DNA from: Populus alba
Taxonomy: Eukaryota > Streptophyta > Magnoliopsida > Malpighiales > Salicaceae
Direction of reading: 5' to 3'
NCBI RefSeq assembly: GCF_005239225.2
Contig: NC_133293.1
Coordinates: 3,472,001-3,536,000 of the forward strand
Length of the DNA stretch: 64,000 nt
The stretch's first letter is position 1. Each line of letters starts with the position of its first letter. The notes under the pieces are model-generated. The model searched no databases. It was not told the origin of the DNA and saw only the letters and a program-made list of their open reading frames with translations. Below, one piece after another: positions 1 to 64,000 of the stretch. Both the position numbers and the translations under genes were made by a program.

Positions 1-1090
1 CTCCCTTTGTTCATTAGTATCATCTTCCTTTGACCTAAACCTGAAGTGTTCGCCTTATAACCAAGGACTCCTCAACCGGTAATGCTAACTCATCCCCATC
101 ACTATCCTCCAATGGTGGCATGCCTTCACAATCAGAACTGTCACTTTTAGATTCCACATCACCATTATCTCTAATCATCATGATTCCCTTGTTTGGACAC
201 TCTGAAGCATAATGTCCATGTCCCTGACACCTGAAACATTTAACATCACGAGTACGTTTAGGTTGAGTTTCAGATTTACCTTTGGCATCAGTAGGGACAT
301 CAACTTTAGCCTTTGGTGGTTTAGTTTTCTAGAAGGACCAAAGGATCTTGGGCTTTAAGAAAAATCTAGCCATGGTGGCTTCTCTATCCTCAACAACATT
401 AGCCCGAATCATTGCTATCTCCATCTCTTTGTGATATTCATCTACTGTCTTATAACATTGATTCAAACCTTGGAGCTTCAGATATAAGTCTCTATAATAG
501 TGGTTTGGCACAAATCGTCTCCTCATTAAGACTTTCATCTCCCCCCAAGTCTGAACGGGTCGCTCGTCATTTCCTCCTCCTACTGATCACAATCTTGATC
601 CCACCAAATCAAATGCATACTCCGTAAACTCAATTATTCACCAATTTCACCTTTTTTTTGTTCAGAAATAGCTATGGCAATCAAAAAATCCAATCCACCT
701 TTTTCTCCCACTCCAAATAAAGCCTCCTGATCGTTTTTACCTTGAAAGGTAGGAATTTTCAGTTTAATGGTGTCCAAGTCCCCATCCTAGCCCTGTTCGG
801 TCCAGACCTGATTCCTTGGCCAGCTGATGCAAAATCATAGTCATTCTTCACCCCCATCTGCGTTTTTCATCAACAAAACTCTTCAAAATCAGATCTGACA
901 TTCCGTGCCGCCATCGGACCGTATTTTCCCCGGCGAAACAGCCCCACTATTTTTGTTGCTTTATCGAATTCCACCTCATCTTTCAGATCCTTGTACGTCC
1001 TAGACAACAGCTCAAGTTGCTGGCCTATGGATCGCAATTGGGAAAGCTACGGTCAATGTTTTGTGTCGCTGATTCGTTGTTTTCAGACAT
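1..1090 (-). pseudogene. Gag of a Ty3/gypsy chromovirus (element A), partial and frameshifted
   Basis: Capsid/nucleocapsid reading frame of an LTR retrotransposon, read right to left. The likely ATG is at 1090-1088, opening with MSENNESATQNIDRS. A retrotransposon-gag core is readable in pieces: about 770-600, then 538-365 with RRRFVPNHYYRDLY and VDEYHKEMEIAMIRAN, a very common plant gypsy gag signature. A CCHC zinc knuckle of form C-x2-C-x4-H-x4-C (CFRCQGHGHYASEC) lies at about 245-178. Several frameshifts and an in-frame stop near residue 22 break it, and material between the core and the knuckle is missing near 340. The rest of the element runs off the left edge. The position downstream of a PBS and LTR at 2271-3004 on the same strand fits a 5' end. 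The chromovirus assignment comes from the LTR and PBS; the CRM lineage is only a possibility. Confidence 0.8.
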
Positions 1091-2270
1091 TCTTTGAAAT
1101 CTGTAAAATTTGGTTCAGTTAGCACAAAATATATCCTCACACCTCTCGTGTTATCACACAAAATAAAATAAAGGCTTTTTCACTCTATTAAGCTCTCTAC
1201 GGCCTTTTTACCTCACAACTTGCTTTCTTTTGGTTCTTTAGGAACTTGAAATCAACAAATCAAAGTCAGTAGCTTTCGCCGGTGCACTCTAATTATAATT
1301 TTCAGACTCAAGAAGCAAAACAATATACTGAAAACAAACCAAAACGAAACTACGATTACGATTTTGCGTAGTAGCAATGCAAATTCGTGCGAATTGTTGA
1401 CGAAACGAAGACACGAAATAAAACAAAAAGCGAATATTAGCGAAAACAATTACTTGACTCCTAGATAACCCAAATATAATAGAAATAAAAAGATTTAAGA
1501 CAAACCTAAACTGTATAGATCATGTTCTCAAACCCTGACGCAAATCTATCCTATTACGCAATTTTTACGTAACAGAATTGAAACCCAGACGAAACGATCT
1601 CGAAATGACCTCAAATTCAATATTTGTAATACAAGACTATGAAAACACTAATACTCAATTTATAGGTCGTTCTTCTTATGTCTAGGCACCACAAACCCCT
1701 TGTATGATCAGTTTGCGGCAGAATTGAAACCTCCAATTAAAACCTCCAGAAAGCGATATCAAAATAATCCCAAATTTAATATGTGGTGCAATCGCATACC
1801 CAATACTCAGAAGATGAAGTTTCAATAGATTCCAAGGTGTTTTACCTAGGGTTCACTAAGAATAGTGTTTTGCGGCAGAATTGAAACTCGAATTAAAACC
1901 TCAAGCAAATAATATCAGAATAAGCCCAGCTTTGATATATCATGCGATCCCACCCCCAATAGACTGAATATGAATTTTAAATTGATTCCGAGGTGGTTTG
2001 CTTATGGTTCACCAAGATTTGTGTTTCTGCGGCAAAAATTGAATGATCCTTCAAATTTCAACTAATCACTCTTTTCTCTATTTCTTTCTGATTTTTTTTT
2101 TCTTTTTAACAAATTGATATGATTAGAGACAGTAACAAGATGAAATATAAACTTTTTTTTTTTGCTTAGATGACACAAACACGAAGAACAAGAAGATGGA
2201 TGTAAACACTGAAAAACTTAAGGGACACTAAAAAAAACAAAAATAACAGAATGATATGACCTTGTTTTGG
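1091..2270 (-). other. 5' leader of element A
   Basis: Non-coding stretch between the PBS and gag of element A. It has no usable reading frame, several A/T homopolymers, and an internal tandem repeat listed separately. Long untranslated leaders are usual in plant gypsy elements. Confidence 0.65.
1565..2045 (-). repeat. Degenerate tandem repeat in the leader, about 155-bp period, about three units
   Basis: The phrase 'ggcagaattgaaac' and diverged forms recur at about 1573, 1719, 1876 and 2034, which is a spacing of roughly 146-158 bp. Between them come related phrases in the same order: 'aattaaaacctc', 'atatcaaaataa/atatcagaataa', 'caatactcagaa/caatagactgaa', and 'ggttcac' before the next unit. 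The units are clearly diverged. Confidence 0.65.
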
Positions 2271-2288
2271 AGCCTAGCTCTGATACCA
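2271..2288 (-). other. Primer-binding site of element A (initiator tRNA-Met)
   Basis: On the minus strand TGGTATCAGAGCTAGGCT begins three bases after the LTR end (CGCATCA). TGGTATCAGAGC is complementary to the 3' end of plant initiator tRNA-Met, the usual primer of chromoviruses. It marks the flanking LTR as a 5' LTR and fixes the orientation of element A. Confidence 0.85.
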
Positions 2289-2290
2289 AC

Positions 2291-3004
2291 TGATGCGAAC
2301 CTCGTGATCATGTGGTCACGCAATCCACAATCAAGATTGAGATCTGATCCCGGAAAGCCGAAATAGGTCTGATATGAGTGCGACACAATGGAAACCTGCC
2401 CCAAGGCACCAACACTATTGGAATGAGTAGAATGATGCCATGAAGCCAGTTAATCTTCGATAAGTCAGATTCAGTTCGTTCAAGAACTAAAGAATGCAAG
2501 AATCACTCTCACACGTTAAAACTGAAAAAATTCAGAATAATAATCATCAAAGCTGCCGAAATTTTGGCCTACATGAGTTTAAATAGTTCTTGAAAAGTTA
2601 ACCCTAATGGACCCTTTATGTGGACTTATATGAGGTCCACTCAAAACTAGCCCAAAACCCTAAAATGAAAAGCCCATAACTTAATCCAAACAAGCCTTGG
2701 ATCCTAGCTTAAAACAAAGTATGAATTAAGCCCAAACAAGCCTTGGGCTGTAGCTAACAAAATAAAATAAAGCCCTTATCTCATGGCCCAAATAAGGTTG
2801 TATTGGACCCCTTTTGCACATGAATAAGATGTACTAGGATCTCCTCTTGATACTCCAATGGACCTTCCAATTCTGACTTGGTGGAAACCTTCAAAACCAA
2901 TGCATAAAATGCGTCTTTCAATGTCTTTTGTCTTGGACCAAGTCATTGGTCTATTTGGAACATGTAATGGGTCCTTGCTAGTGTTTCTGGACTTGTCCAC
3001 ATCA
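2291..3004 (-). mobile_element. 5' LTR of element A (chromovirus, about 714 bp)
   Basis: Minus-strand LTR starting TGATGTGGAC at 3004 and ending GGTTCGCATCA at 2291. It matches the plus-strand LTR at 14548-15257 along its length, including a copy of the last coding part of pol (readable as TSKDPLHVPN near 2965-2935). Coding sequence inside the LTR means the pol frame of this family runs into its 3' LTR, as known for CRM-type chromoviruses. It interrupts the older LTR fragment at 3005-3536. Confidence 0.8.
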
Positions 3005-3536
3005 CTAATGGACCCCTTATGTGGACTTACCAAAACCCTAAAATGAAAAGCCCATAACTTGATCCAAACAAGCCTTGGACCCTAGCTCAAAAAAAAGTTT
3101 TAATTAAGCCCAAACATTAAAGAAAATAATAAAAATACCACCAGCCCTTCTTTCCTTGTGTAGCTAGGATGAATAAGGAATCCTTATAAGAAAAGGATTC
3201 TGAAACATTAATGAATCACTGCCACACCTGTAGACTATATTGCAGCTCATTAAAGATCCTTGTAGGAAGAGAATCCTAACTAAATAGGAAGCCCACAAGT
3301 CAAATGTAAGTAAATAACAAAATTCATACAGCCTCTGTTGACCAGTATTGCGGTTCCTTCCCGAACTTCGATTGACCTGAATTTTTAACCTAAGGTAGTA
3401 AAACATGTTTGGAGAGTCCACATAAAATATTAGCTCGATCCAACTGTCAGATTGAGAATTATGACTATTGTCGTAAACCTGGACTGTTGTGCTTTTTACG
3501 CCAAAATCTGAATCTAACCTTTCTTGGGTCGTATCA
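3005..3536 (-). mobile_element. Fragment of 'LTR B' (5' part), interrupted by element A
   Basis: Minus-strand sequence beginning TGATACGACCCAAG at 3536. It is related to the solo LTR at 5838-6888 and to the split LTR starting at 11118. Shared landmarks are the block 'gatccaactgtcagattgagaattatgac', seen here at about 3436-3464 in plus orientation, and 'ccttatgtggactta' near 3013. The other half of this LTR would lie beyond element A, outside the window. Confidence 0.7.
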
Positions 3537-4075
3537 TAAGGCTGAACCATATCAATTGTTATTCAAAAAGAGTGAGCATAAGACTATTAAAGCATATACA
3601 GATGTAGATTGGACAGGTTCAGGTTCAACTACAGATAAAAAGATCCACATCAGGTTACTGCACCTATATATGGGGAAATTTAGTCACTTAAAGGAGTAAG
3701 AAACAAAGTGTAGTAGCACAAAGTAGTGCAAAAGCTGAGTATCAGGCTATGGATCTTGGAGTATGTGAGATCTTGTGGTTTAAAAAGATTCTTAAAGAAT
3801 TAAAAAGACCGCTAGAGATGCCAATGAAACTATATTGTGACAACAGGGTTGCGATTAGCATTGCTCATAACCCTAATGCAGCATTGATAGGAACTAAACA
3901 TGTTGAGATTGACATACACTTTATAAAAGAGAAATTAGAGGCTGGTATTATTTGTATGTTGTTTGTTCCAACAACACAACAAATAGGTGACATTCTTACA
4001 AAAGGATTGTTCAAATCAAGCTTTGAGTTTCACATCAGCAAGTTGGGCATGATAGATATTTATGCACCAACTTGA
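3537..4075 (+). pseudogene. Ty1/copia pol 3' end: RNase H domain
   Basis: C-terminal RNase H region of a copia-type polyprotein. Readable pieces are KTIKAYTDVDWTG (first catalytic Asp) at about 3577-3615, the SSAKAEYQAM segment with the catalytic Glu near 3730-3750, and MKLYCDNRVAISIAHN (second Asp) at about 3820-3865. After these come KHVEIDIHFIKEK and DILTKGL, typical of the copia C-terminus. At least one frameshift lies between 3640 and 3749. The 5' part is cut off where LTR B joins at 3536. The frame ends in APT-stop at about 4073, directly before a purine tract and LTR, so this is the true 3' end of the element. Confidence 0.88.
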
Positions 4076-4082
4076 GGGGGAG

Positions 4083-4393
4083 TGTTGAAGATAAGGATAA
4101 TTAGTTTCTATTCAAATTCAAATTTAGATTTGAATAAGTTTGTTAGGAGAGTATGTTAGTGGTTCCTATTCTTTTGACATTTCCTATTTTTATGTAATTT
4201 GGTAGATTATTATAGACTTCTACTAACATTACTTTGGGTATAAATATCCCATGTAACTTCAAATTATAAAATAAGAAAAAGTGAGAGAAGCTTGTTATTC
4301 TTTCTAACTTTAAGCTTTTTTAAGCACTTTATATAAGTGTGGGGTGATCTTGTATATCGTTAATATATGGATAATTTTGGTGCCTGTGTACAG
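4083..4393 (+). mobile_element. 3' LTR of the copia element, with polypurine tract at 4073-4082
   Basis: The purine tract TTGAGGGGGAG leads straight into TGTTGAAGAT, the expected PPT-LTR junction. A TATA-like box (GGGTATAAATATCCC) lies at about 4236-4250. The right boundary near 4393 ('gtgtaca') is an estimate, since the 5' LTR is absent and cannot be compared. Confidence 0.65.
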
Positions 4394-5837
4394 GATGTGG
4401 AACTGGTTAAAGTTCCTTATATAAGTTTTGAAATTGTCATGGCAATAACAATCAGCAAGATGCAAGCACTATTTTAGAGAAGCTAGACTGGGTTTTTGGC
4501 AACTTTACCTAGTTCACTACCTAGCCAACTACTTGTTTAGAATTCTTACTTAGAGAGCATTCAAATCACAGTGATATGGTGGTGCAATTTGGTACATCAA
4601 TTCCCAAGGTAAGAAATTCCTTTAAGTTATTAAATTTTTAGACTAATAAGGATGATTTCTTGGGAATGGTTGAGGATGTCTGGCATAAGAGAATAGAGGG
4701 CACACCTATGTATAGGCTTACCAAAAGATTGAGTTTGTTGAGGCCTAAGTTGAAGTCTCTATATCGTCATCACACAAGCCACAAATCTAGCCATGTGATA
4801 GAGATGAAGGCTTAGTGGGATGCAACATAGGTTCTACTTGATCGGTCTCCTCAGTCTAGATAGTATATGGATGTTGATAAGGTCCTTGCTAGACAATATG
4901 CTTAGTTGTGTAAGGATGAAGAGGCTTTTTATAAGTAGAGATCTTGGTTTCAATGGCTAAACCTGGGTGGTAAACACACAAAATTCTTCCATAGATCACT
5001 GCTTTATAGATAGTCAAGAACAAGATTCATGTTTTGACTAGTGAGATAGGAGCTCGAGTGACAAATTAGTAGGATTTTGGTCAGTTGGTAGTCAACTTAT
5101 TTCGAGGCTTGCTATCTTCCCATTTAGTCACCACTCCCAACTAATGCCTCTAGGTGCTTTTCTGGTTGTATTTCACATGATATGCTACCTACTCTGGAGA
5201 CTGTTATTGTATATGATGAGAATAAGGAGGCTTTGTTCTCCAAACTTAATGATAAAGCACAAGACCCAAGTCTTGTTTTTCATTGTTTTTCAAAAAGGAG
5301 TTAGGGGATGCTTGGTAGTGATTCTATTATTGCAATGAAATATTTCTTTTGAATTCTCTACTTTGCCTAAATGTGTTAATTGCTACTATAATAGCTTCTA
5401 AAAAGTAGAGAATCATGTTTACTATGAATATGACTTTTAGGCCTATATCTTGCTATAATATGATATATAAGTGCATATCTAAAGTCATTGTGAGCATGTT
5501 GTAGTTGATACTGCTTGATGTTATAGGACATTCTCATATTGCTTTTGTGCCTAGGAGATAGACATTAAATACCATTTTATTGACATAAGAACTCATGCAT
5601 AATTATCATTTACCTGATACTATGTCTAAATGTGCTTTGAAAATTAACATCAGGAAAGCTTTTGATATAGTTAATTGGGAATTCATCCTCTTAGGTTTGA
5701 GAGCTATTGGAGTCCTTAGCTCTATGATTAGATGGATTGAAGTTTGCATGTCTATTGTACATGTCTTATTGGCTATGAATGGGGAGTTGTGTGTGTTTTT
5801 TTAGTCGACAAGGGGTATCTGGCAAAGTGATCGTATG
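4394..5837 (+). pseudogene. LINE (non-LTR retrotransposon) ORF2, first part
   Basis: Decayed plant L1-type ORF2. Between about 4650 and 4800 the three frames together read the end of the endonuclease region (RLSLLRPKLKSLYRHH). The linker before the RT follows, with a phrase like FQWLNLGGKHTKFFHRS near 4950-5000. RT motifs appear at 5595-5804: KCALKINIRKAFDIVNWEF carries the conserved Asp-x-x-(K)AFD block, then IRWIEVCMS. Many stops and frameshifts. Between about 4394 and 4600 I see nothing specific. The element is cut at 5837 by a solo LTR and resumes at 6889. Confidence 0.75.
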
Positions 5838-6888
5838 TGATGCGAACCTCATGATCACGTAACCTGTACTTAAAGACAACAATTCCTGGAAAGCCAAGTA
5901 AATCAGGTTTGATAGGAGTGTGACACAAAGATAACTTGTACCTAGGTACTGACACTATTGGAAATGGAGACCCCCACCGAATATTGATTCGTGAACGAGA
6001 AGTATAAGGATGACGTCATGAAGACAGTTGTTCTTCAATAAGTTGTTTCTCATTTCTTTAGAGAACCATGAAAGGGAGATTATCTCAACAACACACACAC
6101 ACAAAGTGCGGCAAACAAGAAGTTTTATTAATCTGAATTGTGTAACCTTACTTGTCTGGTTATGCTCTTATTTATATTGACTGTAAAACTAAAATAAACC
6201 CTAATGGACCCCTTATGTGGACTTATATGATGTCCGCTTACAATTAAACCAAATAATATAAATAAACCCTAAACTAAGAAGAAAATAATAATAAAATAAA
6301 TAAATCTGAATTTAATATTCTAAAATATGATAGAATTCTAAATATTCTAAATATGATATTCTAAATATTCTAAAACTAAGAAGAAAATAATGCCCTTTAG
6401 AAGTCCCATATAAGTTAGGAGAATCAAATCTGAAGGTGGAATTAATTCTGAAATCTTCTTTCCTTTTTTGTAGCTAAGATGAATAAAGAATCCTTGTAAG
6501 AAAAGGATTCTGAACATTTATGAATCCTTGCCACACTTGGAAACTATGTTGGTAGCCCATTAAATATCTTTTTAGGGAATTAGGAGATTTCCAAAATAAG
6601 TTGCCACATCATTTTAGAAAAAAGAATCCTAGTCAAATAAGAAGTCCACAAGTCAAAAGGAAGTAAATAACCAAAACTCGTACAACCTCTGTTAATCCGT
6701 GTTTGGATATTCTTGCCGGAACTTCGATTTGACATGATATTTTAACCCAAGGTAGGACAACATGTCAATAGACTCCATGTAAAATTTCAGCCCGATCCAA
6801 TGGTAGGATGAGAATTATGACTATTGCCAATAAACTAGATAGTTGCACATTTTACATCAAAATCCGAATTTGACCTTGCCTGGATTCA
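5838..6888 (-). mobile_element. Solo LTR of the 'LTR B' family, 1,051 bp
   Basis: Minus-strand LTR with TG...CA ends: TGAATCCAGG at 6888 and GGTTCGCATCA at 5838. No PBS or coding sequence lies at either side; instead the interrupted LINE reading frame resumes at 6889, so this is a solo LTR left by LTR-LTR recombination. It contains an (AC)n run at about 6090-6104. Flanking 5-bp repeats are not convincing (gtatg versus tgtca). Confidence 0.75.
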
Positions 6889-7856
6889 TGTCAGTATAAC
6901 TCTTTATTTTTTTTGTGCTGGCTATAGAGGGCTTGAGGGTATTCTTAAAAAGGCTGCTCGGGACCTGAGAAACCATTATCACTGAAGGTGTCAGCAGTAG
7001 AGTATTACTCATTTATGTTTTGCTGATGACCTTATGATATTTTTTTAGGTAGACATTGGATTCAGTAGGAGTTAGCGAGGAGGGCTCTGGATGACGCTAT
7101 TTTTTTTTTTTTTTTTATCAAATGTAAGAAATTTTATAGATCAAAATGAAACTAAGTTGGAAACCATCAAGTTTATAATGTACAAGTATATACATATAGA
7201 GGCTAGGGGAACATGCTCACTTAAACAAATATCAATACATTACAGACTTAAACATAACCTAACAAACAACTACATAAACAACGCTGTAGAAGGTAGCAAA
7301 AACCCTAAAAATGACAACAAGAACCCAATGCCTGGAAAGTAGCATAAAATGCAGCACAGGCCCCAATTGGATGCATACCAGCAGATGACTTTGTTATTTT
7401 ATCAGGGCTAGTGATCAACATAGAGAAGAGTCATGATTTCTTATCAGGTATGAATGATGATTTGAAAGCATCTCTCTTGGATCTCTTGGTTTTAGGTTAG
7501 GTTCTACCAGTCAGATACTTTGGGGTTCCTTTGATTACTACTTGGTTGAAACATAGTGACTGCATGGCTTTGGTTGAGTAGATTCTCTCTAAAGATCAGG
7601 CTGTGGACCTCGATTTATCTCATAATATTTATATTGTCTTTTGTAACTTTATCAAAATCCGTCTTTTTTCCATCCAGATATGTTTAGCCTTTCTTGTTCT
7701 ATTATCAGGAAGATTGAGGGCTTGTTAACTACCTTTCTCTTGGAAGGGTTCATCTATTTCCCTTTCAAGGGAAAATATGCTTGGGCTTTGGTTTCCTATC
7801 CTCTACAGGAGGGTCTGCTTTGAGCCTTACCGCCCTTCACGGTTTTGTTCCTGGTG
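6889..7856 (+). pseudogene. LINE ORF2, second part, with RT catalytic motif
   Basis: Continuation of the LINE after the solo LTR: VLAIEGL at about 6920, then the RT active-site block THLCFADDLMIF at about 7006-7043 (F-A-D-D). After the insert at 7097-7372 the frame continues with LVINIEKSHDF, DDLKASLLDLLVL and PVRYFGVPLITT (conserved LPVRYLGVPL-type block) near 7515-7545. It is broken by several stops. It ends at 7856, where a minus-strand gypsy LTR starts. Confidence 0.75.
7097..7372 (-). mobile_element. Short poly(A)-tailed retroinsertion inside the LINE
   Basis: A run of 18 T's at about 7101-7118 begins a 275-bp stretch that interrupts the LINE frame between the FADD block and the next RT block. 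Read on the minus strand it would end in a poly(A) tail, as expected of a SINE or a 5'-truncated LINE. I cannot name the family; the right boundary is approximate. Confidence 0.5.
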
Positions 7857-7971
7857 ATGCGAGCCCAGTTCTGAGCCTAACGTCCCAAAATACTCACAAT
7901 AGATTAGTAACTAGTACTACTTATAAAGCCCTAGCTCTAGATGTTTGCTTTCGATAAAGGGATATCACAAC
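7857..7971 (-). mobile_element. Short or internally deleted 3' LTR of a gypsy element, with PPT
   Basis: On the minus strand a purine tract (AAGGTGGGGGGT at about 7983-7972) is followed by TGTGATATCCC and, 115 bp later, by GGGCTCGCATCA at the border with LINE sequence. That is the layout of a PPT plus LTR with TG...CA ends. The unit is far shorter than the LTRs of related elements, so a large internal deletion is likely. Confidence 0.5.
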
Positions 7972-8590
7972 CCCCCACCTTAAGATGAGTCGTCCTTGCT
8001 CTAATGACTCCACCATCGCTGCCAATTTATGAATCGACAGTGATGCAGTTTTCGTTGTTGATTTCCTAAATCGGCGGCTAGCGATGCAATGTTATAAAAG
8101 TTAGGGAAACAAATTAGATTGTCTTAAGGAGCTGGGAGGGAGGGGTAAAACTGTTTTTCACATACACCAAAACACGTACAAGGACACCAACCCCAAACAC
8201 CCCACCTCAATTTATGTGAAGTATAAATGCAAGGAGAGAAAGAAGGGGACCCTTCCTCTTCCTAAAGTCTGCTCCTGCAGCTGCAGCTATAGCTATATGT
8301 TCAGCTGCATGTCTTTCTTTTCCACCTTCCAAATAAAAATTCAAACGAAAACCAGCAAAGAATACCTTTGAACATGTGAAAGAGAGTTGAGATCATGAAT
8401 GAAGGCTCAGCAGGCTGTTTAGGGGGAAGGAAAGGGGGCTGGAAAGAGTGGGAAGAAACTGGCAGAAAATAAAGAAAAAGAAAAGGAGAACTAAGAGAGG
8501 AAGAAGAAGGGGAAAAATGGGAGAAAGAGGAAGGAGAAATACTACCAAACTGTCTAGACCTACTTAGAGTTGAAATGTATAGGTTATGTA
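7972..8590 (-). other. Probable 3' untranslated region of the gypsy element
   Basis: No domain is recognisable. The plus strand is purine-rich with GA-rich blocks at 8235-8260 and 8390-8540. The long minus-strand reading frame here (8699-8301) is low-complexity Ser/Pro/Phe and looks like a by-product of that composition. Position between the foldback and the LTR suggests the 3' non-coding end of the minus-strand gypsy element. Confidence 0.35.
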
Positions 8591-9275
8591 GTCTCCTTTT
8601 TCCCCTTTGTTCTTCAAACCCAAAATTGAAAATGATGAAGGATCTCGAAGAAAATTGACCTAAACCCCCTAGGCTAATTGTAAAGGAAACTGAAAACAAC
8701 TAAGAGGACAAACAACAAAGACAAAATGAGATCGAATTCCAGAGCATCTAATTAAGGATAATGAATAAAATGGAAAGAATAAAACTTGGTAGAGGGCCAG
8801 CCATAATAATGAGACTGGCTGGAATGCATTGTGTAAGAAGATGAATGTGTGTGTTCATGTTAAAATCATGTGACTCAGCTGGGATTTGATGATAGATGTG
8901 TGCTGGAATTGAAAATGCATTGTTCTTGTCACCAAATCATGTGTGTGTTCATGTTCAATTCCAGGACACATCTTTCATCAAATCCTAGCAGAGTCACATG
9001 ATTTTAACATGAACACACACATGTAACTTCTTTCAGAATGCATTCCAACCAGTCCCATTGTTGTGGCCGGCCCTCTACCAAGTTTTATTCTTTCCATTTT
9101 ATTCATCATCCTTAGTTAGATGCTCTGGAATTTGGTCTCATTTTGTCTTTGTTGCTTGTCCTCTTAGTTGTTTTCAGTTTCCTCTACAATTAGCCTAGGG
9201 GGTTTAGGTCAATTTTTCTTCGAGATTCTTCATCATTTTCAATTTTAGGTTTGAAGAACAAGGGGGTAAAAAGAG
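8591..9275. mobile_element. Foldback (long inverted-repeat) element, arms about 322 bp
   Basis: The left arm 8591-8913 and right arm 8954-9275 are nearly perfect inverted copies, separated by a loop of about 40 bp. Matching pairs include 'ttcttcaaaccc' (8609) with 'aggtttgaagaa' (9247), 'cctaaaccccctaggctaat' (8660) with its complement near 9192-9211, and 'tggaattgaa' with 'ttcaattcca' at the inner ends. This is the structure of a foldback transposon or long-TIR MITE. It truncates the gypsy integrase at about 9276. No coding capacity was seen and no target duplication was defined. Confidence 0.75.
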
Positions 9276-11117
9276 CCGTACCATCTCGTTTATGTAGATC
9301 TTGGCAAGCTTGTCTACAGAGGTGGTCATCTTTATAGGCAATAATAATACGGATTTCATCAACTGATCTACGATGACCCATATCGCGTCATTTCCTTTCC
9401 TCCTTTTAGGAAATCCTGACACAAAATCCATGGTGATCATCTCCCACTTCCATTCTGTAATTTGTAATGGTTGTAATGGTCCCGCAGGCCTTCGATGTTC
9501 AACCTTGACTTGTTGACATATTCCACACTTAGACATATACTCAGCTATTTCCCTTTTCATATTAGGCCACCAATAGAGGTGTTTCAGGTCTCGATACATC
9601 TTAGTGCTGCCAAGATGTATGGAGATCTTAGACTCATGTGCTTCCTGTAGAATCATCTATTGACTGTTTCGTCTTTAGGCACGTATAACCGTTGTCTCAT
9701 CATCAATGATCCATCATTCAATACTGGAGTTTCGTTTCTACCCCGACCTACATATTCTTCCTAATCTTAGACCCCTCCTTGTCATAGAATTGGTATTCTA
9801 TGGTGCAATCATAATCCTTAATGAGCTCTATCCACCTTCTTTGTCGCATGTTTAACTCCTTATGCGACATCAGATACTTCAAGCTCTTATGATCAGTAAA
9901 AAATTAGGTTCAAGACCCATACAAATATTGTCTCCATATCCTCAAGGCAAATACTACAATAGCCAACTCCAGGTTGTGCACCAAGTAGTTCACCTTATAA
10001 GTCTTCAACTGCCTTGATGCATAGGCGATCACCTTTCCATATTGCATCAAAACACACCCCAATCACTTCCCCGAGGCATCATTATAGACCACAAAACCCT
10101 TGATCCTTGAAGGAAGGGTTAACACTGGAGCAATGGTGAGTGTCTTCTTCAATTCTTGAAAGCTTTTCTCACATTCTTTCACCCACGCCAATTCCTTATT
10201 CTTCCTAGTTAGCTGGGTCAAAGGGGTTGCAATCAGGGAAAAACCTTCGACAAATCTCCACTAGTATCCTGCGAGTCCTAGGAAGCTACGTATTTTGGTG
10301 ACCAAAGTTGGTCTTTCCTATTTCAAGACTGTTTCTACTTGCTAGGGGTCTACAAAAACACCTTTGGCTAAAATAACATGTCCCAGAAATGTCACTCTCT
10401 TCAGCCAAAATTCACATTTACTCAGTTTTGCATATAACTGGTGATTTCTCAAGGTTTGTAAGGTCTGTCTCAAGTGTTCTTCGTGCTCCTCGAAAGAATT
10501 CAAGTACACCAGTATATCATCAATGAATACCACCACAAACTTATTAAGGTATGGTTGGAAAACTTGATTAATCAAGTCCATGAAGAGGGCTGGGGCATTC
10601 GTCAACCCGAACAGTCGCACCAAAAACTCAAAATGTTCATAACTGGTTCTAAATGCAGTCTTTGCTACATTCGCTTCTTTAATCTTCATCTGATAGTACC
10701 CTAATCTCAAATCTATCTTTGAAAATGCCCTCACTCCCTTTAATTGAACAAACAAATCATCTATCTGAGGTAATAAATACTTGTTTTTCATTGTTATTTT
10801 GTTCAACTGTCGATAGTCAATACAAAGTCTATGGGTTCCATCTTTCTTTCTTACAAATAGAACCGACACTCCCCAAGGAGAATTACTAGGCCATATAAAC
10901 CCTTTGTCTAACAATTCCTGTAGTTGAGTCTTTAACTCTTTCAGTTCTGTCGGAGCTATCCAATACGGTTGTTGGGCTATAAGTGGGACTCCAAGAAAAG
11001 TTTCTATAGACACCTCTACCTCTCGCTCCAGGAGTAGTCCTAGAAGTTCTTCAGGAAACACATCTGGGAATTCCTTCACCACAGGAATATCTTTCAGTCT
11101 TGGATCTTCATCATTAG
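9276..11117 (-). pseudogene. Ty3/gypsy pol: RT, RNase H and start of integrase (5'- and 3'-truncated)
   Basis: Minus-strand polyprotein. From 11130 to 10342 a 262-residue open stretch holds the [42 protein letters not shown] and the catalytic [10 protein letters not shown]. RNase H follows in broken frames (about 10300-9680). Integrase appears at 9656-9276, with the HHCC zinc-binding part (SKCGICQQVK) and the first core Asp in MITMDFVSGFP, and stops at the foldback before the second Asp. The 5' side is removed by the LTR that starts at 11118. The RT sequence style is that of Tekay/Del-like chromoviruses, which is recognition, not a test. Several frameshifts, so not functional. Confidence 0.88.
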
Positions 11118-11995
11118 TGATACGATCCAAGCAAAGTCAAATTCGGATTTTGACGTAAAATGTGCAACTATCCAGTTTTGCGGCAATAGTCATAATTCTC
11201 AATCCTACCATTGGATCGGGCTGAAATTTTACATGGAGGCTCCTGACATGTTTGCCTACCTTGGGTTAAAATATCATGCCCATCGGAGTCCGGCAAGACA
11301 TCCTGACACGGGTCAACATAGGTTGTACGAGTTTTGTTATTTACTTCCTTTTGACTTGTGGACTTCCTATTTGGCTAGGATTCTTTTCCTAAAAGGATGT
11401 GGCAGCTTATTTTAGAAATCTCTTAATTCTACAAAGATCTTTAATGGGCTGCAACATAGTTTCCAAGTGTGGCAAGGATTCATAAATGTTCAGAATCCTT
11501 TTCTTACAAGGATTCATTATTCATCCTAGCTACAAAAAAGAAAGAAGATTTCAGAACTAATTCTAACCTTCAAATTTGATTCTCCTAGCTTATATGGGAC
11601 TTCTAAAGGGCAACAAATCTGATCCTATCATATTTAGGATTTTAAATTCGGATTTATTTATTTTATTATTATTTTCTTCTTATTTTAGGGTTTATTTATA
11701 TTACTTGGGTTTAATTGTAAGTGGGCATCATATAAGTCCACATAAAGGGTCCATTAAGGTTTATTTTAGTTTGGAGTCATTATAAATAAGGGCATGACCA
11801 GAGATGTAAGGCTAGACAATTCAGATTAATAAAACTTTTTATTTGTTGCACTTTGTATGTGTGTGTGTGTTGGTGAGATAATCTCCCTTTCATGGTTCTC
11901 TAAAGAACTGAAAAACAACTTATCAAAGAACAATTGTCTTCGTGGCGTCATCCTTATACTTCTCGTTCGCGAATCAATATTCATTGGGTGGGGGT
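11118..11995 (+). mobile_element. LTR B copy, left part (split by the Athila composite)
   Basis: Plus-strand LTR starting TGATACGATCCAAG at 11118. It is collinear with the reverse complement of the solo LTR 5838-6888 up to 'attgggtggggg', where Athila LTR sequence begins. The missing end of the LTR is found 20.5 kb away at 32525-32672, followed by a PBS. It includes a (TG)n run near 11858-11870. Confidence 0.8.
11991..11995. repeat. 5-bp target-site duplication ggggt (left copy; right copy 32525-32529)
   Basis: The uninterrupted LTR family reads 'ggtgggggtctcc'. Here 'ggggt' precedes the Athila LTR, and at 32525 'ggggt' follows the Athila LTR terminus 'gtgtca' before 'ctccgtttcc' resumes. 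Five-base duplications are typical of Ty3/gypsy integration. One extra g lies between the repeat and the TG. Confidence 0.7.
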
Positions 11996-11996
11996 G

Positions 11997-12276
11997 TGAT
12001 TAGTACTTAAAAGTGCATGTTTATCAAGGTTTTATATCATCATTTTGCACTTGAAGTATCAATAACTCCTTAACTAAAGCATGTTTTATAATAACAAGTT
12101 TGATACTATAAGATACCTTAATTTATGGTAAATGCTCATCTTAAATGCAGGCCTATCACATAAATAAAAGGATTGATTGATGAGTTTAAGTATTGAAAGT
12201 GAAAGGACAAAGAGATGACCAAACTTAGAAAATTGATCGGTAATGGGATCATATTTGGAGCTCTAGATCTCGGATT
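11997..12276 (+). mobile_element. Outer Athila element: 5' LTR, first 280 bp
   Basis: TGATTAGTACTTAAAAGTGC onward matches the reverse complement of the LTRs ending at 22381 and 32485. Homology stops at 'cggatttag' (about 12276), where chromovirus coding sequence starts. The LTR continues at 15258-15433. Roughly 1.2 kb of the middle is missing compared with the 1.7-kb full LTR. Confidence 0.8.
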
Positions 12277-13171
12277 TAGTGAGAAGTTAAGTGGAGCGAC
12301 CTTGAACTATCCAACTTACGATAAAGAACTCTATGCATTGGTAAGAGCACTTGAGACATGACAGCATTACTTATGGCCAAAAGAGTTTGTAATCCATTCA
12401 GATCATGAGTCCTTGAAACATCTGAAAAGACAAGGTAAGTTGAATAGGAGGCATGCAAAATGGGTTGAATTCATTGAAACTTTCCCTTACGTAATCAAGT
12501 ATAAGCAAGGGAAAGAGAACATCGTAGCTGATGCACTCTCGCGCAGGTATGTTCTTTTACACACCATGAATACTAGATTGTTAGGTTTTGAATATGTGAA
12601 GGAATTGTATGATAATGACTCTGACTTTGCTGAGATTTATAATGCATGTGGACATTCGGCTTTCGGTAAGTTTTATTTGATGGATGGTTATTTGTCAAAG
12701 AGAATAGATTGTGTGTTCCTACTAGTTCTTTGCGTGAATTGCTTGTTCGTGAAGCACATGGGGGTGGTTTAATGGGTCACTTTGGGGTTGCGAAAACCTT
12801 GGATGTATTGCATGAGCATTTCTATTGGCCAAAGATGAAAAGAGATGTGCAACGAATTTGTGAACAGTGTATTGCTTGTAGAAAGGCAAAATATAGAGTA
12901 CAACCGCATGGACTATATACACCACTACCTGTGCCTACTGAACCTTGGGTAGATATCTCTATGGACTTTGTTTTAGGTTTACCTAGGTCAAAGAAAGGTA
13001 GAGACTATCTTTGTTGTGGTTGATAGGTTTTCTAAAATGGCGCATTTCATTGCATGCCATAAAACAGATGATGCATCTCATATTGCGGACTTGTTCTTTA
13101 GAGAGATTGTACGTTTGCATGGCATTCCTAAGAGTATAGTGTCAGATCGTGATGTTAAGTTCCTTAGTTAC

Positions 13172-13910
13172 TTTTTTTTTTGGTAAGCTGACTTATGTAT
13201 TAAAAGAAAACGATACAAAGAATATAATGGGCATACCCAAGATTTACAATGTGAACAGAAACGAAAACCAACAAATGGCTACAGGCTAGCCATATAACAC
13301 AACAAAAACTTAGACCAACTAGATATGCTAAGGGTACAAAAACAACCAGCTAAACATCAAATTAAGAGTCCATGTTATTGACCCTCCAAAGTCTTTGGAT
13401 CCTTATGTTTTCATCTGTTTGTTGAACGTTCCTCATCAAAACAAGCTTATCGCGAATGATACATTCGATTTGATCAAAAACCAAATTCAAAGCTTTAGAC
13501 ACATCTGCAAAGATCCTCGCGTTCCGTTCTTGCCAGATACAATACACTGTAGCTGCGAAACCCAGTTTACGAGAAAAGTTGACGAAACTTTTGCCATGCC
13601 AAGTGACAATGCCTAATCGAATCCATTCATCCAAACTTTTTGTCATTCTTGGAATGTCGCATCTGTCACAAACATTCCACCATAATGCTTTCGTATAGGA
13701 GCATTCAAAGAACAAGTGGCTGTGATCTTCATTATTGTGGAGACAGAGTGAGCACCTATTGGGACCATGAATACCAAACCGATGAAGTCTATCCTGCGTT
13801 GAGAGTTTCCGTTGGATAGCCACCCATAGAAGAAATGCATGTCTTGGGACAGCATTCTTGAACCACACGATGTCATGCCAATCAACCATTTGATGATGAA
13901 TAGACCTTAT
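13172..13910 (-). mobile_element. 5'-truncated LINE fragment with RT zinc-binding domain
   Basis: Inserted into the integrase core of element C. On the minus strand a 175-residue frame (13889-13362) reads as the zf-RVT domain found at the end of plant LINE ORF2. It has WHDIVWFKNAVPRHAFLLW, then C-x2-C (CSLC), H-x3-H-type residues (HSHLFFEC) and IWQERNARIF. The plus-strand T10 at 13172-13181 marks the poly(A) tail. The 5' end is truncated, the common outcome of LINE integration. The reading frame is still open, so the insertion may be fairly recent. Confidence 0.85.
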
Positions 13911-14533
13911 AGGGAAAGTTGGGAACTAAACTCTTATTTTCGACAACATGCCATCCTCAAACAAATGGACAAACTGAGGTAGTGAATAGAACATTATCCC
14001 AACTTTTACGTGTTGTAATTCAAAAGAATTTGAAAAGTTGGGAAGAATGTTTGCCTTTTGTTGAGTTTGCTTATAATAGAACTGTGCATTCAACTACTAC
14101 TTTTTCTCCTTTTGAAATTGTTTATGGTTTTAATCCACTAACTCCTATGGACTTAATTCCTTTACCTTTTGAAGAAAGGGTAAGTTTAGATGGTGAAAAG
14201 AAGACAAAGATGGTGAGAGAACTCCATGAGGGAGTTCGACTACAAATAGAGAAAAAGAACAGACTTTACGCTTCTAAAGCAAATAAGGGACGTAAATTGG
14301 TTGTTTTCCAACCCGGTGATTGGGTATGGGTGCACATGCGTAAGGAACGATTTCCTAACCAAAGGAAATCAAAATTACAGCCTCGTGGTGATGGTCCTTT
14401 TCAGGTTTTAGAGAGAATCAATGACAACGCATACAAAATTGACCTTCCAGGTGAGTATAGTGTTAGTGCTACCTTTAATGTTGCTGATCTTACTTTGTTT
14501 GACACAGATTTTGATTCGAGATCGAATCCTTTC

Positions 14534-14547
14534 AAGGAGAAAGAGGA
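14534..14547 (+). other. Polypurine tract of element C
   Basis: AAGGAGAAAGAGGA lies directly before the TGATGCGG that opens the 3' LTR. It is at the same time in-frame pol coding sequence (Lys-Glu-Lys-Glu-Asp), so the PPT is inside the gene. Confidence 0.7.
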
Positions 14548-15257
14548 TGATGCGGACCAGCCCATAAACACCAGCAAGGACCCATTACATGTTCCAAATG
14601 GACCAATGACTCGGTCCAAGACAAAGACATTGAAGGACGCATTGAATGCATTGGTTTTGAAGGTTTCCACCATGTCAGAATTGGAAGGTCCATTGGAGTA
14701 TCAAGAGGAGATCCTAGTACATCTTATCCATGTGCAAGAGGGGTCCAATACAACCTTATTTGGGCCATGAGATAAGGGCTTTATTTTATTTTGTTAGCTA
14801 CAGCCCAAGGCTTGTTTAGGCTTAATTCATACTTTGTTTTAAGCTAGGATCCAAGGCTTGTTTGGATTAAGTTATGGGCTTTTCATTTTAGGGTTTTGGG
14901 CCAGTTTTGAGTGGACCTCATATAAGTCCACATAAAGGGTCCATTAGGGTTAACTTTTCAAGAACTATTTATACTCATGTAGGCCAAAATTTCGGCAGCT
15001 TTGATGATTATTATTATGAATTTTTCAGTTTTAACGTGTGAGAGTGATTCTTGCATTCTTCAGTTCTTGAACGAACTGAATCTGACTTATCGAAGATTAA
15101 CTGGCTTCCTGGCGTCATTCTACTCATTCCAATAGTGTTGGTGCCTTGGGACAGGTTTCCATTGTGTCGCACTCATATCAGACCTATTTCGGCTTTCCGG
15201 GATCAGATCTTAATCTTGATTGTGGGTTGCGTGACCACGTGAAGACGAGGTTCGCAT
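14548..15257 (+). mobile_element. 3' LTR of element C, containing the end of the pol frame
   Basis: 710-bp LTR with a terminal inverted repeat: it opens TGATGCGGACC and ends GGTTCGCATCA, 10 of 11 positions pairing. The pol frame continues 220 bp into it (TSKDPLHVPNGPMTRSKTK and onward) and stops at about 14770. It is homologous to the element A LTR at 2291-3004. After the LTR end the outer Athila LTR resumes. Confidence 0.82.
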
Positions 15258-15433
15258 CATCATCATCATTATTATTATTATTACTATTATTGTTGTTGTT
15301 GTTGTTGTTGTTGTCTTGTTATTTATAATTTATACAATTAACCTCTCTGTGGTTCAACCCCGGTCTTGTCGGGTTATTTATTACTTCGACACTCCTGCAC
15401 TTGGGAGAAGACATCAAGCTTTTGGTCGTGTCA
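15258..15433 (+). mobile_element. Outer Athila element: 5' LTR, last part
   Basis: Resumes with the internal AT/GTT microsatellite (15258-15315), then 'aacctctctgtggttc' and 'ttattacttcgacactcctg', and ends 'ggtcgtgtca' at 15433. It matches the reverse complement of 30756-30900. Confidence 0.8.
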
Positions 15434-15439
15434 AGTTTT

Positions 15440-15455
15440 TGGCGCCGTTGCCGGG
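15440..15455 (+). other. Primer-binding site of the outer Athila element (tRNA-Asp)
   Basis: TGGCGCCGTTGCCGGG, seven bases after the LTR end, is complementary to the 3' end of plant tRNA-Asp (...CCCGGCAACGGCGCCA). One G is missing from the usual GGGG that follows. tRNA-Asp priming is characteristic of Athila/Tat-type elements. Confidence 0.85.
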
Positions 15456-15664
15456 AGGTAAATTCTTGTATAAATTATAATATTTAATTTATTTTCTCTT
15501 TTCACTTTTCATTTTATCTAACTTTTGTTTTCTTTGTTTTGTTTTGTTTCTTTTTCTTCTATTTTCTTTTCTTCCTTTTATTCTATTTTTACACGTGCAT
15601 GAGAGTTTGGTCACGTACATTAAGTGGTTGACTTTGTAGGGTATCCTCATCATTTTCAGAAAAT

Positions 15665-17616
15665 ATGGCCGAAGAAGATAATCAATCGCTTCATAATGAG
15701 AATAATGAGAATAACTGTATGAGAACACTTAGAGACCACATGAATCCCACAAGAACAAGTGCACCCTCATGCATAGTTTTCCCTCCTGATGCATCTCATT
15801 TTAATTTTAAGCCAGACATTATTCAACTTTTACCTTCTTTTCATGGTTTAGACCTAGAAAATCCATACTTGCATTTAAGGGAATTTGAGGAGGTCTGTAA
15901 TATCTATAATGACTCAAATTATAGCATGAACATCATTCGATTAAAGCTTTTTCCTTTTTCCTTAAAAGATCAAGCTAAAACATGGCTACAAAATTTGAGA
16001 CCAGGATCCATTCGCGATTGGGATGAAATGCAACAACAATTTTTAAAGAAGTTTTTTCCGTCTCACAAAACAAACTCTTTCAAAAGACAAATCATCACTT
16101 TCACTCAAAAACCAGGAGAAACATTTTACCAATGTTGGGATAGGTATCGAGATTTGCTTAATACTTGCCCTCATCATGGTTTTGAAACATGGAGATTGGT
16201 TTCACATTTTTATGTAGGTTTAACACCTAGAGATATGCAAATGGTTGAATTGATGTGCAATGGAACTTTCAAAGATAAAGACCTTAATGAAGCAATGCAG
16301 TACCTAGACTTGCTAGCTGAAAATGCTCAAAATTGGGACACCACAGGTACTTATGAGGCACCAAGTAAAACTCAACCTCATACATCTAGTGGAGGTATGC
16401 ACAACCTTAGGGAAGATCATGACCTCTAAGCCAAGTTTGCATCTTTAGCTAGAAAAGTCGAAGCACTTGAATTGAAAAAGAGTGGTCAATTAAAATCTGT
16501 TCAAGACATTGTGTGTCAAATCTGTGAAACCAAGGAACACTAAACAAATGATTGTCCAACTTTGCCTTCTTTTAGGGAATGCCTCCATGAACAAGCTTAT
16601 ACTTTAAACAGTTTCCAAAGACCCAACCATAACCCATACTCACAAACGTATAACCCTGGTTAAAGAAATCACCCAAATTTTAGTTGGAAGACTGATAGCA
16701 ACAACGCACAACTTCACAGCCACCGTTTCAAGCACACCATAATTTTCAAAATTCTCGTGGATATGCACCTCCTTATGCTCCACCTCCTAGAAGAAATCTT
16801 GAGGAAACATTGCATGCATTCATTGAAAAGCAGGAGACAATCAACACTCAACTTGCTCAAAGCATGACAGATTTTAAAGATGCTCTTGCAAAATTAACAT
16901 CTGCTCTTAGTTTCCAAGAGAAAGGTAAGTTTCCATCTCAATCACAGCAAAATCCAAAAGGGAAATACAATGAAAATGCTAGTAGTTCTGGAAGCCAACA
17001 CATGGATCAAGTCAAATCAGTCATCACTCTTCGTAGTGGTAAGGTTATTGAAAATCCATTCTTGAACCTTGTGAGAAAGATGATGAGTCTATCTCTGAGG
17101 GTAAGGAAGGGGTTGAACCTGAACATTGCAAAGAAAAGGCTAATTGCCCGCCAGCACTTCCATTTCCTTATGCCATGAACAAACAAAGGAAAGTCAATCA
17201 CAACTCTGAAATCTTTGAAACTTTCAAACAGGTAAGGATCAATATACCTTTGTTGGATGCTATTAAACAGGTTCCTTCCTATGCTAAATTTTTGAAAGAT
17301 CTATGCACTGTGAAGAGAAAACTGAATGTGAAAAAGAAAGCCTTTTTAGCCGAACAAGTAAGTGCCATTCTTCAAAACAATAATGCTTTGAAATATAAAG
17401 ACCCTGGTTGTCCTACAATTTCTTGCTTTATTGGAGAACATAAAATTGAAAGAGCCTTACTTGATCTTGGAGCTAGTGTGAATTTACTTCCATATTCAGT
17501 CTTTCAAAGTCTCAATCTAGGTGAGTTAAAACCAACCTCTATAACTCTTTTACTTGCTGATAGATCTGTAAAAGTGCCTAGAGGAATAGTTGAGGATGTG
17601 TTAGTACAAGTTGATA
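15665..17616 (+). pseudogene. Athila gag and protease of the outer element
   Basis: The ATG at 15665 opens a 254-residue frame with the gag core: LPSFHGLDLENPYLHLREFE, then AKTWLQNLRPGSIRDWDEMQ, FYQCWDRYRDLLNTCPHHGF and VSHFYVGLTPRD. A stop at 16427 ends it, but the frame continues past it to a zinc knuckle C-x2-C-x4-H-x4-C (CQICETKEH-stop-TNDC) near 16516-16560, itself interrupted by a stop. Further pieces at 16810-17178 and 17175-17615 end in the protease, with the Athila-type active site LLDLGASVNLLP at about 17458-17493. At about 17616 the protease joins directly to the integrase tail, with the rest of pol deleted. Confidence 0.88.
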
Positions 17617-17973
17617 AAATTACAAATAAATGAGCTTGAGGAAATTAGAAATGATGCATATGACAATTCAAGAATTCATAAAGCAAGAATCAAAGAGTTT
17701 CATGACAAGAAAATACTGAGAAAAACATTCAATGTTGGTCAAAAAGTCTTGCTTTATGATTCTCGACTCCATTTATTTCCTGGAAAACTAAGATCAAGAT
17801 GGAGCGGTCCTTTTATTGTGAAACATGTGTATCCATATGGGGCCTGTGATATCGAGAATCCAAAGAATGACAATGTTTTCAAGGTAAATGGGCATCGGTT
17901 GAAAGTTTATTTTGATAATTTTTCAGTTGAAAATGACTCTACTGAATTGAGTGATCATGTATATAAAGATTGA
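17617..17973 (+). pseudogene. Athila integrase C-terminal remnant, outer element
   Basis: Begins at the deletion joint and reads [20 protein letters not shown], then [40 protein letters not shown] and a stop after DHVYKD. This is the same as the last 115 residues of the inner element's integrase (25622-25269). Core catalytic residues are missing, so no function is possible. Confidence 0.88.
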
Positions 17974-18183
17974 TTATTTTTCTCATATTGTTTTGTGTTT
18001 GTTTTGGTGTATCTTTTGTTTTGTTAGTTTCTCTCACCCTGGTCAAATGGCGGATAACGGTACTCCGTGACTCTTAAGTTGGTTCTTTCAGTTTCCCATG
18101 ATAACTAATATCTGTGTATATAATTGTGCAATTCTCTGCTCTTTCTTCTTTCGTTGAATCTCCCATCCAATTCTCATTTGAAA

Positions 18184-18733
18184 ATGGACACCACTCTTGA
18201 AAAATTGAAAAAGTATTTTCCCGCTCTGCCTCAGAATACGATTACAAAAATTTACCGTGCTAGGTGTGAAAGATTTGAGGTTGTTAATGAACCATGGAAT
18301 TCCTGAAGATATTTGTTGGCTGATTGAAGCAAAGGTCTGATTATCAGGCGAGTCCTCCAATTCTTTCATTTCACACATGCCTAGAACAGGTAAAAGCACT
18401 TTTGCAAAGAAACGTCATGCAAAACGACTGAAAGTCTATCACAGATGTGCCAGATGGACTTGTAATGCGACATGTCGTTCTTTAGGAATGGTATCTGTAA
18501 ACCGTGAAGATAAAATACAATTCATTAAGGATGGCCTGAGTAAGGGGTCTTTAGATAATCTTTTGTTGACCCTTGAGACGCATCCTAGTGGAGATGTGCA
18601 TCGTATAATTCATGATTTATGGCCACAATTCCATAAAGAACATGATCGACTTAGTCTTGGGAATCTGACTAAAAAAGACCCTGTTTGCCAGTTTTTAAGA
18701 AAACTGGATGGGAAGCCTATCCCTGACCCATAG
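18184..18733 (+). pseudogene. ORF X, outer copy: cysteine-rich, carlavirus NABP-like protein
   Basis: Second extra gene of the Athila element, 210 bp after integrase and 240 bp before the LOG frame. It starts MDTTLEKLKKYFPALPQN at 18184 and ends DGKPIPDP-stop at 18733; when open it would be about 182 residues. Broken here by an extra T near 18275 and a stop replacing Arg at about 18339. The centre has a basic run (KSTFAKKRHAKRLK) followed by H-R-C-A-R-W-T-C-N-A-T-C; the first cysteine of the set is Tyr in this copy. A GIPEDI-type block, basic run, Cys cluster and later FIKDG recall the nucleic-acid-binding protein of carlaviruses. That is a motif-level judgement; see the inner copy for the intact cysteines. 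Confidence 0.6.
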
Positions 18734-18860
18734 AGGATGTTTAAGCCGTTCTTGGACGTAAAACCAAGGGAAGATGTGAGCCACAATCACAACTACCTGT
18801 ACATACATGCTTTGTCAAAATAAATAAATAAAGAGAGAGAGAGTGTGAGACTACAGCTGG

Positions 18861-18872
18861 CCTATATATAGG
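18861..18872 (+). promoter_or_regulatory. Possible TATA box upstream of the outer LOG copy
   Basis: CTATATATAGG lies about 110 bp before the LOG start position. After it comes a pyrimidine-rich stretch (18900-18945) resembling a plant 5' untranslated leader. In the inner copy the equivalent site reads 'ctacatgtagg' (24379-24389), so the box is not conserved. Weak evidence only. Confidence 0.35.
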
Positions 18873-18973
18873 TGGTATGATTGCATTTTCACTTTTTCAT
18901 CTATAAATTCTTCTCTTCCTTCCCTTCATTTCTACTCATCCCATACATTCATCAAATATAGAAGTGTGTAGAA

Positions 18974-19624
18974 TTGACAGGTTCCTCAAGTCATCACATA
19001 AGAAATATTTGTGTTTTCGGTGGATCCAGCCCTAGGAAAGAAAAGGAGTTTTTAGAATCAGCAAATCATCTTGGTCAAGTACTAGCTGAGAGAAAGATTC
19101 ATTTAGTGTATGTGGGAGGCAGCTTTGGGTTAATGGGTGTTTCAATGGCTGCATTTTTAGGAGGCAGTCAAGTTTTGGGGGTTGTCCCTAAAGCTTTGAC
19201 AAATGGGGACATCAATGGAAAAATAATTGGAGAGGAAGTACAGGTTCCAACATTGTCTGATCGACTAAATGCCATGTTTAGCCATGCTGATGCCTTCATT
19301 GCCTTACCAGGTGGTCTGGGCGCATTGGAAGAGATCTTTCATATTTCTTCTTGGGCCCAACTGCACATTCACCATAAACCTATAGGTTTGTTAAATGTTA
19401 ATGGTTTTTATGATAAGTTGCTGTCTTTCCTTGATCAAGCTGTGGAACAGGAATTTCTAACATCTTCAGCATGCCAAATCATAATCTCTACTGCTACTGC
19501 TGAACAATTGATTGATCAACTACAATCTTTCATCCCTGTCATTGATCCTTGCATGAGTCGCCTAGATTGGTCAGCTAAGGAAAGCCGTAAAAAGCTTAGA
19601 TTAGATTTGAGCCTTCATCTGTGA
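18974..19624 (+). pseudogene. LOG-family cytokinin phosphoribohydrolase carried by Athila, outer copy
   Basis: 216 codons of a LOG protein, which releases active cytokinin bases from cytokinin riboside 5'-monophosphates. N-terminal ICVFGGSSP, VYVGGSFGLMG, the Arg of LSDRLNAMF and the signature region ALPGGLGALEE are all present. The signature Thr of PGGxGT is Ala here. The position equivalent to the start codon of the inner copy is TTG, not ATG, and one Gly codon is missing after GLMG. The first in-frame ATG is internal. No introns, although plant LOG genes normally have several. Probably inactive unless translated from a non-AUG codon. It sits between ORF X and the 3' untranslated end of the retrotransposon. 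Confidence 0.85.
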
Positions 19625-20676
19625 AACCTTGTGTCTTTTGGTTTTATTAATAGCATATTATTTTGTTTTGTTACTTATATTTGTTTAAGTGTGTTTCAGA
19701 TTTGTCATTGTTCGCTGTTTCAGGTGATGTCTTCTATACTCTATCTTTCTACCTTAGGACATTGAGGACAATGTCTCGTTTTGGTTGGGGGGAGAGGGTA
19801 GTAGTTTAAAAAAAAAAAAAAACTAACCAACTAATTGTTTTTGTTTTCACTTGATTCTGCTCATATACTCTTTTAACAAGTATTATTAAACCTTCATTTT
19901 CACACACACACTTTAACATATGATTGTGGGTTGCACATTGGATTATTACATTATTTATATTCTTTTGTTGAAGGTAACAACTAAGGGGAAGGGATAGTAT
20001 ATAATTTGCAAAAAAAAAAATTATTGATAATATTGATGATAATAAAAACGTAGATAAGTTTGGTTTCGTAGCCTCCCTAACCTAAGCAATTAAGCCCGAA
20101 GGGGTGTTTTAACACCTAATACCCTAAAGTCAACTGACTTGGGATCTATTGGCCCAAAGCTTGTTACATGGGTTAAGGAGAAAAGCTTAAGGGAATCAAA
20201 CATTGCACTATCTACGTATCAGTATCTGCAACCCGAGTTGTTTAGCTCGTACGGGTGTCTCAACACCTAATGCCCTAAGACCAACTGGTCTGGGAGTCAT
20301 TAGCCTAAAACTCGTTACATGGGTTAAAGATACATTGTGTTTTATGTTGTATGTGTATATAAATAAAAAAAAAAAAAAAAAAAAAAGTAATAATAATAAT
20401 AATCCTAACCCAAGGAAGTTCACCTTAAACATTTGAACATAATATTGTTTTCTTCCAACAAAAGCCCCATCATCTATGTTTTCATATATTGAGCACATAA
20501 AAAGAAGGTTTATTAATATCTTGTTTAAGAAGTATGAAGCAGTAATATAAATTTAATGAGAGTTTGTTTATCTAGATAGATTAATGGAAGTTGAATGATG
20601 AATGCCTTGCTTTGTGAAACTTGCAACTTGTTTATCTATTTTAACGCTTTAGATTACTAGGGACTAGTAATAAGCT
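19625..20676 (+). other. 3' untranslated end of the outer Athila element
   Basis: Non-coding, with 'ttgaggacaatgtctcg' and a purine tract (GGTTGGGGGGAGAGGG, about 19782-19797) like those that follow pol in Athila/Tat elements. A23 occurs at about 20364-20386. Two imperfect copies of 'cccgaaggggtgttttaacacctaat' / 'tcgtacgggtgtctcaacacctaat' lie at 20096 and 20248. It is inverted relative to 22395-23621. The second purine tract expected at about 20677 is interrupted. Confidence 0.7.
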
Positions 20677-20686
20677 GGTCGTGTCA
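20677..20686 (+). other. Abnormal joint between outer and inner Athila elements
   Basis: 'aataagct' (end of the outer internal region) runs into 'ggtcgtgtca', the terminal ten bases of the LTR in plus orientation. Directly after comes 'gcaggagtgtcg', the inner LTR in minus orientation minus its last ~33 bp. The outer 3' LTR is thus almost wholly missing at this side. Confidence 0.6.
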
Positions 20687-20923
20687 GCAGGAGTGTCGAA
20701 GTAATAAATAACCCGGCAAGACCGGGGTCGAACCACAGAGAGGTTAATTGTATAAATTATAAATAATAACGCAACAATCAAAATAATAACGATAATAATA
20801 ACAATAGTAGTACTAGTAATAGTAATAATAATAATAATACTCAGTACGTGGCGTTGTTATACCTGAGAATGATCTAAAAGATCGGGTCACAGGTTTCCAG
20901 CCTATATACTGAGTTTATGAACA

Positions 20924-20955
<32 letters not shown>

Positions 20956-22381
20956 TAACAATAATAATAAAGAAGAGAAGGAAGAAATTAATGAGAACTT
21001 TGAGTTGAAAGATTAATGTAAGGATTAAACAACGATAAAAATAAATGTCAAGGTTAGAGGATCCACTAATGGTACTTCAAACAAGTATAGTATAAACTCT
21101 TATTACTCCATTGGAAACCACACATAAAGGAGGTTCCAATCAGATTATAAATTATTAACATGATTACATTAGTTATCTTATTCAAATAAAGCTAATACTT
21201 GTAAATGTTGGCAGGCATTCATGATTATAACTTATGTTAACAACAAATCAAGTTCCTTTCATAGCTCAGGTGTCGGTTATACCATACAGTATGGGCTATG
21301 AAAGTACCAAGTATTTGTTGTACCAAGTGTTATACAACATAAATCTAGATTAACCATTTAACAAGCAAAGTATTAAAAGTGAACAAGATAACAAATATAA
21401 AACATGTTAGTATCCAACGTTAAGGTCCATGTTAAGTTTATATTATACTTATTCTTACACCATTAGTGTACCCTTTTCACCTTGACATAATTAACTTAGC
21501 TAAACATAATGAAAGAAAGAAACATAGATGAACAAGATAAGAACATAAATGAGAAAGAAGTTAACTAAGTAAAGGAAAGGAAATGAAGTGCATAAACTTG
21601 ATATTAATGAAAGCAAAACATAAGCAATACAAAGAGAGAAAGCAAGAGCATGATCTTGATCTGGAAACCAAGATGCCTCAATACATGGTAAGTGCCTCCT
21701 TTTATAGGCCAAAATTTGGAACTATTGATTTGTTAATTAATTGATGAGTGGGTGGCCACATCTTGACTTGGTGACAATCCTTATCTTCTTGTCTGAACAA
21801 GACGTCATTGCTAACATCATAATTTTCCCAGAATCCTCAGGAATGTTCTAGGAAATTGTCTCATCTTTCCAACAAAAAAAAGATGAGGTCATTTGGACTT
21901 CTAGAACTCAAGATATGGGTTGAACACTAAATAGTGTCTAGGCTGCAGGACAGCTTCGGACTTCTTCGTTGTTCCTTCAGTTTGGACTTCAAAACAGCCT
22001 TTTTAAATCTTGGGCTCCCCATGAAAGTTGTAGGCCTTTGTCTTACCTTTCCATCCATATAAAATGGACCTAAATCCGAGATCTAGAGCTCCAGATATGA
22101 TCCAATTACCGAGCAATGTTCTGGTTTGGACTGCACCGGCATCTCTTTTCTAAGTTTGGCCATCTCTTTGTCCTTTCACTTTCAATACTTAAACTCATCA
22201 ATCAATCCTTTTATTTATGTGATAGGCCTTCATTTAAAATGAGCATTTACCATAAATTAAGGTATCTTATAGTATCAAACTTGTTATTATAAAACATGCT
22301 TTAGTTAAGGAGTTATTGATACTTCAAGTGCAAAATGATGATATAAAACCTTGATAAACATGTACTTTTAAGTACTAATCA
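20687..22381 (-). mobile_element. 3' LTR of the inner Athila element, 1,695 bp
   Basis: Matches the 5' LTR at 30756-32485 end to end except for the last ~33 bp, which are replaced at the joint. It starts TGATTAGTAC at 22381 and contains ATT/ATA microsatellites at about 20780-20845 and 20920-20970. The two LTRs differ by scattered single-base changes and small indels, so the insertion is relatively young but not brand new. Confidence 0.88.
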
Positions 22382-22394
22382 CACCCCCCAACCA
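22382..22394 (-). other. Polypurine tract of the inner Athila element
   Basis: TGGTTGGGGGGTG on the minus strand, immediately before the LTR start TGATTAG. Confidence 0.8.
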
Positions 22395-23621
22395 GCTTAT
22401 TACTAGTCCCTAGTAATCTAAAGTGTTAAAATAGAGAAACAATTTGCAAGTTTCACAAAGCAAGGCATTCATCATTCAACTTCCATTAATCTATCCAGAT
22501 AAACAAACTCTCTTTAAATTTATATTACTGCTTCATACTTCTTAAACAAGATATTAATAAACCTTCTTTTTATGTGCTCAATATATGAAAACATAGATGA
22601 TGGGGCTTTTGTTGGAAGAAAACAATATTATGTTCAAATGTTTAAGGTGAACTTCCTTGGGTTGGGATTATTATTATTATTATTTTTTCTTCTCTTTTTT
22701 TATTATTTTTTTTTTATTTTTATTTATATACACATACAACTTAAAACATAATGTATCTTTAACCCATGTAACGAGTTTTAGGCTAATGACTCCCAGACCA
22801 GTTGGTCTTAGGGCATTAGGTGTTGAGACACCCCTACGAGCTTAACAACTCGGGTTGTAGATACTGATACATAGATAGTGCAATGTTTGATTCCCTTAAG
22901 CTTTTCTCCTTAACCCATGTAACAAGCTTTGGGCCAATAGCTTCCAAGTCAGTTGACTTTAGGGTATTAGGTTAAAACACCCCTTCGGGCTTAATTGCTT
23001 AGGTTAGGGAGGCTACGAAACCAAACTTATCTACGTTTTTATTATCAACAATATTATCATTTTTTTTTTGCAAATTATATATTACCCCTTTTCCTTAGTT
23101 GTTACCTTTAACAAAAGAACATAAATAATGTAATAATCCAATGTGCAACCCACAATCATATGTTAAAGTGTGTGTGTGAAAATGAAGGTTTAATAATACT
23201 TGTTAAATGAGTATATGAGCAGAATCAAGTGATAACAATGCGAGAGTTTGTAAACCTGAATATTTCAAGAAGTATTCTAATAGGCCTTGTTATGAATATT
23301 GCAAATAACCATTAGAAAATTTTTACTACGATGCGTCTCAAGAATAATTCCTCTTTACTCTGCCATCCTAGTAATAACAGTTTTGCCAAATGGTTTTTTA
23401 ACAACAACAGTTAGTTGGTTATTATTATTTTTTTTAAACTAGTACCCTCTCCCCCCCAACCAAAACGAGACATTGTCCTCAATGTCCTAAGGTAGAAAGA
23501 TAGAGTATAGAAGACATCACCTGAAACAGCGAACAATGACAAACCTGAAACACACTTAAACAAATATAAGAAGTAACAAAACAAAATAATATGCTATTAA
23601 TAACACAAAAGACACAAGGTT
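22395..23621 (-). other. 3' untranslated end of the inner Athila element
   Basis: Inverted counterpart of 19625-20676. It carries about 170 bp (23240-23420) not present in the outer copy, so the outer one has lost it or this one gained it. The purine tract and 'gaggacaatgtctcg' are present on the minus strand at 23448-23490. Confidence 0.7.
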
Positions 23622-24275
23622 TCACAGATGAAGGCTCAAATCTAATCTAAGCTTTTTACGGCTTTCCTTAGCTGACCAATCTAGGCGACTCATGCAAGGA
23701 TCAATGACAGGGATGAAAGATTGTCGTTGGTCAATCAATTGTTCAGCAGTAGCAGCAGAGATTATGATCTGTCGTGCCGAAGATGTTAGAAATTCCTGTT
23801 CCACAGCTTGATCAAGGAAAGATAGCAACTTATCATAAAAACCATTAACATTTAACAAACCTATAGGTTTATGGTGAATGTGCAGTTGGGCCCAAGATGA
23901 AATATGAAAGATCTCTTCCAATGTGCCCAGACCACCTGGTAAGGCAATGAAGGCATCAACATGGTTAAACATGGTATTCAGTCGGTCAGACATTGTTGGG
24001 ACCTGTAGTTCCTCTCCAATTGTTTTTCCAATGATGTCCCCATTTGCTAAAGCTTTAGGGACAACCCCCAAAACTTGACTGCCTCCTAAAAATGAAGCCA
24101 TTGAAACACCTCCCATTAACCCAAGGCTGCCTCCCACATACACTAAATGAATCTTTCTCTCAGCTAGTACTTGACCAAGATGATTTGCTGATTCTAAAAA
24201 CTCTTTTTCTTTCCTAGGGCTGGATCCACCGAAAACACAAATATTTCTTATGTGATGACTTGAGGAACCTGCCAT
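23622..24275 (-). CDS. LOG-family cytokinin riboside 5'-monophosphate phosphoribohydrolase carried by Athila, inner copy
   Basis: Intact 217-codon frame with ATG, close to the length of plant LOG proteins. LOG enzymes act in the cytosol and nucleus, hydrolysing the N-glycosidic bond of cytokinin nucleotides to free the active base in one step. Landmarks: ICVFGGSSP (residues 12-20), VYVGGSLGLMGG (46-56), the conserved Arg98 in MSDRLN and the PGGLGTLEE signature at 113-121 with its catalytic Glu. WAQLHIHHKPIGLLNVNGFY follows. The C-terminal ~30 residues after the family's usual end are Lys/Arg-rich. No introns. Neighbours are ORF X (239 bp upstream) and the retrotransposon 3' end. Whether it is expressed or active cannot be seen. 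The family is certain; LOG versus other 'lysine decarboxylase-like' members rests on the high plant LOG similarity. Confidence 0.88.
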   Translation of the reverse strand: MAGSSSHHIRNICVFGGSSPRKEKEFLESANHLGQVLAERKIHLVYVGGSLGLMGGVSMASFLGGSQVLGVVPKALANGDIIGKTIGEELQVPTMSDRLNTMFNHVDAFIALPGGLGTLEEIFHISSWAQLHIHHKPIGLLNVNGFYDKLLSFLDQAVEQEFLTSSARQIIISAATAEQLIDQRQSFIPVIDPCMSRLDWSAKESRKKLRLDLSLHL

Positions 24276-24513
24276 TTCTACACACTTCTATATTTGATGA
24301 ATGTATGGGATGAGTAGAAATGAAGGGAAGGAAGAGAAGAATTTATAAATGAAAAAGTGAAAATGCAATCATACCACCTACATGTAGGCCAGCTGTAGTC
24401 TCACACTCTCTCTTTTTATTTATTTATTTTGACAAAGCATGTATGTACAGGTAGTTGTGATTGTGGCTCACATCTTCCCTTGGTTTTACGTCCAAGAACG
24501 GTTTAAATGCCCT

Positions 24514-25058
24514 CTATGGGTCGGGGATAGGCTTCCCATCCAGTTTTCTTAAAAACTGGCAAATAGGGTCTTTTTTAGTTAGATTCCCAAGACTAAGTCG
24601 ATCATGTTCCTTATGGAATTGTGGCCATAAATCATGAATTACACGATGCACATCTCCACTAGGATGCGTCTCAAGGGTCAATAAAAGATTATCTAAAGAC
24701 CCCTTACTCAGGCCATCCTTAATGAATTGTATTTTATCTTCATGGTTTACAGATACCATTCCTAAAGAACGACATGTCGCATTACAAGTCCATCTGGCAC
24801 ATCTGTGACAGACTTTCAGTCGTTTGCACGACGTTTCTTTGCAAAAGTGCTTTTACCTGTTCCAGGCATGTGTGAAATGAAAGAATTGGAGGACTCACCT
24901 GATAATCGGACCTTTGCTTCAATCAGCCAACGAATATCTTCAGGAATTCCATGGTTCATTAACAACCTCAATCTTTCACACCTAGCACGGTAAATTTTTG
25001 TAATCGCATTCTGAGGCAGAGCGGGAAAATACTTCAATTTTTCAAGAGTGGTGTCCAT
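24514..25058 (-). pseudogene. ORF X, inner copy: cysteine-rich, carlavirus NABP-like protein
   Basis: ATG at 25058, stop at 24514, about 181 residues apart from a one-base deletion near 24829 that shifts the frame after residue 78. Order of features: an alpha-helical N-terminus, GIPEDIRWLIEAKVRLSG (37-54), a GTGKST phrase, the basic run KKRRA-KRLK (74-82), then four cysteines at 84, 87, 92 and 96 (C-x2-C-x4-C-x3-C). MVSVN and FIKDGLSKGS follow, then a 70-residue C-terminal part with no resemblance I recognise. Carlavirus nucleic-acid-binding proteins share the IPxDI-type block, Arg-rich stretch, Cys cluster and downstream FI-x-G, though with wider cysteine spacing. Those proteins bind nucleic acid and act in silencing suppression. 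Function here is unknown; homology is an inference needing a profile search. Confidence 0.6.
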
Positions 25059-25268
25059 TTTTAAATGAGAATTGGATGGGAGATTCAAAGAAAGAAGAAA
25101 GAGCAGAGAATTGCACAATTATATACACAGATATCAGTTATCATGGGAAACTAAAAGAACCGACTTAAGAGTCACGGAGTACCGTTATCCGCCATTTGAC
25201 CGGGGTGAGAGAAACTAGCAAAACAAAAGATACACCAAAACAAACACAAAACAATATGAGAAAAAGAA

Positions 25269-26178
25269 TCAATCTTTATATACAGGATCACTCAATTCAG
25301 TAGAGTCATTTTCAACCGAAAAATTGTCAAAATAAACTTTCAACCGATGCCCATTTACCTTGAAAACATTGTCATTCTTTGGATTTTCGATATCACAGGC
25401 CCCATGTGGATACACATGTTTCACAATAAAAGGACCGCTCCATCTTGATCTTAGTTTTCCAGGAAATAAATGGAGTCGAGAATTATAAAGCAAGACTTTT
25501 TGACCAACATTGAATGTTTTTCTCAGTATTTTCTTGTCATGAAACTCTTTGATTCTTGCTTTATGAATTCTTGAATTGTCATATGCATCATTTCTAATTT
25601 CCTCAAGCTCATTTATTTGCAATTTTCGCAGCTGACTAGCATCATCAATGTTTGAATTGAAAGCTTTAATAGCCCAATAAGCTTTATGTTCAATTTCCAC
25701 AGGCAAGTGACAAGGTTTTCCATAGACTAGTCTATAAGGTGACATACCTAATGATGTTTTATATGCAGTTCGATAAGCCCAAAGTGCATCATTAAGTCTT
25801 AAAGACCAGTATTTCCGATTAGGGTTCACCGTTTTCTCCAAGATCTGTTTGATCTCCCTATTAGCAAGCTCTACTTGTCCACTTGTCTGAGGGTGATAAG
25901 GGGTGGCAACTTTGTGTGTGATTCCATATTTCTTCATTAAAGAAGCAAATGGCTTGTTGTAGAAATGTGTTCCACCATCACTTATTATGGCTCGAGGAAT
26001 TCCAAATCGACTCAAAATATTGTCTTTCAAAAACTTTATCACTGTTTTGTGATCATTTCTTCGACTTGGAATTGCCTCTATCCATTTTGAAACATAATCT
26101 ACCGCGACTAATATGTACACGAAACCAAATGATGGAGGAAATGGACCCATGAAATCTATACCCCAACAATCAAAGATC
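25269..26178 (-). pseudogene. Athila integrase core and C-terminus, inner element
   Basis: A 293-codon open frame (26150-25269) with a complete D,D35E triad counted from its first Met: Asp18 in VAVDYVSKW, Asp58 in IISDGGTHF and Glu94 in [10 protein letters not shown]. Spacing between the second Asp and Glu is 35 residues. [20 protein letters not shown] and the C-terminal [20 protein letters not shown] follow, as in Athila elements. A frameshift near 26165-26180 separates it from the HHCC domain upstream, so the polyprotein is not continuous. All catalytic residues remain, so the damage looks recent. Confidence 0.9.
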
Positions 26179-27366
26179 TCAATGACAAGAATAGGATTTA
26201 AAAGGCATCATGTGACGTTTTGAAATAGATCCCAACCTTTGACAGTTTTCACAAGTCTTGCAGAATGCATGTGAGTTTTTGAACATGGTGGGCCAATAAA
26301 ATCCACTTTGTAAGATTTTTGCAGTTGTCTTTCTTGATGAGAAATGACCCCCACATGCCTCAGAATGACAAAATTTAATGACACTACTTACCTCATTGTC
26401 AGGAATGCATCTTTGAAATATTTGATCAGGACAATATTTGAATAAATAAGGGTCATCCCAATAAAAGTTCACTTCGTTCAAGAACTTTCTTTTGTCTTGG
26501 GTACTCCAATGAGCTGGCAATTGTCCTGAAACAAGAAAATTAACAATATTAGCAAACCAAGGCATCGTACAAACAGAAAGTAAAGATTCATCGGGAAAAT
26601 AGTCATCGATTGGTGTGATGTCAGATTTCGAATCTGTTGTCAATGTTGACAAATGATCTGCAACAACATTTTCGGTGTCTTTCTTGTCTTTGATTGTGAT
26701 ATCAAATTCTTGAAGTAACAAAATCCACCGCACCAATCTAGCCTTAGAATCTTTCTTAGAAAGAAGATATTTCAATGCTGCATGATCACTAAAAACAACA
26801 ACAGGTGAGCCAACAAGATAAGATCTGAATTTATCACAAGCAAATACTACTGCAAGTAATTCTTTTTCAGTGGTGGTGTAATTCATTTGAGCACTATTTA
26901 AAGTTTTACTTGCATATTAAATCACATAAGGTTTCTTATCTTTTCTTTGTCCCAAGACAGCACCCACGGCATAATCACTAGCGTCACACATTATTTCAAA
27001 AGGTAATGACCAATCAGGAGGTTGAATGACAGGAGCAGAAGTAAGCAAGTTTTTAAGTTTAACAAAGGCTTCTTCACAATGTTCAGTCCATTCAAAAATA
27101 TTATCCTTTGTTAGAAGGTTACTTAAGGGCTTAGATATTACACTAAAATCTTTGATGAACCTTCTGTAAAAACCAGCATGTCCTAAGAATGATCTAACAT
27201 CTTTAACAGATTTTGGTGTTGGTAAGTTGGCAATTAACTCGATTTTAGATTTGTCAACCTCAATTCCTTTCGATGAAACAATGTGACCAAGTACAATGTC
27301 GTTTGTTACCATAAAGTGACATTTTTCCCAATTCAATACAAGATTCTTCTCTTCACACCTGCTCAA
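26179..27366 (-). pseudogene. Athila RT thumb, RNase H and integrase zinc domain, inner element
   Basis: Two consecutive frames. 27366-26917 carries the RT connection (FLGHAGFYRRFIKDFS) and the first RNase H Asp (IMCDASDYAVGAVLG). It stops at 26917-26919, then 26886-26179 continues with [13 protein letters not shown] (Glu) and [17 protein letters not shown] (Asp). ENVVADHLS and the integrase HHCC part ([20 protein letters not shown]) follow. The stop at 26917 is a single in-frame change; a frameshift near 27370 separates this part from the RT fingers upstream. Confidence 0.88.
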
Positions 27367-27374
27367 AACCTTTT

Positions 27375-29492
27375 CTAGTTAGTCAAACAATCATCAAATG
27401 AATCACCAAAAATAGAAAAATCATCCATAAAAATTTCAAGAAAACGTTCAACCATATCACTGAATATGCTAAGCATGCATATTTGAAACGTGGCTGGTGC
27501 ATTACATAATCCAAAAGGCATCCTTCGATATGCAAAAGTACCAAATGGACATGTGAAAGTAGTCTTCTCTTGATCTTCCAATGCAATTTCAATTTGATTG
27601 TAACCTGAATAGCCATCTAGGAAACAATAAAATTCATGACCTGCAACTCTTTCTAGGATTTGGTCCATGAAAGGTAAAGGAAAATGATCTTTTCTAGTCA
27701 TTGAATTAAGTTTCCTATAGTCAATGCACATACGCCAACCAGTAACAGTCCTAGTTGGAATTAACTCATTTTTCTCATTCGTTATCACAGTGACTCCAGA
27801 CTTTTTGGGTACAACTTGGGTAGGACTTACCCATTTGCTGTCAGAAATAGGATAAATGATTCCATTATCTAGAAGCTTAATGACTTCATTTTTCACTACT
27901 TCTTTCATATTAGGATTAAGCCTTCGTTGCATTTCTCTAGAGGGTTTAGCATTTTCCTCCAAATAAATCCTGTGTGTGCAAATCAAAGGGCTAATTCCTT
28001 TTATGTCAGTTATGGTCCATCCTAATGCATTTTTATGCATTTTCAGAGTCTGTAATAACTTACCTTTTTGATGTGCATTAAGTTTGGAAGAGATTATTAC
28101 CGGAAAAGTTTCATTTTCTCCCAAAAATGAGTATTTGAGATTAAATGGTAACGGCTTCAATTCAGGTTTTGGTGGTTGAACACTTGAAGGTATGGGCTCA
28201 ATTGATCGTGGTGGCAATTCTTCAATCTGTGGTCTCCAATTGCATGCCTTTGATTCTTCCTGAAAGTAGACCATTTGCAAATCATCAGATTCATCAATCT
28301 CAGTTTCACTAGAAGTGGTTTGAAATTGATCATGAACTAATTTTTCAATAAAGTCCACTTCCTGTAAATCATTATCATCTCCAGGTTGCTTGTAAATGTT
28401 GAAAATATTCATCTCCAATGTCATGTTTCCAAATGATAGCTTCATCAGTCCATTCCTACAATTAATCAATGCATTAGAAGTGGCAAGAAATGGACGTCCT
28501 AAAATGACAGGAATTGAATTACATGCTTCAACAGGTTGTGTATCCAAGACAACAAAATCCACAGGATAAATGAATTTATCGACTTGTACTAACACATCTT
28601 CAACTATTTCTCTAGGCACTTTTACAGATCTATCAGCAAGTAAAAGAGTTACAAAGGTTGGTTTTAACTCACCTAGATTGAGACTTTGAAAGACTGAATA
28701 TGGAAGTAAATTCACACTAGCTCCAAGATCAAGTAAGGCTCTTTTAATTTTATGTTCTCCAATAAAGCAAGAAATTGTAGGACAACCAGGGTCTTTATAT
28801 TTCAAAGCATTATTGTTTTGAAGAATGGCACTTACTTGTTTGGCTAAAAAGGCTTTCTTTTTCACATTCAGTTTTCTCTTCACAGTGCATAAATCTTTCA
28901 AAAATTTAGCATAGGAAGGAACCTGTTTAATAGCATCCAACAAAGGTATATTGATCCTTACCTGTTTGAAAGTTTCAAAGATTTCAGAGTTGTGATTGAC
29001 TTTCCTTTGTTTGGTCATGGTATGAGGAAATGGAAGTGCTGGCGGGGAATCCGTCTTTTCTTTGCAATGTTCAGGTTCAACCCCTTCCTTACCCTCAAAG
29101 ATAGACTCATCATCTTTCTCACAAGGTTCAAGAATGGGTTTTTCAATAACCTTACCACTACGAAGAGTGATGACTGATTTGACTTGATCCATGTGTTGGC
29201 TTCCAGAACCACTTGCATTTGCATTGTATTGCCCCTTTGAATTTTGTTGTGGTTGAGATGGAAACTTACCTTTCTCTTGGAAACTGAGAGCAGATGTTAA
29301 TTTTGCAAGAGCATCTTTAAAATCTGTCATGCTTTGAGCAAGTTGAGTGTTGACTGTCTCCTGCTTTTCAATGAATGCATGCAATGTTTCCTCAAAATTT
29401 CTTCTAGGAGGTGGAGCATAAGGAGGTGCATATCCATGAGAATTTTGAAAATTATGATGTGCTTGAAACGGTGGCTGCTGAAGTTTGTGCAT
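27375..29492 (-). pseudogene. Athila gag C-terminus, protease and RT, inner element
   Basis: Longest frame of the window, 705 codons. Residues 1-190 are the gag tail with the basic, Gln-rich linker. The protease has ALLDLGASVNLLPYSVFQSL near 234-253 and VILGRPFLAT further on. RT runs from about residue 510: SKWVSPTQVVPKKSG, WRMCIDYRKLNSMTR, CFLDGYSGYNQI, RMPFGLCNAPATF and the catalytic FMDDFSIFGDS near 690. The ORF ends within the RT palm at a frameshift (about 27372) and continues in the next feature. Compared with the outer copy, this element keeps the 2.95 kb lost there. Confidence 0.92.
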
Positions 29493-30517
29493 TTGTTTCT
29501 ATCACTCTTCCAACTGAAATTTTGGGTGATTTCTCCAACCAGGGTTGTACATTTATGAGTATGGGTTATGGTTGGGTCTTTGGAAACTGTTTAAAGCATG
29601 GGCTTGTTCATGGAGGCATTCCTTAAAAGAAGGCAAAGTTGGACAATCATTTGTTGAATGTTCATTGGTTTCATAGATTTGACACACAATGTCTTGAACA
29701 GATTTGTTGAATGTTCAAGTGCTTTGACTTTTCTAGCTAAAGATGCAAACTTGGCTTGGAGGTCATGATCTTCCCTAAGGTTGTGCATACCTCCACTAGA
29801 TGTATGAGGTTGAGTTTTACTTGGTGCCTCATAAGTACCTGTGGTGTCCTAATTTTGAGCATTTTCGGCTAGCAAGTCTAGGTACTCCATTGCTTCATTA
29901 GGGTCTTTATCTTCGAAAGTTCCATTGCACATCAATTCAACCATTTGCCTATCTCTAGGTGTTAAACCTTCATAAAAATGTGAAACCAATCTCCATGTTT
30001 CAAAACCATGATGTGGGCAAGTATTAAGCAAATCTCGATACCTATCCCAAACATTGGTAAAATGTTTTCTCCTGGTTTTTGAGTGAAAGTGAATGATTTG
30101 TCTTTTGAAAAAGAATTTGTTTCTGTGAGATGGAAAAAACTTCTTTAAAAATTGTTGTTGCATTTCATCCCAAGCACGAAATGGATCCTGTCTTAAATTC
30201 TGTAGCCATGTTTTAGCTTTATCTTTAATGAAAAAGGAAAAAGCTTTAATCAAAATGGTGTTCATGCTACAATTAGAGTCATTATAGTATTACAGACCTC
30301 CTCAAATTCCCTTAAATGCAAAGTATGAATTTTCTAGGTCTAAGCCATGAAAGAAGGTAAAAGTTGAATAATGCTTGGCTTAAAATTAAAATGAGATGCA
30401 TCAGGAGGGAAAACTATGCATGAGGGTGCACTTGTTCTTGTCGGGATTCATGTGGTCTCTAAGTGTTCTCATACGGCTATTCTCATTATGAAGCGATTGA
30501 TTATCTTCTTCGGCCAT
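29493..30517 (-). pseudogene. Athila gag, inner element, frameshifted
   Basis: The ATG (MAEEDNQSLHNEN) is at 30517. The capsid core is readable in 30265-29849: AKTWLQNLRQDPFRAWDEMQ, DRYRDLLNTCPHHGF, VSHFYEGLTPRDRQMVELMC. A frameshift lies near 30410, another near 30290 before the core, and a stop near 29847. The zinc knuckle region (29700-29650) is out of frame and shortened. Orientation and order match the outer gag at 15665. Confidence 0.85.
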
Positions 30518-30732
30518 ATTTTCTGAATAATGATGAGGATACCCTACAAAGTCGACCACTTAATGTACGTGACCAAACTCGCATGCACGTGTAAAAAGAA
30601 AATAAAAGGCAAAGAAAAGAAAATAGAAGAAAAAAGAAACAAAACAAAAACAAAGAAAACAAAAGTTAGATAAAATGAAAAGTGAAAAAGAGAAAATAAA
30701 ATAAATATTATAATTTATACAAGAATTTACCT

Positions 30733-30749
30733 CCCCGGCAACGACGCCA
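30733..30749 (-). other. Primer-binding site of the inner Athila element (tRNA-Asp)
   Basis: TGGCGTCGTTGCCGGGG on the minus strand, seven bases from the LTR end. One transition (C to T) compared with the perfect complement of tRNA-Asp. Confidence 0.82.
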
Positions 30750-30755
30750 AAAACT

Positions 30756-32485
30756 TGACACGACCAAAGGCTTGATGTCTTTTCCCAAGTGCAGGAGTGT
30801 CGAAGTAATAAATAACCCGGCAAAGACCGGGCGTCGAACCACAGAGAGTTAATTGTATAAATTATAAATAACAACGCAACAATCAAAATAATAACGATAA
30901 TAATAACAATAGTAGTACTAGTAATAGTAATAATAATAATAATACACAGTATGTGGCGTTGTTATACCTGAGAATGATCTAAAAGATCGGGTCACAGGTT
31001 TTCCAGCCTATATACTGAGTTTATGAACAGATAATAATAATAAATAATAATAACAATAACAACAATAATAAAGAAGAGAAAGAAGAAATTAATGAGAACT
31101 TTGAGTTGAAAGATTAATATAACGATAAAAATAAATGTCAAGGTTAGAGGATCCACTAATGGTACTTCAAACAAGTATAGTATAAACTCTTATTACTCCA
31201 TTGGAAACCACACATAAAGGAGGTTCCAATCAGATTATAAATTATTAACATGATTAACATTAGTTATCTTATTCAAATAAAGCTTAATACTTGTAAATGT
31301 TGGCAGGCATTCATGATTTATAAACTTATGTTAAACAACAAATCAAGTTCCTTTCATAGCTCAGGTGTCGGTTATACCATACAATATGGGCTATGAAAGT
31401 ACCAAGTATTTGTTCTGTACCAAGTGTTATACAAAATAAATCTAGATTAACCATTTAACAAGCAAAGTATTAAAAGTGAACAAGATAACAAATATAAACA
31501 TGTTAGTATCCAACGTTAAGGTCCATGTTAAGTTTATTACTATACTTATTCTTACACCATTAGTGTACCCTTTCACCTTGACATAAATTAACTTAGCTAA
31601 AACATAATGAAAGAAAGAAACATAGATGAAACAAGATAAGAACATAAATGAGAAAGAAGTTAAACTAAGTAAAGGAAAGGAAATGAAGTGCATAAACTTG
31701 ATATTAATGAAAGCAAAACATAAGCAATACAAATGAGAGAAAGCAAGAGCATGATCTTGATCTGGAAACCAAGATGCCTCAATACATGGTAAGTGCCTCC
31801 TTTTATAGGCCAAAATTTAGAAACTATTGATTTTTTAATGAATTGTTGAGTGGGTGGCCACATCTTGACTTGGTGACAATCTTTATCTTCTTGTCTGAAC
31901 AAGACGTCATTTGCTAACATCATAATTTTCCCAGAATCCTCAGGAATGTTCTAGGAACAAATTGTCTCATCTTTCCAACAAAAAAAAGATGAGGTCATTG
32001 CGGCTTCTAGAACTCAAGATATGGCTGAACACTAAATAGTGTCTGGCGCTGCAGGACAGCTTTGGACTTCTTCTTTCCTTCAGTTTGGACTTCAAAACGG
32101 CCTTTTTAAATCTTGGGCTCTTCATGAAAGTTGTAGGCCTTTGTCTTACCTTTCCATCCTTATAAAATGGACCTAAATCCGCAGATCTAGAGCTCCAGAT
32201 ATGATCCAATTACCAAGTAAAATGTTCCGGTTTGGACTGCATCGGCATCTCTTTTCTAAGTTTGGCCATCTCTTAGTCCTTTCCTTTCAATACTTAAACT
32301 CATCAATCAATCCTTTTATTTATGTGATAGGCCTACATTTAAAATGAGCATTTACCATAAATTAAGGTATCTTATAGTATCAAACTTGTTATTATAAAAC
32401 ATGTTTAGTTAAGGAGTTATTGATACTTCAAGTGCAAAATGATGATATAAAACCTTGATAAACATGCACTTTTAAGTACTAATCA
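30756..32485 (-). mobile_element. 5' LTR of the inner Athila element, 1,730 bp
   Basis: Starts TGATTAGTAC at 32485, ends GGTCGTGTCA at 30756, followed by a PBS. Collinear with 20687-22381. Contains ATT/AAC microsatellites at about 30890-30945 and 31030-31075. Its outer edge abuts the terminal piece of the outer element's LTR. Confidence 0.9.
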
Positions 32486-32524
32486 CCTGCACTTGGAGAA
32501 TACATCAAGCTTTTGGTCGTGTCA
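32486..32524 (+). mobile_element. Last 39 bp of the outer Athila 3' LTR
   Basis: 'cctgcacttggagaatacat' and onward to 'ggtcgtgtca' matches the LTR end at 15395-15433. It is followed by the duplicated target ggggt and resumed LTR B, so this is the true right border of the outer element. The inner element therefore integrated in, or recombined with, the outer 3' LTR. Confidence 0.78.
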
Positions 32525-32672
32525 GGGGTCTCCGTTTCCAATAGTGCTGGTGCCTAGTACAAGTTATCTTTGTGTCACCACTGCCTATCAAACCTGATTT
32601 TACTTGGCTTTCTGGGAATTGGTGTCTTTGTGTGTGGGTTGCATGGACCATGTGATCACGAGGTTCGCATCA
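32525..32672 (+). mobile_element. LTR B copy, right part
   Basis: Resumes with 'ctccgtttccaatagtgctgg' and runs to GGTTCGCATCA at 32672. Joined to 11118-11995 it gives a complete LTR of about 1,020 bp, agreeing with the 1,051-bp solo LTR. Confidence 0.8.
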
Positions 32673-32675
32673 TTT

Positions 32676-32695
32676 TGGTATCAGAGCTTGGCTCC
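32676..32695 (+). other. Primer-binding site after LTR B (initiator tRNA-Met)
   Basis: TGGTATCAGAGCTTGGCTCC four bases after the LTR. It shows that the LTR B copy was a 5' LTR. Confidence 0.82.
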
Positions 32696-33111
32696 ATTAA
32701 TCAGGTTATGTCCTTATGAAATTTTCGTTTCTTGTTGTTTTTCCCGCAAAATATTCCTTAGTGTTCCAATTTCTTCTTCTTCTCCTTGATTTTGCAGCAT
32801 ATCAAAAAAAAAATATTAGTTATTTTGTTTTGTTACAGTCCAAAAATATATCCAGTAGTAGCAAAAAAGAACAAAAAAGAAAAGAAAAATCGTTCAAAAA
32901 GATGTTTATTGGTTTCTGCCTGCAAAAACGTTAACAAGGGCAAATTAGGACCAACTCAACTCGGAATTAGCTTCAAATTTGATACACTTATTATTGGGGC
33001 CCTAAACGCATGAAATATTAAATTTGAGGTCAATTGGATATCATTCGATTTGGTTTTCAATTTCAGGTCTAATCACGTCTAATTCATATTGTTTTTGCGT
33101 CATGTATATCA
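32696..33111 (+). other. Leader remnant of the LTR B element
   Basis: A-rich non-coding sequence after the PBS. It includes phrases like 'cttcaaatttgatacac' and 'aaatttgaggtcaattgg' that resemble, inverted, the leader repeats of element A. No gag frame follows; the element ends in an LTR scrap and satellite. Confidence 0.5.
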
Positions 33112-33212
33112 AACCTTATCGTAAATTTGAGAATTATAAAACTATTGTCGCAAAACTAGACAGTTGCACAATTTACGTCAACAAAATCAGAATTTGACCT
33201 TACCTGGATTCC
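33112..33212 (-). mobile_element. Scrap of an LTR B 5' end abutting the satellite
   Basis: On the minus strand TGGAATCCAGGTAAGGTCAA and the following ~80 bp match the first 100 bp of LTR B ('gttgcacaatttacgtcaa', 'gaatttgacctta' in plus orientation). The border with the satellite lies in 'gattccatgctac', a phrase that also belongs to the satellite monomer. Confidence 0.6.
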
Positions 33213-36200
33213 ATGCTACACCATGTAAACAGCCTCTGCCAAACTCCTGTAAAACATTTTAGAGCGATCCCAATGGTTGGATCTATAGTTATGGACCTTT
33301 TGGCCCGATTACTCTGGTCATGATGGTGATTTTTTTTTTTTATTGGGGGGGGGGGGGGGCCCGACCGGACGCGTCGTCGACGTGGAGTATCGATTCCACG
33401 CTACTCCATGTAAAACAGCCCTCCGAAAACTCCTGAAAAACATTTTAGAGCGATCCAACGGTCAGAGCTATATTTGTTATGGATCTGCCCCTCTTTGGGC
33501 CGTACTCTGGTCTGTAGTGGTATTGCCCAACTGTATGTCGTCGGCGTGGAGTACTAGTCTACCACTACTCCATTGAAACAAACAACCAACAGCCTCCGAA
33601 AACTTCTGAAAAACATTTTAGAGAGATCCAACGGTCCTAATGGAATATCTTTAGTTAACCTTTTGCAAGAGCTGAAAGCCAGTACTGTCTTTGGTCGTGA
33701 CTTTCTCTGTTATTATTGTTATTGCGTGACTATATGTTGTCTGATTAGAGTACCACTTCCACTCTACTCCATGTAAACAACCTCTGAAAATCCTGAGTAA
33801 AACATTTGAGAGTGATCGATCGGTCGGATCTATATTATGCAGACTTTTGGCCCGATACTCTGGTCGTGTCGGTGATATTACCCCGAATCCCACACCGGAC
33901 GTAGTCGGCGTGGAGTATCGATTCCACGATACTCCATGTAAAAACAGCCTCCGAAAACTCCTGATAAAACATTTAGAGCGATCCAATGGCTCAGTCCAAT
34001 CTTTAGTTATCTCTGGACCATTTTGAGCCAGTGCTCAGTTGTGTCCGTGGTATTGCATCCTGACCGTATGTCGATTGATCTGACTAGAGTACCGCTTCCA
34101 CTCTACTCCATGTGAAACAGCCTTTGAAAACTCTTGTAAAACATTTTAGAGCGATTCCAATGACCTATGTCGGAGTATAGTTATGCACCTTTGGCCCGAT
34201 ACTCTGGTCGCGTCAGGTAATGTTATACCCCCGACCGGACGTCGTCGGTCCTATGTAGATGTACCCATTCCACGCTACTCCATGTAAAAAACAACCTCTG
34301 AAAACTCCAGAAAAAACATTTTAGAGCATCCAACGGTCGGAATCTATAGTTATGAAACTTTTGGGTCGGTACTCTAGTTGTGTCGGTTGTATTGCACGAC
34401 TGTACGTCGTCGAACTAGAGTACTGATTCCATGCTAATCCATGTAAAAGAGCCTCCAGAAGCCTCCTGAAAAGCATTTTAGGGCGATCCAAAGGATAGAT
34501 CTTTAGTATGATGGACCTTTTGTGCCGGTAACTCTCGGCAGCTGGATGTCGGTGATGTTCCCGACCGTACGTCGTCAGGGTGGACTACCGAGTCCACCCT
34601 ACTCCATGTAAACCAACCTCCGGAAACTCCTGAAAAAACATTTTAGAGCGATCCAACGGTCCGATCTTTAGTTATGGACCTTTTGCGTCGGTACTCTAGT
34701 CATGTCGGTGGGCGGTACGGCCTGACCGGACGTCGTCAGAGTGGAGTACCCAAACCACCCTACTCGATGTAAAACAGCCTCCGGAAACTCCTGAAAAACA
34801 TTTTAGAGCGATCCGACGTTCCGATCTTTAGTTATGGACCTTTTGCGACTGACGGCGGTACTTTCGTCATATCGATGTAGGGTCCGACCGCACGTCGTCG
34901 GAACGCTCGTGTAGTAACGAGTCCATGCACCTGTATGTTAAAACAGCATCCAGAAACTCCCTCATAAAAACATTTATAGACGATCCCAAGGTCCGATCTT
35001 TAGGTATGGACCTTTTGTGCAGCACAATACGCTGCCGGTACTCTAGTGGTGCCGGTGATAGGGCCCGACCGGATGTCGTCGGAAATGTTCACTACTAGTA
35101 ACGATTCCACGCTACTGTATGTGAAACAGCCTCCAGAAACTCCTGAAAAGCTATTAACAATATCTCCACTTCATTTTAGGGCGATCCAAAGGACAGATCT
35201 TTAGTTATGGACCTTTTGTGCCGGTACTCTGGTGGTGTCGGTGATGTTGCCGACCGTACGTCGTCAGTCTAAGGGTGAGGACTCACCGAATCGCACCCTA
35301 CTCCACTGTAAACCAGCCTCCGGAAACTCCTGCAAAAACATTTAGAAGCGATCCAAAAGGTCCGATCTTTAGTTGTGGACCTTTTGTGCCCTCATGAGTA
35401 CTCTCAGCAGGTGGCTGCCGGTGATAGGGCTATACACATCCCGACCGGATGTCGTCGAGTGTAAGTAACGATTCCACGCTATTTGTATGTGAAACAGCCT
35501 CCAGAAACTCCTATCAAAAGCATTTTAGGGCTTCGATCCAAAGGTACCCCCAGATCTTTTAGCTATGGAACTTTTGTCGCTGGGCTAGTCTTCAGGGTAC
35601 TCTGGTCAAGCCACGCCATGCGGCGATAGGGGCTCAATACCGACCGGACCGACCGTATGTCGTCGGACTGAGTGCTAACACTATCTCTCCAACGTCACTT
35701 GTGATCTCCCCGCGTGAAACTAGTGTATGTGTAACACCGCCTCCAGGAAACTCCTGTCTTAAAACATTTTAGAGCGATCCAGTTAAATGTAAATCAAAAG
35801 ATCTTTAGAATGATTATTGGACCATCTTGTCAGCCGCCAAGCCAGTAGCATACGCTGTTGCAGTACGACTCTACCCTGCAACTATCTTCGCGCGACGTGC
35901 CTCACCCTGTGGTGATAATCCTAAAGGTGCGACAGATAGGGCCCGATTACCGGATGGTCGTCGGAGTTCACACTGTACTAAACGATTCCACGTTTACTGT
36001 TTGTGAAACAGCCTCCAGAAACTCCTGAAAGGATAAGTTCAATTAGCGGCGATCCAAAGGTCCCACCGATGCACCTTCGCGATAGTTATGGACCTTTTTT
36101 GCACGGCTCAACCACACTATGTGTACTCTGGTGTTGTCCCACCCGGTGATGTTGCCGACCGCCATCCCTACTCTCATCGTCAGGGTGAAGAACTACCGAA

Positions 36201-39200
36201 TGCCTCCACCCTTAACTCCATGTAAACCAGTCCTCCGGAAACTCCTGACTGAAAAAACATTTTACGAGAGCGAATCCAAAAGAGTCCGATCTTTCAATAG
36301 TTATGGACCTTTTGCGACTACCGATGGACTTACTCTAGTCACTGCTACCTCGCTTGTGGTACGGATCTTGACCGGACGTTCAGCTATCGTCGGAGTGGGA
36401 GTACCCAATCCACCCTACTCGATGTACAAAAACGTGCAGCCTCCTACGGAAACTCCTGAAAAACAATTATCCAATTAGAGCGCGATTCCAACCGTCTTGC
36501 ACCGTAACCAATCCCATTTTTTAGACCTTTTTCGCCGACGACCCTTCTGGTCAACTGATGTTAGGGCCACAAGCGCACCCCCCTCCTCATTCAAGCCTTC
36601 TAATTAGAACTAGACAGTTATGGACCGTTTCACCCACTGTTTACTTCACCACTTCTTAAGACGTCAGACCTCCCAATCTTTCCCTCAGAACTTACGCCGA
36701 CTCTAGCAAACCCCGGCATACCAACATCTCTCATATCAGCAATACATACTTTCGAGCGACGACTGCCATCAACAACCCCGCGGCTCCTTCATAATACACT
36801 TCCCGACCGCACGTCGTTTCGTGGAGAGCATCTCTGTAGTAACTAGTCACATGCTCCTGTATGTAAAACAGCCTCCAGAAACTCCTAAAAAAACATTATC
36901 CATTAGAGCGAATCCCAGCCAGGTCCCATCTTTAGTTATAGACCTTTTGTGCCGGTACTCTGGTCTTCTATACACACTAGCTCACGGTGGCAGTGTTGTT
37001 GCCTACCCCGACCGCAACAACCATACCCGAACGTCGTTAGAGTGGAGTACCCAATCCAAACACCAACCTACTCCACATGTAAAACAGCCTCCGGAAAACT
37101 CCTGCCACAACCCTCGACATTTTAGCGAGCGATCCAACAATACCCCCGATCTTTAGTCATGGACCTTTTACGCCGCGGTACTCTAGTCATGCTCGGTGGT
37201 CCGGCTCCCCGATCGGACGTCCGTCGGACTTGTCTTAACGATTCCAATGCTACCTCTGTATGTGAAACAGCCTCCAGAAACTCCTGAAAAACATTTCCCT
37301 TTTAGAGGCGATCCAAAGGCGGTCCGATCTTTAGTTATGGACCTTTTTTAGTGCTGCAGAGATTATCCATGGTACTCTGGTGTTCATAAACTGTGTCGCT
37401 CACAGCATTAGATGGTCGACATTGCTCCGAGACTTGTTTCTACCAGCTCTGCCAACGGCACGTTCGGCTAGATGGTCATAGTCAGCGCAAGTACCCGATT
37501 CCACGCTACTGCTAATTATGTAAAATAGCCTCCAGAAACTCCTGAAAAACATTTTAGAGCGATCCAAAAGCGTCCCTCCGATCTTTTACTTATGACCTTT
37601 TGTGCCGGTACTCTCTGGTGGTGCCGATGATAAGGGCACCCCGACAGGATGTCGTCGGTCAGTGTAAGTAACGATTCCACGCAAATTTACTGTATGTGAA
37701 ACAGCCTCCAGACAAAACTCCTATGAAAAGCATTTTAGGGCACTCCCTATCAAGGACAGATATTTAGTTCTGGACCTTTTGTGCCAATCACCTACCGGTA
37801 CTCTGGTCATGGTGTCACGCGTGATGTTGCCGACCGCTCTCATCTCAGCTATGTCGTCAGGCCTTGTGGACTACTGAATCCACGTTACTCCATGTAAACC
37901 AGCCTCCGGAAACTCCTGAAAAACATTTTAGAGCGATCCAACGTTCCGATCTTTAGTTATGGACCTTTTGCGACGGTACTTTGGTCATATCGATGGTATG
38001 GCCCGACCGCACGTCGTCGGAGTGTAGTAACGAGTCCACGCTCCTGTATGTAAAACAGCCTCCAGAAACTCCTAAAAAACATTTTAGAGCGATCCCAAAG
38101 GTCCCATCTTTAGTTATAGACCTTTTATGTGCCCGGTACTCTGCTAGGCAGTGTCGGTGTTGTTGCCGACCGTACGTCGTCAGAGTGGGAGTACCCAATC
38201 CAACCTCCTCCATGTAAAACAGCCTCCGGAAACTCCTGAAAAACATTTTAGAGCGATCCAACAATCCGATCTTTAGTTATGGACCTTTTGCGCCGGTACT
38301 CTAGGTCATGTCGGTGGTCCGGCCCGATCGGACGTCGTCGGAGCTGTGTTAACGATTCCACGCTACTGTATGTGAAAACAGCCTCTAGAAAAAAACTTTC
38401 CTGAAAAAACATTTTTTTTCTTTTAAGGGGAGAGCGAATCCAAAGGTCCGGTCTTTAGATAGCGACCTTTTGTGCCGGTACTCTGGTGGTGCCGGTGATA
38501 GGGCCCCGACAGGATGTCGTCGGAGGTGTTAGTTAACGATTTGACGCTACTGTATGTTGTGAAACAGCCTCTAGAAACTCCTGAAAAAAGCATTTTAGGG
38601 CGATCCAAAGGACAGATCTTTAGTTATTGGACCTTTTTGTGCCGGTACTCTGGTGGTGTCGGTGATGTTGCCGACCGTACGTCGTCAGGGTGGACTACCA
38701 AAATCCACCCTACTCCATGTAAACCAGCCTCCGGAAACTCCTGAAAAACATTTAGAGCGATCCAACGTTCCGATCTTTAGTTATGGACCTTTTGCGACGG
38801 TACTTTGGTCATATCGATGGTATGGCCCGACCGCACGTCGTCGGAGTGTAGTAACGAGTCCATGCTCCTGTATGTAAAACAGCCTCCAGAAACTTCTAAA
38901 AAACATTTTAGAGCGATCCCAAGGTCCCATCTTTAGTTATAGACCTTTTTTGTGCCGGTACTCTGGCAGTTATGTCGGTGTTTGTTGCCGACCGTACGTC
39001 GTTAGAGTGGAGTACCCAATCCAACCTCCTCCATGTAAAACAGCCTCCGGAAACTCCTGAAAAACATTTTAGAGCGATCCAAACAATCTGATCTTTAGTT
39101 ATGGACCTTTTGCCGGTACTCTATCATGTCGGTGGTCCGGCCCGATCGGACGTCGTCGGAGTGTGTTAACGATTCCACGCTACTGTATGTGAAACAGCCT

Positions 39201-42165
39201 CCAGAAACTCCTGAAAAACCATTTTAGAGCGATCCAAAGGTCCGATCTTTAGTTATGGACCTTTTTGCTGCTGGTGCGGTACGTATTCCCTTGCTTTCGT
39301 GCCGGTGATAGGGCCCGACCGGATGTCGTCGGAGTGTATAACGATTCCACGCTACTGGTATGTGAAACAGCCTCCAGAAACTCTTGAAAAGCATTTTAGG
39401 GCGATCCAAAGGTCCGATCTTTAGTTATGGACCTTTTGTGCCGGTACTATGGAGTTGTCGGTGATGTTGCCGACCGCATCGTACGTCGTTTCAGACGGCT
39501 GGGATATTAAACTACCGACTCCACCCTACTCCATGTAAACCAGCCTCCGGAAACTCCTGAAAAACAATTTAGAGCGATCTAATAGTCAGATCTTTAGTTA
39601 TGGACCTTTTGCGCGCCTCAGTGCGGACTCTAGTCATATAAGCTTGGTGGTACCTCTTCCGGCCGGACGGATGTCGTCGGAGTGGAGTACCGCATCCACC
39701 CTACTCGATGTAAAACAGCCTCCGGTAACTCCTGAAAAACATTTTAGAGCGATCTACTTTCCAATACTGTCTCCCGTAATCTTTAGTTATGGACCTTGCC
39801 TCTTTGCGACAAAAATCCGGGTACTGTGGTCATATCACCGATGGTAGGGCTTTCCCGACTGCACGTTGTCGAGAAGCGTTGAAGCTGTAGTAACGAGTCC
39901 ACGCTCCTGTATGTAAAAACCGTGCGAGCTAAACTCCTAAAAACTAATTTTTAAAGCGATATCCAACAATACCGATCTTTTAGTCATAGACCTTTTTGTC
40001 CCATCGCCGGTACTGCTAGCTTATCATGTCGGTGGTCCGGCCCGATCGGACGTCGTCGGAGTGTCTTAACGATTCCATGCTACTGTATGCTGAACAGCCT
40101 CCAGAAACTCCTGAAAAACATTTTTAGAGCGATTCCAAAGGTCCGATCTTTAGTTATGGACCTTTTGTGCGGTACTCCTGGTACGGCGAGGCTTATAAGA
40201 GTGTCACACGGTGGTAATTGCCGACTGGACGTCGTCGGAGTGGCACTCAAGTACCGATTCCACGCTACTGTATGTATAAAATAGCTCCAAGAAACTCCTG
40301 AAAAAACATTTGAGTAGAGCGATCCAAAGGTAGCCTCGATCTTATACTTATGGACCTTTTGTGCCGGTACTTCTGGTGGTGCCGGTGATAGGGCCCGACA
40401 GCATTTCTCTGATGTCGTCGGAGCATCTATGTAAGTAACGATTCACACGCTACTGTATGTGATTAACATCCTCCAGAAAACTCCTGAAAAGCATTCTTTT
40501 AGGGCGATCCAAAGGACAGAGATATTTAGTTCTGGACCTTTTGTGCCGCAGAAACGGTACTCTGGAGGTGTCGAGTGATGTTGTCCGACCGTACAAAGTC
40601 ATCAGGGTGGATACCGAATCCCCACCCTACTCCATGTAAACCAGCCTCCGGAAACTCCTGAAAAACTTTTGTACGAAGCGAAGACTCCATACGCGTCCGA
40701 TCTTTTAGTTAACAAGGACCCTTTTGCCGCCGTTAGGTACTCTAGTCATGTCGTGGTACGGCCTCCTGATTCCGGACGGTTCGCGTCGTAGTACGTGAGC
40801 GCTAGTACCCAATCCACCCGCCACTCGGTGTAAACTAAAACAAGTCTCACGGAAACTCCTGAAAAACATTTTAGTCCAGCGATTATCCAACGTTGCCGAT
40901 CTTTAGTTATGGACCTTTGCGCGCAATCGGTTGGTACTCTAGTCAAGCTTTCGGTGGTCCGGGCCCCCGTAACACCTTCGGACCACGTTGTCGGAGTGTG
41001 TTAACGATTCCACGCTACTGTATGTGAAACAGCCTCCAGAAACTGCCTGAAAAACATTTTAGAGCGATCATCCAAAGTGTCCGATCTTAGTCTCTATGGA
41101 CCTTTTTGTGCCACCGGTACTCTAGTGGTGCCATAATGATGTTGCGCCGCCGAATGACCGATATTTATGTCGTCAGGCCTAGTGGACTACCGAATCCACC
41201 CTATTCCATGTAAACCAGCCTCCCGGAAACTCCTGAATTGAAAACATTTTAGAGAACTCGATCCAACGGTCCGTTATTTAGTTACGGACCTTGCGCCTTG
41301 CCGCGATAGTAACTGCTAGTCATGTCACATACCGGTGGTAGGGCCGGACCGGACGTCGTCTGGAGTGGAGTACCCAATCGCACCCTACTCGATGTAAACA
41401 GCCTCCGGAAACTCCTGAAAAAAACCTTTTACATTAGAGCGACTATCCAACGTTTCGATCTTTAGTTATGGACCTTTTGCGACGGTTACTTTTGTCATAT
41501 CGATGGTAAGAGGCCCGACCACACGTCGTGAGCCATGTAGTAACGAGTCCACGCTACCTGTTATGTAAAACAGCCTCCAGAAACACCTAAAAAACATTTT
41601 AGAACTCCTAAAAAGCATTTTAGAGCAATCCAACGGTCCGATCTTTAGTTATGGAGCGCTTTTGCATCGAGTTAACTCTGCTTGTGGCGATGGTTGCGCT
41701 CTGAACACGTAAGCCCGACCGCGACGTTGCTCGGAGTGGCAACATTCAGTACCGATTCAACGCTACTCCATGTAAAACAGCCTCCATAAAAAAACCATTT
41801 TTTAGAGTGCATATCCAATGGTCGATCATTTAGTTATGAACCTTTTAGAGCCTTTTGGGACCGCCGGTACTCTTGTCCAGCGTCCAGAAAGTCCTACAAA
41901 ACATTTTAGAGCCATCCAACAGTCGGATCTATACTTATGTACCTTTTTGACAGTCACTCTTGTCGTGTCCATCTCGGTGGTAGGGCAACCCACCAGATGT
42001 CGTCTGGCGTGTATTACCGATTCCACTCTAACTATATGTAAAAAACAGGATCCGGAAACTCCTGAAAACATTTCCCTAGAGCGATCCAACGGGGGTTTCT
42101 GCCTTTCAGATCTATACTTATGAGTCCCTTATAAGCCCTACGGTACTCTGGTCGTCAGAGTCAAA
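33213..42165 (-). repeat. Satellite array 1, 156-bp monomer, about 50 copies, noisy
   Basis: Tandem repeats marked by 'ccatgtaaaacagcctcc', 'cattttagagcgatcc', 'atctttagttatggacctttt', 'ggtactctggt' and 'gaccgtacgtcgtc'. Clean neighbours are 156 bp apart (anchor 'gagcgatcc' at 37931 and 38087). Elsewhere the spacing is 160-270 bp through scattered short insertions, worst at about 35100-37400 and 39400-42160. It reads as the reverse complement of array 2. Poly-T and a run of 15 G's interrupt a monomer at 33331-33359. About 36490-36800 is only weakly satellite-like. Confidence 0.93.
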
Positions 42166-42253
42166 CCGCAGCTCGGGCATTAACGCACTCGCAATGTCAT
42201 CGCCACCTTTTAGCATCTTACTGAAATGTCAGTGCTGGTTGCTTAACTGTCGT
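42166..42253. other. Unassigned sequence next to the gap
   Basis: 88 bp that do not align with the monomer and match nothing else here. Given the noise to its left, it may be low-quality contig end. Confidence 0.5.
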
Positions 42254-42753
42254 NNNNNNNNNNNNNNNNNNNNNNNNNNNNNNNNNNNNNNNNNNNNNNN
42301 NNNNNNNNNNNNNNNNNNNNNNNNNNNNNNNNNNNNNNNNNNNNNNNNNNNNNNNNNNNNNNNNNNNNNNNNNNNNNNNNNNNNNNNNNNNNNNNNNNNN
42401 NNNNNNNNNNNNNNNNNNNNNNNNNNNNNNNNNNNNNNNNNNNNNNNNNNNNNNNNNNNNNNNNNNNNNNNNNNNNNNNNNNNNNNNNNNNNNNNNNNNN
42501 NNNNNNNNNNNNNNNNNNNNNNNNNNNNNNNNNNNNNNNNNNNNNNNNNNNNNNNNNNNNNNNNNNNNNNNNNNNNNNNNNNNNNNNNNNNNNNNNNNNN
42601 NNNNNNNNNNNNNNNNNNNNNNNNNNNNNNNNNNNNNNNNNNNNNNNNNNNNNNNNNNNNNNNNNNNNNNNNNNNNNNNNNNNNNNNNNNNNNNNNNNNN
42701 NNNNNNNNNNNNNNNNNNNNNNNNNNNNNNNNNNNNNNNNNNNNNNNNNNNNN
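42254..42753. other. Assembly gap, exactly 500 N
   Basis: A run of 500 unspecified bases; the round size suggests a scaffold placeholder, not a measured length. Satellite lies on the left and Athila LTR on the right. Confidence 0.99.
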
Positions 42754-43570
42754 ACATAATAAACTTAGCTAAACATAATGAAGAAAAGAAACATAAATAA
42801 ACAACATAAGAACATAAGTATAGTAAAGGAAAAAAAAGCATAAACAAAGAGATTAAGGAAAATATAACATGAAATAAAACTTAAACATTTACAAAAATAT
42901 AAAGAAAGAAATAAAGAGCATGATCATGATTTGAAGAACCAAGATGCCTAAATGCATGGAAAATACCTCCTTTTATAGTCTAAAATTTGGAACTATTGAT
43001 TGTTGAGTGGGTGCTCACATCTTGATTTGATGACAATCCTTATCTTCTTGTCTGAACAAAACATCATTGATAACGTTAGAATTTGAATAGACTTAACTCA
43101 TACAAGTTCTAGGAAATTATCTCAGCTTTCCAACAAAAAAAAAATTGAGGTCATGTTGACTTCTATAACTCGAGATATGGGCTGAACACTGAACAATGTT
43201 TGGGCTATAGGACAGATTCAAACTTCTCCGCTGTTGCTATAATTTTAACTTGAAAACGACATTTTTAAATCTTAGACTCCTCATGAAAGTCTTAGGCCTA
43301 TGTCTTAGCTTTCCATCCATATAAAAGCAGATCTAAATCCAAGATCTACAGCTCCAGATATGACCCAATGACCAAACAGTGTTCCAGTTTGGATTGAACT
43401 AACATCTTTTTTCTAAGTTTGGGCCTTTTTTTGTCTTTTAAATTTCAGTAGTTAAATTCATCAATCAATCCTTTGATTTATGTGATAGGCCTGCATTTAA
43501 GATGAACATTTACTATAAATTAACGGTATCTTATATTATTAGATATGTTGTTATAAAAACATGCTCTAGC
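42754..43570 (-). mobile_element. Third Athila LTR, inner part (truncated by the gap)
   Basis: Diverged copy of the Athila LTR matching 21490-22320 ('cttagctaaacataatgaa', 'gagcatgatcatgatttg', 'ccaagatgcc', 'ccttttatagtc', 'tatgtgataggcctgcattt'). It is noticeably more diverged than the two LTRs above, so it is an older insertion. An hAT-like element interrupts it at 43571; the LTR continues after 44580. Confidence 0.8.
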
Positions 43571-44580
43571 TAGGGGTGAGTAAAAAAAACCGATAAACCG
43601 ATTAAACCGAGAAAACCGGGAAAAAAATAACCGAAAAAACCGAACCGAAAAAAAAAACCGAATTAACCGATTAAAAAATCACAAAAACATTTCAGTTCGG
43701 TTCGGTTTCGATTTCTAAAGTCTGAAACCGATTTGAACCAAACCGAACCGAAACCGGTTCAATCAACCAGACTTAAAAAAAAAACAAGTATAAATACAAA
43801 CATTTCCTAACCCTAGCCGCGCCCCCCCCCCTCTGTCGCTCATGCACCCTCTCCCCCCCCCCACCCTCTCCCTTCTCTGTTCGATTTGATTCCATGAAAC
43901 TAAATACATCTTTTTGAGTCTCCCCACCATAAGTCTGCTTCGTAAGTCTCCTATGGAGTAGCTTAAATATTTCCCCTGTATTACACTTACACTCAAAGCT
44001 CGAGCTTGATTCCGGTGGAGAAACAAAAAGTTTCTACTTTTGAAGATATGCCCCCCCCTTCACCCTCTCCCTTCTCTGCGTCTCACTTTACCCCACCCCA
44101 CCCTCTCCCTTCTCTGCATCTCTCTCACTTTACCCTCTGCCTTTGATTTTCCTCCCCTCTCTTATGGATTTGGTTCCTTTGGGTTTTGATTTTCTTGTTG
44201 AGTCTGTGCCACAAATGGAATTGGAATAGTAGATCCATTCCTTTTCTTTTGTTTTTCAGATCCGTGGATTTCTACAACCCCCTGCCATTTGATTAATTCT
44301 GCCATTTGATTAATTACAATGAAATGGATGAACTTTCCCTCGAATAATCAACGCTATGTGCAGCTGGACGTTGTTGCGGTCAAGGTTGTAGAAGAAGCAG
44401 AGATGACCATTCGGTTTGAACCGGTTTGGAAGGGAAAAAAACCGAACCGAACTGAACCGAAATTAATCGGTTTGAACCGGTTTTTGGTTCGGTTCGGTTC
44501 AAAAAATTAAAAATTAAAAAATTCGGTTTGATTGTTTATTTTGGTTTAAAACCGGACCGAACCGGAAATGCTCAACCCTA
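43571..44580. mobile_element. hAT-like non-autonomous transposon, 1,010 bp
   Basis: Ends form an imperfect inverted repeat (TAGGGGTGAGTA left; TAGGGTTGAGCA as the complement of the right end). They are flanked by the 8-bp duplication gctctagc at 43563-43570 and 44581-44588, the hAT hallmark. Subterminal regions are crowded with 'aaccgaaccg'/'cggttcggtt' motifs in opposite orientation, a common plant hAT-derivative pattern. The interior has two copies of 'accctctcccttctctg' (43863, 44060/44100) and no transposase. The short internal frame at 44319 has no recognisable domain. Confidence 0.8.
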
Positions 44581-44588
44581 GCTCTAGC

Positions 44589-44664
44589 TAAGAAAATATT
44601 GATACTTCAAGTGCAAAATGATGATATAAAACTTTGATAAAAATACACTTTTAAGTACTAATCT
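44589..44664 (-). mobile_element. Third Athila LTR, first 76 bp
   Basis: 'gatacttcaagtgcaaaatg' through 'cttttaagtactaatc' matches the LTR start at 22381 and 32485 with a few changes. The terminal TG is degraded. Confidence 0.75.
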
Positions 44665-46435
44665 TAAGACATTAAGGAGAACAACATATCCAAAAATCGA
44701 CATAATCCAACAATGGACGACGAAGTTATACAGCTGGAGTTTTCTACCATAAATATGTTTTCTCTCTAACTTTTCTCTAAACTCACTCCCTCGAACCAAA
44801 TTTAAGTTTTCCCTCACTTCTTCAGCTCACAATCATCTTCCTAATCCTTTTATTTTGTTAAGGTTTTCAAAAAAAAAAAAAAAAGGAAAAAGCTTTCTCT
44901 CTCTCTCTCTCTCTTGGCTGTTCACAAAGGAAATAGCTTTCAGGAGAAGCCTTCAACACATTTAGATGCCTTTATTTTTTTATTATAGTCTTGCCCCAAA
45001 TTCTTCATAATCACGACTTGGCCCTCACTTAATCTTTTATGTTCCTTATTTGGCTAAATGTCCATTTTTATTCATTTTCAAGTCTTCTTGACTTTGATTG
45101 ACCTAAAATTTAAATTTATATAGACTAATATGTTTAACATCACTCATAAAATTTCAGTCAAATCCAACGGTTAGATTGAGAAATATGATCGATGCCATAA
45201 AACTAAATATTAAATAGTTTTATGTCAAAGATCCAAATTTTTTGCGTACCATTTTATTTATTTACATCTTCATAATTTTTAAACTAATTCATTGATGACT
45301 CTCATCCATAACCATCAAAAAGAATTTGCTTAGAGTTTTCACCACTTTCGGTCAACATAGTGTAATTGTACACGGGGCTTATACTAGAAATCAAATGTTT
45401 TTTGCTCATAAAATCATACATTATTTTCTTGGAGTTCTACTCTGTTTTTATTATTATATTGTTTTTTTGATCCCCCTATTTATAAAAATTTCTCTTAATT
45501 ATCATTTCTTTATCAGAATTTACCATTTTTAGTATTGATTTACCAAATTTTAAGTTGGGTGTTTAAATAAGAACTTAGTTAATTTAATTTATTTACAAGA
45601 GGGCATTGAACTATCTATTTTATGGGCTAATTAATATAGGCAACTAGAGATGGATTTTGGGCTTATTATTTTGAATGCACAGTTTTACACTAACAAACAT
45701 AAGTTTTTATTTGATAATTGGATCAAGTTGAGATTTTGTTAGAAGTTTTTAAAGGTCTTGTTTTATATTCAGTTAAAATTGCAAGTTAATCAGACATCAA
45801 GAAAGCCTTTTAATAAGGTTCAGAAGTTATTGTGCAAGAATTATATTAGTTTTTTAGTTATTTTAGGGTTTTTTTTTCTATTATATTTAAAACTCATTTA
45901 TTACTTTTTCAATATTTTTTAAGATTTTTTAACTATTGGTTATTTAGCTTGAATTTAAGTTTTTTTTTAATAAACTTTAATTTCAATAATTATTAATGTG
46001 TATGAGAGGTTTTGGTCATATTTCTTTGTTCTTTATTGAACTACTTTAACTAATTAAGAATTAATTAAGCTTCTTAGCGTCTTCTATGTTTCTTGCTTGC
46101 TTTTTTTTTATAGATGTTGGGTGAGTTTTTTTTTATTACCTATAGTTTTAATGTCTTAATACAAGTTATCATTATGTCAAGTTTCAAGCCTAATTTAATT
46201 TTCTTAGATATAATTGATTGGATTATGAGTTTTTTGAATCTTTATATTTATGGTTCATACCACGATTTTACCCCAGCAACAAGTTTTGTTAGATTTTTTT
46301 TATAAAAAAATCATAAAATACATTGATTATGTGTTCTTTGTTAGCTTTTTTTTAAAAAAAAATTTAATTTAATATAGTTTAAGAGTATATTTAAGGTCTG
46401 TTAAAAAAAAATGATATAGTCGAGCGAACCCAAGT
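44665..46435. other. AT-rich intergenic stretch with LTR relics
   Basis: (CT)n at about 44893-44914. At 45120-45240 lies a relic of the LTR B-type block ('ccaacggttagattgagaaa', 'ttttatgtcaaagatcc'). From 45690 to 46110 is a degraded AT-rich LTR-like sequence shared with 58880-59360 ('ttcagaagttattgtgcaag' versus 'ttcagaagttattgttcgag'). No gene is recognisable. Confidence 0.55.
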
Positions 46436-46503
46436 ATGTGCTCAAAGCCAAGCCAAAGCCTTGTGTACTAAAGGAAAGTTCCCATTTGCAACCCCTCCTT
46501 AAC

Positions 46504-47150
46504 ATGCACCATCTCCTTCTCCTCCTCTTCTTCTTCACCATGCCCCCTTCTTCTTCCTTCACACCAAAACCCCACAAATCTTCATCTTCAAACACTGCAA
46601 ACACGAACTCCAATCCAAACTCAACCTCCCTCCTCTGCAAACACTCTCCATCTGCAACTCTCGACCTTCTCATCCTAATCTTAGTCCTTTTCTCCGGCAC
46701 TTTCCTCTTAACCTCTTACTTCTCTTACATCTTTAACTCCCTTTCTCTCCTCCTCTCTAACACCTCTCTTTCCCTTCACTTCCCTCCTTCCTCTTATATT
46801 CTTGGCTTCTTCTCTCTTTTCATTCTCTCCATCCTTTTCTTTGAGTTCTGCTGTGGACCCAGATCTCGAAAGTGTCACCAACCTGGCTGTAAAGGTTTCA
46901 AGAAAGCGATTGAGTTTGATTTGCAATTGCAGACTGAAGATTGTCTTAAATCCACTGCTGCTAATGACGTTGATAAGTTGCCTTGGAAAGGTGGGACTGT
47001 ATCTAATCCTGATTATGAGTGTTTGAGAGCTGAATTGAGGAAGATGGCTCCGCCTAATGGGAGGGCTGTTTTGCTTTTTCGTTCTAAGTGTGGTTGCCCT
47101 GTTGCTAAGCTGGAAGGATGGGGGCCTAAACGTGGTCGCCGGCATAAAAG
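46504..47150 (+). CDS. Exon 1 of an At5g19025-like ('ribosomal protein L34e superfamily') membrane protein gene
   Basis: Open frame coding for an uncharacterised plant protein. After a Ser/Thr/Asn-rich N-terminus come two hydrophobic segments (LDLLILILVLFSGTFLLTSY and YILGFFSLFILSILFFEFCC, about 46655-46720 and 46795-46855). A conserved soluble part follows: GPRSRKCHQPGCKGFKKAIE, LPWKGG, DYECLRAELRKMAPPNGRAV, then KCGCPVAKLEGWGPKRGRRH. Paired cysteines (CHQPGC, CGC) suggest metal binding. I recognise this as the family of Arabidopsis At5g19025; function is unknown. The first ATG in frame is 46504, and 46540 (caccATGcc) is an alternative. The frame at first sight ends in a stop at 47152, but that stop overlaps a splice donor (AAAG|GTGAGT). 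Confidence 0.82.
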
Positions 47151-50100
47151 GTGAGTTTTTTGTTCACTGCTCATTTTGGGTTTTTCTTTTGTTTGATTTG
47201 ATTGATGTTCTTGTTTTTACTAAATCAATGATCATGCTTTGTTTGGTAGTTTTGAGGATGTGAATTTAAAGTGTAGTTATGTGTAAATTCCGTATGAAAT
47301 GGGACCAGCCTTTTGTGTCTAGAGATTGATATATCTTCTATTGATCATTGGATTTAGTTGCAGTTGGCATTCTTCAGTCAAAGGTTTCTTTTTTTCCCAA
47401 ATAGGGAAATTTTGTTTTCTTTTTTATTTTATTCTAGAACCTCCATGTTGGTAAATTCATGAGGTAGTTCGAAGTATACGATGAACTCAAATGGTGCTAA
47501 TCTAATTACATGCTTAATAGAATCTGGTCTATACTGTTACGGTACATCTTTTACTCAGTGGAAAGTGTTTTTTATTTAGGGATGAGGTAATGGTTGTTTG
47601 TATATGTTCAACCAAGGAATTGCTTCATACTTACAGAATTTTGATTGCTCTGTATCTTGTATCCTTGGGAAATAATATGGTTTACTTGACACGTTCTCTG
47701 TTAACATAGATACTCTCTCTTTTTTGTGCTTCATTTTGTTTTCCTTTTCCATAATGTGGTCACTTGTTGATTAGTGATACGCCAAGCCATTTTCTAGTGC
47801 CTTTGGATTTGATACTGCTATGTCTGAGATATCTAAACTCTTCTCTAAATTTTTTGGCCCTGATGGAGTTGATTTTGATAGAAAAAAACTTATTCATTAA
47901 TTCCAAGGGACCTTTACAAGAAACTTTGGTGAGGAACAAATATGTTATTTGATTATTCCAGAGGATGATACTATCTGGCATATTTGTCTGATTACTCATT
48001 CTTTGAGCTCTCCCTCTACCATTAGTATCCTCAGGACTTCTGGTCCTTTGGCTTCCTTTTATCAAACCATCATGCACTTGTCTCTGTTTGGAACATTACA
48101 TGCAAGTTCTTTTTTAAGTTGATCACTCTCAAATTGTCTTGTTTGCACTTGGAGCTTGTTCATTTCCTTTTCTTAGCTGAGTTGTTCTGATGGCATCCAG
48201 ACAAATTTTGGCTGTTGCAGACTGAATGCAGATTGATTTGTTCGAAAGATTACTTGCAAGCCACATGGTTAATTTTGTTAAACACATGTGGCATGCTGAG
48301 TTTGGGTGGAACATTTAGGACCTTAACACTGATTGGGTTGATTGAACAATAGGCTTACAGTCGATACTGGTCAACTATTAGGTTTTGATCAATAATCTCT
48401 ATATTCTGTATTCCTGACACATTATGGGTAAACCCACCACTTGTCAAATCTCGTTTTGATCATGGGTGTGCTGAGTGATAGAACCTGTGATATAACAATC
48501 TACACTTATTGAGGTCACAGATGAGATTTTACTTGGTAATTGTCCAATTATAAAATGACTCTCTGGAGTGCTCATTTGCTCCCAGTTTATTGATGAGAAG
48601 CTGCAAGTGAAATTCTTTAGAGGTTTCTATTAGTGGTGCCGTTACCTCCCAATTATTTTGCCTAATCAAGTTTCCAGCTAACTTAGTCTAGGTAATAGGA
48701 GTATGAAACGTCTGATCAAAGGAGGTTTTACCTGCTTCTAATATATTATGTACCTATACTCAATTAAATTTTCTTGAGCTTGGCCTTGACTGCTCAAGTT
48801 TTAATGTTTGACTGGCTATATTATACCCTGAACCCTCAACCCAATGAAAGAGAAAAGAAAAGGAGTATGAAAAACAAAGGATATGTTTTTTCTGGACATA
48901 CTTATTCATTTGACCAAAGGAGTCTTTGAAGTGGAAGGAGAAGAGAACTCCAATGCCTTTTTTCAACGATGAAGCATGGTTGAAACAAGATATGGTATCG
49001 GGTTGGTTTGAAAAATTTGTGTGAGAGTTAGATAGGGCTGGTGATGAGCAGCAACACAGTTAGTGGTGACTAAGTGCAAGTGGTGGGGATGGATGGCTGC
49101 TGGACCTAAATTACATAGAACATGAAGTTGAGCTCTGGAGCGTGATTCAAGAATTAGATAAACATGTCATCAACTTGACCTGGAGGAGTTGGAGTGTGGG
49201 GTTGGTCATTTCATTGACTTGTGAATTAAGCCTTTTCATGCCTGTTGACTCCTCTCATACTCATTTTTCTCAGTGGGGGTCTTATAGATCTATCAAAGGT
49301 TAGGTTTTGGAAGCTTCCTTGACTAAAAAAAGTTTAGGCTTCGGAAGAATTTGGTCTTGGTGGAAGCTTTTATAAAACAGCCATTAGCATTGCCAAAGCT
49401 CCGCGTGACCATTTCTGCTAGAAAGGTATTGTTGGATCTTAAATTTGAAGCATTTGCTTGGTGGTCATTGTTAAGAGTTGTGAGTTGCTGCCCTGTTTCA
49501 AATGTGCAGGCTGATCCACGCAATTGGTCCAACCCTGCTTGAAAGTCATAGCACTTGTTTTCTTGTGTTTTATATGGTTCTTCCTGACACAATTCACCAC
49601 TGCTGGCAGTCAAAATAGCAGCATCCAATAAAGAACCCCCTTTCTGCTACTTGTTAAACACCCCTATTTGAGCAGTGATTCGTATTTACCTTAGTTCAGC
49701 AAACTCTTTATGATGTCTTTGGCAATCCCTCTTGAGTCTGTTTCTTAATGTTTTGTGTTTTAGGTAAGTGCTGTGGAAGATCATTTAAACTCATCAAGTT
49801 GAACAGAACTGATAAGTATGGACAATGTATAATCCAAGGATGTTCCTTTCCACATGAATAGAAATTAAATTTTGTGTTCTTGGAGTGAGTTGAATGCTTA
49901 CTGGCAGATGTAGACAAACCCACTTCAATGAACAAATTTAGGCAAATTCTAAAATGCCATCCATGTTTAAGTGATATTGTGAAATGCAAAGATGGTTAAT
50001 TTCTTGTTAATCTTGATATATCTACATCAATTCCTTTTTGGTCTCTCTCAAGAATCAATTTTTAAGCATTAATGCTGATTTAGTTGCGAGGAATATCTTG

Positions 50101-50632
50101 ATTGCATTATATTGGTCTGTTTTCTGGCTTCTCACCTAGAACCACATGGCTATCTGGCTGTCTTCATTTTGTCTCTCTCATGTATTCTTCATTACATGGT
50201 AATCATCCTGGTTTCTTTGTATGTTCGCAATATAACACAACTTCTTTCATAACCTGTCCTGGCTTTATTATCAAGACTCACTCCCTGAATTACTGGATTT
50301 GGGGGGATTTTCTTATGATAAGATCATGTTTAGTTTTGGGTGGTGTTAGTCAATTATAACCCAAGTTTTAGTCTCAGCATATGCTTGCGTTGATGGAGGA
50401 AATGGCAAGACTGTCTATAACTATGTATAGAGAAAATAGTTTCAAGTATTGGACACAGTAGTTAGTCATCTATAGGTTTCATGTTTAACACAATCCATTT
50501 ACACAGAGAATACAATTACCATGCTGCTTATGATACTTTTATAGTACTATTTAAAACTTGTGATCTCAGATTAATGGAAATAACATACTTTGTTGTTATG
50601 GTTTTAACTTTTGGATTTGCTGGCACTTGTAG
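47151..50632 (+). other. Proposed intron of the At5g19025-like gene, 3,482 bp
   Basis: Begins GTGAGT and ends in a T-rich tract with 'tggcacttgtag'. The interior has no long frames and no clear transposon; it is T-rich on the plus strand, as plant introns are. I see no other gene in it. Confidence 0.55.
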
Positions 50633-50675
50633 GGCTCTGGCTAGTGTGGCTGCTAATGGAGGAGATCATCGTTGA
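50633..50675 (+). CDS. Proposed exon 2 (C-terminus) of the At5g19025-like gene
   Basis: Splicing 47150 to 50633 restores the Arg codon (AG|G) and continues in frame with ALASVAANGGDHR and a stop at 50673-50675. The protein would be about 229 residues from the 46504 start, somewhat shorter than I recall for the Arabidopsis protein (about 259). The joint is inferred from splice-site consensus and the protein-like tail only. Confidence 0.55.
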
Positions 50676-50985
50676 CAGTTCACAATGGGTTTTCGCTGTC
50701 ATGCCCTTTATGTGCCTCCTCTTGTTTACCTTATAGATTTTGGATGTTCCTTCTTTCAAGAAGGATACACTCCTTGATCAGGACACGTTTTCTAATCCCA
50801 TGATCTGGCCGAGCCTCGCTTTCCACGTGTCTGAAAGTCATACCTTTACATGAACTTTCATGTAAAATTCTTCTCATTTCTGGAAAGTCATACAGATTTA
50901 ACAAGTGACTTGCATTCCTCCTGAAAGGAATTACAAATTTAATGGGAATAAATATATAGATTTGCCAAAATGAGTGGTTGTTCAC

Positions 50986-51033
<48 letters not shown>

Positions 51034-52089
51034 CAGCTTTCTTTTGTGTGCTAACCTTTGATAATTTGGCTTTATATCAGATACGCACCGCACCGAGTTG
51101 TTGAACAGGGTGAATCATTTGAGACCTAGACTCCTAGTGCTCCTAATTTCTCGACAAGCCACTGATGATTTCATAGGATTATCTACCTGGGCCTTCTTTC
51201 TGGTCTCTAAATTAGCACTCTATAAGATGATGATGTTTCTTCTTGTTCACCTGCTCTCATCTTTGTGCTAATGGATCGTGAAACATTCCGTTCACATGCA
51301 GAAAAAAAATATGTAGTGCATATCCATTTGATTGGCTTTGGCTAGGCATAGATACTACTGGCAAGTACAATATAACGTTAAAAGTTGAAGAACACACAAG
51401 CATTGCAATATGTTGAATGCCCAATCATTTTTCTTCTTATGTGGACTATTTTTGCAGTTGCCAAATGAATTTGTGTTTCCTTTTAACAAGGTGTCAGCAA
51501 TTAGTAGGCAAGCGCGCGCGCACAAACATATATAAATATTTGAAGTGTTAAGGACTTAGTATAGGACGATTCTTCGATTGTTTGAGCTCTTTTTAAAAAA
51601 AAAAAAAAAACTTAAAAAAAAAAAAACCTCGGTGAGTTTTCATCAACATCATAGTTAATATGTATTTAGTATTTTGATATATTTAAACAAGTTTTAAAAA
51701 AATTATATATAATAGTTTTTTCTAGATAGTTTTTAGTGGAACTTGTACAAAACTATGTAATAATTAATCAAATATTTTCAAATATATAATTAAAGTAAAA
51801 TACTATTCCTATCACACCACATCTAATGTGATCCATTTCAATCAATTCTAAGTCATTAGTAATTATGGAGATTCAACAAGATCACACTATTTATAAATAT
51901 AAAAAAAAACAAAAAAAAAATTTAACATGACTTTAGTTATTTACCAATAATTAAGCTTAAAATAAAATCAATTTGCGTGACGCTTTGCTTTGTGCAAGAG
52001 GTCTCATATGTTTGAGAGGTGGTACAATGTTCCTCAACTCTTCCTGTGGTGGCAGTTAGGTCTTTGTATGTGTGATAATGTTAGGCAAT
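50676..52089. other. 3' flank of the gene; no further gene seen
   Basis: Probable 3' UTR followed by AT-rich intergenic DNA. It contains a (TA)n microsatellite at 50990-51032 (43 bp), a short GC alternation near 51513-51522, and A-runs at about 51593-51627. Confidence 0.6.
50990..51032. repeat. (TA)n microsatellite, 43 bp
   Basis: Uninterrupted TA dinucleotides. Confidence 0.98.
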
Positions 52090-52700
52090 TATTAAAATTA
52101 AGAAAAAACTAAAATGCATGGCAAAAACTCTGTGGATTCCCTCATCTAGCATTGATCATCGGAATAGTACTCTAATTTATTTTTTTAACTCTTTATGCTT
52201 CTTTTTTTTTAATTTAATCACCAATTATTTTGCACGTTATGTTGTTTTGTATTTGAGCCTAAAACATTGTTTTGATTGGCTTGTCATGAGGTTCTTGAGA
52301 TTTTGATAACAAGTTGATCAATTTTACAAAAAAAAAAAAAAATACTTCAATTTTATTGCTTAAAAAAATTAATAATACAAGGGCCTAGTTTGATTAAGAA
52401 AAAAACTAAAAGCATGGGAAAAATAAAACCATGTGGATCCCCTTTCGTAACACTTCTCTATTTATTTATTTTTTCTTTCTCTCTTTAAGTCTTTTTTTTG
52501 ATTTAGTCACCAAATTTAAAAAATACTTCAATTTTGTTGCTTTAAAAAATTAATAATACAAGGGCCTAGTTTGATTGAGAAAAAAAACTAAAAGCATGAA
52601 AAAAAAAAACCATGTGGATCCCCTTTCGTAACACTTATCTATTTATTTATTTTATCTCTTTTAAGTCTTTTTTTTTATTTAGTCATCAAATTTATTTATT
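52090..52700. repeat. Tandem duplication, about 180-bp unit (two good copies, one diverged)
   Basis: 'tacttcaattttattgctt' to 'tagtcaccaaattt' (about 52340-52517) is repeated as 'tacttcaattttgttgctt' to 'tagtcatcaaattt' (about 52524-52692). Both contain 'acaagggcctagtttgatt' and 'atgtggatcccctttcgtaa'. A more diverged relative precedes at 52095-52330 ('gcatggcaaaaactctgtgg'). Confidence 0.75.
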
Positions 52701-52922
52701 TTAATTTCATCCTAACACACTATACTACATTGTTTCGGATTTGAGCCTAAAAAAATATTTTGATTGACTTGTTAGTTTTTAAGATGTCAGTAACATGTCT
52801 TAATATTTTGTTGATACTCAATTTTATAAAAACAAATGATTTTGATGCATGAAAAAAAAAATGCAAGTATCTAATTGGACATTATGACATAAAGAAAAGG
52901 GTTTTTTTTGTATTGTTTAACT

Positions 52923-53817
52923 CACAGTTATTAAACACGAACCGGCCCAGCCGGTCGACCCGGTGACTGGACTGGTCCGGATTTTTCAAAAGACCAGCCA
53001 GCGCAATGACCAGACAAAACCCAGTCGACCCGGCGGGTCAACCCATAACTCGGGCGACCCAGATGAACCCGGATGAGACCCGATGTTTTGGAGTTTGGGT
53101 TTGCTTGAGATGGTTACAAGTCAATCTAGGTTTGGAGATCTTGATAGTTGGTGTTGGGTTCCCATTTCTTCCTTCTACCCCTAACGATTGATGACTGTAA
53201 CTTCAAGGAAATTAAAGATTAAATGGGACCAAACTCACAGTTTTAGGAGAGAGAGAGAGAGGCAACAGGTAGAAGTGGTGAATTGAAAAATCAAAGAAAA
53301 AATAGTCTTTACCGTGCAAAGAATTTGTTGTTCCACACTGCATAGCTGTCAGCTAAAGTGGGAATCAAAAGTTTAGGAGCCATTTTCTTAAGACTTTTCT
53401 TCCCGCTTCGCTAAGGAAGCTTTTCCTTCTTTAAGTATTTCCTTGTACGGATTGTTTGGTACTCTTTCCCTGAATGAAAAAGCAAACTTTATTATCATTA
53501 CCAAATCTTTAACATCTCTCTCTCTCTCTCTCTCTCTCTAGCTAATGTTTTCAAGCTATAGAAACCACGTGAATTTGCAGGGGAAAGATGTAAAAGAAAA
53601 AGGGTAGATATACTTTGGGAGGAGATGGTGAAGAGACTTTCTCTACACACTTCACCCCTTCATTATTGCCTTTATTTTCTATATTTTATCTTTAACCCAA
53701 CTTGACTCCTAAATAACCGGGGTTTATGGGTTGACCCAGGTTAACCCGGGTGGACCCATAAAACCCGGAATCGGCCCTTTAACCGGGTCAACCCCCGAGT
53801 CGGGTTTAACAACTATG
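52923..53817. mobile_element. hAT-like non-autonomous transposon, 895 bp
   Basis: Ends CACAGTTATTAAAC and, as complement of the right end, CATAGTTGTTAAAC (12 of 14 match). The 8-bp duplication gtttaact lies at 52915-52922 and 53818-53825. Both subterminal regions are rich in 'ccggtcgacccgg'/'aacccgggt' motifs. The interior has (GA)n at about 53250-53262 and (CT)n at about 53513-53540. No transposase. Confidence 0.8.
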
Positions 53818-53825
53818 GTTTAACT

Positions 53826-54874
53826 CCGTACCTTTCTAGAATTTTTGCCTTTAAGATTGTTTTGGGTTCCATTTTGGTCCCTTTAGGTTTTTCATTTCTC
53901 AATTTATTCCAAAGCTTCACTTTGTTTTTCATTCATTGGTTTAATAGAGGAGAGAATCATTAGGAAAAAAAAAACTAAAAAGAGAGAAAGTTGGTGGTTT
54001 GCTAGATTTAAGAGATGAAACAAGCTATTCTTGGTGTCAACAGGTTTTATTTGATAAGAAGAGTTTTGTTTAGTTGTTTTTTACCCTTTATCTTGTTGTA
54101 AATAGTAAAAGAGGATTGACAAAGTATTTTCCCAACTTGATTTTGTGTTTTTATGAATAATTTAAAGGTGTTTTGAGTTGAGAGATTGGTTTATTGAGAT
54201 TATGATGGTATTTATTAGATATTTTCAAGTGAAAATTATACAATAGCATTTTGGATCCAAAATAACATTTTGGGTCCAAAATAACATCGACCAATCTTTC
54301 AATCACCTCTTTAATGGTCAAAAAATGAGCTTTTACACAACATATCTTTTAATAAAAATCAACAAATATCACCAAAAGATCTCTTATAGGTGCCAGTTAG
54401 GCTAATTACAAGTTTTAAGAGCAAAAAAGATTAAAGAGACATTCAATAGACTAATTTAAGAATATTTGAGTCAAGTTAAACATCAAGATTACAACAAGGG
54501 ATAATCAAACTTTAATTAATATAATTCATGCAAAGGAATGAGCTGGTTCTCGAACTTAAGGCATGTGGATTGGGCTGCAATAAAAGAGATTATGGATTTC
54601 CTACAAGATAAGAATTTTGATTTATTTGTGAAGTTTTTATTTTTCAAGGATTCTTTATTTTTCAAGAACAACAACAATTCTACTATTACAAGGATGCATT
54701 CTTACAATTTCTTTTTCAATAGGAAGACTTGCAACAAGAAGATTAAATAAGTCAAATTGAGCTTTCTTATTTATTTTACAAACTTCAAAAGTTTTTTTTT
54801 AATTGACTCTTAATTTTAGCCTATTATTTTATTAGGATTTTATTTATTTTGTGAACTATAAATACCTTTTTAGA
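53826..54874. other. AT-rich intergenic sequence
   Basis: No gene recognised. The stretch 54800-54875 with 'gaactataaatacc' looks like an LTR or promoter TATA region, unassigned. Confidence 0.5.
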
Positions 54875-55620
54875 AGGAAAACCAACAACTTGGATATTAT
54901 TTTAGAAAATAACTTTTGTGTGGGTGTAAGGTTACCCATACTATCGGTTTTTCATTAAAATCTTCAAAACTTATCAAATATTACTTGTTTTTTGTGCTCA
55001 TCTTTATAATTCCAGTTCTTGATTCTTTATAATCAATGAGTTAGAATTTTCATCCAATAACTACATGTCATTGGTTCAAGTAATCATTGGATTGAGTTCT
55101 TTTCAATCAAATTTTAGCTTTCTTAGGTTATGTTTAATTTTGATTGAGGGTTATACGGTTCTTACCTTTTAGATTCGCATCATCGTTTGATTTTTTTTAG
55201 AAAAAATATAAGCAAATGATATGTCATCTATCTCTTAAGCCAAGAAAATAAAAGAAAAACCAGCAACTTGGACATTATTTCAAAAAAATAACTTTTGTCA
55301 AGGCTAATTATAATCTTAATTTTTCATTAAACTCTTTCAAAACTTATACCAAAAAATTGCTTATTTTTTTGTGCTCATCCTTATCATTAAAGTTCTTGAT
55401 TCTTTATAATCAATGGGTTAAGGTTTTCATCCAATAATTATATATCATTTTGTCCAAGTAATCATTGGGTTGAGTCATTTTCAATCAGAATTTAGCTTTC
55501 TTGAATTATATTTAATTTTGATCGTGGGTTATACGGTTTTTAGATTCACATCATCGTTTGATTTAAAAAATATATAGAAAAATGATATATTATCTACCTC
55601 TTGAGCCAAGAAAAGAAAAG
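54875..55620. repeat. Direct tandem duplication, about 375-bp unit, two copies
   Basis: 54876-55250 and 55251-55620 share 'caacttggatatt/caacttggacatt', 'tcttgattctttataatcaatg', 'gggttatacggtt' and 'cgcatcatcgtttgatt/cacatcatcgtttgatt' in the same order. Possibly duplicated LTR sequence. Confidence 0.8.
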
Positions 55621-56525
55621 GGATAAAAAAAATGTCAGGCACATGGCCTTTCCATTTTCATGGGCTAAGTGCACTAGTTTAACCAAGCCTAAGCCATAGC
55701 CTTTTTCTAGCTTTTAAATTTTTTTCCCTCTTACATTTAAATTTAAACTCGATAAAATTATTATTATTTTTAATTTAATTTTATTGTTTTTATTGTGAAT
55801 GTCTATTTTTAGTATCATATAACTAAATAAAAGGTAGATTTTAAATATAAAGTTATTTAAAGCAAAACAAATTTATTACTCGAGTTACGAGTTAAACAAG
55901 TGGGCTAGGCTAACCCATCTCAATTTAAAATAATATCGTCTCAATATTTCTAAAAAAAATAAAATGAAACGACATTGAAAATTTTTCCCCTATTTAAGCC
56001 CGGGCTTGAAATTTTTTAGTTAAAATTCATTTAAATAAATTAATTTAAAATGTATTTGCAATATTATTTAATAAAGTACAATTCATTTTTTACTTTGTTT
56101 TTAATAGGATTATAACATATTTTTTCTAATACTAACAATTATTGTTTTTGCATAGCTCTTCATTGTATTTTGTTCTTAAATTTTATTAAATCAATTTCTT
56201 TGCATGTTTATTTTTGTTATCATATAATTTGACCAAAAACTTGATTTCAAAAAACAAAGTTACTAAATTCAATCGAGTCCATAACTTATGTAGAGGATTT
56301 GGTAGGTTAACTTAGTTGATAAAAAAATTAAAAAAGAAAATTAAAACAATGATGACTTGAATTTGTTTTTTTGAGTAAAATTAAATTTTGAATAGAATAT
56401 CTAAATTGTGTTTAAACTCAATATAAACTAAATTGAACATAACATATGAAGTGCTTCAACACAATTTTATTTAACATATATAATCATCAATTATTTTATT
56501 AAATACATGCATATGTAATTTACAT

Positions 56526-56529
<4 letters not shown>
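55621..56529. other. AT-rich intergenic sequence
   Basis: Nothing recognisable; very AT-rich with no long reading frame. Confidence 0.6.

Positions 56530-56597
<68 letters not shown>
56530..56597. repeat. Poly(C) run of 49 followed by (AC)n
   Basis: 49 consecutive C's (56530-56578), then about nine AC repeats. It lies about 80 bp upstream of the PPR start. A C-run of this length is exceptional and may be an assembly artefact. Confidence 0.9.
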
Positions 56598-56598
<1 letters not shown>

Positions 56599-56676
56599 CC
56601 AGAGGAAAAAAAAAAAGTTTTCGCTCCAAAATCTGTTTCTTCCTTGAATGGACACAAGTTCTCATGGTTCCCTTCC

Positions 56677-58803
56677 ATGACCCAATCTTTCAAGCTCAGA
56701 TCTCTTCTTCGCTCTCTCATTTCCTCTCCTCCTCCTCCTCCAACACTCACTTCTCTCAAATGGGTCTCCACGAAAACCTCCCAGGCCCACTTCTTCAATA
56801 CCTTCTTCACCATATCCAACATCTCCTCTCTCTCAAAGCACACCAGAAAAACTTCAATTACGAGCGCTCTTTAATCTCAGCTTTAAAGTCCTGCGCAACA
56901 ACCCATTTGGCTATCTCTCAAGGCCGAGGCCAACAAATCCATTGCCTTGTTTTTCAAATCAGGCCTTGATTCAAACACTTTCATACGAAATAGCTTGATT
57001 AACATGTATTCCAAATGTGGGTTTTTCGGTCTTGCAAAATCATTGTTTGATTCGTGTCCTAAGTTGGACCCTGTGTCATGTAATATAATGATTTCTGTGT
57101 ATGTAAAATCTGGAAATTTAGATGACGCACGCAAGTTGTTTTGAAGTAATGCCTCAAAAAGGTTGTGTTTCATATACTACGATGATAATGGGCTTTGTTA
57201 AAAATGATTTTTGGGGTGAGGCAATTAAGGTTTATAAGGAAATGAGAAATGTGGGTCTGGTACCTAATGAGGTGAACTATGGCAAGTGTGATATCGGCTT
57301 GTTGTCGTGTGGGTAGGATTTGGGATTGTAGATTGCTTCACGGATTAGTTATCAAGATGATGTTTGACGGGTTCGTTCTTGTTTCAACGAATTTGTTAAA
57401 CATGTACTGTGCTTCTTCGAGTTTTAGGCGAAGCGAGAGCTTTGTTTGATGAGATGCAAGAGAAGAATGTAGTTTCGTGGAATGTGATGTTAAATGGGTA
57501 TTCCAAGGCAGGGCTTGCCAATTTGGCTAAGGAAGTGTTTGAGATGATTCCAGATAAAGATATTGTTTCATGGGGCACAATCATTGATGGTTACGTTCGA
57601 GTAGAAAGGTTAAGAGAAGCTCTCATGATGTACCGTTTGATGGTCTCTACAGGGTTGGGACCTAGTGAAGTAACGATGATTGATTTAATTTCTGCATGTG
57701 GGAGAGCAATGGCAATTGTTGAGGGTCAGCAATTGCACTGCGTTGTTGTGAAGACAAGTTTTGACTGTTATGACTTTGTGCAGGCGACAGTTATCCATTT
57801 ATACTCAGCTTGTGGCAGGATTTAATGAGGCTTGTTCGCAATTAGAGTTCGGCATTAAGGACCATGTTGCTTCTCGAAATGCTCTCATAGCAGGATTTAT
57901 ACGAAATAGAATTATTGATCGGGCAAGGGAATTATTTAATGAGATGCCCGAGAGAGATGTCTTTTCATGGAGTACGATGATTTCTGGTTATACACAAAGT
58001 GACCAGCCTGGCATGGCTTTTGGAGCTGTTTCATAGGATGGTAACTAGTGGAATCCGACCAAATGAAGTGACAATGGTGAGTGTTTTCTCAGCAATTGCT
58101 GCTTTAGGCACATTGAAAGAAGGGAGATGGGCCATGAATATGTGCATCATAACTCCATCCCTCTAAATGACAACTTAAGTGCTTCAATCATCGACATGTA
58201 TGCCAAATGTGGTAGCATCAATACTGCCTTAGAAGTGTTCTATCAAATTCGAGATAAGGCATCTACTGTCTCGCCGTGGAACACCATAATATGTGGGCTG
58301 GCCACCCATGGACATGCAAATTGTCTCTTGAAATATATTCAGACTTGCAAGGGCGCCATATTAAGCTCAGTGCAATCACTTTCATTGGAGTTCTTAGTGC
58401 GTGTTGCCATGCTGGGTTGGTGGGGCTAGGAAGAGCTATTTTAAGAGCATGAAGTCCAAACACAATATAGATCCTGATATCAGGCATTATGGTTGCATGG
58501 TTGATCTCTTGGGCAAAGCTGGGCGACTTGAGGAAGCCGAGGAACTGATTCGAAGCATGCCTATGAAGGCTGATGTTGTTATTTGGGGCATGTTGTTGTC
58601 AGCATGTAAAACACATCGTAACATAACTATAGGAGAAAGGGCTGCAGAAAATTTGGCCAAGTTGGATCCATCTAATGGGCAAGTAGAATCCTTTTATCAA
58701 CTTATATGCAGATGTGGGGAGGTGGGAGGACGCTTTTTTGGTGAGGAGAGTTATGCAAAGCCATAGAATGCATAGATTGCCGGGATATAGTGGTGTTGTG
58801 TGA
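56677..58803 (+). pseudogene. PPR protein gene resembling MEF18 (At5g19020), about 12 frameshifts
   Basis: Pentatricopeptide-repeat protein of the PLS/E type; such proteins bind organelle RNA, and MEF18 is a mitochondrial RNA-editing factor. The start at 56677 gives MTQSFKLRSLLRSLISS, an Arg/Ser-rich, acid-free transit-like peptide; an ATG at 56664 opens another frame. Repeats are readable throughout: NSLINMYSKCGFFGLAKSLF, VKSGNLDDARKLF, ARALFDEMQEKNVVSWNVML, FSWSTMISGYTQSDQPGMA, SIIDMYAKCGSINTALEVF. The C-terminal HYGCMVDLLGKAGRLEEAEE and VIWGMLLSACKTH precede the stop at 58801. Frame changes fall near 56840, 56952, 57141, 57272, 57425, 57822, 58020, 58128, 58322, 58436 and twice in 58680-58705. 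Most early ones are one extra T in a T-run. I saw no stop codon that is not explained by a frame change. About 700 codons, close to the family length. Confidence 0.82.
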
Positions 58804-60324
58804 TATGAAGTAAGGTTCTAAGCAAAATGATGCCATGAGATTTTTTCTTAACATGTAGGCTTTACTTATATGTGATTGTTGAGTAATAATTTTTTATTTG
58901 ATTGTTGTATAAAGTTGGAATTTTGCTAGAAGGTTTTTGAGGTTCTATTTTCTTTAGAGTTAGAATCTCATGGTAATTTGAGATCGGGAAGGCCTCCAGA
59001 TAATATTCAGAAGTTATTGTTCGAGATTTATGATATTTTTTTTTAGTTAGTTTTGAATTTATTTTTGTTTAAATTCTTTTTATTATTTTTCAGCTTTATT
59101 TAAGATTGTTTTTTTAGTTGGTGTAGGATTTTATTACCTTTTCCTTTATTTTCAGGTTTTCATATTAGTTCACGTAAGTTAAGTTTATTTAAGAAATTGG
59201 CAATCTCTTGGAGATAGACTGCTTAAATAGAAAATATTTGGTAATAAATTTTAAATTAGTGTTTTTTGTGTGATCGTTATCTAGTATATGTTTTGTGTTC
59301 TTGTACTTGTTATTTTTCTTATGTTTCTTACATCTTTGTCAATTCGTATTAGAGTTAAGCACCACCTAGTATCAAAGCCTACTAATTTCATGTTATTGCT
59401 TGTTATGTTGTTGCAATCTTAATTTATATTTTTTGTCGTGTAATTTGAACTCGAGCATAAGTTATCTCTAACCCAAAGATTGATTGGAATGCAATAAGAT
59501 TTATTTTTTTAATGTACAATATTATGTTATTGGGCATAACTTTTAATTTGACCGTGAATTGAGGTAAAAAATTTGCTAATAGATTCCAAAAGCCTTAGTT
59601 TCATATATGGTAAAACAATTTCGCTCAGGAAGGCCTTTCGATCATGCTAAGTTATAAGTTCGAGAATTGCTAATAATTTGTGTAGTTGGTTTAAAATATT
59701 TTCTATTTGGTTTCTTTTTATTGTTTTTTTCATATTTAAATTTAGGATTTTTTTTTTCTAGTTTATGTAATGAACTTTCATATTTTTTCCTTTATTTTTC
59801 CCAGGTTTTTCTTTTTGGTTTAGGTAAGTTTTTTGTTTTATATGAGTTGTACACCTCTAGAAAAGTAGACTACCTAAACAAGAAAATATTTCAATAATAA
59901 AATTTTAAATTAGGGTATTTTTATTTGATCTATATTTGGCTATAATTCTATGTTCTTAGTAACTTGTTGTCTTTCTTATGTTGCTTCTTTATACATCAGT
60001 TGGTATCAAAGCTATGTGCAGTTAATATCAGAGCCCAACAATCCTAAGATATTGATTGATGTGTTCTGGGCAATCCGCCATGTTATTTTTATTTGTTGTA
60101 TGCTCTATACAATCTATGGCTAGAAGAGGTCGGCAAGGCATAACTTGTTAGGGTAAGAAGTGGATGAAGGAGGTTCCTCCTATGAGAGAAACGTTGGTGA
60201 TAGAAGAACATACAATATAAAAATGCAAAATCAATTCATTGACTAGAGATAATAAACATGCAAAGGACAAGTTGAAAAACTATCTCTTTGATTAAGCAAA
60301 GATGAAAAAGAAAATATTGATACA
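58804..60324 (+). other. AT-rich LTR relics followed by a PBS-like site
   Basis: Two diverged LTR-like copies (58880-59400, 59500-60010) share 'gaaggccttt/ggaaggcctcc', 'actgcttaaatagaaaatatt/ctacctaaacaagaaaatatt' and 'ttgtcttttcttatgttgctt'-type ends. TTGGTATCAAAGC at about 59999-60011 resembles an initiator tRNA-Met PBS with one change. After it, 'atggctagaagaggtcgg' (60116) could start a gag, but stops follow at once. Satellite begins at about 60325. Confidence 0.55.
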
Positions 60325-63300
60325 CCGACACGATAAGAGTACCGGCTCAAAAGGTCCAGCAACTAAGATTCGACAGTTGATCGCTCCTCAATTTTTTTCA
60401 ATGAGTTTCCGTATGCTATTTAACATTAAGTAGCCAATGGGGGAATCGTTAGCTTTAACCACGCTGACGTCGTCCGATCGGGACATACCACTGACACGAC
60501 TAGAGTACCTACTCAAAAGGTCCATAACTACAGATCCGACCGTTGATTGGCTCTAAATTTTTTTTCAAAACGAGTTTAAAGTAGGTTTGTTTTACATGAA
60601 GTAGCTTGGAATTGGTAACTCCCACTCCGACGACATCCGGTCGGGCCGTTCCCGCCGCACGAATAGGGTACCGACTCAAAGGTCATAACTATAGATCCGA
60701 TTCTGGGATCGCTCTCAAATTTTTTTCACTGAGTTTCCGTAGGGTGTTTACAAGGTGTAGGCGTGGACTCGGTAGTCCACGCCGACGACATCCGGTCGGT
60801 GCAAATACCAGTGACATGAATAGAGTACCGCCCAAAAGGTCCACAACTATAGATCGGACCGTTGGAGGTTGCTCTAAAATGTTTTTGAGGAGTTTCTGGA
60901 GGCTGTTTTTACAAGGAGTAGCGTGGACTCGGTAGTCCACGCCTAGGACATCCGGTCGGGAGCAATACCACCGACAAGAATAGAGTACCGACTCAAAATG
61001 TCCCTAACTATAGATCGAACGTTTGGATCGCTCTACAAATTTTTTTTTAAACGAGTTTTTGTAGGCTTTTTTACTAGGATTAGCATGAATCGGTTTCTCC
61101 GCGCTGACGATGTCCTGATTAGGCGATACCACCTACACAATCAGAGTACCGGCCCAAAAGGTCCACAATAATAGATCTGACCGTTGATCGCTCTAAAATG
61201 TTTTTGAGGTGTTTCGGGAGGCTGTTTTAACAAGGAAGTAGCGTGGACTCAGTAGTCCACGCCTACGACATCCGGTCGGGCAATACCAGCGGACACGATA
61301 GAGTACCGGCCCCAAAAGGTCACAACTATAGATCGGACCGTTGGATTCGCTCTAAAATGTTTTTGAGGAATTTCGGGAGGCTGTTTTTTACAAGGAGTCG
61401 TGGACGTTGGTAGTCCAGGCTACGACATCCAGTCGGGCAATAACCACCGATAACGAATAGAGTAACCGGCCCAAAAGGTCCAGAACTATAGATCCGACCG
61501 TTGGATCTCGCTCTAAAAAATGTTTTTGAGGAGTTTCGGAGGCCCTGTTTTTACAAGATAGTAGCGTGACTTCGGTAGTCCACGCCTACGACATCCGGTC
61601 AGGCAATACCACCGACACGAATAGAGTATCCGGTCCAAAAGGTCCAGAACTATAGACCCCGACTGTTGGTCGCATCCTCTAAAATGTTTTTGAGGAGTTT
61701 TTCGGAGGCTGTTTTTACTAGGATTAGGCGTGGAATCGGTACTGCATGCCGCCGACTTCACGTCGGGCAATAACACCAACACGACTTGAGTACCGCCTCA
61801 AAATGTCCCTAACTATAGATCCGATCGTTGGATCGCTCTAAAATGTTTTTCACGAGTTCTCGTAGGCTGTTTTACAGGGAGTAGCGGGGACTCGATACTC
61901 CACGCTGACGATATCTGGTCAGGCGATACCACCTACACAATCAGTGTACCGGCCCAAAAGGTCCACAACTATAGATCCGATCTTTGGATCGCTCTAAAAT
62001 GTTTTTGAGGAGTTTCCGGAGGCTGTTTTACAGGGAGTAGTGGGGACTCGGTACTCCACGCTGACAATATCCGGTCAGGCGATACCACCTACACAATCAG
62101 AGTACCGGCCCAAAAGGTCCACAACTATAGATCCGACTGTTGGATCGCTCTAAAATGTTTTTGAGGAGTTTCCGGAGGCTGTTTTACTAGGATTAGCGTG
62201 GACTTGGTAGTCCACGCCTACGACATCTGGTCGGGCAATACCACCGAAACGAATAGAGTACCGGCCCAAAAAGTCCATAAGTATAGATCCGACAGTTGGA
62301 TCGCTCTGAAATTTTTTTCACGAGTTCCCGTAGGCTATTTTACAGGGAGTAGCGGGGATTCGGTACTCCATGGTGACGATGTCCAGTCAGGCGATACCAC
62401 CTACACAATCATAGTACCGGCCCAAAAGGTCCACAACTATAGATCCGACCGTTGGATCGCTCTAAAATGTTTTTGAGGAGTTTCTGGAGGCTGTTTTACA
62501 AGGAGTAGCGTGGACTCGGTAGTCCACGCCTACGACATCCGGTCGGGCAATACCAGCGACACGAATAGAGTACCGGCCCAAAAGGTCCATAACTATAGAT
62601 CTGACTGTTGGCTCGCTCTAAAATGATTTTCACAAGTTCCCGTAGGCTGTTTTACAGGGAGTAGCGTGGACTCGGTACTCCACGCTGACGATGTCCGGTC
62701 AGGCGATACCACCTACACAATCAAAGTACCGGCCCAAAAGGTCCACAACTATAGATCCGACCTTTGGATCGCTCTAAAATGTTTTTGAGGAGTTTCCGGA
62801 GGCTCTTTTTCAGGGAGTAGCGTGGAATCGGTACTCGACGCTAACGATGTCCGGTCAGGTGAAACCACCTACACAATTAAAGTAACGGCCCAAAAGGTCC
62901 ACAACTATAGATCCGACCGTTGGATCGCTCTAAAATGTTTTGGAGGAGTTTCGGGAGGCTGTATTACAGGGAGTAGTGTGGACTCGGTAGTCCACGCCTA
63001 CGACATCCGGTCGGGCAATACCACCGAAACGAATAGAGTACCGGCCCAAAAGGTCCACAACTATAGATCCGACCGTTGGATCGCTCTAAAATGTTTTTTA
63101 GGAGTTTCAGGAGGCTGTTTTACTAGGATTAGCGTGGACTCAGTACTCCACGCGAACGACTTCCAGTCGGGCAATAGCACCAACACGACTTGAGTACCGC
63201 CTCAAAATGTCCCTAACTATAGATCCGATTGTTGGATCGCTCTAAAATGTTTTTCACGAGTTCCCGTAGGCTGTTTTACAGGGAGTAGCGGGGACTCGGT

Positions 63301-64000
63301 ACTCCACGCTGACGATGTCCGGTCAGGCGATACCACCTACACAATCAAAGTACCGGCCCAAAAGGTCCACAACTATAGATCCGACCTTTGGATCGCTCTA
63401 AAATGTTTTTGAGGAGTTTCCGGAGGCTGTTTTACAAGGAGTAGCGTGGACTCGGTAGTCCACGCCTACGACATCCGGTCGGGCAATACCACCACCACGA
63501 ATAGAGTACCGGCCCAAAATGTCCACAACTATAGATCCGACCGTTGGATCGCTCTAAAATATTTTTGAGGAGTTTCCAGAAGCTGTTGTACAAGGAGTAG
63601 CGTGGCGTCGGTAGTCAAACGCCTATGACATCCGTCGGGCAAATACCACCGACAACCAATAGAGTACTGGCCCAAAATGTCCACAACTATAGATCCAACC
63701 TTTGGATCGCTCTAAAATGTTTTTGAGGAGTTTCCGTAGGCTGTTTTACACGGAGTAGCGTGGACTCGGTAGTCCACGCCTACGACATCCGGTCGGGCAA
63801 TACCACCGCCACAAATAGAGTAGCGGCCCAAAAGGTCCATAACTATAGATCCGACTGTTGGATCGCTCTAAAATGTTTTTGAGGAGTTTCTGGAGGTTGT
63901 TTTACTAGGATTAGCGTGGAATCGGTACTCCACGCCGACGACTTCCAGTCGGGCAATACCACCAACACGACTAGACTACCGACTCAAAATGTCCTTAACT
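60325..64000 (+). repeat. Satellite array 2, 156-bp monomer, about 23 copies, continues past the window
   Basis: Regular tandem repeats; the anchor 'gctctaaaat' occurs at 61991, 62147, 62303, 62459, 62615, 62771, 62927, 63083 and onward, always 156 bp apart. Monomer landmarks in order: 'tagatccgaccgttggatcg', 'aaaatgtttttgaggagttt', 'ggaggctgttttac', 'gcgtggactcggtagtccac', 'acatccggtcgggcaatacc', 'gagtaccggcccaaaaggtc'. From about 60325 to 61800 spacing is less regular; after that it is exact. It lies in the opposite orientation to array 1. Confidence 0.96.

Follow-up and report, generated by a model that had tools for sequence, protein, structure and literature searches.

Host-type reading frames inside plant Gypsy LTR retrotransposons have been described in PMC9289625, where a YgdH (LOG) domain is noted in the Gypsy consensus of Citrus sinensis and Citrus clementina and, once the copy filter is off, also in that of P. 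trichocarpa; a LOG-type domain thus lies inside Gypsy LTR retrotransposons, including those of a Populus. The paper cites Steinbauerova 2011 as an earlier report. A limited literature search found LOG/YgdH in Gypsy elements in this source alone, and its Citrus and P. trichocarpa cases overturn the statement of the first-pass annotation of our locus that no described LOG-carrying LTR retrotransposon was known to it. In the part of the paper available to us, the topic takes up two sentences, without LOG position, residues, selection test, phylogeny, Acer, Xanthoceras or neighbouring ORF. Beyond what is in print, we add five gene models, the separation of the element LOGs from canonical ones, evidence of constraint, and an altered active site and tail. 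The same source describes a Gypsy family of Phalaenopsis with an AlkB-type m6A demethylase, likewise a host-type enzyme present as an extra ORF in many copies; the demethylase activity was shown in vitro, whereas the member of a hormone-pathway enzyme family dealt with here has a putative activity.

As to the element itself, the closest described layout is that of Athila with an env-like ORF between pol and the 3' LTR (PMC7264820). The element studied here has a sense additional ORF in the same interval, but, unlike in those Athila, a LOG-type frame comes after it.

The window (the whole stretch of 64,000 nucleotides of Populus alba DNA that was analysed) holds two copies of this element, e1 and e2, whose features are collected in Table 1. 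The LOG frame in the Athila-like element is confirmed as real: in e2 it matches the Pfam family Lysine_decarbox (PF03641, E 1.3e-36), and AtLOG3 (PDB 2a33) is its best solved relative by sequence (E 1.4e-56). Because 217 open codons coincide with both matches, the frame is far beyond chance, and a chance ORF was rejected; the plus strand has 19 stops across the same interval. The R98 and PGGLGTLEE reported earlier were both found in this frame. On the e2 coding strand the order is integrase, further ORF, LOG and 3' LTR, which bears out the placement of LOG between integrase and LTR; its orientation along the element's coding strand also stands, with the correction that this is the minus strand of the window. 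Among the matches listed, the nearest protein is P0001 of Populus alba (95% identical), while the closest row to the window LOG in the tree is another Populus alba protein, P0060.

Table 1. Coordinates of the two LOG-bearing element copies in the window
Feature	Position	Strand	Remarks
LOG-type frame, e2	23622-24275	minus	217 codons, ATG start, R98, PGGLGTLEE, tail RKKLRLDLSLHL
LOG-type frame, e1	18974-19624	+	216 codons, TTG for ATG start, one codon missing, T118A
e1 internal region	15434-20671	+	gag 15665-16429, additional ORF 18377-18733, then LOG
e1 LTR tail	15270-15433	+	
Element e2, Athila-like Ty3/gypsy LTR retrotransposon	20683-32486	minus	11.8 kb, decayed
e2 5' LTR	30756-32486	minus	
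e2 3' LTR	about 20683-22383	minus	last ~35 bases missing or rearranged
e2 primer binding site	30732-30749	minus	TGGCG(C/T)CGTTGCCGGGG type
e2 polypurine tract	22384-22396	minus	adjoins 3' LTR
e2 integrase frame	25269-26150	minus	Pfam rve
e2 protease/reverse transcriptase frame	27375-29492	minus	Pfam RVT_1
Additional ORF, e2	24514-25118	minus	two frames, between integrase and LOG

In the 285 bases preceding LOG, we noted a TATAAAT word together with pyrimidine-rich sequence. Within them, the stretch 24443-24276 (minus strand) shows this word followed by a long pyrimidine-rich run, and it is a candidate for an internal promoter, for a 5' UTR taken in with the gene or for a splice acceptor. A sigma-70 promoter scan upstream of LOG, with a model not meant for plants, gave nothing.

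Between its LTRs the element has gag, reverse transcriptase and integrase of the Ty3/gypsy type together with a primer binding site and a polypurine tract; Pfam detects Retrotrans_gag in e1 and RVT_1 and rve in e2, the integrase frame of e2 being recognised by rve alone. On the minus strand of e2, gag pieces follow the primer binding site, further pol pieces lie between protease-RT and integrase, and ~1.2 kb without assigned function separates LOG from the polypurine tract. The label "Athila-like" is suggested by this layout, by a primer binding site that we take to be tRNA-Asp-like and by the length of the element, close to that of its presumed relatives. The mean length of ATHILA elements in Salicaceae is 11.23 kb (PMC12046899), compared to 11.8 kb here. 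The Athila ORF-1 domain PF03078 gave no match in the frames searched; since this domain was found in 16% of Athila elements (PMC6317226), so that most of them lack it, its absence does not decide the assignment.

The e2 copy is young, its LTRs showing 43 differences over 1675 aligned columns (K2P 0.026). Its pol frames are broken in at least three places (about 27370, 26900 and 26165) while LOG is open, and therefore e2 is unlikely to be autonomous, as judged from its frames. The additional ORF gave no Pfam family above the cut-off, showing weak resemblances to Carla_C4, Viral_NABP and AAA_18 below it, and no match when used as a query against genome contigs. No target site duplication of e2 is readable at either junction, because inverted LTR ends occur at both. 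These inverted LTR-end pieces (GGTCGTGTCA, plus strand, on each side) were seen at 20660-20700 and 32480-32530; a rearrangement, and not simple nested insertion, thus seems to have brought e1 and e2 together.

The e1 copy is more decayed than e2. It lacks ~2.9 kb of pol, with the deletion junction near 17610, and its LOG motif reads PGGLGALEE. The LOG order is the same and the flanks are collinear in both copies, which differ by 4-6.5% per BLAST piece. The first-pass annotation had placed a second LOG copy in e1: the place is indeed the same, but this copy is not intact, having a TTG start, a lost codon, the changed motif and the pol deletion. As the two copies hold an intronless LOG at the same place, the gene was present before they split, in agreement with the earlier reading. 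Flanking duplications of its own around LOG would point to independent insertion; among words of 7-12 bases within 80 bases of each side of LOG, the two sides have a single 8-base word in common, in matching position in the two copies (12 bases before; 65 and 63 after). This word may be due to chance and, being common to both copies, is no proof of independent insertion, of which the flanks give no sign.

Other pieces of related elements were seen in the window. The stretch 11960-12279 represents part of a further 3' LTR from this Athila family; it includes a polypurine tract and is cut off at what reads by eye as a chromovirus RNase H-like stretch; 11990-12279 was considered as the 5' LTR of e1 and rejected, since a polypurine tract precedes it, which makes it a piece of another 3' LTR. 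More LTR fragments lie at 42754-43575 and 44585-44663. A tandem array at 60459-63994 consists of 22.4 copies of a 156-bp unit, and two arrays with longer periods (33740-34847 and 38431-39610) look related to it by eye. Palv156, the centromeric satellite of P. alba var. pyramidalis, also has a 156-bp unit (PMC12046899), the comparison being one of unit length. This array, the ATHILA elements and the nearest proteins suggest that the window probably comes from near a centromere in the P. alba group. A 238-codon open frame at 46438-47154 (plus strand), outside the retrotransposons, is possibly part of an ordinary host gene; one assembly gap of 500 N is present, at 42254-42753.

To describe the wider occurrence of the gene, 205 related proteins were collected as those among the matches listed in several searches, which is no census. 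With both LOG frames masked, the other element parts were matched against these relatives, and among the matches listed at least five of the 205 carry such parts. In Acer yangbiense, P0169 corresponds to the additional ORF (tblastn 4e-57 to e1) with LOG directly after it; in Acer saccharum, LOG comes after gag-pro in P0189 and P0203, the gag-pro part being 74% and 61% identical to e2; and in Xanthoceras, P0140 and P0150 have a gag-pro stretch between LOG pieces. All these links come from automatic gene models, according to which LOG is putatively joined to the same element family in two Sapindaceae genera. Viral contigs gave no hit when searched with LOG or with integrase, and one distant locus (L001, 38% identity), left out of the comparisons, when searched with the LOG alignment.

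The phylogeny proposed in the first-pass annotation was obtained for 45 rows: 12 canonical LOGs (including AtLOG3 and AtLOG8), nine Populus rows (four of them assigned by similarity), nine Sapindaceae-type rows and 15 unplaced ones, Reevesia (Malvaceae) and Parasponia among them. The element LOGs and the unplaced relatives stand apart in so far as the 12 canonical LOGs are separated from the other 33 rows with support 100/100, and a quick tree with 74 rows gives a like split (13 canonical against 61). The nine Populus rows form one clade (99/99), the nine Sapindaceae-type rows group weakly (60/29), and a clade of Populus and Sapindaceae rows without the 15 unplaced ones is rejected (AU p 0.008). 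The unplaced rows could be ordinary host genes, in which case there were probably at least two captures; if they are element genes, one capture suffices. One capture appears favoured by the tree, because element-linked rows occur both near its base and deep inside it, with long branches throughout.

The maintenance of LOG was judged first from the window pair, for which about 14 replacement and about 5 silent changes had been counted by eye in the first two thirds of the frame; these figures are replaced by 13 and 7 in codons 1-145. The whole frame shows 16 replacement and 12 silent changes (NG86 dN/dS 0.38), or 16 and 11 in a second alignment (0.41). The element's own genes span a range that includes these values, the NG86 yardsticks from the same pair being 0.72 for gag-pro, 0.18 for integrase and 0.37 and 0.19 for the additional ORF, with few changes in each. 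The LOG dN of 0.033 is not below the non-coding divergence (0.033 after LOG and 0.024 before it), and therefore the low ratio rests on a high dS with 11-12 silent changes, for which a one-sided binomial test gives p 0.014 or 0.08 according to the assumed silent share. Compared with the majority of 91 poplar-type proteins of 217 residues, 13 of the 16 replacements are on the e1 side, codon 101 among them by a thin plurality. The pair shows selection poorly, because much of its divergence probably postdates insertion (LTR K 0.026) and would reach back to the time when e2 inserted; two copies were rejected as enough to judge selection.

We therefore rely on a family test with 150 poplar-type proteins, which include the window pair and were mostly assigned by similarity. 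It started from 207 sequences, of which nine fused or extended ones were dropped before alignment. To class the sites, we used their conservation in 41 non-Populus rows; seven further such rows were unused for classing. The parsimony changes per site at the 57 strictest sites, relative to the 160 others, give a ratio of 0.88 on terminal but 0.44 on internal branches; an internal/terminal quotient this low never arose in 2000 shuffles of the class labels, and a Fisher test on the same site classes yields p 6e-7. If only 15 canonical LOGs serve to class the sites, the ratios become 0.99 and 0.73 (p 0.005). They are 0.97 and 0.74 (p 0.016) without the 24 rows of the P0102 type, which might be host genes, and 1.01 and 0.72 (p 0.006) for rows of 217 residues only. 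R98 has eight changes at tips and E121 five, with none on internal branches in either case, while other residues do change internally (P113 three times, G114 two, T118 two, E120 three and G47 six). These results refer to protein data, to open frames as chosen by the databases and to one FastTree topology per run. The pattern is that of a LOG constrained, though not tightly, during element replication and free after insertion, as far as protein alignments reflect it. The claim that there is "no sign of constraint" is thus not supported, with a dN/dS of 0.38-0.41 for the pair and internal branches depleted of changes at conserved sites.

The enzyme, if one is made, would differ from known LOGs in the substrate pocket. 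For CgLOG, a catalytic role has been proposed for Arg99 and Glu122; the adenine site consists of Lys100 with Met96 and Glu121, and the prenyl site of Met96, His97, Lys100, Glu125 and Trp129 (PMC4979012); in CgLOGII, Ala at the matching Arg, Lys (Lys156), Thr or Glu abolished activity (PMC5379747). With the type Ia LOGs AtLOG3, AtLOG8 and CgLOG (PMC4979012, PMC5379747), e2 shares domain homology and keeps Arg, Glu and PGGxGTxxE; unlike them, it has Leu for the adenine Lys, His for Glu125 and Ser for His97. In the prenyl site, Met and Trp are kept in e2, and e1 has Leu for Met; the adenine Lys is Leu in e1 too. The first Gly of YGGGS is Val in e1 and e2, the only two such rows of the 150 among the matches listed.

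Across the 150 poplar-type rows, the catalytic Arg is kept in 142, the second Glu in 145 and both in 138. The whole motif is present in 87, and at least one of R98, P113, G114, G115, G117, T118, E120 and E121 is missing in 63. The adenine-site Lys is replaced throughout (Leu 93, Met 52, Ile 4, His 1), position 97 is never His, and Glu125 is His in 145. This Lys is present in 14/14 Sapindaceae-type rows (four assigned by similarity) and in 12/12 canonical ones, and Glu125 is also kept in all 14 Sapindaceae-type rows. Three of the 22 "other" rows (P0181, P0195 and P0200) are canonical in type; of the remaining 19, 17 have Ile or Met at the Lys position, and P0167 and P0183 retain Lys. The Sapindaceae forms are most likely, by prediction, nucleotide phosphoribohydrolases acting on cytokinin nucleotide, because the canonical pocket residues are kept, and the poplar forms are most likely, again by prediction, altered or reduced in substrate range. 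The description of the e2 gene as an intact cytokinin-activating one therefore holds for its open frame but not for its pocket, where the adenine Lys and the prenyl Glu and His are replaced, and a cytokinin-activating role of the poplar-type LOG appears doubtful.

The poplar type also commonly possesses a C-terminal tail that is absent from the canonical LOGs compared. A basic stretch followed by LxLxL (RKKLRLDLSLHL in the window) occurs in 113 of the 121 poplar-type rows of 215-219 residues and, by a loose pattern, in 16 of 18 other rows, in contrast to none of the 15 canonical rows. Twelve of the 14 Sapindaceae-type rows stop right after the basic stretch, P0154 and P0160 ending otherwise. 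Positions 210-217 show 2.25 terminal and 2.00 internal changes per site, compared to 5.11 and 2.54 overall; with an internal share of changes of 0.47 against an average of 0.33, the tail does not stand out in the branch test. In EAR-motif proteins, LxLxL is bound by a TOPLESS-type co-repressor, and the LxLxL after a basic run presumably resembles an EAR motif with a nuclear signal.

We consider it rather probable that a captured LOG is kept by selection as an element gene, enzyme-like and, in poplar, biochemically altered. In this explanation, an Athila-like Ty3/gypsy lineage of rosids would have taken a host LOG coding sequence in between the post-integrase ORF and the 3' LTR; the capture of a spliced LOG mRNA, as previously supposed, is plausible as the putative route. 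LOG would then have been carried as the element's own gene since before the Populus subfamilies split, and its carriage probably predates either the parting of Salicaceae and Sapindaceae or an exchange of the element. Its message may come from the LTR or from some internal or spliced transcript, and would give a protein of presumed LOG fold that retains both catalytic residues, Arg and Glu, as well as the PGGxGT loop for phosphate binding. This protein would somehow help the element while it is mobile, and after insertion host mutation would decay each copy.

Recurrent capture is the alternative to such a single event: a divergent rosid host LOG subfamily could have been picked up separately by the Athila elements of Populus and of Sapindaceae. 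It agrees with the failure of Populus and Sapindaceae LOGs to group without the 15 unplaced sequences (AU p 0.008), with the unlike Lys sites and C-terminal tails of the two groups, and with the naming of P. trichocarpa and P. nigra members as LOGL10 by NCBI. However, the Acer gene models have the same additional ORF and gag-pro along with LOG, the branches outside the canonical group are long, and the P0102 type comprises many variants (24 of 150 rows by motif), unlike a single-copy gene, although species or individuals may be pooled there; we regard separate captures as possible but unlikely. A related scenario, compatible with a selected captured LOG, replaces rosid inheritance by horizontal transfer of the LOG-bearing element between Sapindales and Salicaceae. 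For Acer P0189, gag-pro is 74% and LOG 63% identical to e2, other Acer LOGs reaching 53-61%; yet the LOG distances are large and relatives from Reevesia and Parasponia fall between the two groups in the tree, so that such a transfer looks improbable.

It is equally improbable, in our opinion, that LOG was caught once and simply rides along as a neutral passenger, the open frames reflecting youth and the choice of intact proteins by databases. The youth of e2 (LTR K 0.026) makes an open frame of 651 bases unremarkable alone, databases list open frames only, 63 of the 150 poplar-type rows lack at least one of the eight motif residues, and the LOG dN of the pair equals the non-coding divergence. 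Against this stand the depletion of changes at conserved sites on internal branches, which no shuffle out of 2000 matched, a dN/dS that falls among those of gag-pro, the additional ORF and integrase, and the lack of internal changes at R98 and E121. A false join of a host LOG and a retrotransposon in the assembly could be suspected from the rearranged e1/e2 junction with its inverted LTR ends and from the 500 N gap. We rejected it as exceedingly improbable, since it is contradicted by two collinear copies differing by 4-6.5% per BLAST piece, by at least 120 relatives at 80-95% identity from NCBI, JGI and ENA, and by the same association in Acer and Xanthoceras gene models.

Returning to selection on a captured LOG, we may tentatively suggest a fuller scenario, which we think has a rather small chance of being correct in all its parts. 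One ancient capture would have founded a rosid clade of retrotransposon LOGs, in which the basic LxLxL tail (a nuclear localisation signal plus an EAR-like motif) evolved and the adenine Lys was lost after Sapindaceae branched off. The Populus forms would then be selected element proteins, nucleotide-binding or with altered hydrolase function and not cytokinin-activating, which might enter the nucleus, recruit a co-repressor and act on the host or on the element.

Should the constraint hold, a plant retrotransposon would have long maintained a hormone-pathway enzyme gene as its own. This raises the question of whether the element gains from a change in cytokinin or nucleotide metabolism or has found a new use for the LOG fold. 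Moreover, some of the LOG or LOGL10 annotations in poplar, maple and Xanthoceras may refer to genes of transposons, and LOG family counts and expression studies would then be distorted.
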